Shown here: positions 1-64,000 of the stretch, one piece after another
How the letters are laid out: the number at the start of each line of letters is the position of its first letter
Numbering within the stretch: the stretch's first letter is position 1
Source of the DNA: Paramacrobiotus metropolitanus
Taxonomy: Eukaryota; Tardigrada; Eutardigrada; Parachela; Macrobiotidae
DNA: 64,000 nucleotides
Direction of reading: 5' to 3'
Assembly (NCBI RefSeq): GCF_019649055.1
Contig: NW_026570261.1
Span: 744,001 to 808,000 of the forward strand
Notes under the pieces: generated by a model
The model's database searches: none
What the model was told of the DNA's origin: nothing
What the model saw: only the letters and a program-made list of their open reading frames with translations
Translations under genes and position numbers: made by a program

Positions 1-1189
1 CCGTAACAGTACTTCAGCAAATAACTGCTTATTGCCAAAGAGATATCTTTAGTGGCTTCTGTTTTCCAGCATGCACCGTTGCACTCCTTTCTTCTCTTCT
101 GACACGCAGGGTTACTTGTCTTCCAGAAGATATGAAAACACGGTATCCTCATTATTATGAGCGCCAACGCTCCTTCGGTCATGCGAATGAAAAGCTGGTC
201 GTTATCGTATCTACTGGTGAAGTAATTGGCCTGTTTAAACAGAACGAAATGGTTCACATTTCACAGTGATCAGGAAGTGCATACTAGGCTGACCACATTG
301 TTAGCCTACATGCGTATTCTGATTACAGTAGCCACGCGAGGAGATTGCACCACAGAGTCTGGTATACGGGAATCATCGCACACGCTGCAGCATATTCTAC
401 GTAGTACGCGGCGTGAGCGATGCCCGGCAGGGGGGTAGTCAGCAGCCGGAGGAGATAGCGATGCAATCTCGTTGCGCGGCTACGATGTTAGAAACACCGT
501 CTTCTCACTGTCGCATATTAAGATTGCAGAAAAAATATATATAAAAGCATGGCAGTACTATACTATTAAGGCAGCAAAGCGAATTCGATTGCGCAATACT
601 AAGGCAAGCCGCTTGTGTATACGTCACATACTTCTATTGGTGGTATGGTAAACGTATTTCGCATCGTGCAATAAAATCATCATGGTATAGCTCAAAAGAA
701 AGCCCGAAAAATTTTACGTTTTCTGGTGCAAAATATTTTCAGAAAAAAAAAGCGAACTGAAGTTTTTAAAACGTTTCGAAAGCAAATCGAGTTAGCATAC
801 AAAGTCAATGCAACGGTCGGTCCAGACCACACGACCGTTGTAAGCAAAGTGCTTACACTCCCGAACCTTTCTGAAACCTCCAGTCAGCCCAAACTCCGCA
901 CAAACTATACATCAGAAATCTTAAAATTTTTTCCTCTATCTTCTAAGCTGTAGGTCACTCGTTTTAATCTTGAACAATCCTCAAAGCGCTTATCATAGCA
1001 ACCTATGGAGCCCACGAGCCGTAAAGCATTGCGCTGGTGGATGGCTTGCCTTATCGTGACGTAGCACCGGAAGTAGGCGTGTCGCTTTTTTTGCCTTAAT
1101 AGTATAGTACTGCCATGATAAAAGTCATCATAAAGGTATAATTACGTGTATGTGAAGGTTGCTGCGAGTGAGTGGGCCATCGCCATCTA
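1..1189. other. Intergenic, no gene recognised
   Basis: Only short ORFs of at most 75 codons without family resemblance or plausible splice context are seen. The stretch is moderately AT-rich and holds no recognisable RNA gene or transposon terminus. It may contain 3' flank or regulatory sequence of the minus-strand gene that ends at 1190. Confidence 0.4.
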
Positions 1190-1849
1190 TCACTCAGCCG
1201 CGCAATCGGATATAGCCACGAACCGGATCTGAAACTGAAAGTGACGTACCCGCCAACCGTACGGACAAAGCCCATCGCGGAATGCCGCTTCCAGGAGACG
1301 CGTTATGTGGTATTCGTCAATGTTTTTCATAACGTCCATGTTGTCGACACGAACGACGACCTTTCGGACTCCGACTTCGGAGATTCTCCGTGGAAGATGC
1401 CCCGGCAGAATGTCTTGATTCGGCAGCGTTCTAGAGAGCTGCCAGTGATGTACCACCTGGAGCGGATCTTCTGGATCGTGCGTCGAACTTAAAGACACGC
1501 AGCAGAGATAATTCGTGTCATGCCAGCAACTGCGTAGCAGCTTGGCCGGACGGAAAATATACGGACCGTTGACTTCTTCGCGGAGAGCGACAAAAACATC
1601 TTTCGGTGGTGCGTTTTTCTCCACCCAGTCCCCTGATAAACAATTTCGATACACACGCTTGGCTGGCACCCACCAAGGCGGGATTTTAGCGCAGTCGAAA
1701 TCTATAAAGGCTTGATCACCGTCGATGTCTTGCAAATAGCCCAAGTAGAAGTCATTCTCGACTAAATTCACGATGACCGTGTTGTTGATGTTAAACTGGC
1801 CGCTACGACGGCGCTTAATGCCCGAAAAAACTTTGTCAGACGCCGACAT
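1190..1849 (-). CDS. Lineage-specific 'PPWWVP' family protein, apparently intact copy
   Basis: This is a 219-codon open frame from ATG (1849) to TGA, with codon one preceded by an A-rich stretch. The N-terminal half carries the block NTVIVNLVENDFYLGYLQDIDGD followed by IPPWWVP at about residues 25-65. This resembles a small beta-barrel of the Tudor/chromo kind, but that is inference. The middle has a conserved FVALREE..GPYIFRPAKLL block and the C-terminal third has a DEYHIT..L..AFRDG block. Paralogues lie at 6246-6995, 7430-7743 and 8780-9000, so the family is expanded locally. I do not recognise a named family and give no function. It could be one exon of a longer gene, because related proteins may continue into an F-box-like part such as the one at 4302-5066. 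Confidence 0.6.
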   Translation of the reverse strand: MSASDKVFSGIKRRRSGQFNINNTVIVNLVENDFYLGYLQDIDGDQAFIDFDCAKIPPWWVPAKRVYRNCLSGDWVEKNAPPKDVFVALREEVNGPYIFRPAKLLRSCWHDTNYLCCVSLSSTHDPEDPLQVVHHWQLSRTLPNQDILPGHLPRRISEVGVRKVVVRVDNMDVMKNIDEYHITRLLEAAFRDGLCPYGWRVRHFQFQIRFVAISDCAAE

Positions 1850-4301
1850 TTTTGCAGGCCAACAAACACGGTTTTATTACAGTAAGTTTTCAAGTAGACA
1901 CCGCTGAGAGAGTCACCAATGTGGTATAAAAAATGTTAGTCATGAACAGTTGAGTCAACTTGTTAAAGTTAAAAAATTAACGATACGCAATCTCGTTGCC
2001 CCAAAAGAGACGCTTCTGTTTTGTATGGAAAAATCTCGGATCCGCATGTGCATCCGCTTTCGCAGATTGTGACGCGTAAGTTCACAACCACTTTGTACCT
2101 GTTTGTTACATAGTTGTATCCCTTCCGGCAGCGCGTTATGTTCGAATTCTATTGCAGAGATTGCAGTCGCTGTAAAGCTAATGGGTTTTACAATTAAATT
2201 ACACAGAAGAAATTTACGTGCTGTTTTTTAAGTCTGAGAAAAATCCGTTTGTCCGTTTGTTTCTTCGCAAAGCGCTAGCCGTTAGGTCACCGGATGCACA
2301 AAGTAATGCTTATTAATTCCAGTTAATTCCATCTTTAATTAATTGTCATCTACACAGTGAGTTTGAATGGAAAATTTCCAAATGGACGATACACACCCCG
2401 ATATTGTATTGGTCTATCGATGTCTGAGTCAGTCTAACACCTCTTTAGAGCCGACAGCGAAGGGCATTAGCTTTTTTTGGGCACTTTCTAACCAAAAACA
2501 TAATCACGTATCGGCCCAATGAGGGGTTATAATTACGAGAATGGGCGAGTATTCTGGTGACCGACAGTTGGACCCCACGGGTTCGATATTAAACTTATAG
2601 TGTAAGTATATACGGGCACCGTGCATGTGTACATTTGGTGGCGGTCACGTTATGTACACGTAGTGTAATTCGGCTACCGTGCACTAGTGCATTTGGCTAC
2701 CGAGTGGTCCGAGCGTATACGCATTTCGTGATGGTGACCGACGGGCACCGCATTTTTCTTAATCGCTGAACATAGAAGATACCATCAGTTTACAAATAAC
2801 CGCTAATAAAAATAAGTGTAGCCGTTTACTAATAACCGCTAATTTTTTTATTTTGTTTGGACCTTTCATTCTGAACGTCATCAATGCAGGTTGCCGTTGA
2901 AGAAAGAAAGTCGCCAAAACGGTTATCTGAAGTTTGCTACAAAGGATAATTTGCATATGAGGGCGCTCAAAGATCAGGTCACGTCGATAATGAAGTACGA
3001 CCTTTATTATGCCCAAATCTGAAATAACTGTAAGCCACGCGGCACAGCAGACACTGCGGATCCGCAAAGCTGTATCACGCATCAAGAAAGCGCCCCCGGA
3101 GGTGGGTTACACGGAAGCCCCATCTGATAACATAGCTCTTAAGTTCCAGAATAATGAACTTTCATGTTGGCATCAACTTTATTCTAAGCTTCCGTTTCCA
3201 ATCGACTGCAATACGGTACTACACATGCGAGTAGTCAAACATTAATCACAAAACTGCTCAATGATACAATTTACATATGTGTATACATATAATTATGAAA
3301 GTTTAATCAAGCCACGATCGAACTGGGCCTATTCATTTACTCAGAGTAAAACCAAATCGGTAAACGGCTGCAGCAGCCCACTGGTGAACCTCGCTCACAC
3401 GAATACCTCGCCCAGCGTCCATTAAACGCAGTTCAACGGGGCAACGCTACGTCCGTTCTCGGAACCATGGATGGAACCGATAATTTAAGAGAAATTTTGT
3501 TGTTGTGGTTAGCTCGGTTTTTGTAACAAAATTTGCAATGTGACTGGCTTGCGCTGATAAAAACAGGCAACAGCACAAAAAAAGCCTAACAGGAGGCCTC
3601 TGCTTGAGCTGTCGGACAGACATGCCGCATTCCGTGGCGTTATGAATTTATTTTGGAAATATGGACAATCTCATCAAAAGCATGAAGCATGGTCAACTCA
3701 GATATAGATGGGCAAGAACGAACTGCTGCAGGTTACCTAAACCTATACTGTCAAAATTTCTCAGATCCAAATTATTCCATGCTCTTGTTGCGTTCTTATC
3801 TCCACAAGCTTGCACTCCGTAGCTGCAGAAGATTGAATGCAGTTTATTTCAGCAAAGCTACAAGGGCTCATAAAAGTGATGGGGCTTAGCCGCTAAGGCA
3901 ACATGCGACCATAATCTTTATTGGTGACCCGCCATTTCGTCGACGAAAATTCGTCGACCGTTACTTCGTCGAAAAGACAAGATGTCGACCCGTCACGGCG
4001 TCGAACTGACGTTTGGTTAAATCATCTCAGTTTTCTTAGTTTTCTTAGGTTTTCTTAGGTTTTTTAGATTCTTAGGGTTCTTAGTATAATTAGGTTTCTC
4101 AGGGATTTTAGATTCTTAGAGTTCTTAGTATTATTAGGTTCTTAGGGGTTTTAGCCGTCGCCCTCGTGACGTCCGACGTAGTGCGGTCGACGTTGTGTCG
4201 GTCGTCGAAGTGTTAGTCGACGAAATGTCGGTGAGCCAGTCTCACTGATTTTGTGGAACCAAAGGGCCTGCAAGCAATAGGCACTGCTCGGCACTTGACA
4301 C
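1850..4301. other. Intergenic with GTCGA-rich repeat
   Basis: No gene is supported here. Short ORFs at 2759-3245 and 3689-3889 on both strands have no family resemblance. The distal part (about 3930-4240) is an inverted-repeat element described separately. Confidence 0.4.
3930..4240. repeat. Inverted-repeat element with GTCGA-rich arms and TTCTTAGG core
   Basis: The left edge reads GGTGACCCGCCATTTCGTCG. The reverse complement of the right edge reads GGCTCACCGACATTTCGTCG, so the ends form imperfect terminal inverted repeats. Both arms are full of GTCGA/TCGTCG words. The core (about 4021-4155) is an AT-rich array of TTCTTAGG/TTTTAGATT words. The same TTCTTAGG word makes up the centre of the foldback element at 36.2 kb, and the CGTGACGTYCGACG word recurs near 28.34 kb. 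It looks like a MITE-type sequence with no coding capacity. A target-site duplication is not obvious. Confidence 0.55.
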
Positions 4302-5066
4302 TTACAACTCGAGTAAACCCCGTAGGCCGTCCCACTGGTCGTCCGGATACCGAACTGTACGGACCCAGTGAGCGTGCATTCCCTTTAAAAGTTCCGTGAT
4401 AGTGTGGTCCACGGTTGGGCAGTGGCGCTCTAGCGCGCGTTTAAAACACCGCAGAGCGTCGACGTCGGCATTATTAAATTGCAGAGCGGGAATCATAATG
4501 AGCAGCGCCAACGGTTCCTTCCAGTTTGCCACATTTGGCATAAATCCCGCGCGCAGAGAATGAGGTATCTCCAACATGGAGAAATCAATCACTAACTGGC
4601 GTACCCTCAAACACCGGCAGATTTCTAGTAGGTGCAGGAGCGGCAAATACGTTTGGCTGAGATAAGGATCGCGCGATGTGTTTGGAGTAGATTCCAGCGC
4701 CATCCGGCAGTGTTTGACAAATATCGCGGAGAAGCATAGTTTTTTCAAAGTTAGGAAAAAAGTAAGACAATCGACCACCGCGGTCACGCAGTTCATCCGG
4801 TGATCTATATGGAGCAGCGATAAGACTTTGGTTTTCTGGGTGACTATGTGATGGAGGAGGTATGCGATACGGTAGCCCTCAGTTCCTCGATGCCCCGGCC
4901 GCTCTTCACTAAACCGCGTAAAGTCGATGGTAACGTACGTGGCCGATGCTGGATCGGATAGCAACTGATGACATAAGCTGTTTACCCTACAATAAAAAAT
5001 GGGATCGAGATGAAACAGAATACTGTCCCACGGTGGTCTTCGAAATTTCGCGCTTGAATTGTACAT
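4302..5066 (-). CDS. F-box-like / helical repeat protein of unknown function
   Basis: This is a 254-codon frame from ATG (5066). Residues 10-40 read PPWDSILFHLDPIFYCRV and LCHQLL, which resembles an F-box (P..il..Ld......v...C). The rest is leucine-rich, with blocks such as LLHLLEICRCLRVRQL that suggest degenerate leucine-rich-repeat-like helices and strands. An F-box plus leucine-rich architecture would suggest a substrate adaptor for an SCF ubiquitin ligase, but this is inference from short similarity. It lies between two 'WWVP' family genes on the same strand and may be the continuation of such a gene through splicing. No frameshift is seen. The start is the first in-frame ATG. Confidence 0.5.
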   Translation of the reverse strand: MYNSSAKFRRPPWDSILFHLDPIFYCRVNSLCHQLLSDPASATYVTIDFTRFSEERPGHRGTEGYRIAYLLHHIVTQKTKVLSLLHIDHRMNCVTAVVDCLTFFLTLKKLCFSAIFVKHCRMALESTPNTSRDPYLSQTYLPLLHLLEICRCLRVRQLVIDFSMLEIPHSLRAGFMPNVANWKEPLALLIMIPALQFNNADVDALRCFKRALERHCPTVDHTITELLKGMHAHWVRTVRYPDDQWDGLRGLLEL

Positions 5067-6245
5067 AAGTATCCTGATTGCGACCGATATTCGAAATTTC
5101 CTTTACTCACCGTTTGGATGCCGCCTGCGAATGGACGTCCAAATGCAGGAGAATTTCAGTAAAGATTTCCGATGGTGTATTACATAGAAGCAGTTCATCA
5201 TCCCCTAAAAACAAATCATTTTATGTCAGCGGTCAAGTAATGATTCTCCGACTCTTGGCTAGGTATCGATAGCCTTCCCCTTCGCCTTTAGAGCGCCTAT
5301 GCCTTCCAAAAGATGCGCCTTCTCGTTGGCTTCCTAATGTTTTTTTTTATATTGTCCTTCCATATTTTCTCTACGTTTCCTTATGTTTCATTCTTATGTT
5401 ATTTGATGTTTTCTTGGAGCTCTTTATGAAATTGTCATCGGAGATGCGGTTCTCGCTTCGCGTAGATTCGTGTGACTTACCAGGTTAGCTGTGCCACATT
5501 TAGATATTAGCTCATACTTTGCCGTTGCGGCAGGTCGGTAAGATAGATTATTACGGTAATTATTCCAATTTAATTGGTCTTTCCGTCCTGTGTGCTAAGT
5601 CACACCATTATTGCATGATTTTTAAAATTTATAATTGATTTTAAAATTTTTTAAATTCATGTTGAAATCTGGAAAAGATTTCAGTGTAAAAGTGATCCTC
5701 ATACTTGTGCTTAATTGTACAAAGTTTAAAAAAAGTTCGGTACATAATGAGACTTTTGGTACAGCTGAATCCGTATAAACGTTTGGAAATTTCTGAGCTC
5801 CCAAACCGGATACTGGGCGCACAAATGGTTTTCACGCCCGTTGTATGCAAATTGTCTGGATACAGAATTTCATGCAACAATGCAAAAAAAAGGGTTTGTA
5901 AGTGGGCGAAGAAGAAAGTTTTTGTGAATGTACACGATTTTGGCACCATGTACCGGGTGACTTCCCTTCATTCTTACCTACGACCTGCAGATCAAATGCG
6001 AGCCCGCCATTTCTTGGCCCGTAACAGTACTGTTCAGTGTAGCTCTTCATGGCCAAGCAGAGTTTTTCGGCGGTATCGGTTTGCCAGCATTCCTCTTGGC
6101 ATGCTTGATTGGTAGATTTTGGTCGCTGATGATAACACGCTATGTCCTGAATAATGAAAGTGACTGACTCTGCACTGATGCGAACGAAGAGTCTATCCCA
6201 TCCCCTGTAGTATATTCGCTCCTAGAAATCAGAAATCCTCTAAAG
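5067..6245. other. Intergenic with one short inverted-repeat element
   Basis: No gene is supported. The segment about 5735-5975 is a MITE-like copy (see separate entry). The remainder is AT-rich, and ORFs here are short and lie on both strands over the repeat. Confidence 0.4.
5735..5975 (-). mobile_element. MITE-like element, 'GGTACATGGTGCCAAAA' family, copy 1
   Basis: On the minus strand the element starts with CCCGGTACATGGTGCCAAAA and ends with ACCAAAAGTCTCATTATG. The reverse complement of the far end contains CGGTACATAATG, so the termini are imperfect inverted repeats. The same start and end words occur with similar spacing at 15562-15790 on the plus strand. It is non-coding, about 240 bp long, and likely a non-autonomous DNA transposon. 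Confidence 0.55.
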
Positions 6246-6995
6246 TCAGCAAACAAAAATGACACTCTTGGTACTCGTACTGCTTGCTGCAACTTGTATG
6301 ATGCTCAGCGCATGAATTTCACAGCGCATTTGGAACAGCAACATACCAACGAACCGTACGGATTGTCGGCCATCCCGAAACCCTTTATCTAGTACTTCAG
6401 TAATGTAGTGCTCGTCAATATTAGCTAAGCACTCCAACTTCTCCGAACGATAAACTATCTTCATGACGTGAACCTCCTTGATGTTTCGAGGAGGCCTCAA
6501 GTACAGCGGCATGTACTCGGTCTCCGCGTTATTAGTCTCGCCCGACGGCAGCCGCTTAGTGATCTGCCAGTGATGAACGACGCGAAATCCGCCATGTGGC
6601 TCCGGTGGCTCGAGAGACACACAGCAAAGATAACATGCCCAATGAGCGCAACTGCACAACAATTTTGCCGGACGGAAAATATACGGCCCACCATCTTCCT
6701 CACGGAGAGCCACGAAAATGTTGCACGCTTCCTTTTAACTGCCCATGCACAATTCTGGGAAGTATGCATAAACCCGGTCAGATGGCACCCACCACGGTGG
6801 AAACATTGCGCAGTCAGAATCGACAAAGACATTATCACCGTCAATATCCTGAAGATACGCGAAATACCATTTATCGTCGACCATATTGACAAGCACCGTG
6901 TTATTCACAATAAACTGGCCACGGCGTTTGCCACGAGAAAAATATTCGCTAGTCAGACTCATTATGGCTCTTTGTTGGTATTCTACACAAGTCAA
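6246..6995 (-). pseudogene. 'PPWWVP' family gene interrupted by one in-frame stop
   Basis: The frame from the ATG near 6963 (MSLTSEYFSRGKRRGQF) runs through NTVLVNMVDDKWYFAYLQDIDGD and FPPWWVP. It then meets TAA at 6735-6737. Without any frame change it continues through FVALREEDGGPYIFRPAKLL and DEHYIT..L..GFRDG to 6246. Alignment by eye to the intact copy at 1190-1849 is collinear over the whole length, including the segment across the stop. A single nonsense codon is therefore the only visible lesion. This is either a young pseudogene, a read-through or assembly error, or a recently split gene. It is inverted relative to the decayed copy starting at about 7430. Confidence 0.65.
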
Positions 6996-7429
6996 AAAGA
7001 CTAGGCGGAAAACTTTTGAGGAGGAAGATAGGACACTTGGTTTTTTTAACAGAGCAGACTGGCATCACCCGACCACATACGTTATAATCGGAGGGTGGAA
7101 CAGCGCGATGAATACCACGTCTCCGGTGTCCGGTACGTAACTCCATATTGTAAAAACATTAGAAATGCGAAACGTCGAAGTATTGTGGGTGTAACGAAGC
7201 ACCGTCTATGTACCTCATTATTGTTGGAAAGGCAGGGTAGCGCTGAACACACTGACGTGGGGAAGAGGAGTACGCCCACATCTGTACGTACGGATACCCC
7301 TATGATGTCCACCTTTACCAGTAAACACAAACCGCCATGTTATTTTCTAGTCATCTCTTTACCTGTAATTGGCAGTACCTTCAGTCCTGGTGATGTATGT
7401 GATTGTGATGTCAGAACTGCTATTCTATA

Positions 7430-7743
7430 TAAGTTTGAGTGTGAGGAAAACGGTGGGTCATATATTTTCCGTCCGGGAAAATCGTGGTGCATTTGCGTCC
7501 AATCGGCATGTTATCTTTGCTGTGTGTCTCGTGAGCCACCGTAGCCACACGGCGGGTTTCGCGTCGTTCATCACTGGACAGCCACTGGACGAGTCTTCTG
7601 ACGTGGTGAAGGAGTACGTGTTGCGTCCTCCTCGAAATATTAAGGAGGTCCCCGTCATGAAGATAGTTTGCCAAATGCATGTAGAGTGCAAACTGTGTAA
7701 TCAGCGTGGTGCGTCGCATTATGAGGCTTGCCGTTATCAGTGA
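7430..7743 (+). pseudogene. Decayed fragment of the 'PPWWVP' family
   Basis: Pieces of the family's middle block appear on the plus strand but change frame. CEENGGSYIFRPGKSW and ACYLCCVS lie in one frame. A GGFRVVHHW word lies in another. RPPRNIKEVPVMKIVC follows, matching RPPRNIKEVHVMKIVY of the copy at 6246-6995. The N-terminal and C-terminal parts are missing or unreadable. At least two frameshifts make this non-functional. Confidence 0.55.
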
Positions 7744-8779
7744 ACTTGTATTTGTCGCTGTATTAATGCGATAGAACTTACGGGACGTGTTTGTTGCTTG
7801 CTTGAAGTGCAACCCTGATTCAACGCATATGCATTTCGTGATCACTGGCGAAATGGAAGTCAGTTTATTTCTGTTACTGGCCAATAACTACTCCAGCATA
7901 TTCACAAATGACCAGCTTTTCGTTCAGATAACCCAAGAAGCGTTAACTAACATAGTAATGAATGAAGTGTGTTATATTTATTGAAGTATTATTACGGACC
8001 GGAAATTGCCAGTCGGTTTCTGTGTGAGGATGTTGTAGGTAAGACATGACCATATTGAGCTAGTATAAGCTTCACCTTGTTTTCCAGTATTTGATATGCA
8101 AGAAATGATAACGTTCATTACCGTTGGAAGTCATCGGTCCACTCAGGGCAATTTTTGAATATGCGTGCTTGTCCAACATTCACCAGGCAAAGGTAATAGA
8201 ATTACGTTGCAGATAATTCTCCTCCGCTTAAAAGCACACCGCACGAAGTTTTAGGCCAGCATTTTGCGATATTTAGATGTTTATAATTCGCAGGCCACAG
8301 CAAAACGGTAGGTGTCGAAGGGGTACAAGCAAATCAAACTGACTTTTGATTCAAATCAAAGTGACTCACAGTTTATGTATGTGTTGTCGTACCTAAGAGC
8401 GGTCAAGCTGCTTAAACCACTTCTCTGCCTTGCTTAGCGGAAGGAGTACACTTCTCTCTCACACTGGATGGTGAAACAACTTGGAGGAACAATGGAGATA
8501 CGCACAGAAACGAGGAATCCCTGGGAAACACACGAACGAGTGCTTCTTACTTCCGGTCTCGGTTTATACGAGGATCAGATCTAGGGCAAGGTCGACTGTG
8601 ACACGAGTGTACTGCGGCACCATATGCTAACATCAGACGTGGATCATGAGCATCAAGGTAACCTATAGAATTTTCTGGCCCTTTGATCTAAATCACAACG
8701 TATTCCTCAACACTTGGAAGTCAGAAAAGTAAGAATGTCAGAAATCATAAGACTAATTCCTGACCGCTACTGATACTAG

Positions 8780-9060
8780 GCATCGGAGAGCCACAAAAAC
8801 ACTTTACGTTTTCCAGCGCAGGAACACTTTTGAGAGATATGCGTAAACTCGGTCAGAAGGCATCCATCCAGGTTGAAACTTTGCACAGTCAAATTCAACA
8901 AAGACGTTATCACCGTCAGCATCCTGGAGATGCGCCATACATGCATTCATCGCCGACTATATCCACCATCACTGTGCTGTTCATTTTAAACTGGCCAGGA
9001 CGTTTGCCACAAGACAAATAGTCGCTAGTTAGACTCATTATGGCTCTTTGTTGGTAGTCT
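8780..9060 (-). pseudogene. N-terminal remnant of the 'PPWWVP' family
   Basis: On the minus strand the segment matches the first exon and 5' flank of the copy at 6735-7000. The reading begins at an ATG near 9040 with MSLTSDYLSCGKRPGQF and then decays after about 40 codons through stops and frame changes. The plus-strand sequence AGACTCATTATGGCTCTTTG at the 5' edge is identical in both copies. It is a duplicated, broken copy. Confidence 0.55.
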
Positions 9061-9251
9061 ACACACCTCAAAAGAACTCTCAGTAGTTGGAAAAATTGTA
9101 AGGAGCAAGATAGAAAACTTTATATTCCTAATAGAGCAGACTAGCATCAGCGGGCTACATACATTATTGCAGTCGGACGGTTGACGTACTCGTACTGCAC
9201 GTACTGTATACAACAGGGTCGATGAAATTTTGCGCATGCTGCTCGCGCTTG

Positions 9252-10872
9252 GGGCCTGCACTGAAAGTCTGAATCTGATTCTGATTCTGAATGCTAAAAG
9301 TCCGAGTCTGAATACTGAAACTCTGATTCTGATTACTGGAAATCTGGATTCGAATACTAAAATTTTAAATGTGAATAGAAAGACTCGGAACCTGGCCGGT
9401 GATGACTAAAGTCTCTGTAATAAAAAAATTAAAATATTAATAACTGAAGCGTGCGAGCGAGTCTACAGCGTACATGGATTCTGCTATTACAAAACTGTAA
9501 TTCAGACTATCCAGTAGCGATAAACATAAGAAAAAATAAAAACGGCGGCAGCAAATCTGTAGCAGTACTCTGTACATACGAGTATTTGTGCTGCAGATCT
9601 TAATGCAGCACAATAATATTTAATGCAGACGTTCTGTTTCTTCAAAGCTAGTCTATGCCAGACCGGGCTAATGCCGAATGTCGGCATTAGTCTCTAGGTT
9701 ATTACGGGGATTGTGTTGGATTTTGTTATCTTCGGATGTCGGCATTATTCTCTGTGCTATTCTGGCAATTGTTTTGGAATTTATGGTCTTACTAATGTGC
9801 GACACAGTCGACAAAAGTCGCGCGTCGAATTTAATTGCGGCGAAATGTCACACTCCCAAATGTCCGGGTGCGGTGAGTAAAAAGCTTTACTTCACCCTCT
9901 AAATTTTTTAGGACGTTCTGCCATCACAGTGGTATTAAGCGCAATATTGGCAACTGACACATCAAAATTTTCGAAGGAAACTTGTCAGCAACGTTTGTGG
10001 CAATAAAGAGCATTTCAGTTGAGGCATTTCGAAAATATGACGGTGCAAAAAACAGAAAACGTAGCGCAAGCCATTTCATTTTCCGGTTTTCGAATTCTTT
10101 ACCGAATCTTTTGATTTTTGTTTTCATCGATAGGTTACATAATGCCTTATGCAACTGTAGTGTATGTAAGTACTCGTACAAAGGTTGTACGAGCATCTCG
10201 TGAAATGGATAATGGCCTATGGCAAATGTGTTGTAGCAACGGTATTGTTGTTGTCCGTTATTGTTGCCATGTCTAAATTGTTTAGTGTTGGTTGTTTGCT
10301 GCTGCCCCGAGCCGACATAATAAAAGATTATGCCGTTCGTTCAATATATTACAGAAACAAAAAAAACATAATTAAATTATTTTTTTTGTTGCATAATGCA
10401 CAAATTTTTTAAATTACTTCAAATGAAAGAGAGGTAATTAAAGGAAATTATTTTTGGAATACCCAAAAGAAAGTTTGTTTTGTGCTGCATTAAGATCTGC
10501 AGCACAAACACTCGTATGTACAGAGTACTTCAACAGATTTGCTGCCGCCGTTTTTATTGTTTCTTATGGTTATCGCTACTGGATAGTCTGAATCACAGTT
10601 TTATAATAGTAGAATCCATGTACGCTGTAGACTCGCTCGCATGCTTCAGTTAATAATACTGTTATGGTTTTATTACAGAGACTTTGGTCATCACCGGCCA
10701 GGTTCCGAGCCTTTCTATTCACATTCAGAATTTCAGTATTCAGATCCAGAATTCCAGTAATCAGAATCAAAGTTTCAGTATTCAGACTCAGACTTTTAGC
10801 ATTCAGAATCAGAATCAGACTTTCAGTATTCACTCAGAACAAGAATCAGATTCAGCCTTTCAGCGTAGGCCC
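9252..10872. mobile_element. Non-autonomous DNA transposon with about 370-bp terminal inverted repeats
   Basis: The left arm (9252 to about 9615) and the right arm (about 10480-10872) are inverted copies of each other with scattered mismatches. The outer ends read GGGCCTGCACTGAAAGTCTG (left) and GGGCCTACGCTGAAAGGCTG (right, reverse strand). Each arm has tandem TTCAGAATCAGA-type words near the end. Flanking 7-mers are GCGCTTG and GTGCTCG (5 of 7 identical), a possible decayed target duplication. The spacer (9616-10479) has only small ORFs, so no transposase is present. A 55-bp tandem duplication around GATGTCGGCATTA lies at 9675-9780. The terminus resembles that of the element at 35934-36956. 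Confidence 0.75.
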
Positions 10873-13800
10873 GTGCTCGGTGATCAATGCATGCATCATG
10901 TTTCAAGCATGCATGCTCATTGCTCGACGCGTGCCTTTTTCGCTGCCTTTATGCGCCTATAATTTCTCGACAAGCCCACGTCCATCCGGAGTGCGTACCC
11001 ACTCTACTTTGTAGTTGAAAAGTAATAGCTTTGTGCTGATCGATCGTAACAGCAAGCACGCGCAGCCGGCTCTGGCAAAGCGATATGGAACAATTATCAA
11101 GTGCTGCTTCCCGTGGAGTGGATGAATCATGCAGCATGATACTACCGGCAGATTTGCAAGTGTGAGCATGGAAACTCCGCAGTGAAGTGAGGACGGCACT
11201 AACAGTCGATCCTGCCTCTACTTGCACGTGACATATGAATAAACGTTGCAGATATCTACGTCTAAGCTTTAACCGGCGCTTCCTCTATACTACAACATGC
11301 GGAAGAAGTGTGAAGTGAATACACCTGCGTTGTAGCCTTACAAACACTATTAATTTTGTTTTTCGAGCAGGTACGTGACTCACAGAGTCGCAAGCATGCT
11401 TTATTCTATCACATGAGCAGGAACCATGCATGCATGCTATCTCGCCTTAGCCTGTATAAGGAAGTGCCGAGCCACGACAACAGTTGCTCATTTGAAAATT
11501 TGCAGGCACATGTAAGCAGAAGTGCTTCGGTATAGAAGTAGTTTTTCTCCGCAAATATTCAAGATGATAAGACAGCGTCTATGTGAGGACGTAACCGAGG
11601 CACGCTCAGCAGATGTTTCTGGGTGACCGTTCCTGGTTAATGGTCCTCTAATTTTCTTCATCTCGCAAGCACTCCCGAAATCTCGAAAAAGATTTCTAAT
11701 GTAAGATTTGACAGCATCGAACCTTAAGGACATTTCTAAATCTTGACTTCGTTTTATTCATCATTGTGCATTCTGTATCACATTCAGAGAATAAAGACAA
11801 TCGCTGCGAAGACCACATCATGGCGAACGCGTCCAGGTACATAAGTTGTTTCCAACTTTACCTTGTACTGCGGTGCAAAGTCCCCGCGTTCGCGCTATAC
11901 ATTGATCTTGCATGCTTCCGTGTTAAATATTTTCAGAGCTCCACAAAATGCGTGGTGGGATGAGGTTTCTGTTCCCGGAGCACTTACGGAGAAAACTCCG
12001 TAAGTGTCGGCTTTTCTATCAGCATCAGTTACAATGATCGACCCATGTTTTCCATAAGTCTTTACAAGTGTTTCGTTTAATTGTAACTGTAAATCTTCAG
12101 CTACATGGTAGCGTTTTATGCATGCGTTTTAAGGAAAACGGCCCGGTACATAGCGTCAAAAATGGGATGCATACACTAAAACTTTCGTTTTCGCGCACCC
12201 CGAATCACTTTTTTTTGTTACACTTCATGTCATTCTAAAGCTAAATGATTTGTATACATTGTTCTGAACACCCATTTTAGTACGCCATATCTCGACAACC
12301 GGATGTTGCGCGGGCAAACGGTTTCGGAATAATGTATACTCGTACAAATACAAATCATTTAGCTTTAGAATGACATAAAGTTTTCGAAGTGGCTATTTTA
12401 CCGCAGTCTTTGCGGCAAAATAGATTTTGGCTATTTTGCCGCAGTGTGGTCGTTAAAATAGACTTTTGCTATTTTGCCGCACGCTGCGCTAGAATAGCCT
12501 TAAGCTATTTCGCCGCAGTGTGGTCGGCGAAATAACCATTTCCTATTTTGCCGTCCACTGTGTTAGCTATTTTATCGCAGTTCCCGTCCAGTAAACAAAC
12601 ATTATTGCAGTGAACGTCAGCCGGTATAGTGCGTGTCGGCAGTCAAAATCCGTACTTCTAACGATGACTTCGCATATTCGGGTTGTCCTGTTGCCACTAG
12701 ATGAGGTTGCCCAACTTTCAGGTCTGACCGCTGCCTCTTCCTTGCAGAACATTGCGCACGTTACGTTGAACGTACTGCAACGTGTGCCACGGTTTCTGCA
12801 CATAGGGCCATGTGGTGCAGTAAAGCCAGCAATGAAAATCGATGCACGGATATAGTATTCTACCGTTAAGGCACAAATGCGGAAGAAGATGTAATTATTG
12901 TGAGCGGCATTCCGTAGCTGGAATATGTTGTTACCACCAAACAGGAAGCAAATGCAACACCGTTCGCAAATACGTGAGTTGGACAAGGAGCTGTCGATAT
13001 GGTGCCAGTTTGCTGCTAAAACTCTTCGAAAAACGTTTTTGTTGAGCGGTAACCTGGGCTGTCGGCTATCCTCAAACGAACAAATGAGGGTTGGCTTCAG
13101 GGAACAAAACATTGAATATAACATTAACATCCCATTGAGATTTTGTGGCCCATACTTTGTAAGAGTGCGTTACATTTGTGAATCGGCATAATAACCCTGC
13201 AGTCAGCCTTGCGCCCGTTGCGATCCGCTGCCCTTTACATCAGGTGGACAACTGCAACGGATAAGAAATGATATTCTCGTGTAGCCGTAGATAATAAGTA
13301 ACTTCAACATTAAGTGTGGCTGGTGGTGACCTATGCATCAGGTTGTTACTAAGTTCCGGCTGATGGCAGCTGATCCTGCGTTTTATGATGGCGGGTTACG
13401 GAATTCCAGTGTCGGTCCAGTAGTATCCGCCACCGATTTATGAGCACCAGAATACTGCTGTACCCTAACCCTGCACTTGAAGGAAATTCGTACAGTGCAG
13501 CCACACGAACATGTACGACCGCATTCACCATTCACATACACGGCTTGCCGCTAGTGCATGTTAGAACGTGAATTGGCTGAACGTTTATCCGGCTATACAG
13601 CACCGTGCCGGTCCTAGCGTACAAATTTTCTTCAAGTGCAGGGCTAGGGTCCAGTACCGGTAGCAGGTCAGTTCTGTGTTTTGCTTTGCGACAGTTTGCT
13701 CGCTGACAAATTCCAAGTTGACACAGCTAGCGGATTCGACAGATTACTGGGTTTTGTAAGTGTAATACAAGATGAAATAACCGGCGCAAAAGTTTTCCCG

Positions 13801-14051
13801 TTTCAGTGACTTTGCTAGTCATAAACAAATATACTAACCAACATGTATAATTACGTAAAAACGAAAAGCACAACAGTTAATGCTCACATAACTGTGCAAC
13901 TTTAGCATATGAAATGTCAAAAACGAATGAAAACAACAGACGTCAAAAACGAATGAAAACAACAACAAGGTAGCAGCAAAAACATAAAACAATGGGATCA
14001 TCTATTGGTGCAGACAAAATGAAAGTGGATGTAACGAATCAGCTTTTCCAA
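10873..14051. other. Repeat-rich intergenic region
   Basis: No gene is supported. It holds a repeat-bearing element at about 12130-12580 (separate entry). It also holds a 35-bp hairpin pair at 13453-13490 and 13616-13652 built on CCCTGCACTTGAAG, and an AT-rich stretch before the PHD exon that ends at 14052. The 187-codon minus ORF at 12567-13130 is considered and rejected below. Confidence 0.4.
12130..12580 (+). mobile_element. Transposon-like element with a 'CTATTTTGCCGCAGTGTGG' minisatellite, copy A
   Basis: It begins with GGCCCGGTACATAGCGTCAA, the same terminus as the MITE-like family. Next come a CATACACTAAAACTTTCG word and a hairpin around CATTCTAAAGCTAAATGATT (about 12228-12380). About five diverged copies of a roughly 38-bp unit containing CTATTTTGCCGCAGTGTGG follow (12390-12580). 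A second copy with the same order lies inverted at 25850-26125. It is non-coding. Confidence 0.6.
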
Positions 14052-17000
14052 CTATTCTGGCTCAAAATCTAAACGCTGAACAGGATCGTCAACTGATAAG
14101 CTCTCGTCGCTCCTGCAAAAGCTGCAAAGCCAGTTTTTATCCAGGGGCCCTGGTTCCAGGTGTTGCTGCACGCAACTGCGATGAAACAGCTTGGTAACGC
14201 AAAGCTTGCTTGCACACCTAATCATTGGGTCCGTATGCGATGCATCCATAAATTTTGTTGGCATCTTGGGCATGCGGCAGTAGCAGTGTATCTTGACAGT
14301 TTTTGCTTTTTCCCAACTTGAGCGAACCGCGCAACTGTACGATCGGTCATCCGCTGAGGGAAATCCGCTCCTTTCTGCAAAGGACCCGGCTTCTAATCGC
14401 TCAACGAGATATTCTCGGCATTTCATAAACGGCTGCTCGCTATCCTGCAATAAAAGCGCCACCTGTAAACTTTTGCTCATTTCAGTTTTTTCGTTTTTGC
14501 ATTTATTTTCCCGTTTTCGGTGACGTGCCACCAAAGAACACCAGGAACGTGGGCCTGAATTCATACCCTTACCACCAATGTTAGTTTACCACCAGGTGGT
14601 AATCTTAATAGTTTGCATTCAATGACAACTAGCAATTTACTCTTACTTCGCAGCACAGCTTCGAATGACTTCGAGCATTGTTAATACTCAAACGAAAGTT
14701 GCTCACATGTGCATGTTTAGTGGACAACGAACACTCGCTGCCTAGCGGTATTCGCAAGCGCATCGCTTACAGCTTGAATATCCTATTAAAAGTTGAACAC
14801 ACTCAATTAAAGTCCATTATTTTGGCCTGGATGTTTTGTTTGCATAAGGATTCAACTTATTTGACTGCTGTCAGGAGCAAGGTCATTCAAAAGACAGTAT
14901 ATAGATATTTTCACTATGCTTATGTCGTACTTTTCTTCTAATAACTGGCGCCAGCGCGGAAGACAGTGACAGAGAAGATACGGAATCGTTAACCCTGCTG
15001 AAAACGGCTGATAAGGTGCCCTGTGACCTTAACAGCGATTGATCCAATGACAAAGTGCGTTAAAAAAACTACTTCGCTGAAGTTCACTGGTCTTAGAACG
15101 GTCAGCGACACGGCTGCTTGACTGGAACGTTCAATTAAATATAACGCGTGTTAGATTATACAGACTACTCGTTTTCCTCCATTGTCGCCGCATGAGCAGG
15201 TTAAGGTTGCTATGCTGTACGTACGATACTTCGATCAGATCTGTCATTTGATCACGCTTTACGGTTTGACCGAATAGCTGCATCATATTATTACATTGAT
15301 CGAATGACGGATTTAATCGAAGTACTGAAAAACGACAGTCACTGTTGTATATTCCGCGTCGATTGCGGAAATTTCATAAGCGTGGAGAGTATTGTGCTGC
15401 CACAGATTTCAAGAAAACAGTGATGGCGCACAGGAATAAACCCCTTGCACGTTCACTCGATCGGTCCTTTAATATCTGGCGGTACAGTTTAGTAGTGTTC
15501 GTGTGCTTTGAAAACGTTGAAAATGTAGTGTTGGTATTAATACGTTTACGCAATACCGGGTTAGTGGGAAGTGGCCCGGCACATGGTGCCAAAACTCTCT
15601 CTTTCGCGCACTCTTAGTCACTGTTTTGCAGTGTTTTATGACATTCTTTAGCCAAATGATTTGAATGCGCAAGCGTTAAAACAGTGTGCGCGCGCCCGAA
15701 TTGGTTGGGGAGTTATGTCTGTCGGAAAATTTTGAAAAGCTTGAATGCATTCAGGCATACCTACCAAAAGTCTCATCATGGGCCGATTTCTTTTACACAG
15801 TTATACATGGTACATAAAGGCACATACCCACACACCGAGTGACCGAAATACTGTTTTAGCGTTCTTTCGAAATCTGAAAATATATTTTTAAATTTAATTT
15901 AAAGTACATAATTTTGTAGCAGTAGTGTCTGGTTAATACTGTCATAATTATGAATCGAAATAAAGAAGAGGTTAAAAATTTTTTAAAATTTTAAAAACTA
16001 ATTTTAAGATACGAAAAAGAAGAGCGCATCATTGCAAAGTGTTCGTGACGTACATGGAGAAGTCAAACATGTGCCATAATATTCTTGTGGGGAATTAATG
16101 CGAGAAAAATCAAAAGTTTACTTACTTAAAAAATGAAATACGTAAACCTTGATATAAACCTCTGTATAGCTGCACCGCAAGCTAATTTCGTAGCCTGCCA
16201 CTAATTGTTATGATTGCTATCTAATATCTATAATGCATTGACCGTCAAACCGTAATGCGATGATCAAATTTTTAACAAAATAATGTACCTTTTGCAAGTC
16301 GAACGTCATGAATGTCGGATCCTGATTTCTGCAAAGGAGGTCGCAGTAAGCTGCTGAATACACTCCGCAGTCTTTGCCGTTTCTCTGTTTTTGCACCATA
16401 GGCGTATAGAGTTTGACTTCTTCAAATGCAGGGGGAAGCTGAATGATTGAAGCAATCGCCTGCTTCATAAACGTCGTGACAGACATCATGAGGCTGTCGA
16501 AGATATTCACATAATTTTCCGGCCCGGTGTGAACGTTGGTAACGGTGACCCAATGGTTTCCCCCTCTATTAAGAATTTGAATTTTCCGCAAATCAGATTT
16601 ATCGGGATTAAACCATTTCTGCATAGCGTTCGTCCTCCATTGTTTAATTATATTTCGCGCTCTTTCTTTCTGATCGGCGTCGAGTACCGGTTTCGAGTCC
16701 AGCTCAAAGGTGTTGAAATAACCAAGATGAAGAAATCCACCAAGTTTTGGATTTTCGTGTTGCATAATTGCTAGTACAGCGGTACATATGGTATCGTCAA
16801 TCCATCCTCCGTCCAGTTCCTCTAAAATTCGTCCTCGTTGCCAAAATCCCAAATTTATTCCTTGGCAGGTTGCCCAGTTGCAGTTTTTGGTGAGAGAACA
16901 ATCTGCCAATGGAAAATACAGATTAATAAGAGCACAGTTTATCATTGCAAGTGGTCAACAGACATTTTTTTAATTATAGAGTTTTAGGTTTTTAGACTAT

Positions 17001-20000
17001 TGATACATCAGAAGTGAACAAAAATATCGCGAAGCATGATCATTTAGAGAAACGCTAATTGTACGTAAGTACTTTAAAATATAGAACTGACCAGGGCCCA
17101 TTTTCCCCCTCCAAATTGAAAAAACTCATATTTTGTAAAATGGAAGTGTACTATTGTAGTATGCTTAAAAAAATATTTTTAGCTGCCATCGTCAAGGGTA
17201 CGTGGCCAGACAACAATTAAAAGTTTGCATACTATCACATACTGTGTAGTGTGAAATGCAGTGTAGTACAAGTTATTCGTGATTAATATGTCAACTTTTT
17301 CCTGCAACACCGTGGACCTTTTGCAGCTGTTTGCTGTAACGTAATGCACTGCAGTACACATTTTCGAAAACTTTTCATCATCAATTTGTGTTGTAAACCA
17401 TAAGTTGTGCAAAAAGCATTTTTGCATAAAAGCTGTTTTTTGCAAAAAGCTGTTTTTTCTAAAAAACAGATATCTATGTGTGCTGTACTTCATAACAAAT
17501 TTTTGAAAATGTGCACACAAGCAGCAATGGCGCGAGCCGACGCTCGTGGGGCTCTTTTACATCATTTCATTCTGTCCTCTCAGTTACGCGTTGGATTCTA
17601 TACTAATATAATATATAGACAGATTACGTCTGCCATATGTTACATTAGGCTTGCCCGTTTCAACCGTGCAGCGCCTACGTAATACACCTCTCACGCTGCG
17701 TATTTCTTGCAAAGTAGTGTTCCTGTTGTGCGACCGATCGTGCAGTTCCGTAGTATGTATAATAAATTCAAAATATTGATAAAAATGAGAAAAACACAGA
17801 TTAGTTACTGGAACAAAATAACATCATTGGCTTAACTTGCCTGTAGCCAGATCTCTATATTTAACTTTCGGGTACTGTGCTCATATGCATTACGTATGCA
17901 TTACGTAGACGGAATTTGATTGTTAGCTCTCTATGGACATTCCGTGTTCGAATAATCACAGCATACCTAGATACAACACATCTGTCTCATATCTATCTAG
18001 TATCTAGATACACCATACCTACCACAACGTATCTAGAATACAGCATACCGGTATCTAGCCAGAAAATTTCGCACCCTCGAATGAAAACGAGAATGACAAC
18101 TTCCTCTCCAGGAATATTTCATTCATATTCTGTCTGCATTTGCAGAGTACTTCAATTATTTTTTTAGGCAATTTAAAATATTCGGCGAATACGGGAAGAT
18201 CTCGTGAAAATGCCTGCTAGTTATATCTTTTTGTTAGGATTTAAAATTAAACATGAACAAGATCGAAACAAGAATAACACGACAATCTTGCAAAAACGAG
18301 CTTAATGAATTACGCTTACCGCCAATATCAATACCAAAGCCTGCTGCCTTTTGATACCAATGTTGAATAACCGTCCACTCTATCATGCCATGAACTGTTG
18401 CTCCCAGGTTCACTAAAGTGCGAAGAAGCTTTCGCCAACCGCGGTCATCTGTTGGATAGACGATATCTGTGCGTAAGTCTGCCATTCCCAGCATCCCTCT
18501 ACTTTCTGTACTAGTTGAATTATCTGTCGCTATCGCTGTCACTTGCGCAATCGCGTCCGCGGAAAAGTATTTTGAAAGCTGCTTTATAGCTCCGATGACC
18601 TTGGAATCTTTATTTTGGTTCGCCAAATTGAGAGAATTTGCTTCCTCCGGAACTCTTTGACTTGCAGGCGAGCGCTCTTCAACATCAGATGCCAGTGGTA
18701 GATTTTCAGAGCCGGCATCACAGGTTTGCTGGTCAGGTGTATCTTCATTCATCTATAATAAAGTTGTTTTCAATAACTAAGTTGTTCTTAACTGGTTAGT
18801 TAATTAACAAAGATCCAAGTTCAATAAAGCCACCAGCTTAATTTTCTGCACCGAAGCAACTTTTTCGAAGCGGGTCTTTTTGGTTTTCTTGCCAGGAGTG
18901 TTAAACTGCAGTTTCCGTTTCCCTCCTTTTGGTCGCCCTGGTGGCTGCGTTGCCATGTCCACTAGTTTGAATGGCAATTCTTTATTCGGATCCAAAGATC
19001 CAAAGTTGTTTGATGTCTCCCCAACGTCTGTTCTCAAATTTCTGCTCGGCGATGTGCCTGCAAAGTACATGTAGTCCGTAAAATGTTAAAACGGCATTTG
19101 TTACTTTAGTAAGCCCAAAAAACAGCTTGCTTCAAACGAATAGAGTATGGCAGCGCAGAATTTTAGGAAAGCAGTTTTTTGGTCACCTCCGGACACTTAG
19201 AGAAACCTAGAGTAGAGTGAAACTTTAACGAGCCACTCTAGTGGTAAAAGGTGTTCTACGTGAACGTGAACTCTACGTGACTGTGTAACCGAGTATTCAT
19301 TGATTCGAGCCCTGGATTACAAGAAACGCGTAGGCGAAGCCGCATCTGCTTCTTCTAAGCTAACGCTAACGCTAGCTAGCTTCTAGGATCAAGCTAACGC
19401 TGATTTCCAGTGTACGGAGCTCGTTAGTGAACAAGCTACCACTACTGTCCAATGCACAGAGTCCGTTAGGTGGACGAGTGACCGAACTAACGCTGCTGTC
19501 CAGTGTAACGATTGACCGAGCTACCACAACAGCCCAGTGCAGACAGTCCGCCAGGTTAACGATTGACCGAGCTACCACTACTTTTCTGTTGACCGAGCCC
19601 ACTAGGTGAGCTAGGTACCGAGCTTTCACTTTTTTCTAGTGGACAGAGCTCATTAGGTGAGCGAGTGACCGAGCTGCCATTACTGAGAAGCATCAGGTTG
19701 GGGGTTCAGAGAACCATGGATTTAATACTGATTTGAGAGAATCTGTATTATTATATAAAACAGGTGTTTGTGCGCTATGGCGATGTACCGATCATATTAC
19801 TACGAAATATAGAGGTGATACCAATAAGTAAATATTTAATCAAAATCAAATAAAGTGGCCGTGAATCACAAGAAACGCGGAAGCGAAGCAGAGACTGTTT
19901 CTTATACTTATATATGAGGCGGTGAGCGATGTACCGACATAGCATTTTTGTAAAATCTGAATATACAGACAAGTTGACCTTTGCTACACTTCGGTCGAAA

Positions 20001-23000
20001 TTTACTTTACTAAAAATCGAGAGTTTTTAAGCGAAACCAGCTTTTTTCGAAACCAAGTCGTAATATTACCTTTGTTAGGCGTGTGTTCCGTTCCTTCGAA
20101 CGGGTCGACAGCATCGTGTTCCGGAAACTGGGAAACTGTCGCAATCGGAGGCTCTGGCACTAATTTAATGTTGGTATCAGCAAAGACTGCGTCCTGTGAA
20201 TCAGTAGTACTTCCGCTATGGCGTTCGGCTGAACTAGGTAACCTCAGGTCGTTAGAAGGACGCTGGTTCGGTGCGAGAACTACCGTTATTGCAATTCGGT
20301 CACCAGGAACACCATCCTTAACTGCCTTTTTCAGCTGGTGTAAGAGTTCGAGATATTCACTAAAACGCTTTCCGGCGTAAACTGCTACACCGGAGCTTAT
20401 TTCTTTTGCGATGTTAAGTGCCAAACCGAAACGAGCTTCGCGGGATAGCGCATGCTTAACGACCGCTTCACCGTCTACAAAATCTTCAATATCCTCGTCA
20501 TCAAGATGAGAAAGCGCATGTGCTACCAGTGCTGAGCGTAGAAAATCGTGATCCAGTCCCGAGAATGACCGATGCCACCGTCCGATTGCATCGTTAATTT
20601 CCACGTACGCACCACACATTGAGTGCCTGATACACATGATGTGCCTGCATGGCAGACCAAAAGTACAGCTGAAGAAGCAGGTACACACCAATCGGTATTC
20701 AGGTTCTTTGCGTCTAGCACCGTCCGTTTCATGAGCTTCGCGTTGTATGATATATTTCACATCGGTTAGGGTGTTTGTCAGGGTCCAGTTTTCGTCATCC
20801 ACTTCTTGAACATTAAAATGGTTCATTTCGCTTCGCAACTTCTTCAGCTGAATGTAGAGAAGGCGAACAGCGCTCTCGGTTAGAAGTTTTCCAGCACGCT
20901 CCAGTGCACTGCCGAACTCCGCACAATTGACGTATGTAGTCTTGGAAATGTTTAAAAATTCGGAGTGCTGCGACGTCGCATCAGCCATTACCAAAAATTT
21001 AATAAGCGTTGAGACAGCCTCGCTGGTCCTCATGTTAGTCCGCTGGACAGATCTGTGAGAGATTTAGAATTTTGAAAATTTTATGGTGATGATGTGCCTA
21101 TATTTCGTGAATGTTGACGGGTCAATCAACATAACTTAATAACAGTAATTGAATACACTTGGATACAAAATTTTGAATAGTAATATAGTAATTGAATACA
21201 AAATTTTGGATAGTAATTGAATACAAAATTTTTAGTTTCTTTATGGTGGGTACAGTCCAAAGACAATACGAATGCAAGACAGTTTCGCTTCCTTCAGACT
21301 ATGGCACAGCTTACGAATTGCCCGATGATTGCTGTTGGAAAACCATCCGATTTTGTGATCATAACTGGCATCACTACTCGAATGGCGGCCCAACACTGAA
21401 TCGGGAGCTAAACAGGCAGAAGAATATGGGTTGACCTTTAGTGGTTTTTTACATTTCACTAATTCCCCGTATAGGTTAGCAAACGCAAAAGAACAGAACA
21501 GACAAAAATTATTGTTACCTTTCGCATTTACAACGCTACCGCTATATCAACTTGACGTCCCTTTGTGGATGTCTGCTCTTATGCCGCCATAATAATAAAA
21601 GTGATTATAATAATATGACAGACCACATCTGTCGTATGTCAGATATGGCTTCATCCGTGCCGCGCTTACGGGAGAAAAGCCGAAATCTTAATAATAAATG
21701 TTCGCTTAAGCTTCACTTCACGTGCACACTTTTGACTAAATGATACCAAGGATTTTAAAAAAGATTGCAGTTATTCTCACCTGAAAAGCAGTTTAATCGC
21801 GCGATTGAGAGCCTCCACCCGGTTCGTGGTGTTGTTTCCTAGGGCGCGCACTGTTTTCCTCGTGTATGATGCCCACATATCCACACAAGGAAACCAGTTA
21901 CGAGCGCAGTACTCATAAAACTGTTCCGAGCAAACTTTTCCGAATTTCTGGAGGCGAACGTGATATTCGTCTATCGAATTCGAGTACAGCAGAGATTGAA
22001 ATCCAGCAAACATCAGCTTTTTGCGCTCCACGCTCTCGCCTGAAGCAGCCACCTCTAGCTTGATGCTTTTTAGCACGTGAAACCAGCACAATAACACAAC
22101 GGCGGTCGGGAGTTCCAGTCTCAGTGCAGCCATTTCTTTGCGATCTTTGTCTATAAATACCGTAGAAATCCGAGCAAGATTTTCGACAGTGGACGTTTCC
22201 TTGAACAGTCTAAGGAACTTTCTAATGAAATCGCTGCTGTCCTTGGTAACAAATCCAACGGCTACTGGTCTGGTATAGCCGTTGTTATCCTGTGCAGCTA
22301 ACACGTAAAGGGGATACCGTTCTGCTGTCACATTATATGTTCCATCCATAAACAAAACTTCAGGGAACCTATCAGATGCAACCACAAAGCACTGCGTTAT
22401 TAATACCGATACTGCAGTTAATAAGTATTTCTAGTATTTATTTAGGGCATGGTTTTTTTGGCACTCTTATACCAGCGTTTACCATGTTTTGTCTATTTTT
22501 ATAGCATTGCATCCGTTGAGCAGAACGCCTATAACAGAAACCTGTGACCAATGTCAGTTGCCCAGTACCTCTTAGAAACTTAAATTTTTCTTTCGTAGTG
22601 AAGATGTAAACGGATAATTTTTTCCGCCTTTCTACCAAGCACAAATTATGTATGTATGTATGTATTTATGTATGTATATTATGTATGTATGTATTTCTAC
22701 CGAAGCAAAGCAAACGCCATGTTTGTTCAAAGAAACAGGAATTTGTGTTTGTCGGTCAACATCAAGTCTCCCGTTTAACATTATCCAATCCCTTTAGCAA
22801 AGAAAACTACCACTCAAAAGACGGCTTTGATTAAAAAGCTGTGGCTGGCGCTCCATTTTCATTAAATATATCGAAGATAATTTATCTAGTTAATTATTGT
22901 CCGGAACGCGGTGTTCGACAGCTTATTACGAATATCACAAACAGGAAATGCAATAGTTTGCTGCATCTCTACGTATGATTCTGTTTTGTCGCTTCGCTTC

Positions 23001-23791
23001 GGTCTTTTAGCGCTAGCCAACAGCGGTACACTTCCCTTGTACAAGCATTTTCACTCCAAGTTATAGACTCATAAAGGACCTTAGTTTTCAACATACCTAG
23101 CAAACGTATCCTTCATTTTGCTGGTTACTAGAACAAGTACTTCGAGGTCGCCTTTAGCGTTTGAGGAGAATTTGACCTCCAGCCCAGGGTCAGTCTGCTT
23201 CGCGCTCTGAAGTCCTTGCTGCAAGATCTCTTCCTGCGACTTTGCACCTCGAATTTTCACCTTGTCCTGAGTGCGAATATTGTGAATATCTTTCGGGCGC
23301 ACTTCCTTCCCCGTATTCTGTTTCATTGAAGCAACAATTGCGCTAACACCAGTTCCCATGCGCAATAGCTCTTTGACTTTCTCGCGATCTGTTGCTGCCA
23401 GTCTTCGGACAGAAGGATAATGGGAATACACTGCCTCTAACAGTTCATGGTTGTGATACAGACTGCTCTGCGTGCAGTGTATACAGTTTTCCTTTTTGTT
23501 GTAATAAAAAACAAGTCTTGCAGGACACTCTTTTCTGAAGGTGTTTTGAACCGGACGAACTTCTGTCGCTTTCCGTTTTCCTGTTCTTTTTCCATGAATA
23601 CACAGCAACTCCAATCGGAGATATTGGCCTGGCGCATCAGAGCGAAACTTAGTTCTACCCTTCCGGAACACTTGCTTTGTTCGATCGTTGTACCCATCCA
23701 TAAAAGCCATCTGACTGTCCGTGTTTTCCCATTCCTGTCCTACCGTAATTAACTCCGCTGGCTGAAAACCAGCAAGACTAGGTTCCTCCAT
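14052..23791 (-). CDS. MULE-type transposase-derived protein: FAR1-like, RNase H-like, SWIM, C48 protease, PHD (7 exons)
   Basis: Exons on the minus strand are 23791-23097, 22368-21781, 21052-20070, 19057-18834, 18752-18320, 16902-16289 and 14444-14052. Every junction has GT/AG ends and matching phase, and the total is 3930 nt (1309 residues). Exon 1 has a FAR1/FLYWCH-like zone (CPARLVFYYNK...HNHEL). Exon 2 holds the MULE RNase H-like core: FPEVLFMDGTYN (first Asp), FIDKDRKEM (second Asp) and NRVEALNRAIK (Glu). Exon 3 has a SWIM finger (CTC..CRHI, CxC-x9-CxH) and exon 4 an AT-hook-like PPGRPKGGKRKL. Exon 6 is a C48 Ulp1-like protease with NHWVTV (His), IFDSL (Asp) and QRNGKDCGVYS (Gln, Cys). 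Exon 7 is a C4HC3 PHD finger starting CYCRMP. Related multidomain proteins are known from MULE-like transposons and ZSWIM1/3-type host genes. No inactivating lesion is seen. Whether it is a live transposon or a host gene is open; no TIRs were recognised at its edges. Confidence 0.8.
15562..15790 (+). mobile_element. MITE-like element, 'GGTACATGGTGCCAAAA' family, copy 2
   Basis: It starts with GTGGCCCGGCACATGGTGCC followed by AAAA, and ends with ACCAAAAGTCTCATCATGGG. These are the same start and end words as copy 1 (5735-5975, opposite strand). An internal CGCGCCCGAATTGGTTGGG word parallels GCGCCCAGTATCCGGTTTGG of copy 1. It sits in the last intron (16288-14445) of the MULE-derived gene. Confidence 0.5.
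19400..19700. repeat. Imperfect 60-70 bp tandem repeats in an intron
   Basis: Units contain GACCGAGCTACCACTACT, CCAGTGCACAGAGTCCGTTA and related words four to five times. They lie in the intron between exons 3 and 4 of the MULE-derived gene. A second pair, ACAAGAAACGCG..GCGAAGC at 19320 and 19868, flanks the array. No coding capacity is seen. Confidence 0.5.
22648..22700. repeat. (TATG)n microsatellite
   Basis: About a dozen TATG units occur, interrupted by TATTTATG and TATATTATG variants. The array lies in the intron between exons 1 and 2 of the MULE-derived gene. Confidence 0.8.
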
Positions 23792-26359
23792 TAGAAAATT
23801 GTCGTCGAACGCCTGAGATCTTCACATAATAAGCTAGATTATCTCTCGGTAATCCGAAACAGGAATGAGACCAACTTATTGTAAGAAAACTGGACACTTT
23901 TGGACTATTTAATTCTGAATTACGTAAATCACTAGAATACGAGCTTTTTGACAATAATTTGTTACAATAAATTTTCGGTGGGTATGTGGTCATTTAGAGC
24001 ACTGCAGTCACAAGACGCTTAATTACTTTCACAGCGAATATGCCGATAATAGTATGCTGATTCGTTGACGTATATCCGGCCGCCATCTTTACTGAGCTGA
24101 AGGCGTACCATTGGGCGGGTTTCTCCAGTAGCCTTTCCAGATGCTCAGCGATAGGTAGGAACGGCCGCCTTTTTTGAGTCGAAATATGTGGGTGGGAAAG
24201 GGAAGTGAAGGCATGGTTCAACCGAAACATCGGTGAGTTATACCTTAGCTTCTTCGCACCAAATTTAGATTAGCTTATTTGGGAATGCAGACTGAACTAT
24301 GCTGTCTGTGTTGAGTTAATATGTATTAATATTTGTTTCGTTTTATTTTGCACGGCGAGTGTGATATTCTAAAGTCGCAGCAGTTTTGCTGACCTCTGCG
24401 ACGGTACTGGTTTTGCTGCGCGGCATATAACAGATAACCTTTGATTCTGCTCTGTTGCTGCACAAATCGATATTTTTTACTGCTTTCAAACTCTTTTCAA
24501 AAGGATACTTTATGAAGTTGTACTGCGTCATGCTGGTTTAACGTGACCTTTAATCCAAAAAAAACAATCGATAAATATCTGGGCTTTACTATTTTAATAT
24601 GCACAAATATATACTTGACCTTTAACTTCAAAATAAGTGACTATTTTACTTAAATTAAGGAATCGGCAGGGCACTACTTCGAGTGATATTCGCATATGTC
24701 GGTGTGACCGACAGGATTTCAAGAGCGTGACCGACGCTGCATAATATTAATCACTGTGTCTGCAAACTCCGAACTCTGAACACTCCTCGTTACGATCTTA
24801 ATTGCATAAGCTTGTTTGGCAGTTTCACAAATTCATCCTGATAGTATCGAAGAGTGAAAAGAACTAAAGGTCAGCATTCTCTGGCCGAGTTACGGCGGAC
24901 GTCTGTTTGCCGTTTCTGTTTCGCTTTTGTTGGGTTGACGTAAACTGATTTTTGTCACGCTGACATACTGTAATATAATTTTTGACAGGCTGATGTAAAC
25001 ACATGGTTGGACAATCGCCTTGAAATCAGCGTGTATCACGAAACAATAGCAGGAAATAAATAAGTTCTTTTCTCACCATCCGTTCAAATAAGTCATAGCG
25101 CTTTACACCGCAAAATTAGCCGGCAAAACGTCCAGTTTTTGATAGTATGAGATTGCTGGTTGATCGGACAGTTTTAGCACGTACACAGTGCTTTAAATAC
25201 AGTATTCTTTTAGCAACGTGACGGATGGCATTACTTAGGAAATACAGCAGTAAGAATAGGTTGCGGTAAAAAATGTGGTCATCAGCCGTGAGTATACGAC
25301 TATACGTAGACGTCCACTTTCCACTATTTGGGCATTCGGTCACCAAGTGCACAAATGGGTGGTGGTCGTTGCTAGCAAGTGCACACAATCACCAGTATAT
25401 ATTTCCACCGTTGGTAACTCGTGGTGTCCGTCTGTTTGCCACCCCCACCATTATGTGGTGCTCGCGTTCCGATTTTCTCCGGGCTATCAACATCTTTATC
25501 AAAATTTAATAGGCTGGGCTGGTCGAAGGGCGTGGACGGTAAGCAAACGGCTTCCACAACCCGGGCAACAATATCAGCATGTGTAACGATAAGTTGCTCT
25601 TCCAGTGGGCCTTTCTACTTTAAAAAAAAACATAAAAAGGGGGTAAATTAATCACTTCGTATGATTAGGTCCTGATACGCTGCGCTTGTGCACTGCCCGA
25701 AAAAAACTCGAGTGCGCTTTGTCAGTAGAATTTTACCTTGCGATGAGTTAAACACGTGCACATACCCATCGCCCGAACCAGAACTACGGGGAAAGAAGAA
25801 AACTCCCGTTGAGACCTCGCACCCGTTCTCAGGCACCCGGCTACAGGCATGCTGCGGCAAAATAGCTATGGGCTATTTGAACGCAGTGGATGGCAAAACA
25901 GTACAAGGTTATTTCGCCGCCCACACTGCGGCAAAATAGTAAAAGGTTATTTGAGCGCACTGTGCGGCAAAATAGCAAAAGGCTATTTTGACGCACTGCA
26001 GAAAAATGCGGTAAAAAAGCCATAGCCTAAAGTTTTACAAAAAAGTTATTCGGAGTTCGCAAAAACAAAAGCTTTAGTGTATGTATTCCATTTTTGACAC
26101 CATGTACTGGACCATTTCCCTTAAGTAAGACTACCATTTCAAAATACTTTTGCGACTGCTGTACAGATACGGAGTACTGCAACAACATACAGGGTACTTT
26201 GGTTGTTTTCTTATGTTCAAAATTTAACCGTGAAGTGGTGTGTCAGCGCATGCGATTACTGTTATTCGGGTGGCTATTGCCCAGTAAATTTTGCTGAGCG
26301 CTAGTGCACTACAATGATTCTGCAATGAAAGTTTCCCCCCTAATACGGTGCGCTTGCAG
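23792..26359. other. Intergenic between MULE-derived gene and Spartan gene
   Basis: This is the shared upstream region of two divergently transcribed genes (minus at 23791, plus from about 26360). No convincing ORF is seen. A promoter is expected here but none is recognised. The segment 25850-26125 is an inverted copy of the minisatellite-bearing element. The missing 5' exon of the Spartan gene may lie in this region. Confidence 0.4.
25850..26125 (-). mobile_element. Transposon-like element with 'CTATTTTGCCGCAGTGTGG' minisatellite, copy B
   Basis: Read on the minus strand it starts with GGTCCAGTACATGGTGTCAA. It continues with CATACACTAAAGCTTTTG and then four to five roughly 38-bp units containing CTATTTTGCCGCA. 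Order and content match copy A at 12130-12580, without the internal hairpin. The inner units read as CGGCAAAATAG on the plus strand. Confidence 0.6.
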
Positions 26360-29095
26360 GAGAAATGCCAATACGGTTATCAAAGCCAGGAGGATGAGGA
26401 ATTAGCCCAAACATTGCATGATATGCTGGTGTTGCCTACTGAGTCATCTGCGCGGAGACCTCACAATTGTAAATTCGCCGTAGAAAAGGCTTATCCTGAT
26501 GGTATTTCGCTGGCTGATCCGGTGTGGGAGATGCGCGACCCAACCCCAGATATTCATGCATTGTTCAGAAAGTTCGATGCGGACTACTTTTGGAATACTC
26601 TCTGGAAGGTGAAAGTGAAGTGGACCAACAGACTGATGCGGTAAGTTTCAATCAGGCCACTGGCACCTGATTACTGCCTTCATTGTCAATTGCAGTATGA
26701 AGTTTCGCTACTGTAATAAAAGTTCTGACTCCGGTTAGACTACAAGGTGAGTGTTCTAAGCTGAGCGCTTGTGATGGGAAAAGAGCGCTTTCAACATAGA
26801 ACTGCCCCGGACACTGGCAAGTGGCACATGCAATACACACGTTGTAAAAGCAGTTTTCCTGTACCTGTACTGGCTGTACACATTCTGTGGTATACTTGTG
26901 AGCCACTACAATGGCTCGCACAGGTATTCATACTGAGCAGGGCAAGAACGGACCAGAACGTGGTCTATGTTGATCGGGCGGCTATTGTATTGGAACTCCA
27001 ACCAGATTCTGGTTGGAGGGTGTAATTAGCTCTTATAAAATATTAATGCTACATAGAGGATCCCATCTGTGTTATCCTCTACGAGAAACGAGCCGAGCAG
27101 CTTTTATGTAGAAGTGTATTTTGAGAGAAGTTTCACTGCACAGTACAAACCTAATTGTCAGTAGCCACAACTTCCTCAAAATTCAAAATCAGACATGTCT
27201 TCTGTTACGAGTACCCAACACCTTATGCAAAATGTTTCCTGTACTTCGATTTTTCGCAAAAATTGGCCATTGAGCTTCCGTGTGAAGTGTTGCATGGTGG
27301 ACCGTTGATCGAAGTGCTCATGACGTTTATACTCCACTGGAGTGTATACTGATATATCTGGTTGCTACCGACAAAGTGCACAGCTGACATGATCATGGTT
27401 AATAATGCACCCGCGACCAGCTGTCCAACATATAAAGCAAAAGCGACCTATTGTTGAGAAATGTCGAAGCATCTGTCTTTTATTTGCTTTCTTATTACAG
27501 ATATGCTGGGGTTTTTGGGAGACGAGAATGCTTGATAGCGCTCAGTTTACCACTACTGAAGTTCCGTCCGCGCAAAGATCTCGTTGCTACTCTGCTGCAC
27601 GAGATGATTCATGCTTACCTTTTCGTAACAAACAACCAGGATAATGACGACTGGCACGGTTACAATTTCCGCGAGCAGATGTTTCGCGTTAACAAGTTAT
27701 CGGGTGCTAACATTACGGTCAGCCACCGTTACCTTCTTGAAATGGAATACTTCCGTCAGCATATATGGCGCTGCAATGGTCCTTGCCAGTTCTGCAAGCC
27801 GCATTTCGGGTATTTCCGGCGTACACGTAATCAGCCGCCTGGCCCGGCTGACTACTGGTGGGTCTCTCACGCTAAAATCTGCAACGGACTGTTCATCGAA
27901 ATCAAAGAACCCCAAATGTGTACCAGCAGAAAACGAAAAACTCCAGATGTCGATGAATACAACGAGTACGGCGAACAATGTGGAATTTTTGGACCTCCAC
28001 CAGGTAAACGTTGGCTACCAGGACAACTGAGAGTTTTGGTAACCCTACCTTGCGATCGTCCACTGGGTGAGCAGTACCCAAGTTTTTTAAGCATTAGCGC
28101 CTGAACTGGAAGTATCGAAATCATATCACACAGCTGTAGCACATTTGCCGCTTAGTACGAGTAGGTTTGGTGATTCGACTTTAGGACTACGAAAATTCGT
28201 CTAACGTTTCGAAGTCGAGCAAGCACGATGTCGGCCCCTTAATAAGGCGAGTTAATTTGTTGCGACACGAAATTTTTTTCGTAAGGTTTTGGAAATGTTT
28301 AAGCCTTCGTATATTTCTTAATTTTCATCCCTTCGTGACGTTCGACGCATTAAAGTCGACCTATGACGGTTGACGCAGTAACGAATAAAGCAAGCCGGCT
28401 AGCGAACGAATATTTTCTGAAAGTTTTGTGCCATATGTTTGTGACTTCCAGTATGCGAAACGAATTTTGCAGGTGTAGGATTACCACCGGTCGGTGTCTC
28501 AGCCTGTAAACCAACACAGTTTGGCCTGTCGGTCAATGGAACTCCATCTTCCGGCTTCCCGGGTTATGGACAACCACCATCGGCTGGTAGGATGAATGCA
28601 ACACCGACGGGTGCTCCTAAATATGGGCCCAACCCTAAGCAGCCGGTATACGGACCGTTTTCGGGGGCTGCTCCTTCTTATAGACCTACAACGTCTGGCG
28701 TGCCGGTCAACGGGTCCTCACCAAGGGCTGTTTCTGGTAATGGGCCATCATTGAACGGCCGGCCAGGATGTAGACCCCAATCGTTCGGCTGGCCAAGCCG
28801 GCCGGGTTATCGACCCAAACCGGCGGCTGTTTTTCGTTATGGACCACCATCGTCCGCTCAGCCGGGATACAGACCACCGCCTTCCGGCCTGCCGGGATAT
28901 GGACCCCCATCGTCGTCGAGTTTGGTGTACGGGTCAACCCCGTCAGGGTCCAGACCGACCAACCGGCCGGTTTACACACCACAATTTTCGGATGTTCCGC
29001 GATCTGGACCACCCCCGCGAGCTGTTCGTGTTTATGGGGCCACCGTCCGCGTGACCATTTTGTTGGCCACCGCCTTCGGTTGCCCCGGTTTATGA
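26360..29095 (+). CDS. SPRTN: SprT-like metalloprotease Spartan (DNA-protein crosslink repair), with Gly/Pro-rich tail
   Basis: Three exons are seen: 26360-26640, 27501-28066 and 28473-29095. Junction phases match (CG|A gives Arg, G|GT gives Gly). Exon 1 ends DPTPDIHALFRKFDADYFW..VKWTNRLM, the conserved start of the SprT domain. Exon 2 continues with KFRPRKDLVATLLHEMIHAY, the zinc-binding HExxH site, then NITVSHRYL, WRCNGPCQFCKPHFGYFRR and DYWWVSHAKICNG, as in animal Spartan. The enzyme cleaves proteins crosslinked to DNA during replication. The tail from exon 3 is about 200 residues of a degenerate 12-15-residue repeat around GYGPPSSG. No PIP box or UBZ4 finger, usual in the vertebrate protein, is visible. 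The true N-terminus is unresolved: exon 1 starts after an acceptor (CTTGCAG), and the first in-frame ATG is at 26423. Repeat-like sequence continues out of frame past the stop. Confidence 0.85.
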
Positions 29096-30282
29096 AACTG
29101 CAGTCTCTGGTATGTCGGAATAAGGACACCCTCCGCCGTGTGGCATGGCGATACATTCCCAATCACCACAGAGTGTTCCGCAGCAAGTGCTGACTTTGTC
29201 GGGTATGCCGACGTATGGAACACCTATGTGCTGTAGTCCGGTGCATGAACTACTACCGTGCGGCATGCCAGTCTGCGTACTTCGTTGATGTACTAAAATC
29301 ATAGCAACGCCACCACCCGCATCTTACTGTTCGAGCCATATTGTAAAGAAATCGGATTTGCATCCTGTTTATTCCCGGTAATTTGATCAGGCCATGCACT
29401 GTAATTGTTAGACGCGCTTTTTTGTTGCCATGGGAAGCCTTATTAGCATACTTCGCTTTGACCGATATTCGTACGGTTCCACAGTACGACTCAGTATTTC
29501 TCACACTCACCAAACACTTTTGCCCGTGTTGGTCTGCGAGTCTGACACTCGGGCATTTCAGTCGGCGCATTCCAGCCCACGTGACTCATAGACATTTTAG
29601 TTACCTATCCTGTTCAAGTAGTCACCGGCTAAAGCGGCTGTGTACTCGGCCGAGTGTTAAAAATATTGATCCATACAGTGCAAATGTTCGAAATAATAAC
29701 TAAAATGCAGTCGAAGCCATAAACTCGGCTTTCTTTATACTTTACAATATCGTGTTTTACATTTTCTCTTGCTATGTTAAATCTTAATTTTGCTATGTTA
29801 AATCTTAATTTCTCAATTTCTTGCTATGTTAATCATCAATGTCTGTTATGCAAATGCTGTCGTAATTGTTTAGACAGATAAACAGCACGTCACAGTGCGC
29901 TCGTTAATTCTTCGTATATGAACGTAACAGCATTTTTGAAAGTTTGAACTTTGAAATACTAATGTCAGTGCAGTATATCCGAGAAAAGAGGAAATACACC
30001 GTTTCAGCAGTTTCCTGGGAAAGCCATGAAGCGGATATGACGATAGCAACTGAAACGATATCTTATCAGAGTGGCTTAAAATAAATTTATGAGCAAATTT
30101 GCTTTTAACGAGAGTACTGCTCCCATAATGCGAACAACTGAACGTAGCGGTGTAAAAGCTCACAGCGCTTTCTGCAGTTCTACAGTCAACGTGCAGTGCA
30201 TCAGCAAACCTATTATTCCGTGTCCGCGAAATTTTTGCTTGTTGATATCAGCAGCAGTTGGTGGGTACTCACTACTCACTAC
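29096..30282. other. Intergenic
   Basis: No gene is supported. 29096-29290 retains out-of-frame traces of the Gly/Pro repeat of the Spartan tail. A short tandem repeat of TGCTATGTTAAATCTTAATT lies at about 29770-29830. The rest shows nothing recognisable. Confidence 0.4.
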
Positions 30283-31397
30283 ATGGCTCATACAAGACAC
30301 ACCATGATTGCCACCCTATTGGATGACATCCGACAGCGCTCTGAAATGCTCAGGGAACAAATGTTACTCATCGAAAGGTTAAAACAAAAGATACGGAACA
30401 AAATAGATGTCATAGTATTTGTTGCATGTGACGGTTCTGGATTTCGTAATTTCTTGATATTCGATCCCATGAATGACTCTGTACATGTTCAAGATGTGCT
30501 CAGCGAACCGCAATCCTCATGTTTGATGTTTCGGAATTATCGCCAGTTAACTGCCACCGCGACCAAACTTTTCTTCGTAGTGGAGACTCTTGACAGCGAT
30601 GTTCGCAAGGTAAAATTCCGTTTCTGGTGTGTGGACGAAAAAAATGGGATGAACTTGAAATAGTTCCTGCCTTGAATCTACACGATTGCTCAAGAATAGT
30701 AGCGATAGAAAACAAGGTTTATTTTTGGGACGCTGCCGGAATTTTTTCGGAACTGAATATTTCTACTGGAAGCATTGCCTCACTGAAAGAAGTTCCTGGG
30801 AGGTAACGCAACAGGTTTATACCTATAAAATTTTTCCTTCGATAATACATACAGATGACTGTTTTTTATAGCAATATACCGACAGAAGCAGAGGCAAAGT
30901 GCGGTGAGCAGATATTTTATGCGACGCAGAACAGCGTGTACCAGTATGATACGGCGATTCAAGAATGGAGAACCCTGCCAATTATGCCTTACAAGCGTGT
31001 GAATTTTGCCATGGCTGTGCTTAACGGGTACATATATATCCTGGGCGGAAAAGTGGAGGAAAATTCGCGGTTAGTTCCAACAGCGGGATGTATTCGCGTC
31101 AAGATTGGTAAGCATATTTGGGAGGAGATACAGCCACTCACTCAGCCGAGATTTCAGCATGCTGCTTGCATTATGATGGACCGAATATACGTCTGCGGCG
31201 GCAAAGATGCTAAAGAAAGCCACGCTCTAACGTTGGAGTTTTACGGTACTAAAAGCAGTACAGGATGGTCGACTGTCAACTTGCCGCAACAAGATTGTGA
31301 TCTGGTATCGGCCTGGGCGGCTGAGGTCACGGGGGCGCACGCAATAATAACCGCGGTTTCGGCTAATTTTAGTGGTATTCCTGCCATTGCCGTCTGA
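30283..31397 (+). CDS. Kelch-only member of the kinase-kelch family, with a frameshift in an A-run
   Basis: Exon 1 starts at an ATG (30283 or 30304) and encodes a short, coiled-coil-like helix (RQRSEMLREQMLLIERLKQK). The family's kelch-side domain follows directly (FRNFLIFDP). The frame breaks at the seven-A run near 30640. One base more there would restore the conserved continuation up to the donor at 30803. Exon 2 (30872-31397) is in phase and carries kelch-type repeats: QIFYATQNSVYQYDT, NFAMAVLNGYIYILGG, QPRFQHAACIMMDRIYVCGG. No kinase domain lies upstream, unlike the paralogues at 37.9 and 44.9 kb. Kelch propellers bind partner proteins; the partner here is unknown. It may be a young pseudogene, or the frameshift may be a homopolymer sequencing error. 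Confidence 0.6.
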
Positions 31398-33094
31398 ACG
31401 AACAGCGGAGCGTCATGTCAGGTGTTTCATAACCATCGCAGATGTGACGACTGATGCAGAAACAAATATTTAAAATTCGGTGCTGGGTAGTTTGTTCAAT
31501 TGTAAAGTGCATTAATTTGTTAAGTATTACTGTGTATTGTGCAATGTACTTCCTGTAATTCAGGAGTTTGTAAAGGTAAACTAAACCGACTATTTGATAA
31601 TATTCAACAGTTTGTAAATTTTGTATAGTGATGAACACCTAGCCAGTAATGCGGAAAATGAATGGGCTTTTTCTTTGTTAGCTGTACGGTTTATATAACT
31701 TTTCTGTGTGGATAATACTGCTACTTCCAGCTATCGCCGAAAAAATCTTTGCACAAAAAATTTTGCGGTTTAAGCTTTAGATCTTCCATGTAATTGTCTC
31801 TGTGTAAAGGACCACAAGGAAAGCATTTCTTGTTTTTTACAGTTTTCCTGTTTTTATCTGTCTATGTTTCTGTGACCTGGCAATGAATAATTACAATGTA
31901 TCGCAGAACATGCTTTTATATTTTTTCTTCGCTGGTTGCGAATTCTGTTGGAGCAACACGACTGAAGTATTCTGTAAATAAAATGCGTTCCTCTCGTGTT
32001 AATCTTTCGCGCAAAGTCAACATTCGCACAACTGGCTACACCTTCGACCAGCTTGCACACAACATAACAGTTTCCAACCGCAACTGTTGAGTCACCCAAG
32101 ATTAAAGAGGTATGGGACAGGGCGCAGCCTGTGATAACGTGTCCAGCAGAAAAGCGGGTGTGCGGTATGAGGCACTCAGGCATCTAACGCCGCTATTTCA
32201 CGAACGATGAATCCGTCTGAGGGTTGAGAGTCGTCATTGACTCGCTTGCTTAGAAACAATAGTACTGTACATGTTACACGTAATAAATAAATTTAGGAAA
32301 ACTCATATAAAGAGTTTTCTGATTAATTCGCTCGACCAAACCGGTACAGCAGTGCAAATTATCAAAATGCAACGCCGGCAGCGCAGGTTACCGACCTAAC
32401 ATAAGAGTCTTCATGACGTCATTGTAACGGTTGTGCTAGTAGCACAACCGTTATATAAATACCTCGTTGTTACAAATTACAGCGTAAATTACGGCATCCG
32501 GATTGAACTGCGGCTACGTATTGAGTATTCATGTTGCTGCTTCGCTGTTCAACTCCTCAAGTCCCTAAAGTTCGCTAAAAGCTGTGTGACCAAGTAATGC
32601 ATGGGAACTCGCTTAAAGCAGGAAACCGCAGCGTCACTGGAATTTCCCGCAAATTCCGCAATGCAGTGCACAAGTGAGTACAACTACAAAGTGATGCGTT
32701 CACGCGTGCGCACAAATGAGCCATGAACAAGCCTGCGCGCACAGCACAATACGATAAGGTATTGATATCGCGCTATTGAAGGTTGTCACAAAACGTTGTT
32801 GCACTACTGACAGTTGTAGTGTTATCGTAACCTGATAAACGTAACTACATGGTCAATTATCAACATACTGCAATCAAGAAGTGGAAGCCACTGATGCCAT
32901 TCATAAGTCTAGAATTCAACTTCTGATTGCGTTCGTGGGTCTGTCGTCGGCTGTATACGTTATACGCCGACTAGCAGAATTACAGAAGTAATAAATTGTT
33001 TAATTTGTATTTTTGGAACCTTTGTCTTTATGTGAGAACCAATTCTTAAGAAGTATCTGCATTGCTTAATAATTGTGCAACCCTTGTATCGGAA
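31398..33094. other. Intergenic
   Basis: No gene is supported; ORFs are at most 109 codons and unrecognised. The region separates two tandem kinase-kelch family members and presumably contains the 3' end of one and the promoter of the next. AATAAA-like words occur near 31974 and 32284 but their use is not known. Confidence 0.35.
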
Positions 33095-35933
33095 ATGGGA
33101 AACAGTGTTTCCAGCAATAACGGTGCGCTCGAAATAATGGGCAGCGATTTGCAGTACAAATATTCATCTGCCGATTTCATTGGCCAGGGAGCATTTGGAA
33201 CTGTTCACAAAGCTAAAATTTTGAAGCAAGTAAAGGATCCTTATACGCGAGAAAAAATTACTCATGTGGCTGTCAAGGTGATACGCGTCAATGCTAACCC
33301 AGGAGATGTTGTTGATAAAGAGAATTGGACGAAATCCTTGAACAGGTTGAGAATGCTCACTGAACTGAAGACGAAAATCTTGTGCTGTATCAGAAGATTT
33401 CAATCTTCAAAGCCTCTGGCGGTGCGACAGTCGAACTTGCAATGCATTATTATAAGAGTAAGACAAAATCCCTTTGATGTTTCTTTAGTAATTATGAAGC
33501 TTCAAACAAACTCCAGATCTGCAGCAATTTTTTAGGTGACCTTGCTGTATTTTTGAAGGAAGCCTGGAAAACTGATACCTTGCTACGCAGCTATCAAAAA
33601 GTTCTGCGATTCGGAGAGCATATGACCCGAGGACTTGAATTCCTGCATCAAAAAAGTCTGATACACAGTGATTTAAAGCCTGAAAATATTCTTGTGAAGA
33701 CTGGACCACTGGACCGCGAGATTCTACTAATCGGCGACTTAGACGACCTGGTGAAAATGCAAAACAATATAACTTGCTCTGGGATATTTCTCGGCTACGT
33801 GGTACAACACGATACATGTCACCGGAAATGCTGAGACAATTTGCTCTAATTGAGACAGATGACCCAGGACGGAAAACGGACATTTGGAGCCTTGGCTGCA
33901 TAATTCTGGAAATTGCTGAGTGCTATTATCGCATAAAAGAAAAACGACTGGTGAACGGCGGTAAAACTGTAGATTCTGGATATGATGTTCTGTCCAGTTC
34001 CCGGTATGCAACCCTGATCATGGACGGGTATGCGCCCTTCGTGAGCGACGAGATTGAAGAACATTTAAAGGAAAGTATCCGAAAGTGTTTGAATCGCAGC
34101 GCCACAATTCGTATATCTGCCGCAGTGCTTTTGCTTGAAATACTGATCGCCATCCGGGCAGATGAAGATATTCCGACCGTGTTCTTTCAAAAGACTGGCA
34201 GTAGCATTCAGTATCACTACACCAGCGCAGACTTTATTGGAAGAGGAACGTTTGGCGCTGCTTATAAAGCCAAAATTATGAACGCTGATTCCCAAAAAGG
34301 ACCACAGGCTGCGGCCGTTAAAGTACTGTACCTTGGAAGTACTTCCGGAGCTGCTGCCGATCAGGGAGATTGGATGACCGTTGTGAGAAAACTGAAACGT
34401 CTCACTGAATTGGCGCACGAGCATCTTATAATTTACCACAAGGCTTCAATTAATAAACTCTACAGCGGAGTGATCGTTGAGCTGGTGATGAATTATTATA
34501 AAGGTGACACAGATTAGCGGTAACATTTGTGGAGTTACTTGTCGCAAGAATTTCATTAATAACAAGTCGGTTTTTAGGCGATCTTGCTTCGCTTTTAAGG
34601 GAAGGAGAGAAAGAGGAGGAGTCCTGGAACAATAAAAGAAAAATAATTCAGTTTGCAAAAGATATGACTCACGGACTGAGATTCTTGCATCAGAATGGGA
34701 TAATACATGGAAATCTGAAGCCTGAAAACGTGCTGCTAATCCTTTCGAAAAATGGCAGCGAGAAGCTGGTCTTAAGTGATTTTGACGATCTGGTACAAAG
34801 ACAAGAAAGTGTCTTGTGCTCTGCAGACATTTCCCAGATACGCGGAACAACGCGCGGCACATGTCACCAGAAATGCTCAGAAAGTTTTCGCTATCAGGAA
34901 CAGAACCGCCAGGACCAAAAACGGATATAGGCTGCATAATGCTTCAGATGGCCGAAAGCTTCGGCCTAGCACCCAAAAGACGACTCGTAAGAAAGGAAAG
35001 CTTTTTAAATGGTGGAAGTGATCTTACCAATTACCAATACGCCACCCTAATCCACGACGGCTATGCTCCATTTGTGAGCGACGATATTGATGAACATCTG
35101 GCGGACACCATCCGAAGGTGCCTGGATGTAATTAGAGAAAACTCGATTATCCGCTAACGATTTACTGTCTAAGATGCAAACGAAGTACGGCATTGTATTT
35201 TTTGCGTGCGACGAATATAAATTTCGAAATTTTTTTATTTTTGATCCATTGACTGAATCCATACATATTAAAGACGCGTTCTGCGAACTGGAGTGCGCAG
35301 GTTTGCTGCCTGAGTATCATCGACAGATTTCAGTAATCGGAACTAACATTTTGGTCCCTGAACGGATAATTGATGCTGGCATAACAAAAATAAAGTTCCA
35401 TCTCTGGAGTGTTAACCAAGGGGCGTGGAGTTTACTGGAAGTGAATACTGCCGTGAAAATGTATTATGATTCAAGCTGTATCGCGCTAGAAGACAAGATT
35501 TATTTTTGGGGCGATCCCGGCTCTTTTACTGAAATCAACATGTCTACTCATAACATCCGAAATCCAAAGAAAATGCCCAGGTATAACAGTGGTTAAGTTT
35601 TTGTTTTTTCGTGAATGCAAGCCAGACTTGGGAGGTCTGCGATAGAAACCTTGCTTTTTTAGGGAGCATTCTGACTAGCTTAACAGTGGCCCTATATGGT
35701 AGTCAGATATTTTATGGCACATCCGAAAGTGTGTTCCAGTACGATACGATGATCGATGACTGGGAGTCCTTGCCAATGCTGCCAAGAAGTCGCCACAGTT
35801 TTGCAATGTCTGTAGTCAACGGAGACGTATATATAACCGGCGGGGACTTTTGGGGTACATCGGGTGTCACAAGTAGCTGTATTAGTCTGAAGGTGGGTAC
35901 TGGTTCTTGGGAAGAGATTCAACCGCTGCAGCA

Positions 35934-36956
35934 GGGCCCGCGCTGAACCTTGGATTCGGAGTTGGATTACTCAAACTTGGATTCGGATTGGATTGATCAA
36001 ACTTGGGTTCGGATTACTCAAACTTGGGCTTGGACCTCTTAACTTGAATACAAAAGCTGGATTACTTAATTTGGTTTACGTAACTTGAATTGCTAAACTT
36101 GGACCACATCTTTTTGGGCATGAATTACGTTTTTTTGCATCGTTTTCTCGTGTTTATTCTTTTCTTTTTCTCATGGTATTCTTAGGTTTCTTAGGTTTTC
36201 TTAGGTTTCTTAGAGGAAATCTAAGAAACCTAAGAAAACGTAAAAAAACCTAAGAAACCTAAGAAACCTAAGAATACCATGAGAAAAGGAAAACAATAAA
36301 CACGGGAAAACGGTACAAAAAACGTAATCCAAGCCCAAAAATATGTAATCCAAGTTTATTAATCCAAGTTAAGTAATCCAAATTACGTAATCCAACTTAT
36401 TGTGACAGGCAAGCACAGAGAGCTCACAGGTGGCTTTATTGTACAAATAAAGTGGAGCAAATACCGCGTGAATGCGGGGAAAAACACAACAAAGGCCAGT
36501 GTCTGGCAGAAATCAGCAAGTCAAGTTGCTGCGAGCTAGTTCTAGAGCGTAATGAAATGTAGAGAAAGAAATGTGCTGGCGGCAACGGCGTCACGCTGTC
36601 CAGACACATGGAATGTGAGTGCGCAGACTGGACTCGTATCCAACGCGAGCGTATATGCGCTGAGTCATACAGCGAGAGAGAGGAGCGAGAGAGCAAGTAT
36701 GCTCAGTGAGTGCGCCCGCGGTGTGATCCGCTGGGCGGAGAGTGCAGTGCAGCCACTCACGTACGTACAAGAGAGGGCGAATCAGCATGTGTGCAGTGAT
36801 ACGCATACGCAAAGTGGCGTATCTATCACGCAGGCTGTCGTGCCTCTAACATTATCCAAGTCAAGTAATCCAACTAATGTAATCCAAGTTAAGAGATCCA
36901 AGTCCAAGTTTGAGTAATCCAACTCCGAATCCGAATCCAAGGTTCAGCGCGGGCCC
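35934..36956. mobile_element. Foldback DNA transposon (interrupted by solo LTR) inside a kelch exon
   Basis: The ends are GGGCCCGCGCTGAACCTTGG (left) and its inverted copy (right). They are flanked by a perfect 7-bp direct repeat TGCAGCA (35927-35933 and 36957-36963), although the local CAG repeat makes 3-8 bp readings possible. Removing the element and one repeat copy restores the conserved kelch reading QPLQQPR. Without the LTR insertion the element is about 570 bp and nearly one long palindrome centred at about 36216. Its arms are rich in CTTGGATTACTC-type words and its centre in TTCTTAGGTTT. It has no coding capacity. The terminus matches that of the element at 9252-10872. Confidence 0.85.
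36401..36851 (-). mobile_element. Solo LTR nested in the foldback element
   Basis: Read on the minus strand it starts TGTTAGAGGCACGACAGCC and ends CTTGCCTGTCACA, with TG...CA ends. It has an AATAAA signal and the block CTGAGCATACTTGCTCTCTC followed by CTGTATGACTCAGCG. All of these are shared with the 5' LTR at 58159-58591. It is flanked by a 4-bp direct repeat TTAT (36397-36400 and 36852-36855). No internal retroelement sequence is present, so it is a product of LTR-LTR recombination. Confidence 0.85.
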
Positions 36957-37240
36957 TGCAGCAGCCGAGATCCATGCATGCCGCGTGCGTTATTATGGAT
37001 CGAATATACGTCTGCGGGGGCATACATTGTGCGACAAACAATGCACTGACCATAGAATTTTATGATACCAAGTGCGAAGTGGGATGGACGACCGTCACAT
37101 TGTCACCAGGCGATACCAGGCTGATAGCGGATTGGGCGACCTTCGTGTCCGATAGAGCTCATAGCGGCCAGCTCTGGAAAGGAAAGTCCGCACGTGCTGT
37201 CAAACTACAGGACGATACTCCGGCAGGCATTACTGTTTAA

Positions 37241-37886
37241 AGAGCGTTAGTTTTTACCACAAGTACTGAGCAAGCGTATACTGCGTAGATTTGAAGATGG
37301 TCAAGTAAAAACCACCGAACCAGAAAACCAATGCAAGTTATTTTTTTTAATCTGTTTTTTTATTCGGCACTCAGGGCAGCAGCCAATTCAGATAACAGAG
37401 AGGCTTGCGCAGGTAGAAGCTACCCTAACATTACTCAAAATGTAAACAGCAAACACAGCCCGGCATTGCTGGCCCTCCTTGGGGACAAACAGCCACCAAC
37501 GCACCCCAGTGTTAGTGGGACCGTTTTCAGGATTGAACATTTTGTCTGCCTCATGTCGTCGTCAGCGCATAGTACGGCAGACCAGATTGTATGCCGCATA
37601 AATGATCAGACAGCGCTATCGTTAAGACATGATAACAATGTACAGTATTTCTGTATCAACAGTACGCTTACCGTATAAAAGATTAGACTGAAGAAAATAA
37701 ATTAACTATGCCGGGACATCACGACTCCTTCTCAAAGCTTGACATTTTCACCGGCCACGCGAATGGATTTCAGTGCTGCAATCTGCCAAACGCGCTTCAG
37801 TGAAATTCTTGAGCATAGACCGCCTTCTCGAGCATTCTTGGATCAGCCTTGACATGAATCCGATTTATTTTATTGCGTTAAGAGAA
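37241..37886. other. Intergenic between tandem kinase-kelch units
   Basis: No gene is supported. It probably includes the promoter and 5' UTR of the kinase-kelch gene that starts at 37887. The frame upstream of that ATG is open to 37773 but lacks paralogue support. Confidence 0.4.
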
Positions 37887-39928
37887 ATGGCGAACATCGG
37901 TTTTAGTGATTCCGGCGCAGTCGAGGAAATCGGCAGCAATATTATGTACCGCTACACAAACATGGACTTTATTGGCAGGGGAACGTTTGGCACAGTTTAC
38001 AAAGCCAGAATCATCAGCGCTGACAGTGACACTTACACGGAGTCGGATTTTGTCGCCCTGAAAGTGATGCAAATTGGTATAAATTCCGTAATTATTGCCG
38101 ATCAAAGAAGCTGGATGACAGCCGTGAGAAGATTGAGACAACTTACTGAACTAACACACGAACATCTCGTGGCTTATCACAAAGTTTCCATAACTAAAGC
38201 AGCTGGTGGGGTGATTGTTGAGTTGGCAATGGATTATCATGAAGGAGGTACGGATTACCACTTGCTTGTACGCCGCGGTCGCTTAGTAACAAAGTTTAGT
38301 TACAGATACTTCCACGTTGCTTTCAGTGACAGAAGCATGATTTTCCAGGTGATCTTGCTTCCTTTTTAAAGGAAGCTAAGAAGGATGAAAAGCTCTTGAA
38401 TAACTGGGGGAAAGTGATTCGGTTCGCCAAGGAAATAGCCCGAGGAGTGGAATTCTTGCATCGAAATGGCTTCATACACGGCGATTTAAAACCGGCAAAT
38501 ATACTTTTGCACATTTTACATAGCGGCACCGAATGGCTGGTGATTGGTGATCTAGATGATTTGGTGCAAATGGAGGAAAGCGCCACGTGCTCAGCAGACT
38601 TCACCCACTTACGTGGCACAACGCGCTACATGTCACCCGAAATGCTGAGAAAGTTTTCCCAATCAGGAACAGAGCCACCAGGAAGGAAAACTGATACGTG
38701 GAGTTTAGGTTGTATAATTCTGGACATGGCCGAAACTTGGAAACGTGTAACTACAAGGCGACTCATAAAGAATGGGAAAATTGTCAATGCTGGAGTAGAA
38801 CTAACCGGGTATGCCGTCCAGATCATTGACGGTTACGTTCCATTTGTGAGTGGCGAATTTGGAGAACTCTTCTCAAGTATCATCCGACAGTGTTTGCGTA
38901 TAAACACAGCAAGCCGATTATCGGTTAAGGAATTGTTACGCAAACTCCAGAGTAACGTCATCGTTTTTCTTGCATGCCGCGGTTTTGAATTCCGAAGTTT
39001 TTTAATATACGACCCATTAGCAGACTCCGTACATGTTCAACAAGTGCCCCATGCGCCGGAGTTTTCCGGGCTGCCGTGCTTCGACTACCGCCAATTATCG
39101 GTAAACGGAACAAAAATTTTATTCAAAGAACAGATGCGTGAAAACCGATCCGGAGTACCAAAGGCTAAATTCCATTTATGGAATGTAAACGAAGAGACAT
39201 GGTGTCAATATGAGCCAATTAATTCCTTGAATATGCACCCAGCAACCAGTCTGGTGGCGGTAGACGACAAGGTTTATTTTTGGGACCGAGACGAAATATT
39301 TAGAGAAATAGACATCTCTACTTATCTGACGGGTGTTCCGTATAGAGAATCAGTTGCCTCTGCTGAAAACCCAAATGTACCTTTTTCTAGCTTTCTTCTA
39401 CCTGCACAAGCAGTAGCAAGGAGCGGTCAGCAGATATTTTATGCCACGATACGCAGCCTGTACCAGTATGACACTGTGACTAAAGAATGGAAATTCCAGT
39501 CAAATATGCCGCACCCTTGTCTGGATTTTGCAATGGCTGTGGTCGACAGATGCGTATATATTATCGGCGGAAGGGTTCAAGAAAGATCTGATCATTTTGC
39601 CACAACTGCCTGCGTTCGTTTGAATTTGGATACCGGTGCCTGGGAAAAGATCAAACCGCTTCGGCAGCCGAGACTAAATCATGCCGCCTGCGTTATCCTG
39701 GATCGGATATACGTGTGCGGTGGCCGGTATACTGAAAAAGAGCACGCCCTTGATCTAGAGATGTACGATACCAAACGTGTATGTGACGCGGAATGGTCAA
39801 CAGTCACACTGTCCCCAAACGATGCGAATGTATTATCGAACTGGGCGACTGAAAGGAATGAGTCATGGCAAAGGATAACAGCCCTTTCTGTAAACCTGGA
39901 TGATGATACTTTACCTTTAAACAGCTGA
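37887..39928 (+). CDS. Ser/Thr kinase-kelch fusion protein (intact)
   Basis: Two exons (37887-38247 and 38349-39928, intron 101 bp, phase 1) give 646 residues. I chose the start MANIG because it places the Met exactly 30 residues from the first loop glycine, as in the paralogues at 33095 and 44852. The in-frame ATG at 37854 is the alternative. Kinase domain, about residues 20-330: IGRGTFGTVYKA, FVALKV (Lys), HGDLKPAN (HRD changed to HGD), GDLDD (DFG changed to DLD), RGTTRYMSPEML, TDTWSLGCIIL. After a linker (FRSFLIYDPL) come kelch repeats: QQIFYATIRSLYQYDT, DFAMAVVDRCVYIIGG, QPRLNHAACVILDRIYVCGG. The key catalytic Lys and both Asp are retained, so activity is plausible. Substrate and pathway are unknown; a cytoplasmic signalling role with kelch-based docking is inference. 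No lesion is seen. Confidence 0.85.
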
Positions 39929-40846
39929 AAAGCTGAAGTAAACCTTACTTAGTAAGTTACTGTATGCTTTGTAAGCGGATATATGTCAAGAGTTTAAAAA
40001 TAAACAGATGTCAAAATAACTAATGCCAGTTGAATTTCTTTGGTGTTAAATGGATTGGATTCAGAGGGACGCAGGAATCCGCGTATTGCGACACACGACA
40101 CGCCCCCTTCCCTAGCGATCTCTCTGTTACGGTTATGTTGGTGAACTGGTACAAATTGGGAATTAATGGTAGAACGCTAACATGTGCCACTTGCTGCGTA
40201 AAACGTTTTCGGTTTTTGTTGTCTTTGGGATGGCTTGGGCCGTTTCCGGCCATGTTCGGCATAACTGCCCAAAGGAAGTAAATTCCGAGCCAGCCTTTGC
40301 TGTTAGCGCATGGCGTGTAGGAACAATCCGTTACTTTTGCGCTGCACAGTCATCGGTGTCGTGATTATCGTTGGTAGTCAAAAAAGGCAGTGCGTAGAAC
40401 ATAACAATTACTATTTGCTCGTGGAAGCATAAACTGCGTACAGCAAAGTTATCTGCTTGCCTATTTCAGACGTAGCGCTGATCACCTGTGACATGCAAAA
40501 AAAGTGAATTGTTTTTTCTCTTCTTGTAGTCAAAGTAGACATCCGTATACAGGCTGTTGGCACCCTGTAGACCTATCGGTAGTCAGCTGGGTTTCTTAGG
40601 ATGTAATTAAACGTGCATTGTTATTTCTTCCATTATTACCTAGACCAGATTTTTCTGCTTTCAAACGCGTAATTAAGCTAGGCCGGTAGTCGGACTCGGT
40701 ACTGTAGCCATAGTATAATTGTGGCACGCGACTGAACGACGGGGACTACTCTATCAGGACTGCAGCACTCGTTTGCTCTAACTGCTTCTGTTTTCAGAGC
40801 TTCTGTTGTTATGAAAACATTCGGCACCAAATAATAGTTTTGCGAT
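39929..40846. other. Intergenic with a dispersed repeat
   Basis: No gene is supported. 40020-40230 resembles, in inverted orientation, 55860-56060 upstream of the gag-like ORF (shared words GACACACGA and GCTAAC..GTG.CACTTG). It is probably a retroelement fragment. The short ORFs here are repeat-derived. Confidence 0.4.
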
Positions 40847-41795
40847 TTAGCTGGGAATATCATAAATCAAAGAACAGCTGACATTCTGGTTCTGCCGAAA
40901 GTATTTCCGGGGCGTAAAAGGCAGCTTGGGCGAGAAGTAGTCTCCTAACCGGAATGCCTCCCCTTCTGCCTTGTCACCGATGAGGAATGGCTTCTCCTTG
41001 AGAAAATGACGAAACCACGCAAAAGCGCTGTCGCAATACAGTCGACGTGCCATCAGGAGGTCATCCAGTGAATCTGAGGCCCCGAGATTGTAAGAAAGAT
41101 ATCGAGCTTCCAGTGCCAAGATCTGCAGGTGTGCTAGATCCGTGAACGTGTACGGCTCCATGGCCTCGATAATGATGTTTCTGAAATAAATCATTCGGAG
41201 TTGTGGCATGCGTGAAAAGTCGCGTTGGCGGATGCTGATACCGCCATTAGTGCTTGCGAATATGGTGATGTCCAGACGCAGCAAATAAGGGAAAACGCCC
41301 ATGTCATACACCATCGCCGTTACGTTGTGGCTCACACATTCCGCAATCCACAGCTCGATGGTTTGATTGCGAATCGGGTGCACAACGTCGTAATGCAGCA
41401 CGTCGCTGGTATATGCAGAGCGGCATCTGAGCATGGCAGTGACAGCCCGATTAGGACTGATTATACTGACATTTCGATGAATTTCGGTCAGAATATCGGG
41501 TTTTTCCCATCCGCATCCGATACTTAGGTAAGTCTTCTGAAAGACACTGAAGTTCGAAGGATCGCCGGTTTCATTACAGTTCCCATCCAACTGAAAAGGG
41601 GAACATGTTTGCCGCGTGGGGCTTGTGTAGGAACTATCTGGTCGTTGCATTTTCACGTATCTCAGACATTCTTCGACGGTTAACTTGTCAGTGCGAAGAG
41701 GGAAGTCGACGGCTGGTAATGTGTCGTTTCGCACGGCGCATTCTGGGGGAACTGAGTGGCTGTCCCGGCCAGTTTCTAAACCTACCGATTAACGA
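40847..41795 (-). CDS. Extracellular leucine-rich-like protein, C-terminal exon
   Basis: The frame is open from about 41795 and stops at 40847. About 300 residues are readable. Several N-glycosylation sequons (NET, NFS, NVS, NQT, NVT) and multiple cysteines (GNCNETG, CGWEKP, CRSAY, CVSHN, LYCDSAFAW) point to a secreted or surface protein. The middle has weak leucine-rich repeat spacing (MPQLRMIYFRN, LAHLQILALE) followed by a conserved WFRHFLKEKPFL block. The ATG usually taken as start is absent: the frame's first codon near 41734 is GTG, and the frame continues upstream to a possible acceptor. At least one 5' exon with the signal peptide is therefore missing from this model. A broken relative is at 52934-53090 and a more distant one at 48865-49696. 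Confidence 0.55.
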
Positions 41796-41990
41796 TAAAA
41801 CATGTACAGGTAAAAGTGCTGGAACATTGTGCACGATCACTGGAACAGATCCTTAAGCATATACAAGTACTCGTTATTCACTGCACACTGCACAGTATCA
41901 CAGAGGCAGCCATAAGTCGGCTGTCCGTGGTGATCTCAGCGAGGGAGGGCGGTCAGTTGAAGTCCTGTCTGTTGAGGAAATTTCGAAAAA

Positions 41991-42062
41991 TGGCGATGGA
42001 GCGGATTCGAACCGCTGGCTACCCAGTGAGATCCACGTAGCACAGCCACTGTACCATCGCCG
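41991..42062 (-). tRNA. tRNA-like sequence (tRNA gene, pseudogene or SINE head)
   Basis: On the minus strand a 7-bp acceptor stem pairs GCGATGG with CCATCGC. The T arm is perfect (AGCGG, loop TTCGAAT, CCGCT) and contains the Pol III B-box GGTTCGAATCC. A D-loop-like AGTGGCT follows GTAC. The anticodon arm does not fold cleanly to 5 bp with a 7-nt loop. CTAC and GTAG pair around GTGGATCTCACTGG, so the anticodon cannot be called. No CCA is encoded, as expected in animals. It could be a decayed tRNA or a tRNA-derived repeat. Confidence 0.5.
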
Positions 42063-42826
42063 CTGTTGGCGCAGATCAAGATATTTGTGCTTAAGCTTGA
42101 GCCAACCAGGTAGGCGGATGGGCGGTTGCTGTGGGTACAGAGGATTCTCCTCTTACAACAGTATAGTTTTCCATTTACGAAGTACTACATAATGAGAGCA
42201 AGGTAGCCAAATATGTCCCTTAATTTTGCCTTGGGTTTTAATTTTTATATACTCACATGAAGATAATTTGAACAATCCGGCAGCTAATAAACCGAACGAG
42301 ACCAGGCCTATCATTGCTTACTAATTAAATGCGCATTGATTCGATCAAAGACGACACAAAATAAGCACTGCAATGCAATAAAATAACATTAGGCTTGATA
42401 TTTACAGTGTACAGCTAAACGTTACCAGCTTTGCATACCAACAAGGGTGTAAAAGTGTCATAAGAAGATTTGCAGTTCCACCGGCAGTATTAAAATGCTT
42501 ACAATAATGTCATGTACTTGCAGCAGCATGTTGCGCTATCGCAATAAGCTATCGCCGTGATACAATCTTTTGCTGAAGTATCATGAGAAGTTAGTTACGC
42601 AATGCAGTCCACCGCTAACATCCAGTATAAGTTCACTGAATACGTCGCTAGTTTTCAGTGGACAATTTACGCGTGCCACTTGTGGCAACTGCACAATCAA
42701 GCCTTAACAAAATAAAAACTTGGATAAATAAGTCACAATTTCCCGTATGTAATAAGCTTATCACGATTCTGTCTTTGGTAAGGCGGTTTCGAAATATTTT
42801 GCACTGAGTCGGCGCCCTGTAGAAAC
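42063..42826. other. Intergenic
   Basis: Nothing recognisable is seen; it is AT-rich with short ORFs only. Confidence 0.4.
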
Positions 42827-43320
42827 TCATGGAAAAATGCCGCTATCCAGATTCACAGAAACGGCGGTTAGTAACATTCCATCAATTTTTCCCGCGTAGT
42901 CTGACAGCATCTGAGCATCTTTTTCCGACACCGCCACGGTCCACCCTGTTTTTCGTTTAACAGTGTAAAATTCTACTGTTAAAGCGTGTCTTTCCACAAC
43001 GTCTATGCCACCGCATACGTATATTCTGTTCTCGGCAAAACACGCTACATGGTAACCCCGCGGCTGTTGAAGCGGCTCCATTTTCTCCCATGCAGCAGTT
43101 TCTGTTTGTAGATTCAGACGAACGCAATCTGCCGTGGAAATCGTTCCAACTTTAGTAGCTGAAATATATACCTTCCCGCCCAAAATATATAAGTAGCCGT
43201 TCACCGCATTCATGGCAATCCTTTTACGCAATTCTCGCAAATCCGGCAGAAATTCCCAGTTGTTGGCCACCGTATCAAACCGGAGTAGGGTGCGGAATGT
43301 CGCAAAAATATAAAATCACC
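42827..43320 (-). pseudogene. Kelch-domain fragment of the kinase-kelch family (5'-truncated)
   Basis: On the minus strand the open frame begins after a TGA at about 43318 with FYIFATFRTLLRFDT. It runs through IAMNAVNGYLYILGG and QPRGYHVACFAENRIYVCGG to a normal-looking C-terminus ending SGIFP at 42827. This equals the last kelch exon of the intact paralogues. No kinase or linker exon is found upstream, and it is inverted relative to the rest of the array. It is most likely a duplicated 3' fragment, less likely the last exon of a gene with diverged 5' parts. Confidence 0.65.
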
Positions 43321-44851
43321 GTGTTTCGTCGCTGTCTGTATGATTAACTCGTCACTGCAACCGTAGAAGTGTTGTTACAGTTTTTTAACTATCTATGAGA
43401 AAATTGGTTGGGTGATGGACCATGTGGTATTGGATGCCTTAGAGCAAGGTCAACGGAAAATAACGGGACATATCCGAATAAAAAGTCATTACTGCCACGT
43501 CCACTTAGCGAACTCAAAGCTGCTGTTAAGCTAATTCATTTTTTTTGTTGGCAAAATCAGTGTCAGTGTGGGATTGACTTTGCCTGATCTACGTACCCGG
43601 GTGGCTGAAAAAAATGTCGGTCAGCCATTTTGGTTTGTTTCTCGCGAGCCGGTTGCCTCACCGTTAACTATTTAGACTCGTTCGTTCGATAGAAAATTTT
43701 GTTTACTCCCAAAATCAGCAAAACATTTTTGAAAAATTAGCTGCGCTCGTTGCAACGCTGCTAGTTAAACTCGTGTGAGAAGTTTTCGTGTCCAAGGTTT
43801 CAAAACATGTTACCTCGTGGCATTTCTTTCACGCATGGACGCTTCACTCTGCGCACTTTGTGACTTTTCCAAAAAATGCCGGTTTTGTATTCGATTTTTA
43901 TGGGTATTTTTTGTTAAAATTTTTGGCTGCATAACAGGTTGCAATGAAAAAAGCGAGTTTAACATTTTGGTGTAGCTAGCACATCACCCTTGCAAGAGCA
44001 AGATTGACACAGATCAGCTTTTAAAGCGTTGGTCAGAGATTTGCTTTCCAAAACCCTGCATGTGGATTTCACGAGAATTACTCGTGCAAAGTTTTCGTTA
44101 TTCCATGTGCTGGCCAAACCCATTTTATATAATATTACTGTTCCTTAGTGTAGAAAATCCAGAAACAACTCCTCTACCCAAAACACTAACTTGAGATAAA
44201 TCTACTTAGCTGAAAAGCAGAAAGTTTTAATTTCGGAATGGGCAGTTTCAAATTTCCGCTTCCAGGACACCCTAGAAATATACCCAATATATCAAAATAA
44301 TTAATAAAAAAATTCTTTTTTGAGATACTCTTGGTTTGACTTCACAATTCCATGTTAAAATCAGTGATCTTTCGAATGAAACTAAGACGACGACAATTAG
44401 TGATTGGACGCATCCAGCGTACCATGGTAAATTAGACGACATTTTGTTCAGCCGTTTTGTTTGCGCAAATGTGTACATGCATACGTTTGTTGAATTAACC
44501 ACTGCGGCTTCATATTGCACTTTGCACTAGTTTGCAGTTGTTGTGCCGGTTCTGATGTTGTTCACTAAATCAATGCCACCTTTAGAAATCACCGTGTACG
44601 GTGGTACGGCAACGTTTATCTTCTGCATGCCCAGGCGATAATATTGTTTGATTACTAACTAGTTAAGTACCTTACTACCATTCGCACGATTGCAGAATTT
44701 ATCGTATGCACATACAATTGAGAACATGCAATACAAGGAAAAGAACAATCGGCAGCTAAACATTTAATGGAAAACCCACGGAGATGCTGGTGGGACTGGC
44801 TTTGTGATTTGAATTTTAACTGTGGTTTCCATTTTATCATTGAATTGCGAG
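43321..44851. other. 5' flank of kinase-kelch gene, partly duplicated elsewhere
   Basis: No gene is seen. Segments 43400-43570 and 44430-44840 are both similar to a contiguous stretch at 56820-57400. Matching words include ATAACGGGACATATCC, ATTACTGCCACGTCC, CACCGTGTACGGTGGTACGG and CCACGGAGATGCTGG. The second segment reaches to just before the start codon at 44852, so it probably contains promoter and 5' UTR. Confidence 0.6.
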
Positions 44852-47365
44852 ATGGGGATCAATGCATCAAACACGGCTGATACAGTGCAACATTTTGGCT
44901 GCACTATGCAGTACCGCTATTCCCATGCAGATTTAATTGGAAAGGGATCGTATGGCGCTGTTTACAAAGCCAGAGTTGTAAAACGTGGCGATTATCTTGG
45001 AGGAAATTTGGTAGCGGTGAAAGTTATGCAAATCTGTATTCCTCGTGAAAATTCTGATCCTGAAAGCTTGCTGAAAGTCGCTCAAAGGCTGAAGAAAATC
45101 ACCGAACTCACCCACGAGAATCTCGTTGCTTATCATAAAGTGTCCATCATTAAAGCTTCGATCGGAGCCACCGTCGAACTCGCAATGAATTATCACGAAG
45201 GTAACTTTTACGCTTTGCTATTGCAGGTTAGGAATTCCTTATCTGTCAGAACTGAATATTTATTCAGGTTAGCCTTTCAGGGGATCTAAGGTTGTTCCTG
45301 AGCGAAGCCCAACAAAACAAAAATCTGTTAAATAGTTATAAAAAGTTGGCCCAGTACGTGGCATGCATAGCTCGAGGACTGGACTTCCTGCATCAGAATG
45401 GAATAATTCATGGGGACCTGAAACCCGAAAATATCCTAGTCGATGTCGCGGAAGATGGTCGCAAAACACTGTTGATCAGTGATCTAGATGACATAATTCA
45501 AATGCGGGAAAGCGCAACCTGTTCTGCTGACATTACGCAGTTACGCGGCACGCCGCGCTATATGTCCCCGGAAATGCTGAAAAAATTTGCCCAGCAAGCA
45601 ACAGAGACACCTGGACCAATGACCGATCTTTGGAGTTTTGGATGCATAATTCTGGAGATGAATCAAGTATTAAGTTGCTTGCAAAAAGATAACTACAATA
45701 TTAAGTGGCCTCAAACACGACTCGTCAAAGATGGGATTATTGTATGGGATTTTCTTACGGATGCCCAATATGTTGTAAAGATAATCGATGGTTACGTGCC
45801 GTTTGTCAGCAACGACAATGCGCTATATTTATCCGATCTTATCCAAAAGTGTTTGCAGCCGATTGCTTCTAACAGAATAGCCTTAAAGCAAGTACTGAAG
45901 GAGCTGCGCATAAAACACTTGATAGCGTTTTTCTTTTTTCCTTATGGTTCTCAATTGATTTTATTCGATCCTGCAACTCATTCTTTATACACACTAAAAA
46001 GGGTCCCTATACGATCAAGATTCGTTGGCTTCGCTGTAGTGTCTAGGCGGCAAACTGCAGAAAAAGAAATCGTATTCTTTCAACGGCTACGCCATCCAAA
46101 CGGCCGCATTGTGAAGTTGCGTCTTTGGAATGTAGGCGAAGGAACGTGGCGTGAAATAACGCCTCCCGAGGACGTACGTCTTGACCAACGCTTGATGGTG
46201 GTGAACGGCAAATGTTATTTCTGGGACCACAACGGCCATTTCACTGTAATGGATACTTACACTGGAGGGATTGTATCTAGGAACAGCTCGAATGCGGAAA
46301 TAAGGTACTTCGGTTTTTCTCATATTTCGTTCACTTTGAGCATCCGAATTCTTATTTTGGTCACCGGTCAGTGACGTCAGATAGACCTCCACGTGGCGCG
46401 CTACACGAATAACTGCTGCTCGCACAACGTGCTTTTTGCTTTCTTTTTCACTGGTCTGAAGTCACCAAAACAAAGTTGAAAAGGTTAGAATCAGAAATTT
46501 GTAAACGTGAGGAGGGGTTCTTTTACATTGCACCCGGTCCAAATTTGTGTTCTTCGTTTAGTTCTTTATATGAAAGTTTTTTCAAGTTCATACTTCGGAA
46601 TTCATGAGTGAAATTTATACGATCAAAACTATTCGTTTCTAGTATTTTTGTTTGTCAGAAAATTTTAACACCAGGGTAACGAATATGGAAAAAGTATACT
46701 TGAAGTGACCGAAATATGAGAAAAACCGACGTATACGGCAACGGGTAAAACTTGCTTACAAGTTAGTCTTTCCTGGGACGCTATTACCGTAGCTGATTAC
46801 CGTATTCTCCAAATGACTTTTCCATTATAGCGCTGACTTTTCCCTCTCAGCAGTGGCGATTTGTGGTGAGCGGATATTTTGTGCCACACCGTCCAGCTTG
46901 CACCGATACGATACGGTTAGAGACGAATGGCAATCCTTACAAAAGTTGCCAAATCGGCGAACGGACTTTGCAATGGCTGTGGTCAATGGGTACGTTTACA
47001 TTATGGGCGGACTTATGGATGCAGCGGTTTCCAGTGCATCAGCTGACTGCATTCGTGTGGACGTGGAAAGGGGCACATGGGAAGCGATAGCCTCATTACA
47101 GCAGCCGCGATATCGCCATGCTGCTTGCGTTATTAAGGATCGAATTTATATTTGTGGCGGCAGCCACTCTACGAAAGCACATGCGCTTACCATAGAGTTT
47201 TACGATACCAAGGCTAATGTAGAATGGTTAACCGTCAATCTGTCGGAAAAGGACATCGACCTCTTGGACGTGGCGTCCAAATGCAGTCACCCATGGGAAG
47301 TTATTAACGCTATGTCGATTTGGCTGGATGGGGACGTTGCTCCAGACGCTCAAATTACTCAATAG
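44852..47365 (+). CDS. Ser/Thr kinase-kelch fusion protein (intact)
   Basis: Three exons (44852-45200, 45281-46304, 46831-47365) are in matching phase and give 635 residues. It begins MGINASN, with Gly2 and Ser6 compatible with N-myristoylation. Kinase motifs: IGKGSYGAVYKA, VAVKVM, HGDLKPEN, SDLDDII (DLD in place of DFG), RGTPRYMSPEML, TDLWSFGCIIL. An intermediate domain follows (LILFDPATHSLYTL, VKLRLWNVGEGTW, GKCYFWDHNG). The kelch exon then has RIFCATPSSLHRYDT, DFAMAVVNGYVYIMGG and QPRYRHAACVIKDRIYICGG. Exon 3 joins at an intron position also used in the genes at 30.3 and 33.1 kb but absent from the gene at 37.9 kb. The catalytic Lys and Asp are kept. The role is unknown beyond probable phosphotransfer with kelch docking. 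Confidence 0.85.
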
Positions 47366-48195
47366 ACCAAGCTTTTTAACGTGCGCTTCGCAGACCCGTA
47401 TTAATACGGCTACGTCTATGACCTTTACGATAAACTGCAACAACGCTGGTTAAGTCGTTTGATACTGTATTGCCGTACTCTGCACAGATCGTAAAGTGAG
47501 AATAAATTATTGCTTTCTGCTATAAGCACACTGGCACAAAATTAGACCGTCTAGTCACATGCCAGTGCATACAGTTCAAACCATTTCCGGAGCTTTGGCC
47601 ACTTTTCAACCAGCAATCACTCCTAATGCAGAAACCAACAAATTAAGAAAGTCGGGTTACTGTCACAAGCCTCACAACCACAGGGAAAAGCTCAGTCGCA
47701 TTTGAAAGTTTTTGCTCAAATCCGATTATCCAATGCCCAGCAACAGCTGCCAAGCCCAGACTACAGTTTTTACTACAGATTTTTCAACCGTCCAGCTCAT
47801 GTTACGATACGGAAGCTGCGTATTGATTCGTCCAAATGGACAAAGTGGCACTATGTCCCTCATACACGGCACGAAATAAACCATTTTTCGAGTGATAAAA
47901 ACTAAAAAGCCTGGAGCGATACCGGCCGATGATATTTTGATGTTTTTTCATGTTGATTTTGTTAAGCGAGGCAGCATAACTGGCGGCTCGGTTTCCCCGC
48001 TAATGTACATTGTTTTGACATGTGCAACGCGAACAGCATCATTTAGAAGAACTACGGCTTTTTCCCAAACGGAATAACTTCTGCGATAAAACCTCGCGCT
48101 GGTGCCGTTTTTCGGTTAGACAGTTACCCTGAACTAAAGTTTGCGCTTCGCCTTACACCAAACACTAATCATCTGTGATTCTGTATCCTTCTGCC
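47366..48195. other. Intergenic
   Basis: No gene is supported. It contains the 3' flank of the kinase-kelch gene, with AATAAA at about 47501. ORFs are 67 codons or shorter and unrecognised. Confidence 0.4.
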
Positions 48196-48306
48196 ATGTG
48201 GAAAGTAATCGTCCTCGTCGCCATCCTACTTGTTACCGTCCATGCCGGACTTGTTGACCAACTACGTCCGGCTTTAATCGAAGTTGATGCAGAAGTCGGT
48301 GGCTAG
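48196..48306 (+). CDS. Small secreted peptide candidate (36 aa)
   Basis: ATG at 48196 begins MWKVIVLVAILLVTVHA, a textbook signal peptide (basic residue, hydrophobic core, small residues at the VHA cleavage point). About 19 residues follow, mainly acidic, to TAG at 48304. Too short for most ORF callers, it may be a genuine micropeptide. It may also be the first exon of a gene: GTCGGTGGC near its end could hide a donor. Or it may be a leftover signal-peptide exon of the surrounding secreted families. Kozak context (gccATGT) is moderate. Confidence 0.4.
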   Translation: MWKVIVLVAILLVTVHAGLVDQLRPALIEVDAEVGG

Positions 48307-48864
48307 TATGCCGCATTTGGCCCCTTCATCGTAAAACTGGAGTTTTTCGGTTACGGTTTTTCGGGTAATTAATTATATTAATGTTCCCAGACTTAAAGTC
48401 CCCTTGGGGTTGTCTGCTCTTGTGCCGTAATAATAATAATAATAATTAAATTACGGTGTTGTGGTGGTATAACACAATTGGGATACACAACTGCTACAAA
48501 AATGCATTGCAGGGTTTAACCTTTCATTTACCCACCCAATCCTTGCGGTAATAACATCAACCTACTGGGCCTGCGCAATCCGGCTCCAGGCAACCCGTGC
48601 GCTAATCGTCCGCTTCCTAGGCTGCGTATGATTGTGACAAGCAACTGACCGGTAACTACAGTGTCATTCATCACTAAGGTATTCCATTATACTGTATTAC
48701 AGTCTCCGTAGTTTTGACCAGTTGTTATGTTTCATGGATAGCTTCGGTATAAATCAGATTCTTTACCTTTACATTTGATCATATACAAGTTCTTAGGGTT
48801 ATAATCTGCACAATCTTCATTGATTATCTAAACTTTATCAGTTTCGCTTCTAATTTTCTTCACT
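48307..48864. other. Intergenic with (TAA)n-tailed repeat end
   Basis: No gene is seen. TGTCTGCTCTTGTGCCG followed by (TAA)7 at 48411-48448 matches TGTCTGCTCTTATGCCGCC plus (ATA)n at 21569-21600. This suggests a shared 3' tail of a non-LTR or SINE-type element. Confidence 0.4.
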
Positions 48865-49696
48865 TCAGCCCAGAGTCGCTAGGTTTTTGAGGAAATCAAC
48901 AAAAATTAACCGACAGGACAAACTACCAGCAGTAATAAACACTAAGATCAAAGCTTCACTCTCTTCCGGATCAGAAGTCGAGACAGTTAAGCCGTTCCGC
49001 GCGTCACACACCACGTTAACCACATCCGCTGAAGTCTCCGCAAGCGTTTGAAAGGGATGATGCAGAATCCACTCGTGCGCCTGGCCAAGTATGCGGCGAC
49101 ATTTCAGGGTGTTATCACAGCGGAGTTCTACGCGCAAAGCCTCCGACCGATCGAAATCCGTATCGGAAAATGTAAGATTGCCGCGTATGCAACGGACAGC
49201 GATGGTCGTTGCAGCATTCGCGGGAGGTGCTGAGGTGACTTCCCGGATCTTCTTTGTAGTGGGAGTGGTCGACAACTTGGGTATCGTCTGCAGCGCGACG
49301 CAGACGGCCGTCTGGTTCATGGCGCACAGACTGTATAGATCACTCTGCACCGTCAACCAGGTCGCCGCCCGTAACACCAACTGGTTTGCCTTCACAAATG
49401 CCTCCACATCGAAACGACAGCGGCCGGTGTACTTCAACGGGCAGGCATCCGATTTATTTCCGAAGTCTGTTGTTTCAACGTCACTCGAGAGGGTCTGCTC
49501 ATACAGGAGGAAGTAGAGACGGCGAGCAGACTGCGGCAATGAAAAGGGTTCCACGTAAGACAGTTTGACGTTGGCCAGATCCACGGTGGACATCTCGTCA
49601 AAGTTGGTGTAAAGCCAGTTGATGAAAGGACGCGAGGGCGTGGCCAGGGTAGCGTCAGGGAATGCAGGGTCGGCCAACAGCAGGGTGTATTTTCGC
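48865..49696 (-). CDS. Extracellular/membrane protein of the local leucine-rich-like family, C-terminal exon
   Basis: This is about 275 codons after a likely acceptor (CCTTACAG, 49697) and has no ATG at its head, so 5' exons are missing. The order of features parallels the gene at 40847: FPDATLATPSRPF, VEPFSLPQSARRLYFLLYEQ, a cysteine block (CPLKYTGRCRFD), WLTVQSDLYSLC. A Thr/Pro-rich stretch (LSTTPTTKK) and a second cysteine block (VRCIRGNLTF, LRCDNTLKCRRI) follow. It ends with a hydrophobic segment ALILVFITAGSLSC near the C-terminus, compatible with a membrane or GPI anchor. Function is not recognised. Codon use and composition are like its neighbours. Confidence 0.5.
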
Positions 49697-50498
49697 TCTG
49701 TAAGGTTTTCAGTACGAATACAGCAGATCTAATAAGCAGTGCAGCTTCTTTTACCTATCTTATGTTACCGTCATTTTTCCAGCGGACTACCGTCTTTTCT
49801 AGCGTGATAAAAGGTCGATTGCGGAATGTGGAGGCGTTGAAGACCTGGTCAGCCAGCGGGCTGATATCTGAAGCTGAAAGTCTATAAAATTTAACAAATG
49901 TACACAGTAACGCAGAAGTAATCCAGGTAGTGAGACAGCGGAAGAACTAGGGTAGTACAGCATGAAGTAAGTAGTCATACAAATCGCTACCAGCCGCACA
50001 TGCATAAGCGGGTTTACCCGGAAGAAGCGTTTTGACAGCAGGTCGCCACAGTGAAGGGGCTACTGGTAAAGGTCACTTTTAGGACAGTGTCGATCGTTGC
50101 GAAATCTTTGGAACCAAATGGCAGATTTAAAAGCCGGAAAGCTATCAAAGGAAACACTGGTGCTGGTTGTCCTGTTCGAATATGTTGCAAAAAGCTAGCA
50201 GCACAAGAATTTTTGCTTTACCGTCAGCGATGAGGGTAATGCAGTAATCCGCGCCGCCTGGTTTTTCTTCACTGGTGGCAACATGTTGCACCGACCACGA
50301 GTCGCGCTTCACTTGCATCCAGTTGACAGCAATCGGTCCTACATCCATGCAGCAATAAATAACCGCTACATGCATGGCAAAGTTGTCGGTAACTTTATGC
50401 ACGTGTATCACATCGTTAACTGTACGAGTACTTTAGACGGCTTTCTGGATTATGTATTAACAAATTGTGTTGTATTGTATGGTACAACTACCGGTATA
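49697..50498. other. Intergenic or unresolved 5' exons
   Basis: No clear ORF is seen. The missing 5' exon(s) of the minus-strand gene at 48865-49696 should lie here but could not be recognised. The 3' flank of the PEBP-like gene begins at 50498. Confidence 0.35.
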
Positions 50499-51580
50499 TT
50501 AATTATTCCATTTTTGTTTTGTATGATCAATGATCACGTTCCGGTGTAATGTAAAGCGGAGAATACTCATGCTGGTACCGGTTAGGGCGTGGTCAGCGGC
50601 AAATTTGTCGAGTGTAAGGAGCTTGCCGACGCCTTGGTTCTTCAACGACATCAGCACCATCGGCTCCAACATGTAGTCCTTTTCCGTTTGCTTGTAGACG
50701 AAGAACATGAAAGTGTTGGTAATGTTGCGAAAGGTATACGGTGGGCGGTATGCAATTATGTCCTAGATCGGCAGTGAAAACAAGTTTCACTGTAGTACAT
50801 ATACGTAGGTTTTTTATGATTTATGTTCATTTAATTTTACGTTTGACCGGTACAGCATTACAGTAGGTTCTGGGTATTACAGTGACAGTAGAACCAAGTA
50901 ATATCCAGTTTACCTTGATTTCGGGATAGTCGATGAAAAGTCCATGAACGAAACCGTATGTGGCATCCACAACAATTATCGTGTAGTACGTGTTGGGATC
51001 TGTCCTCAATTCAAAAGCGGGCTTAATCCGCAAATAAACTGGCTCGGTGGAAGCCATATCCGGGTTCACGTCGGTGGTGCGCGCTTTCGCCGTGTACGTT
51101 CCACCGCAGGCGTTGTACGTTCCTACAGCGGTTTTGTTTATTACCACAACATTGCAAAAGACTGGCTAGAGAAAATAAAAAATGGGTTGCCAGGACCTTA
51201 ATCTGATACAGGTACGCTGCAAGTTTGCACTTGTCTTGTGGCTCACCTGCGCTGGTTTCGTACGTGACGGTCAGCAATCGATCAATTGCGCCGGCGTCGA
51301 TTCCTTCCGGGAATAACCGGGATGCAATGGTGTACTTGCGAGTATTCTCATCGCCGACAAAACAGTTGACATCGTCCGGATTATTCTGTGCCGTATTGTT
51401 GCAGACGGCGTCCAGGCTTTTTCCGAAGAAGAACTGGTTGTCATCGAATAGGGCGTCGGAGATGCGATGGAGGCAGGATGAGGGACTAATCAGGCGGTTT
51501 ACCGGCAGACAGGGACGGGAGGTTTGGCAACGGGCGGGAATCGGCCAAAATACTACGAAATCACGATGAAATGTTACATA
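50499..51580 (-). CDS. Divergent phosphatidylethanolamine-binding protein (PEBP)-like
   Basis: Three exons are readable on the minus strand (about 51580-51247, 51161-50914, 50762-50499) with GT/AG sites and matching phases. The N-terminal part has SLDAVCNNT and LLTVTYETS. Exon 2 has TDPNTYYTIIVVDATYGFVHGL, which aligns with the PEBP core '...YYTLVMVDPDAP...HW'. Exon 3 has GP-less DIIAYRPPYTF followed by FMFFVYKQTEK, matching the PEBP 'Y.gP.Pp....HRY.F.lykQ' block, then a typical LDKFAADHAL end. The canonical DPDAP and HW ligand-site residues are replaced (VDATYG, VHG), so classic phospholipid-head binding is doubtful. The first exon starts with a hydrophobic FVVFWPIPA, perhaps the tail of a signal peptide. 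The true start lies upstream. Confidence 0.65.
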
Positions 51581-52933
51581 AACTGAAGTGATCTAACGGT
51601 TAACCCCATCGCCATGAGAAATTAGTTCAAGCGCAATACATTTCAACAGCAAAACTGAGCGCAAAAAATGAACCAAATAAGTTGTTAATGGTAGATAGCT
51701 TGTAAGCGGCGATTTTGTCTAAAACATGCAACGCGGTGAACGCACCCAGTACAGAGCACAACACAGTATATAAACTATATATCCAATGGGAATCCATGTT
51801 GTATTTGCCGAAAAATCGGATAATATTCAAATTCAGTCGATTCTGATGCAACGTTTACTGTGCGTAAAGTGCACAATCCTGGAATCTATATTTTGACGCG
51901 GTGATCTTTTCAAACTGCGCTTAGACCTCGGCCGTCTACCAAAAATTCCCAGCAAGTCAAGCTGGCGCAAGGCCCGTCACAGTAACTGAAGCACAGAACT
52001 GGCTATAATGGGGAATGCCACGGCTGAACCAACGAGTGCAAGAGTCATTTCCCCACGCTATACGTTGCCGGTTAAAAGAATCTCAAGTCTGGATTTACCA
52101 TTCGCTGTACAAAACATACCGGTGGTTTTTGAGGTTGTCGCAAGCGAAGAATTCCGCCTAAAGCTGTTGAAAGTTAATAATCCAGAATTACCGGTTAAAA
52201 AAAGTGCAGTTGTAACTGCGATCGTTTTCCGTTTTGAAGAGAAGCGGCCTCCTCATCCACCCGCACACGGATGGCTGCTTCCCTGTTCATATGCTTTTCT
52301 GGCTCAAGTTCTGGTGGTGGCACACTTTTGTCTGCCTGATCTGATGATCGTTTGGTTACACTTCCAATGTCAGCCAGCCGACAGCCTTCTGCCGCTCGCA
52401 TTTTGGCTTATTCGTACTAAATATATTTTGTATCATGCCGCACACTTTTGGCCGGCGTTATTACGTTGTACATTGGAAAATCTAAGAACCATATTCTGAA
52501 ATGACATTCACCAGTCAGCTGTTTTGGGTTTCTGGAAAGAAGCCGGTTAGATAGTTTGGAAAATAGTTTGCTGGTCCAGAAGAAACCGCCTCAAGTTTTG
52601 GCTGCCCATTTTTTTAAGCCTTTTAAATCGCAGAATCACTCAATTAATATCAATTTTTACCCGGACGACTGCGTTAACAGCAACTACCAAAATTTAATCA
52701 CTGACTACAACCGGTCAACTGTGGCTGCGAGAAAAATGCACGGCTGATTGATGATAATTGCATCTGCATGTAATACGATGATAGAGTGACGGTTCTGGAT
52801 ATCAGCCCATCCCTTGCTCCAGCTGCCTCTACTTTCAGCAAGTCAAGTTGTAATGAAAAATTCGAACGATATTGCAAATTCGCACGATATTGTAAATTAC
52901 TCCAGTTTAGTAACTAAAAACTAAGTGAGCAGT
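51581..52933. other. Intergenic, possible unassigned exons
   Basis: Two overlapping open stretches exist on opposite strands: plus 52008-52499 starting MGNATAEPT, and minus 52401-52195, hydrophilic. Neither resembles a known family and only one, if any, can be real. No other feature is seen. Confidence 0.3.
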
Positions 52934-53285
52934 CAACACTCTGGTTCTGCCGGAAATATGCTTGGCGCGCCTAAGGCATCTTGGGCGAGAGGTAGTCTCC
53001 TTACCGGAACGCTTCCCCTTCAACCTTGTCATCGACTAGGAACGGCTTCTCCTCCAAAAACTGACGGAACCAAGGGAAGGAGCATTCGCAGTATATGACT
53101 AACGGCACGGCGACCAACAGCAGGGAATTTCTGCCGAATTTGCCAGAATGGCGAAAGAGATTTGCCATGATTGCGGTGGACAGGCACTTATACATCCTGG
53201 GTGGTATATATTTCTGCTGCTAACGTTGGGACGATTTCCACGGCAGACTGCATTCGTTTTCGGCTTAATTTACACTAAACTAAGC
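52934..53285. pseudogene. Chimeric remnant: leucine-rich-like gene end joined to kelch fragment
   Basis: The minus strand of 52934-53090 matches the C-terminal block of the gene at 40847 (FPWFRQFLEEKPFL..DKVEGEAFR, then GDYLSPKMP and YFRQNQSV) with at least two stops. Directly abutting on the plus strand, 53127-53285 encodes a kelch piece (PEWRKRFAMIAVDRHLYILGG, then after a frame change VGTISTADCIRF). It is closest to the fragment at 42827-43320. The two families also sit next to each other at 40.8-43.3 kb, so this looks like a duplicated and decayed copy of that neighbourhood. Confidence 0.6.
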
Positions 53286-54675
53286 CAATTCAGAGGATAA
53301 AATTCTAACAAAACAAAAAACAGTAACCAGCTGCCATGAAGGTGTTCAGAGAAATCTGGAAACCAGTATCATAAGTAGAACATCAAACTGAATGGGGACT
53401 ACGGTGCTTCAATAAAAATCCAAAGTGGTTCCAAACAGGAATTCCAGCCACAGAGCAACCTACAAGGCAAACGCAGAGGACATTCAAAATACTGGAAATA
53501 TTATTTCTGACGTAGAACAAAATTGTTTAAGAACACCAACTTCTGTCTCTTTTGAATTTACTAACTGTGCAAGCAAACTGGACTCACTGTTCAGAGATTT
53601 ATGAAGAGAACTTCCCAGATTTGATTAGAAATGTAAATTATGTAATGATGGGAATCCCTGCAAGTAAAATAAAATACAACTGCTGGAGAACGGAATTCAT
53701 GTGTGGGCTGCGCACAAGTAATTTTTCACCGAGACATTACTGTTATTGAAAATGCACTTATAGGGTTTTAGCGATGATCAGCCATTGCTCTGATCATAAG
53801 CCAGATTACAATCGTATGACAGGAATTCCCGCAGGATAACGGAACGATTACTGAAAAAAAATTTACCTAAAAATTGATTGAAGCATGGTTTCGAAAAACG
53901 GGCTTTCGTGATCGTCGAAGTTTTCAGGTATTATCACAGGAGGTTGCTGCTTTTCCACAAGCGCGGTCCCGTTTTGCTGAAGAGGCTTGTCGAATAAAAT
54001 TTAACGTTATTAAAGACGAACTGATCATGACAGGAATTCCCGAATAATCATAATAAACCGCACAAATTCCAATTCCATAACGTTACGAAACGACAGCTAG
54101 CAAGTATAACGTCAGAAACCACTTTGTGTGGTTTTTCTGTTTGAAAATTTAAAGTTCGTCATTTAAAAGCAGACTGCACGTGCAGACGTTAGAATTATAG
54201 CACTGGTTGCTACGGGACTGTATGTCAGTGTACCAGACTGTACATACAAATGTTCAAGTGGGCTGTACAGGGCAGCCCGCTCGTCTGCAAGCCAATGGGA
54301 ATTACAGAAACAAATAGGCTGCGGCATAGTCAACCGCATAGTATGTCGCATGCTATGCCGTAGACTACCTATCTGGTATGCGCCAAGTCGAAATTTTGGC
54401 GTAAGCTCGACTTTCGTGTGAGGATGCATGTAGAAGATGTGCACAATAAGGAAAGGAGACACACTCAGGCAGCAGATCCGGGAAAGAGTAATGCATGCAA
54501 GTCGGTCATGATGGGGTGCGCGTTGACGGATAAATGATGAACCTTTGCCTAAAACAATTGAACGGACGCGATGAATCCGTGTCAAAGGAAAACTCAAAGG
54601 CAGTATGCGGCAAAAAGTAAGCAGAATAACCCATCCAGGAACTACGTAGAAGACAGAGGTCATACGGAATCGAGG
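53286..54675. other. Intergenic
   Basis: No gene is supported. A 166-codon minus ORF (54163-54663) has no family resemblance. It overlaps imperfect inverted repeats around GCATAGTATGTCGCATGCTATGC (54330-54360, in parts). Confidence 0.35.
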
Positions 54676-55814
54676 TCACTTTGCGCTGGAAGCCGGTTGT
54701 TCGGTGCAGGCGGTGGCGCGATGGTCTTTCCGGCAGAATTCGCAGATGTGTGGATACCGACAAGGGACGTCCCGGCAAGGTCTGTGTTCGTTGAAATTAA
54801 AGCAGCAGTAGTTCGGAAAGGGAGGTTCCCGGGTGCTTAAATGCTTGGCCTGAACCAAATTTACCTTAGTCTGCAAAACTTGAGAACCCGAGGTACGGCG
54901 GGAATCCGCCGAAAAATACCCATCAACCGTGCAGTCGCGACGCGAGGTGTCAGAAAGGTCAAACTTCTCAATCTCGGCTTCTTCACGGAATTCACAATCA
55001 AACGCAACAACAGCTTCGTCGTCATACATACAGCGTTTACGAGACAAGTAAACGTGGTATTCCAGGAATTCAAAGAGTACTGGTAAGGCGTTGGTCTTCC
55101 GTGCGAGGTCTAAGACGGCCATAATGTTGCCGGCAAATAGTTCATCGCACGAAATTTCATGCGGCTCAACGTCTTTAGCAGCCTTGTGAGCTGCCTTCAC
55201 GAAAGGAAGCGTATGCGGTCGGGGAAGGTTACGGGCTAAAAGGGACGTGCGGGTGCCGTTAGTGGAACTGCGGTGCGTGCTCGACGGGCTGCCGGAACTT
55301 TCGTCATCCGAGGCTGACTGGCGGACTTTGTCGGTGCGCGTTGGTAGACGGCTCCGACGGAGAGGACCATTAACAGTGGAGGCGGTAGCAGGAGAAGAGT
55401 TGACCACGTGCTCCAGTACAAAGATCTCGAGCTGGTTGCGGTCGCGGATGCCGGTGATAAAGGTCAGGTTCTCGGGGAATTTCTCGGGTTCTCGAGGACT
55501 TTCCCCAGCAAATTAACATCGTCGATGGAGTTGTATCCGTTGTCGAAAAGCTGTGAAACCGACGCCGCGGAAATTCCGATAGCTGTAGCCAGGTCTGAGG
55601 GTGAGTCACCTTTACCTGCTGCAGCTTCGGTTTCCGATTCCAAAGGTTCATCTGGGTGGAGTAAATCATAAAGCCGCTGAACAAGAGCTGGTTTCAGCTC
55701 GTCAAAAACTTGCTCGCCTTCAACTTCGACAATGAGCTGCTTGATCTCTGGAAGGTTCAAGCGGCCCAGTTGCTTCAGACTGAACGTGCGAGCTTGTTCG
55801 AGAGTCACGGACAT
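54676..55814 (-). pseudogene. Gag-like ORF of a retroelement, frameshifted
   Basis: It begins with ATG at 55814. Residues 15-50 form a SAP-like helix pair (LNLPEIKQLIVEVEGEQVF...LVQRLYDLL). A frame change occurs near 55490, where one frame ends (stop 55464) and the other carries on with FPENLTFITGIRDRNQ. A Ser/Arg-rich linker follows, then a C-terminal Cys/His cluster: CCFNFNEHRPC..VPCRYPHICEFCRKDHRATAC. Such FN...C.Y.H.C..C...H....C clusters occur in the first ORF of DIRS/Ngaro-type retroelements. That assignment is from memory of the family pattern and moderate. No reverse transcriptase or recombinase follows downstream, so the element is truncated. Sequence 55860-56060 upstream recurs inverted at 40020-40230 and may be its terminal repeat or 5' leader. 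Confidence 0.55.
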
Positions 55815-58158
55815 GACAGATAATTTAACGTAAAAGGAACGAAAAATGTTTAACGATCAGTAATATGGACGGAAATTTTTTACTGCGACAAGTGACACGA
55901 GTTAGCGTTGTAACATTCTCTGATTTATACCCTTCACATGAGCATCTAACCAAAACAGACCGAACACAACCAAACACAGCTGGAGACAGAACACAACCAA
56001 AACGGGCGTATCGTGTGTCGTAATACCCAGATTCCTTGGTCCCGCATCTCTCCATGAATTTCTGAAGAACACGAATTCTAGAGAATAAAAAGGAAGTTAG
56101 TGGGTATCTATTTCCGGGAATGGTTCGCTTCCTTTACCTAGTGTCACGGTGTCTGCTCGATGTATGAAGCAACCACCCTCGGTGGCTGCTGGTACAGATG
56201 TCATGCATTTCCTGTGGAAACGCTCAGTTTATTGCATCCCTTTTCTCCTTTTTCTGTATTTTTCCTTCTTGGGCAATAAACTCTTCTTTTGTGGAAGACC
56301 CGCGGTCTTCCACATCCTGATTTATCTGTATTTCGAGGGGGTGTTAGACCTTCCTCGTGACACTAGGAATAACAAGGGTCTCAAAGCTTTTAACTGATCG
56401 CATCATTCAGTTGCAACATGCATTACGAAACAACGTTAGTGTTGCTCCTCGCGTTGCACTGCTCTTCTGGCAATCAGCTTGTTTAGTGGTCGTTATAACT
56501 GTATATACCGCGTGTACTCGCGATATTATTGTTTGCTGCGCGAAAAGTAAATTAAATTTCGACTGGTCGGACGATTTTAGAGATCCAGATTAATTAACTA
56601 ACCCATCTATTTTGGGGGATATGATGACACGAAAAAGAGCACAAAATATGGATGCTGGGTATCTGCAGCAATCCGAAAAATCTTAATTTAGTGACCGGCT
56701 AGCAAGAGCTCTCAAAGTAGAATGAAGCGTCAACCTTTCTTTCGGGCGAATTCCTTGAGGACAAAAAAATTGTCAACTTAGTCGCTTTCCTGTTGGCTAC
56801 CTGCGCCTATTCTGCTAGTTAAATCCTGGACGATGTCGTACTGCATGCCTTACATCAAGATCAACGAAAAATAACGGGACATATCCACACCAAAAGCCAT
56901 TACTGCCACGTCCGCTTAGCAAATCCACTGTAACGGTAAAGCTGCTTCATATTTTTTGTTGGCAAAATCAATATGATGGTTTTTGCTTGAGTTTGTTTTA
57001 TCTCCGCAGACAGCGCTGCGCTTACATGTGTACAGGCATACTTTTGTTGAATTATCCATTGCGGCTTCAAATCGCACTTTGCAGCATGTTGTGCAAGCTG
57101 AGCCGACACAACATGTTGTCCAATCGAATCAAGCCACCTTTAGTAATCACCGTGTACGGTGGTACGGCAACGTTATCTTCTGCATCCCCAGGAGATAACA
57201 TTGCTTGGTAACTGACACTTAAGTTCCGTCACAACTTCCGTGGTACGATTGCAGAACTTATCGCCCGCACATAAAATTGAGAACATGTAATACAAGAAAA
57301 AGAATAATCGTCAGCTAAAAGTTTAATAGAAAAACCACGGAGATGCTGGCGGGACTGATTTAATGATTTAAATTTTAACTGCGGCTTTGCAATTTTTCAT
57401 TGAATAAAGCTGAGTTTCTACTCGTTTGCACCCCTCTTGCGAGAAAAAACACCACTGCGGACTCGTAAACAGTTCTACAGTGGACGTTACTGCTTTTGGT
57501 GCTCAAAACATTGAACTTCACCGATTTAAACTCAAAATGTGCGCGCAATAACCGGCTGCTGTACTATCACCGGAAAAAGTTTAAAAACTCGGACGCGTCA
57601 AATAATTCACCTATCTATCCGACTCCGACCAAATTTACCATTATGGTAAATCTATATCTTAAGATCATTCTGAACCATTATGGTGATGATACCTTAAAAA
57701 ACAAAGAAGCAATGAATTTTCAAAAATTTTAAACTCTTATAACTTGGTCAGTTTACATCTGACCAGCTTCGTTTTGGTTCAGAATGTGTATGGGAATTTA
57801 CTCCATGTGATGGAGCGATCAAACTTGGAGTCGGATAAAACACCGAATTATTTGCCCCACATTTGCTATTTTGAGAAAATGACTTTTTTGTGAACGGTAT
57901 AGACTAAGCTGGACAGCATGCCTATTCTTGGTGCGATTGCTGCGCATCCTGTTATGTCCCGGCCTCTTCGGGTCACGTATTGTTTCAGCTGAGCAGGAAT
58001 GACTCTCTGACACTCATGCGCCAGTGGTAAATGGAGATGGAGATGAAAACAGGGCAATAAATTTCATTGTTCTACCTGATTATTTATGATAGCGCGCGCA
58101 TCTTCTGGTACTTATACAAACATTTGCTGCCGCTGATAATTTCGCGGCTTGTGGTCAG
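55815..58158. other. Intergenic with duplicated kinase-gene 5' flank
   Basis: 55860-56060 is dispersed repeat (see neighbours). 56820-57400 is a diverged copy of the 5' flank of the kinase-kelch gene at 44852, but no kinase sequence follows. The remainder shows only short unrecognised ORFs. Confidence 0.5.
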
Positions 58159-58591
58159 TGTCAGAGGCACATGACTGCGCCTGGTGCATACGGCCCACCA
58201 TGGACGTATTTGCACTCATGCTTGCCATATCGCCTCTCTCGCTGTACGTACGTGTGCTGCTGCACTGCACTCATATCCGCTGAAGCGGATATACGCGGCG
58301 CACACACTGAGCATACTTGCTCTCTCGTCCCTCTCTCGCTGTATGACTCAGCGTACGCTCGCGTTGGATTGAGTCCAGTCTGCGCATCAACACACAGCTG
58401 ATGGCTCACACCACGTGCTTGCCGCCAGTTGCTTCTTTCACGCCTTGGCAGACGCTCAAGAGCTCCTTCTAGCATTCACTTGCTTGTTAGCCATCAGTGC
58501 TTTGTTTTGCTTTCCTGCTATTACGCAGCATTGTTCCCCCTTTATTTGTCAATAAAGAGCACTCGTGATCTCCTCGCGCTTGCCTGTTACA
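58159..58591 (+). repeat. 5' LTR
   Basis: It starts TGTCAGAGGCACATGACTG and ends CTTGCCTGTTACA. It contains the polyadenylation signal AATAAA at 58551-58556. It shares the ends, the CTGAGCATACTTGCTCTCTC block and the CTGTATGACTCAGCG block with the solo LTR at 36401-36851. The limits are set by that comparison and by the adjacent primer-binding site. Confidence 0.8.
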
Positions 58592-58609
58592 TGGTAAGCA
58601 GCATCGTTT
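58592..58609 (+). promoter_or_regulatory. Putative tRNA primer-binding site
   Basis: The 18 bases directly after the LTR read TGGTAAGCAGCATCGTTT, starting with the TGG expected to pair with a tRNA 3' CCA. The tRNA was not identified. Confidence 0.55.
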
Positions 58610-59905
58610 GGTTTTCTTTCAACGGACCCTTTGAGGAGACGGTGAAGGCTTCATTCACGGAGAACCTGTCTGGAAACCTTTTCAGTCACTGTCAGACCGA
58701 TTGCTGAAGCAATCTCTGCATTGACTGTCGATCAGACTGATCGCATCGTCTTACAGCTGAGGAAACCGAGGATCACTGAAGTGATTCTTGCCCAGCTGGT
58801 GAGCACAGTTCCTTGGTCTCTTCCACATTGAAGAGCGGAATCTCATTTCCCGAACGTACGGAATTTCTCTTCTCCCAACTGACGGATCAGACTCGAACGA
58901 GAGTCTGCAGCGCGATAGGATTAATCCAATAATACGGGGACCTTCGCTTTGAACAGCGACCCGCAACTTTACTCGCGGATTTTAGCTCGGAAACGACGGA
59001 TTTCCGACCTCGGACGGAGGAAATCGAGCGGAACCGACACCGACACCGACACTGGTAAAGTAACAGTTCTAGGTCGATTTTAGCCGAAACTAGGTCGGCT
59101 TTTCACTTTCTAGCGGTAGAAAACTATTTCTAGCCGTAGATTTAAACTTTTTAACGGTGAAAAAGTAATTTTCGACGGAGAAACCGACTCGGAATTTTGC
59201 TTTTGGTCGAGAACCGACCTGCCTGGTCAACGAACTTGTCTAGACAGCTAGACAAAGGCTAACCGACAACAGGTCGGAAATTCTCTTATTTTTCATTTCT
59301 AACGGTGTTTCGACCACCAGAAAATCTTCTTAATTATTAAAACTAATTTCTAACGGTTAAAAACTTCAAAATCCGAGCTAGATCGACCTTCTAGCCGAGC
59401 AAAAATAATTTGTTTTTCTAACAGAAAATAGCGCGAAAATTCTCGAACTTCCTTGTGACGTCATAACGACCGCTTATCAGTACTTCAGAGGCAGCCAATC
59501 AGAGTGCAGGGGAAAGTTCCCATAGCCTAACATAGGCGTGATTCATCGTTTTTTGCAAATTTTGCACGCGGCTCGCATTCTGTGACGTAGGCAGAAGTGC
59601 AAGACCACTTAACCTGTTACGTCACACTGGTCAGCACAGTAATATAGGACGTACTACACCGTACTACTATTACGTACTGTACTGTACCATTGTACTGTAT
59701 ATTAATACCCTGTGTACTGAGTCACCAACAGACACATCAACAACAACAACAACATTTCACCGGACGTTCCTGACCCTTGGAAGTTCCTGAACAAAAAGAC
59801 GTTCCTGACTTTGCCGAACATCTTCACACAGAAGATTGCTCGACTTTCTCTTTCTAACTGATTAAACCTTTAAGGCTCCACCAGAGCCGACCTCACTCGA
59901 CAACA
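58610..59905 (+). other. Retrotransposon leader
   Basis: No ORF is seen. The stretch is dense in CCGAC, GACCGA and CTAGCCG words and has a CAACAACAACAACAACA run at 59738-59754 shortly before the gag start. It is presumably untranslated leader containing packaging or dimerisation signals, which is inference. Confidence 0.5.
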
Positions 59906-62900
59906 ATGTCGAATCCCCGAGAAGATCAGTACACGAGAAAGTTCAACACGGACTATTCTCGGCGTGCGAACATGACCGGGAAGTACTCACTCAGGTACGC
60001 CGGTCAAGACAAAAGTCAGCCGTCCTCAACCGACTCGACTAAGTCGGCTGAAGCAAGAGAGAAGCGCAACGAGCGGATCCTCCTTGCCGACTCGAATCCA
60101 ACTTCGGATGACAGTTTCGAGGACGCCCGGGATAAAACATTCCTGGAAGCCCCAGCTGACACAGCAGCCCCGTCCCACCCGACCAAGGGGGATGTGGAAC
60201 AGCTGCATGCTGAGACTACATTGTCTCATACCGACCTGGAATCGAGCTCACACAGAGCTCAAGGCTCGGTAGTCACAAAGGCAACCGAGCTCGGACGGCA
60301 TTCACCCAACAGGACGGAAGAGGTGCCGAAGCCGACCTCGCCCAACATGGACGTTCCGACTAACCAAGTCGGAAGGAAATCGCCGACCACACAGGCCGAG
60401 CGAAAATCTCCGACTAAGCAAGTCGGTGAACAACAACCAACTACGGCGGCCGACCAACAAATGGTCGACCAGCCGCCGGCAGAGGAAGTCGGCCAACAGC
60501 AAGCCGACCTACCACAAACACAGCAGGCCGAACAACCGACCTCGACCGGAATGGATAAGCCGACAACAGAAGTCGGCAGCGTCCAACCGACCACACCGGT
60601 CGGAAGGATTTTACCAAAAGAGAAGGTCGGTCAGCCGAAGCCGACCACGGCGGATCCACAGAAGGAAGTCGGCAACAAGCAACCGACTAGCCCGGAACGA
60701 CAACCAAGCGACACAAAGTCGGATTTGGCCGTCCAGCCAACTAAATCACCAAGTGGGACGAAAGATTCCGAGGTACCGCCACGAAGCGGCCCTCGCCCAG
60801 CCGGATCGCCGACTAGCAAACCAGCACCCAACGAACGGGTTATCTCACCGTTGAGCCGACCTTCGCCAACTGGAAGCGAGTCGACTCGAGCAACGGAAGC
60901 TCAACAAACGGTGAAGTCGACACAAAGTCGACCTGTCGACCTGACAACCAGGTCGTCACCAGAAGCGAGGCCGACTAAGGCGACACAAAGTCGACTTGTC
61001 GACCTGACGCTTAGATCGTCACCACCGATGTTCGAAACGGGAGAACTCAGTAACACACCGCCACCGACGAACGAAGACTTTGACGCAACAAATGCGTCAA
61101 GACCAAGTAGTGCGGACGGATTCTTCAAGGAAGAACATCAATACATGGCTAAGAACTGGAAAACGGCAACACCGCCCGAAAAGATCGTCGACGTCGATCT
61201 ACTCCGGTCCCGATGCCGAAGATTGGTTAAGGAACTCGCCCTGGCCGATACGATTATCGAAGCAACAGGACGATCAATCCGAAACTCGGAAGATACCCAT
61301 CGGCTCGAACGAAGCAAATGGGAACGTGAAATGGCCGATGCCAACAAAGGTATCGCCACCCAACAACGGGAAATCGACCGGCTCAACGCCATACTGAAGC
61401 GAGCTGACTTACCGTGTCGATATGAAGATGATCAAATCGCCATACTTACCGGCAAATTGGAGCGGTCAACAGCGGCCGTCTTCGAAATCAAAAAAGAGCT
61501 GACGAGGCGCACAAAGCCCTCGAAGAAGCTCAAAAAGACCTGGCCGATGTGCAGACCGCACTGGTCGAGTCGGCGCAAGCAGCCGGAGCGTTCCACCAGC
61601 AACTCAACACGGCCAACGAAGAAGCCGAGGTCTATCGAAACGAAGTCGATAGATACGTAGTGGAGCTGAAGAAGGCCGATAACGAGATCGACCGACTGAC
61701 ACAACGAGTCGACGAACTCGAGTCGGAGATAGAACTCCTCTTCGTCAGAATGGGACGCCGGTTCATTGACGAGAACGCTCGGGACATGGGCTTTCCTAAC
61801 CAAAGGACAGCCGATGTCGACTTGGTGGAAGCAAACGCCCAGCTAGCCGACCAGGTCCATGGACTGAACAAAGTCCTCAAGGAGGAACAGAAACTCCGAG
61901 CTCAACTGGAGTATAACCTGAACGAGGCCCAGAAGGTAAACGAGGCGCAACACAGCCGCATCCTTTACCTGGAGGCTCGTGAAACCGAGCTGTACGAATT
62001 CAACAGCCGAGACAAAATCGAGCGCCTCCCCACAACAATATGGAGGACAGCCGCAACAGCCTCGTCTCTGTGGCCACCATGATGAAGCCTACCAACAGGA
62101 GGCATACGAAGACCAACAAGGTCACATGCCATACGCCAACCCGCCACCCGCCCCGGCTGCACAACAAGCTGCGCTGGCGGCAAATGACCACGGACGATCG
62201 GCAGCCTTTACCGCCGTTCGACGGAGACCACACCAAACTTCATGGGTGGCTTAAGCAGATTCGAAGCCTGTATCGTCAAGCCCAACAATGGTACGAAGAT
62301 GATCAGACTTTCATGGCCGACTTGGTGGCCCAACTAGATGGCCAAGCGGAGCATTGGCATACCCTCGAAGCCGCTGGAGAACCAATCGGTGGCTGGCCAG
62401 TCAACTTATGGCTGACCAAATTTGAACGATTTGCGGACAAGAACAAGGAAGTGAATATAATATCCCGAATAAACAAGCGGATATTTCGTTTCGGCGAAGA
62501 AACGCCGGAACAATACTACGACGCGATGATGTTCATGAAGTCCCAAGTCCCCACCGTCACCGACCAGATGATACTATATCATCTTCGGGAGAACATCCAT
62601 GAACCCAAACTGCGGGAGGCCTTGGAAATCAGGATGCCGGCGACGCCGATCGAGTTCCGTGACTACCTGCGGGACTTCGTTAACGGCAAGGAAATGTATG
62701 AGGTGCGGAAATCGCGTGACAGCGACTACGCTAGAGTTCGGGCAGCAACACCTGCACCTGTTCCGACTCCACCTCCGGCGATACCACAACAGACTGTGTA
62801 TCAGCCACACATGATGCCGGGATATCAAACTCCGACGGCACAATACGGACAACTGAGTCCGGCTCCGACGCCACCAGTGCAACAAGCACCAGTCCAGCAA

Positions 62901-63662
62901 CAGACTTGGGCAGGCGTGACGGCAGCAAATCAGAACCCCCCGGCGCCTGGAACAGGAGCCCCCGCTAACAACTACGGAGGCCCAGGTTATAGCTCGGGCG
63001 GTAACCAAAACAACACAGGTTTTGGTTACGGACAGAACTCCAACCAGGGGTACTCCGCATACGGACAGTATCCTCCACAAGGATACGGCGGCGGAGGTTA
63101 TGGTCGCGGTAGAGGACGCGGCGGCGGGAATCGCGGCCGGGGAAACTTCCCTAACCGCGGCGGAGGCGGCAACCAACAAGGGAACCGACCTCCCCAGGCA
63201 CAACAAAGTGCTCGGCAAGGAACCACATACGTCGATAAGATGGAGGCAGCCTTCTTCCAGTGGACGAAGGACAAGACCTTCAGGTGCAGGCACTGCATGT
63301 TCAACAACCATGACGAGTCGCGCTGCATCTATGGCTCGGATAACAATCCGAACCTTCGGTGGTACGACGATTGGTACCGCCGATACTCGACGAATGGCCC
63401 GGTTGGCTCGGCCAATCCTTTCTGGAAGGACATTGTGCCGCCGCCGCGCCAACGTCAACAGGCAGGAGGCTCGGGTAGCCCCGGTAACGGAAACCGGTCG
63501 CCCGGCCAGGGGAACGGCGGAAACCGCAACAATAGCGGTGGGAACCAACAAGGTTCCCCGGCATACAGAGAACCGTTGCCGCCCCGCCAGTTGTTGAACT
63601 CGACGCCACCCAACAATGGGCCGGCTCGGAGTAATTCCCCGGGAAACGCCCAAGGTCGATGA
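59906..63662 (+). CDS. gag: Retrotransposon gag polyprotein, split by frame changes
   Basis: ATG at 59906 (CAACAATGTC) opens a 584-codon frame. Its first 350 residues are a Pro/Thr/Gln-rich array of a degenerate 'VG...PTT' motif, and its end is coiled coil. The coiled coil continues in another frame after the A6 run at 61490-61495 (to about 62010: ADNEIDRLTQRVDELESEIE). Then comes a short QQ-rich piece in a third register. From about 62200 the frame carries the gag core (PPFDGDHTKLHGWLKQIRSL..FERFADKN..LRDFVNGKEM), a PQG-rich linker, an RGG box (about 63080-63170) and a zinc knuckle CRHCMFNNHDESRC (CX2CX4HX4C, 63285-63326). It ends at TGA 63660-63662. The frame changes indicate small indels in a decaying copy or unresolved sequence errors. 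Ribosomal frameshifting is a weaker alternative at the A6 run. Confidence 0.7.
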
Positions 63663-64000
63663 GCTCCGGTGACTCATTCGACCTCCAACATCCGACCGAA
63701 CCACCGGACAAGGATAACCCCACTAACCAGCCGCTTACTTACCGGAACGAACTGGATTTCCCCATAACGGTCGAGGAGGGCACTCAACAGATAGAAGCCA
63801 TCCTCCAACTACTCGGATTGAACCAAAATAGTTCAATAAACGACTTCGCAAAAGCGATGTCGACCTCCACAAAGGAGGTAGAGACAGCTCGAAAGTTGGC
63901 TGTTCGGCTCGGCGTGTACGTCAACAATGGCACCGTCGAAGCTTGGCCCGGAATACAACAAGTACTCCAGGCAACCGACACAGCGCACCAACCAGGCGTT
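63659..64000 (+). CDS. Start of second retrotransposon ORF (pol/protease side), partial
   Basis: ATG at 63659 overlaps the gag TGA as ATGA, and its frame (-1 relative to the end of gag) stays open to the window edge, 114 codons. It begins MSSGDSFDLQHPTEPPDKDN and contains VEEGTQQIEAILQLLGLNQN. No protease or reverse-transcriptase motif has been reached yet. The overlap suggests coupled re-initiation or -1 frameshifting for expression. Confidence 0.5.
   Translation, partial: MSSGDSFDLQHPTEPPDKDNPTNQPLTYRNELDFPITVEEGTQQIEAILQLLGLNQNSSINDFAKAMSTSTKEVETARKLAVRLGVYVNNGTVEAWPGIQQVLQATDTAHQPGV

What the first reader, a model, noticed from the sequence alone, without database searches (positions are those of the whole stretch)
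14052..23791. Seven-exon MULE gene fusing transposase core, SWIM, C48 protease and PHD finger, apparently intact
Every exon junction has GT/AG ends and the phases agree over seven exons (3930 nt, divisible by 3). All expected catalytic and ligand residues can be pointed to: the D-D-E of the RNase H-like core, the CxC-x9-CxH SWIM finger, His/Asp/Gln/Cys of a C48 protease, and the eight PHD ligands. Long introns with minisatellites and a MITE argue for long residence. A transposase joined to a SUMO- or ubiquitin-type protease and a histone-reading finger could act as a chromatin regulator if domesticated, or be a large autonomous MULE.
Basis: partly seen in the sequence, partly recalled or inferred. 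Interest (0 to 1): 0.85.

Follow-up and report, generated by a model that had tools for sequence, protein, structure and literature searches.

The report
Large seven-exon Mutator-like jumping gene
A big 'cut-and-paste' jumping gene in what is probably a tardigrade genome encodes one long protein joining a transposase, a SUMO/ubiquitin-type protease and a PHD-like zinc finger; it belongs to a recently mobile transposon family rather than being a tamed host gene, and protease-carrying Mutator elements are already known elsewhere.

Summary
The seven-exon model reproduces exactly, with one correction: relatives put the exon-4 donor at 18852, not 18834 (3912 nt, 1303 aa). The gene lies inside a complete Mutator-superfamily transposon, window 12385-26027 (13.6 kb), with asymmetric terminal repeats, 13-bp motif arrays at both ends and a perfect 9-bp target duplication, inserted in an older MITE. 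The same genome holds relatives with the same exon order; three, 98.4-99.6% identical and 20-22 kb long, sit at different sites with different 9-bp duplications. Window versus C149 shows purifying selection on transposase, protease and PHD exons (dN/dS 0.09-0.17). Of 57 convergent end pairs among listed ends, 6 hold gene hits, so large non-autonomous partners seem common; seven were inspected. Domestication is not supported. MULE and C48 exceed Pfam cut-offs; PHD is weak (best E 0.0015). Ulp1-bearing Mutators, and PHD beside Ulp1, are in print (PMC2836005). Transposition is inferred from sequence; protease and PHD roles are untested.

The parts
12385..26027 (-). Complete Mutator-like element (13,643 bp) that contains the gene
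   Evidence: terminal repeats, TSDs and homology end points with other copies
12376..12384 (.). Left target-site duplication TAAAGTTTT
26028..26036 (.). Right target-site duplication TAAAGTTTT
12385..12564 (.). Terminal repeat CGAAGTGGCTATTTTACCGCAG plus tandem array of the CTATTTTGCCGCA motif (3' side of the gene)
   Evidence: 7 motif copies in the outer 250 bp
25852..26027 (.). Opposite terminal repeat (GGCTATGGC... read from the end inward; diverged from the family form) plus motif array (5' side of the gene)
   Evidence: 5 motif copies in the outer 250 bp
23097..23791 (-). Exon 1: N-terminal region with sub-threshold ZSWIM3_N/FAR1 similarity (about 23438-23656)
   Evidence: alignment reaches the start Met in C149 and C27
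21781..22368 (-). Exon 2: MULE / ZSWIM1-3-type RNase H-like core with D-D-E
20070..21052 (-). Exon 3: following region with SWIM pattern CxC-x9-CxH (about 20641-20685)
18852..19057 (-). Exon 4 (donor corrected from 18834 to 18852)
18320..18752 (-). Exon 5: linker; its ATG is not conserved in C149
16289..16902 (-). Exon 6: C48 (Ulp1-type) protease catalytic domain
14052..14444 (-). Exon 7: PHD-like C4HC3 finger (about 14115-14285) and stop
12129..12375 (.). Left part of an older, high-copy MITE into which the element inserted
26037..26124 (.). Right part of the same MITE

Best explanation
The finding is the transposase gene of a complete copy of an autonomous-type Mutator-superfamily (MULE) DNA transposon. 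Shown by sequence: the element has asymmetric terminal repeats, arrays of a 13-bp motif at both ends and a 9-bp target duplication; several copies share the seven-exon gene; many further end pairs in the genome hold no gene hit, and the seven of these inspected share little but the ends. Inferred: the protein binds the repeated CTATTTTGCCGCA motifs through its N-terminal and SWIM zinc fingers, the D-D-E core cuts the element out and inserts it with a 9-bp stagger, and the same protein mobilises the non-autonomous elements. The C-terminal C48 protease most likely removes SUMO or ubiquitin-like marks from silencing or repair factors at the element or target, and the PHD-like finger tethers the complex to chromatin. 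These last two roles are inference only.
For: Exact 9-bp duplications at the window copy, C149, C1a, C1b and C31 (5 of 5 gene-bearing copies with both ends read). C1a, C1b, C31 are 98.4-99.6% identical at three sites with three different duplications. Flanks joined with one duplication align across the junction to 10 of 10 MITE loci examined. C189 is an internally deleted relative of the window element, 94-97.5% identical. dN/dS window vs C149: 0.140 over all exons (1200 codons, 2dlnL against 1 = 549.6), 0.121 exons 1-3, 0.170 C48 exon, 0.092 PHD exon (dS 1.0-1.6, near saturation); window vs C13, protease and PHD exons, 0.120 (dS 0.87); window vs C48, exons 4-7, 0.202. Residues conserved. End patterns occur 140 and 158 times with up to 2 mismatches, reversed-pattern control 0; among the first 100 listed of each, 57 convergent pairs under 32 kb against 7 wrongly oriented pairings. 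Each outer 250 bp of 13 of 13 elements has 4-8 motif copies, the whole interior 0-3.
Against: No transcript, no transposition assay and no relative from another species could be examined. One end of the window copy departs from the family form (GGCTATGGCTTTTTTACCGCAT), so this copy may transpose poorly. PHD is below Pfam's cut-off. AlphaFold models of exons 6 and 7 were poor (mean pLDDT 38.1 and 44.0) and give no support. Two of seven sampled non-autonomous elements (L043, L046) have no matching duplication; C189's is inexact; those of C48, C13, C27, C69 and C265 were not tested. Constraint on the window copy since its insertion is not shown: window vs C189 exon 7 gives omega 0.62, not different from 1.
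Confidence: 0.93

Rival explanations
1. The window gene is a domesticated host gene that happens to lie among transposon remnants, kept for a chromatin role.
For: All seven exons open; strong purifying selection between diverged paralogs; D-D-E, C48 and PHD residues kept; in exon 7 the window lineage shows 1 change, the C189 lineage 5 changes and two indels, with 1 change unassigned.
Against: The gene lies inside matching ends with a perfect duplication; 98.4-99.6% identical relatives sit at other sites; selection between transposing lineages is expected for an active family; a deletion derivative close to this copy exists. The exon-7 counts are too small to show constraint on the window copy itself.
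Confidence: 0.05
2. Two genes: a transposase gene (exons 1-4) and a separate protease-PHD gene beginning at the ATG of exon 5, as MuDR has two genes (MuDR from recall).
For: Exon 5 begins with ATG directly after its acceptor; in the fetched C13 stretch only protease and PHD exons were hit.
Against: The ATG is ATC in C149, while donor, acceptor and phase are kept; exon order and strand are the same in the window, C149, C1a, C1b and C31.
Confidence: 0.08
3. A structurally intact but now inactive MULE copy.
For: One terminal repeat of the window copy has diverged; some relatives are broken (C1a exons 1 and 3, C31 exons 2 and 6, C27 rearranged with a stop in exon 2).
Against: No stop or frame break in the seven exons; perfect duplication; window and C189 differ by 3.1-3.7% in three aligned noncoding stretches. 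This reading is compatible with the best explanation and concerns only present activity.
Confidence: 0.3

Closest known systems
Mutator/MuDR elements with an Ulp1 domain from hydra and lancelet (PMC2836005: passages and discussion section read; the Repbase reports it cites not seen)
   Same: Mutator DNA transposons encoding an Ulp1 (C48) domain; a figure legend aligns Ulp1 and PHD domains of Ginger1 and Mutator transposases
Kaonashi/KIU Ulp1-bearing MULEs of Arabidopsis (PMC2528002, PMC13317346: passages)
   Same: MULE plus Ulp1 domain; strong conservation reported in eudicots
   Different: Non-TIR elements; Ulp1 is one of several coding genes and in reverse orientation to mudrA in KI-MULEs (direct and reverse cases are reported in melon); here it is in one protein with the transposase
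Rehavkus (PMC6446971: table and passages)
   Same: 9-bp TSD, TIRs, PHD finger, minisatellite
   Different: Reported from arthropods and annelids; no protease or SWIM listed; here the core scores as Pfam MULE; no sequence was available for a test
Phantom MULEs (PMC6446971: table and passages; original paper PMC2927773 not held)
   Same: Animal MULEs, 8-10 bp TSD where given, FLYWCH or SWIM in some, minisatellite in aphids
   Different: No protease or PHD listed; phylogenetic position not tested here
Ginger1 transposons (PMC2836005: passages)
   Same: C-terminal Ulp1 and, in Ginger1-9_HM, Ulp1 plus PHD
   Different: Integrase-type core, not a MULE core
ZSWIM1/ZSWIM3 proteins (Pfam family names only)
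   Same: RNase H-like domain family matched at 4.4e-27
   Different: The window gene is inside a mobile element and carries protease and PHD-like domains

Membership tests
Mutator (MULE) superfamily | MULE-type D-D-E transposase domain | tested here: met
   PF10551 1.3e-12, over cut-off; D-D-E invariant in 5 of 5 copies
Mutator (MULE) superfamily | target-site duplication of 8-11, usually 9 bp | tested here: met
   9 bp exact in window, C149, C1a, C1b, C31 and in 5 of 7 sampled non-autonomous elements; inexact in C189
Mutator (MULE) superfamily | terminal inverted repeats | tested here: met
   asymmetric terminal repeats plus inverted motif arrays
Mutator (MULE) superfamily | demonstrated transposition | not testable with these tools
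   only sequence evidence of past transposition
Ulp1-bearing Mutator elements | C48 domain in the element with catalytic residues | tested here: met
   PF02902 1.0e-7; 6 of 6 copies hit; His/Asp/Gln/Cys invariant
Ulp1-bearing Mutator elements | common descent with the hydra or lancelet elements | not testable with these tools
   their sequences are not held
Kaonashi/KIU MULEs | non-TIR ends | tested here: not met
   terminal repeats present
Rehavkus | Rehavkus-type transposase core | not testable with these tools
   no reference sequence available; core scores as MULE
Phantom | clade membership in a transposase tree | not tested
   no reference sequences available
PHD finger | C4HC3 ligands and profile score above cut-off | tested here: inconclusive
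   ligands kept in 7 of 8 copies; Pfam below cut-off; ING PHDs by profile, best E 0.0015; model unusable
Domesticated transposase gene | loss of terminal repeats, duplication and mobile copies | tested here: not met

The most novel reading that the evidence does not exclude
An animal counterpart of the plant VANDAL anti-silencing systems: the transposase itself carries a deSUMOylase and a chromatin finger, binds tandem arrays of one short motif at the element ends, strips silencing marks there, and so keeps a whole set of very large, cargo-bearing non-autonomous elements (end pairs without gene hits reach about 17 kb, one listed pair 27 kb) mobile in one genome.
Probability: 0.12. Interest if true: 0.75.

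Novelty: new member of a known kind. Interest (0 to 1): 0.42.

Why it matters
It adds what is probably a tardigrade example (host inferred) to the recurring but unexplained link between Mutator or Ginger transposases and Ulp1-type proteases, here in one long spliced protein under long-term purifying selection. Near-identical copies at different sites, ends of about 180 bp shared with elements that otherwise differ, and many further end pairs make the question 'what does the protease do for the transposon?' open to a direct test. For annotation, the gene should be labelled a transposon gene, not a host regulator.

Tried and rejected
The outer inverted repeats (12129-12214 / 26039-26124) were first taken for the element's terminal repeats. 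The homology end points of C189 and others at 12385 and 26027, and the high copy number of the outer repeat, showed that they belong to an older MITE.

AlphaFold models of exon 6 (A2, 6 rows) and exon 7 (A1, 8 rows) had mean pLDDT 38.1 and 44.0, so no fold search was run. Scans of viral contigs with exon 2 and with the exon-6 alignment confirmed no relative. Families PF01484 and PF00379, tried to narrow down the host phylum, gave no match, but no control genome rang either, so they say nothing. A second conserved gene was looked for by comparing reading frames of at least 45 aa of the window element, C149, C1b and C189 (minus-strand frames overlapping the window's own exons were left out of the printout). 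The window hits were antisense shadows of exons, matches to C189, terminal-array hits, and one isolated 42-aa hit to C1b that was not followed. A short C149/C1b match (C149 230998-231366) was not followed either.

dN/dS for window-C1b and C149-C1b protease and PHD exons gave a saturated dS and is not used; C1b-C31 (omega 4.1) and C1a-C1b have too few changes; C27-C69 (0.52) does not differ from 1.
Full report
OBSERVATION. Pfam finds ZSWIM1-3 RNaseH-like (4.4e-27), MULE (1.3e-12), Peptidase_C48 (1.0e-7) and DUF5575 (1.3e-6) above cut-off, and ZSWIM3_N, ZSWIM1-3_helical and FAR1 below cut-off. SWIM and PHD were not reported for the full protein at E<=1. The SWIM pattern CxC-x9-CxH is there by eye and kept in 5 of 5 exon-3 copies that cover it. 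The PHD-like finger, scanned alone, scores below Pfam's cut-off (7 of 8 copies at E<=1, best 0.0036). A profile of the eight copies retrieves 15 solved chains at E<=1: 14 ING proteins (best 0.0015) and adiponectin. The protease profile retrieves 13 chains at E<=1, SENP2 first (0.0042), mostly sentrin-specific proteases but also a ULP-domain protein and two chains of a WRKY factor.

ONE CORRECTION. In C149, C48 and C27 the sequence homologous to the end of exon 4 has a donor where the window reads TTCG|GTGCAG (18852). The frame is unchanged: 3912 nt, 1303 residues. The ATG at the start of exon 5 is ATC in C149 while splice sites and phase are kept, so exon 5 looks internal and exons 1-7 form one gene as far as sequence can tell.

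THE ELEMENT. Inverted repeats flank the gene. The outer pair belongs to a high-copy MITE: its 87-bp left arm has 40 listed matches of 89% identity or more, the window's own included (494 first-look candidates, 40 scored). Homology with other copies stops at 12385 and 26027, and there a perfect 9-bp duplication TAAAGTTTT is found. Joining the flanks with one duplication gives an alignment that runs across the junction in 10 of 10 MITE loci examined, at 74-84% identity. So a 13,643-bp element inserted into an older MITE.

THE FAMILY. Searching the same assembly with the protein and mapping exons gives copies with the same exon order and strand at C149, C1a, C1b and C31, plus incomplete or rearranged ones at C48, C13, C27, C189, C69 and C265. 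In the aligned exon parts C149 and C1b show no stop, like the window; C1a is broken in exons 1 and 3, C31 in exons 2 and 6. C1a, C1b and C31 are 98.4-99.6% identical over 21.7, 20.3 and 20.2 kb, with sharp ends and three different 9-bp duplications, AAATCTAAG, ATATTTTAT and ATAAGTAAA. C149 is read as GAACTATCG within a longer shared run. C189 is close to the window element but internally deleted, 94-97.5% identical by BLAST; three aligned noncoding stretches differ by 3.1-3.7%; its duplication is inexact. Both ends of C48 and the left end of C13 were not fetched, and those of C27, C69 and C265 were not resolved, so no duplication was tested there.

SELECTION. Window against C149: dN/dS 0.140 over 1200 codons; 0.121 for exons 1-3, 0.170 for the protease exon and 0.092 for the PHD exon, each far from 1 (dS 1.0-1.6, near saturation). 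Window against C13 (protease and PHD exons): 0.120 with dS 0.87; against C48 (exons 4-7): 0.202 with dS 0.82. C149 against parts of C27 and C69: 0.16-0.27 with dS about 0.3. C48-C13, a recent pair: 0.097 (2dlnL 9.1). Results that do not show constraint: C27-C69 0.52, window-C189 exon 7 0.62, C1b-C31 4.1 and C1a-C1b 0.52, none different from 1. Long-term constraint therefore covers all modules, but constraint on the window copy since insertion is not shown.

ENDS AND NON-AUTONOMOUS ELEMENTS. The two end sequences differ: GGCTATGGCTATTTTRCCGCAG and CGAAGTGGCTATTTTRCCGCAG. With up to two mismatches they occur 140 and 158 times; the reversed control gives 0. Of the 100 of 140 and 100 of 158 places that were listed, 57 form convergent pairs under 32 kb, against 7 wrongly oriented pairings. 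Six of the 57 contain gene hits. The other 51 include 7 pairs under 1.3 kb and 44 between 2.7 and 27 kb. 'No gene hit' rests, which score only the best candidates, so it is not proof of absence. The window and C189 are not among the 57. Seven of the 51 were fetched. They share about 180 bp at each end with gene-bearing copies (printout cut). Their interiors are mostly unrelated to five gene-bearing elements: 0-723 aligned bases of 2150-5755, the larger values coinciding in size or place with 15-17-bp minisatellites. Five of seven have exact 9-bp duplications. Of the ten exact duplications read in all, nine have at most two G or C. One element (L043) carries a tyrosine-recombinase-like frame (Phage_integrase E 2.6e-4, below cut-off) whose other relatives are mostly elsewhere in the genome, and another (L045) a frame of a dispersed repeat family. 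In 13 of 13 elements (6 with the gene or part of it, 7 without) each outer 250 bp holds 4-8 copies of CTATTTTGCCGCA or its complement (up to 2 mismatches), with 0-3 in the whole interior and 0.016 per 500 bp in window 28000-60000. The motif was taken from the family, so this is description rather than an independent test; the non-autonomous elements were chosen by their outermost 22 bp only.

MECHANISM. Inferred: transposase binding to the end arrays, D-D-E cleavage, 9-bp staggered insertion, mobilisation in trans of elements with the same ends. Two ideas in print bear on the protease. Ulp1/OTU domains may act in repair or SUMO/ubiquitin signalling during transposition (PMC2836005, discussion section read). 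In Arabidopsis, VANC proteins remove DNA methylation from their own elements by binding short motifs that have accumulated as tandem repeats (PMC5735166, passages), and Ulp1-bearing KIU elements are reported to act likewise (PMC13317346, passages). The end arrays here resemble that arrangement, but nothing here tests it. From recall of ING structures, the tryptophan of the K4me3 cage is replaced in these fingers (Leu in five copies, Tyr in two, the eighth being frame-shifted), so histone reading should not be assumed.

HOST. G000 has 169,799,020 bases and its contig C1 is 4,484,719 bases. For the tardigrade Paramacrobiotus metropolitanus a 170 Mbp genome and a current assembly with longest scaffold 4.48 M and N50 1.0 M are given (PMC11191345, passages). 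I infer this host; no sequence test was possible.

KNOWN OR NEW. Ulp1-bearing Mutators are reported from plants, hydra and lancelet, and PHD next to Ulp1 from Ginger1 and, by a figure legend, Mutator transposases (PMC2836005). Rehavkus has PHD, minisatellite and 9-bp duplication (PMC6446971, passages). Arthropod MULEs are reported as 1.4-10.0 kb (PMC13359780, summary in the search listing; passages), shorter than these. A tardigrade repeat-curation paper lists MULE among superfamilies and has no hit for 'protease' or 'Paramacrobiotus' in its main text (PMC11071193, passages). My ten searches of the held library did not show this family; most subscription papers are not held and Repbase was not searched. 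I file it as a new member of a known kind.

Noticed in passing
G000 end pairs; L042-L048: 51 of 57 convergent end pairs hold no gene hit (7 under 1.3 kb, 44 of 2.7-27 kb). Seven were inspected: interiors hold minisatellites and fragments of other repeats, one with a tyrosine-recombinase-like frame. They look like large Pack-MULE-type elements.
   Followed up: partly
window 26318-28104: A Spartan (SPRTN)-like gene on the + strand follows the element's right end: SPRTN_ZBD 5.2e-19 and SprT-like 1.3e-17 in 27502-27999. The open frame from 26318 looks like its earlier exon by eye but has no Pfam hit; it has an acceptor-like CAG before it, so the element may lie in or just before an early intron.
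   Followed up: partly
window 12129-12384 and 26028-26124; L032-L041: High-copy MITE with near-palindromic structure; a related end lies in the last intron of the gene (about 15561-15640).
   Followed up: partly
window 12222-12381: Hairpin with 34-bp arms, 97% complementary, inside the MITE part.
   Followed up: no
window 9269-10826: Inverted repeat of about 347 bp, 92% identical, arms 867 bp apart, next to the element; not identified.
   Followed up: no
G000:C31:398908-400079: A 1172-bp inversion distinguishes the C31 copy from C1a and C1b.
   Followed up: no
window 60001-64000: G+C rises to 0.55-0.57 with strong A-over-T skew (0.28-0.39), against 0.38-0.49 G+C elsewhere in the window.
   Followed up: no
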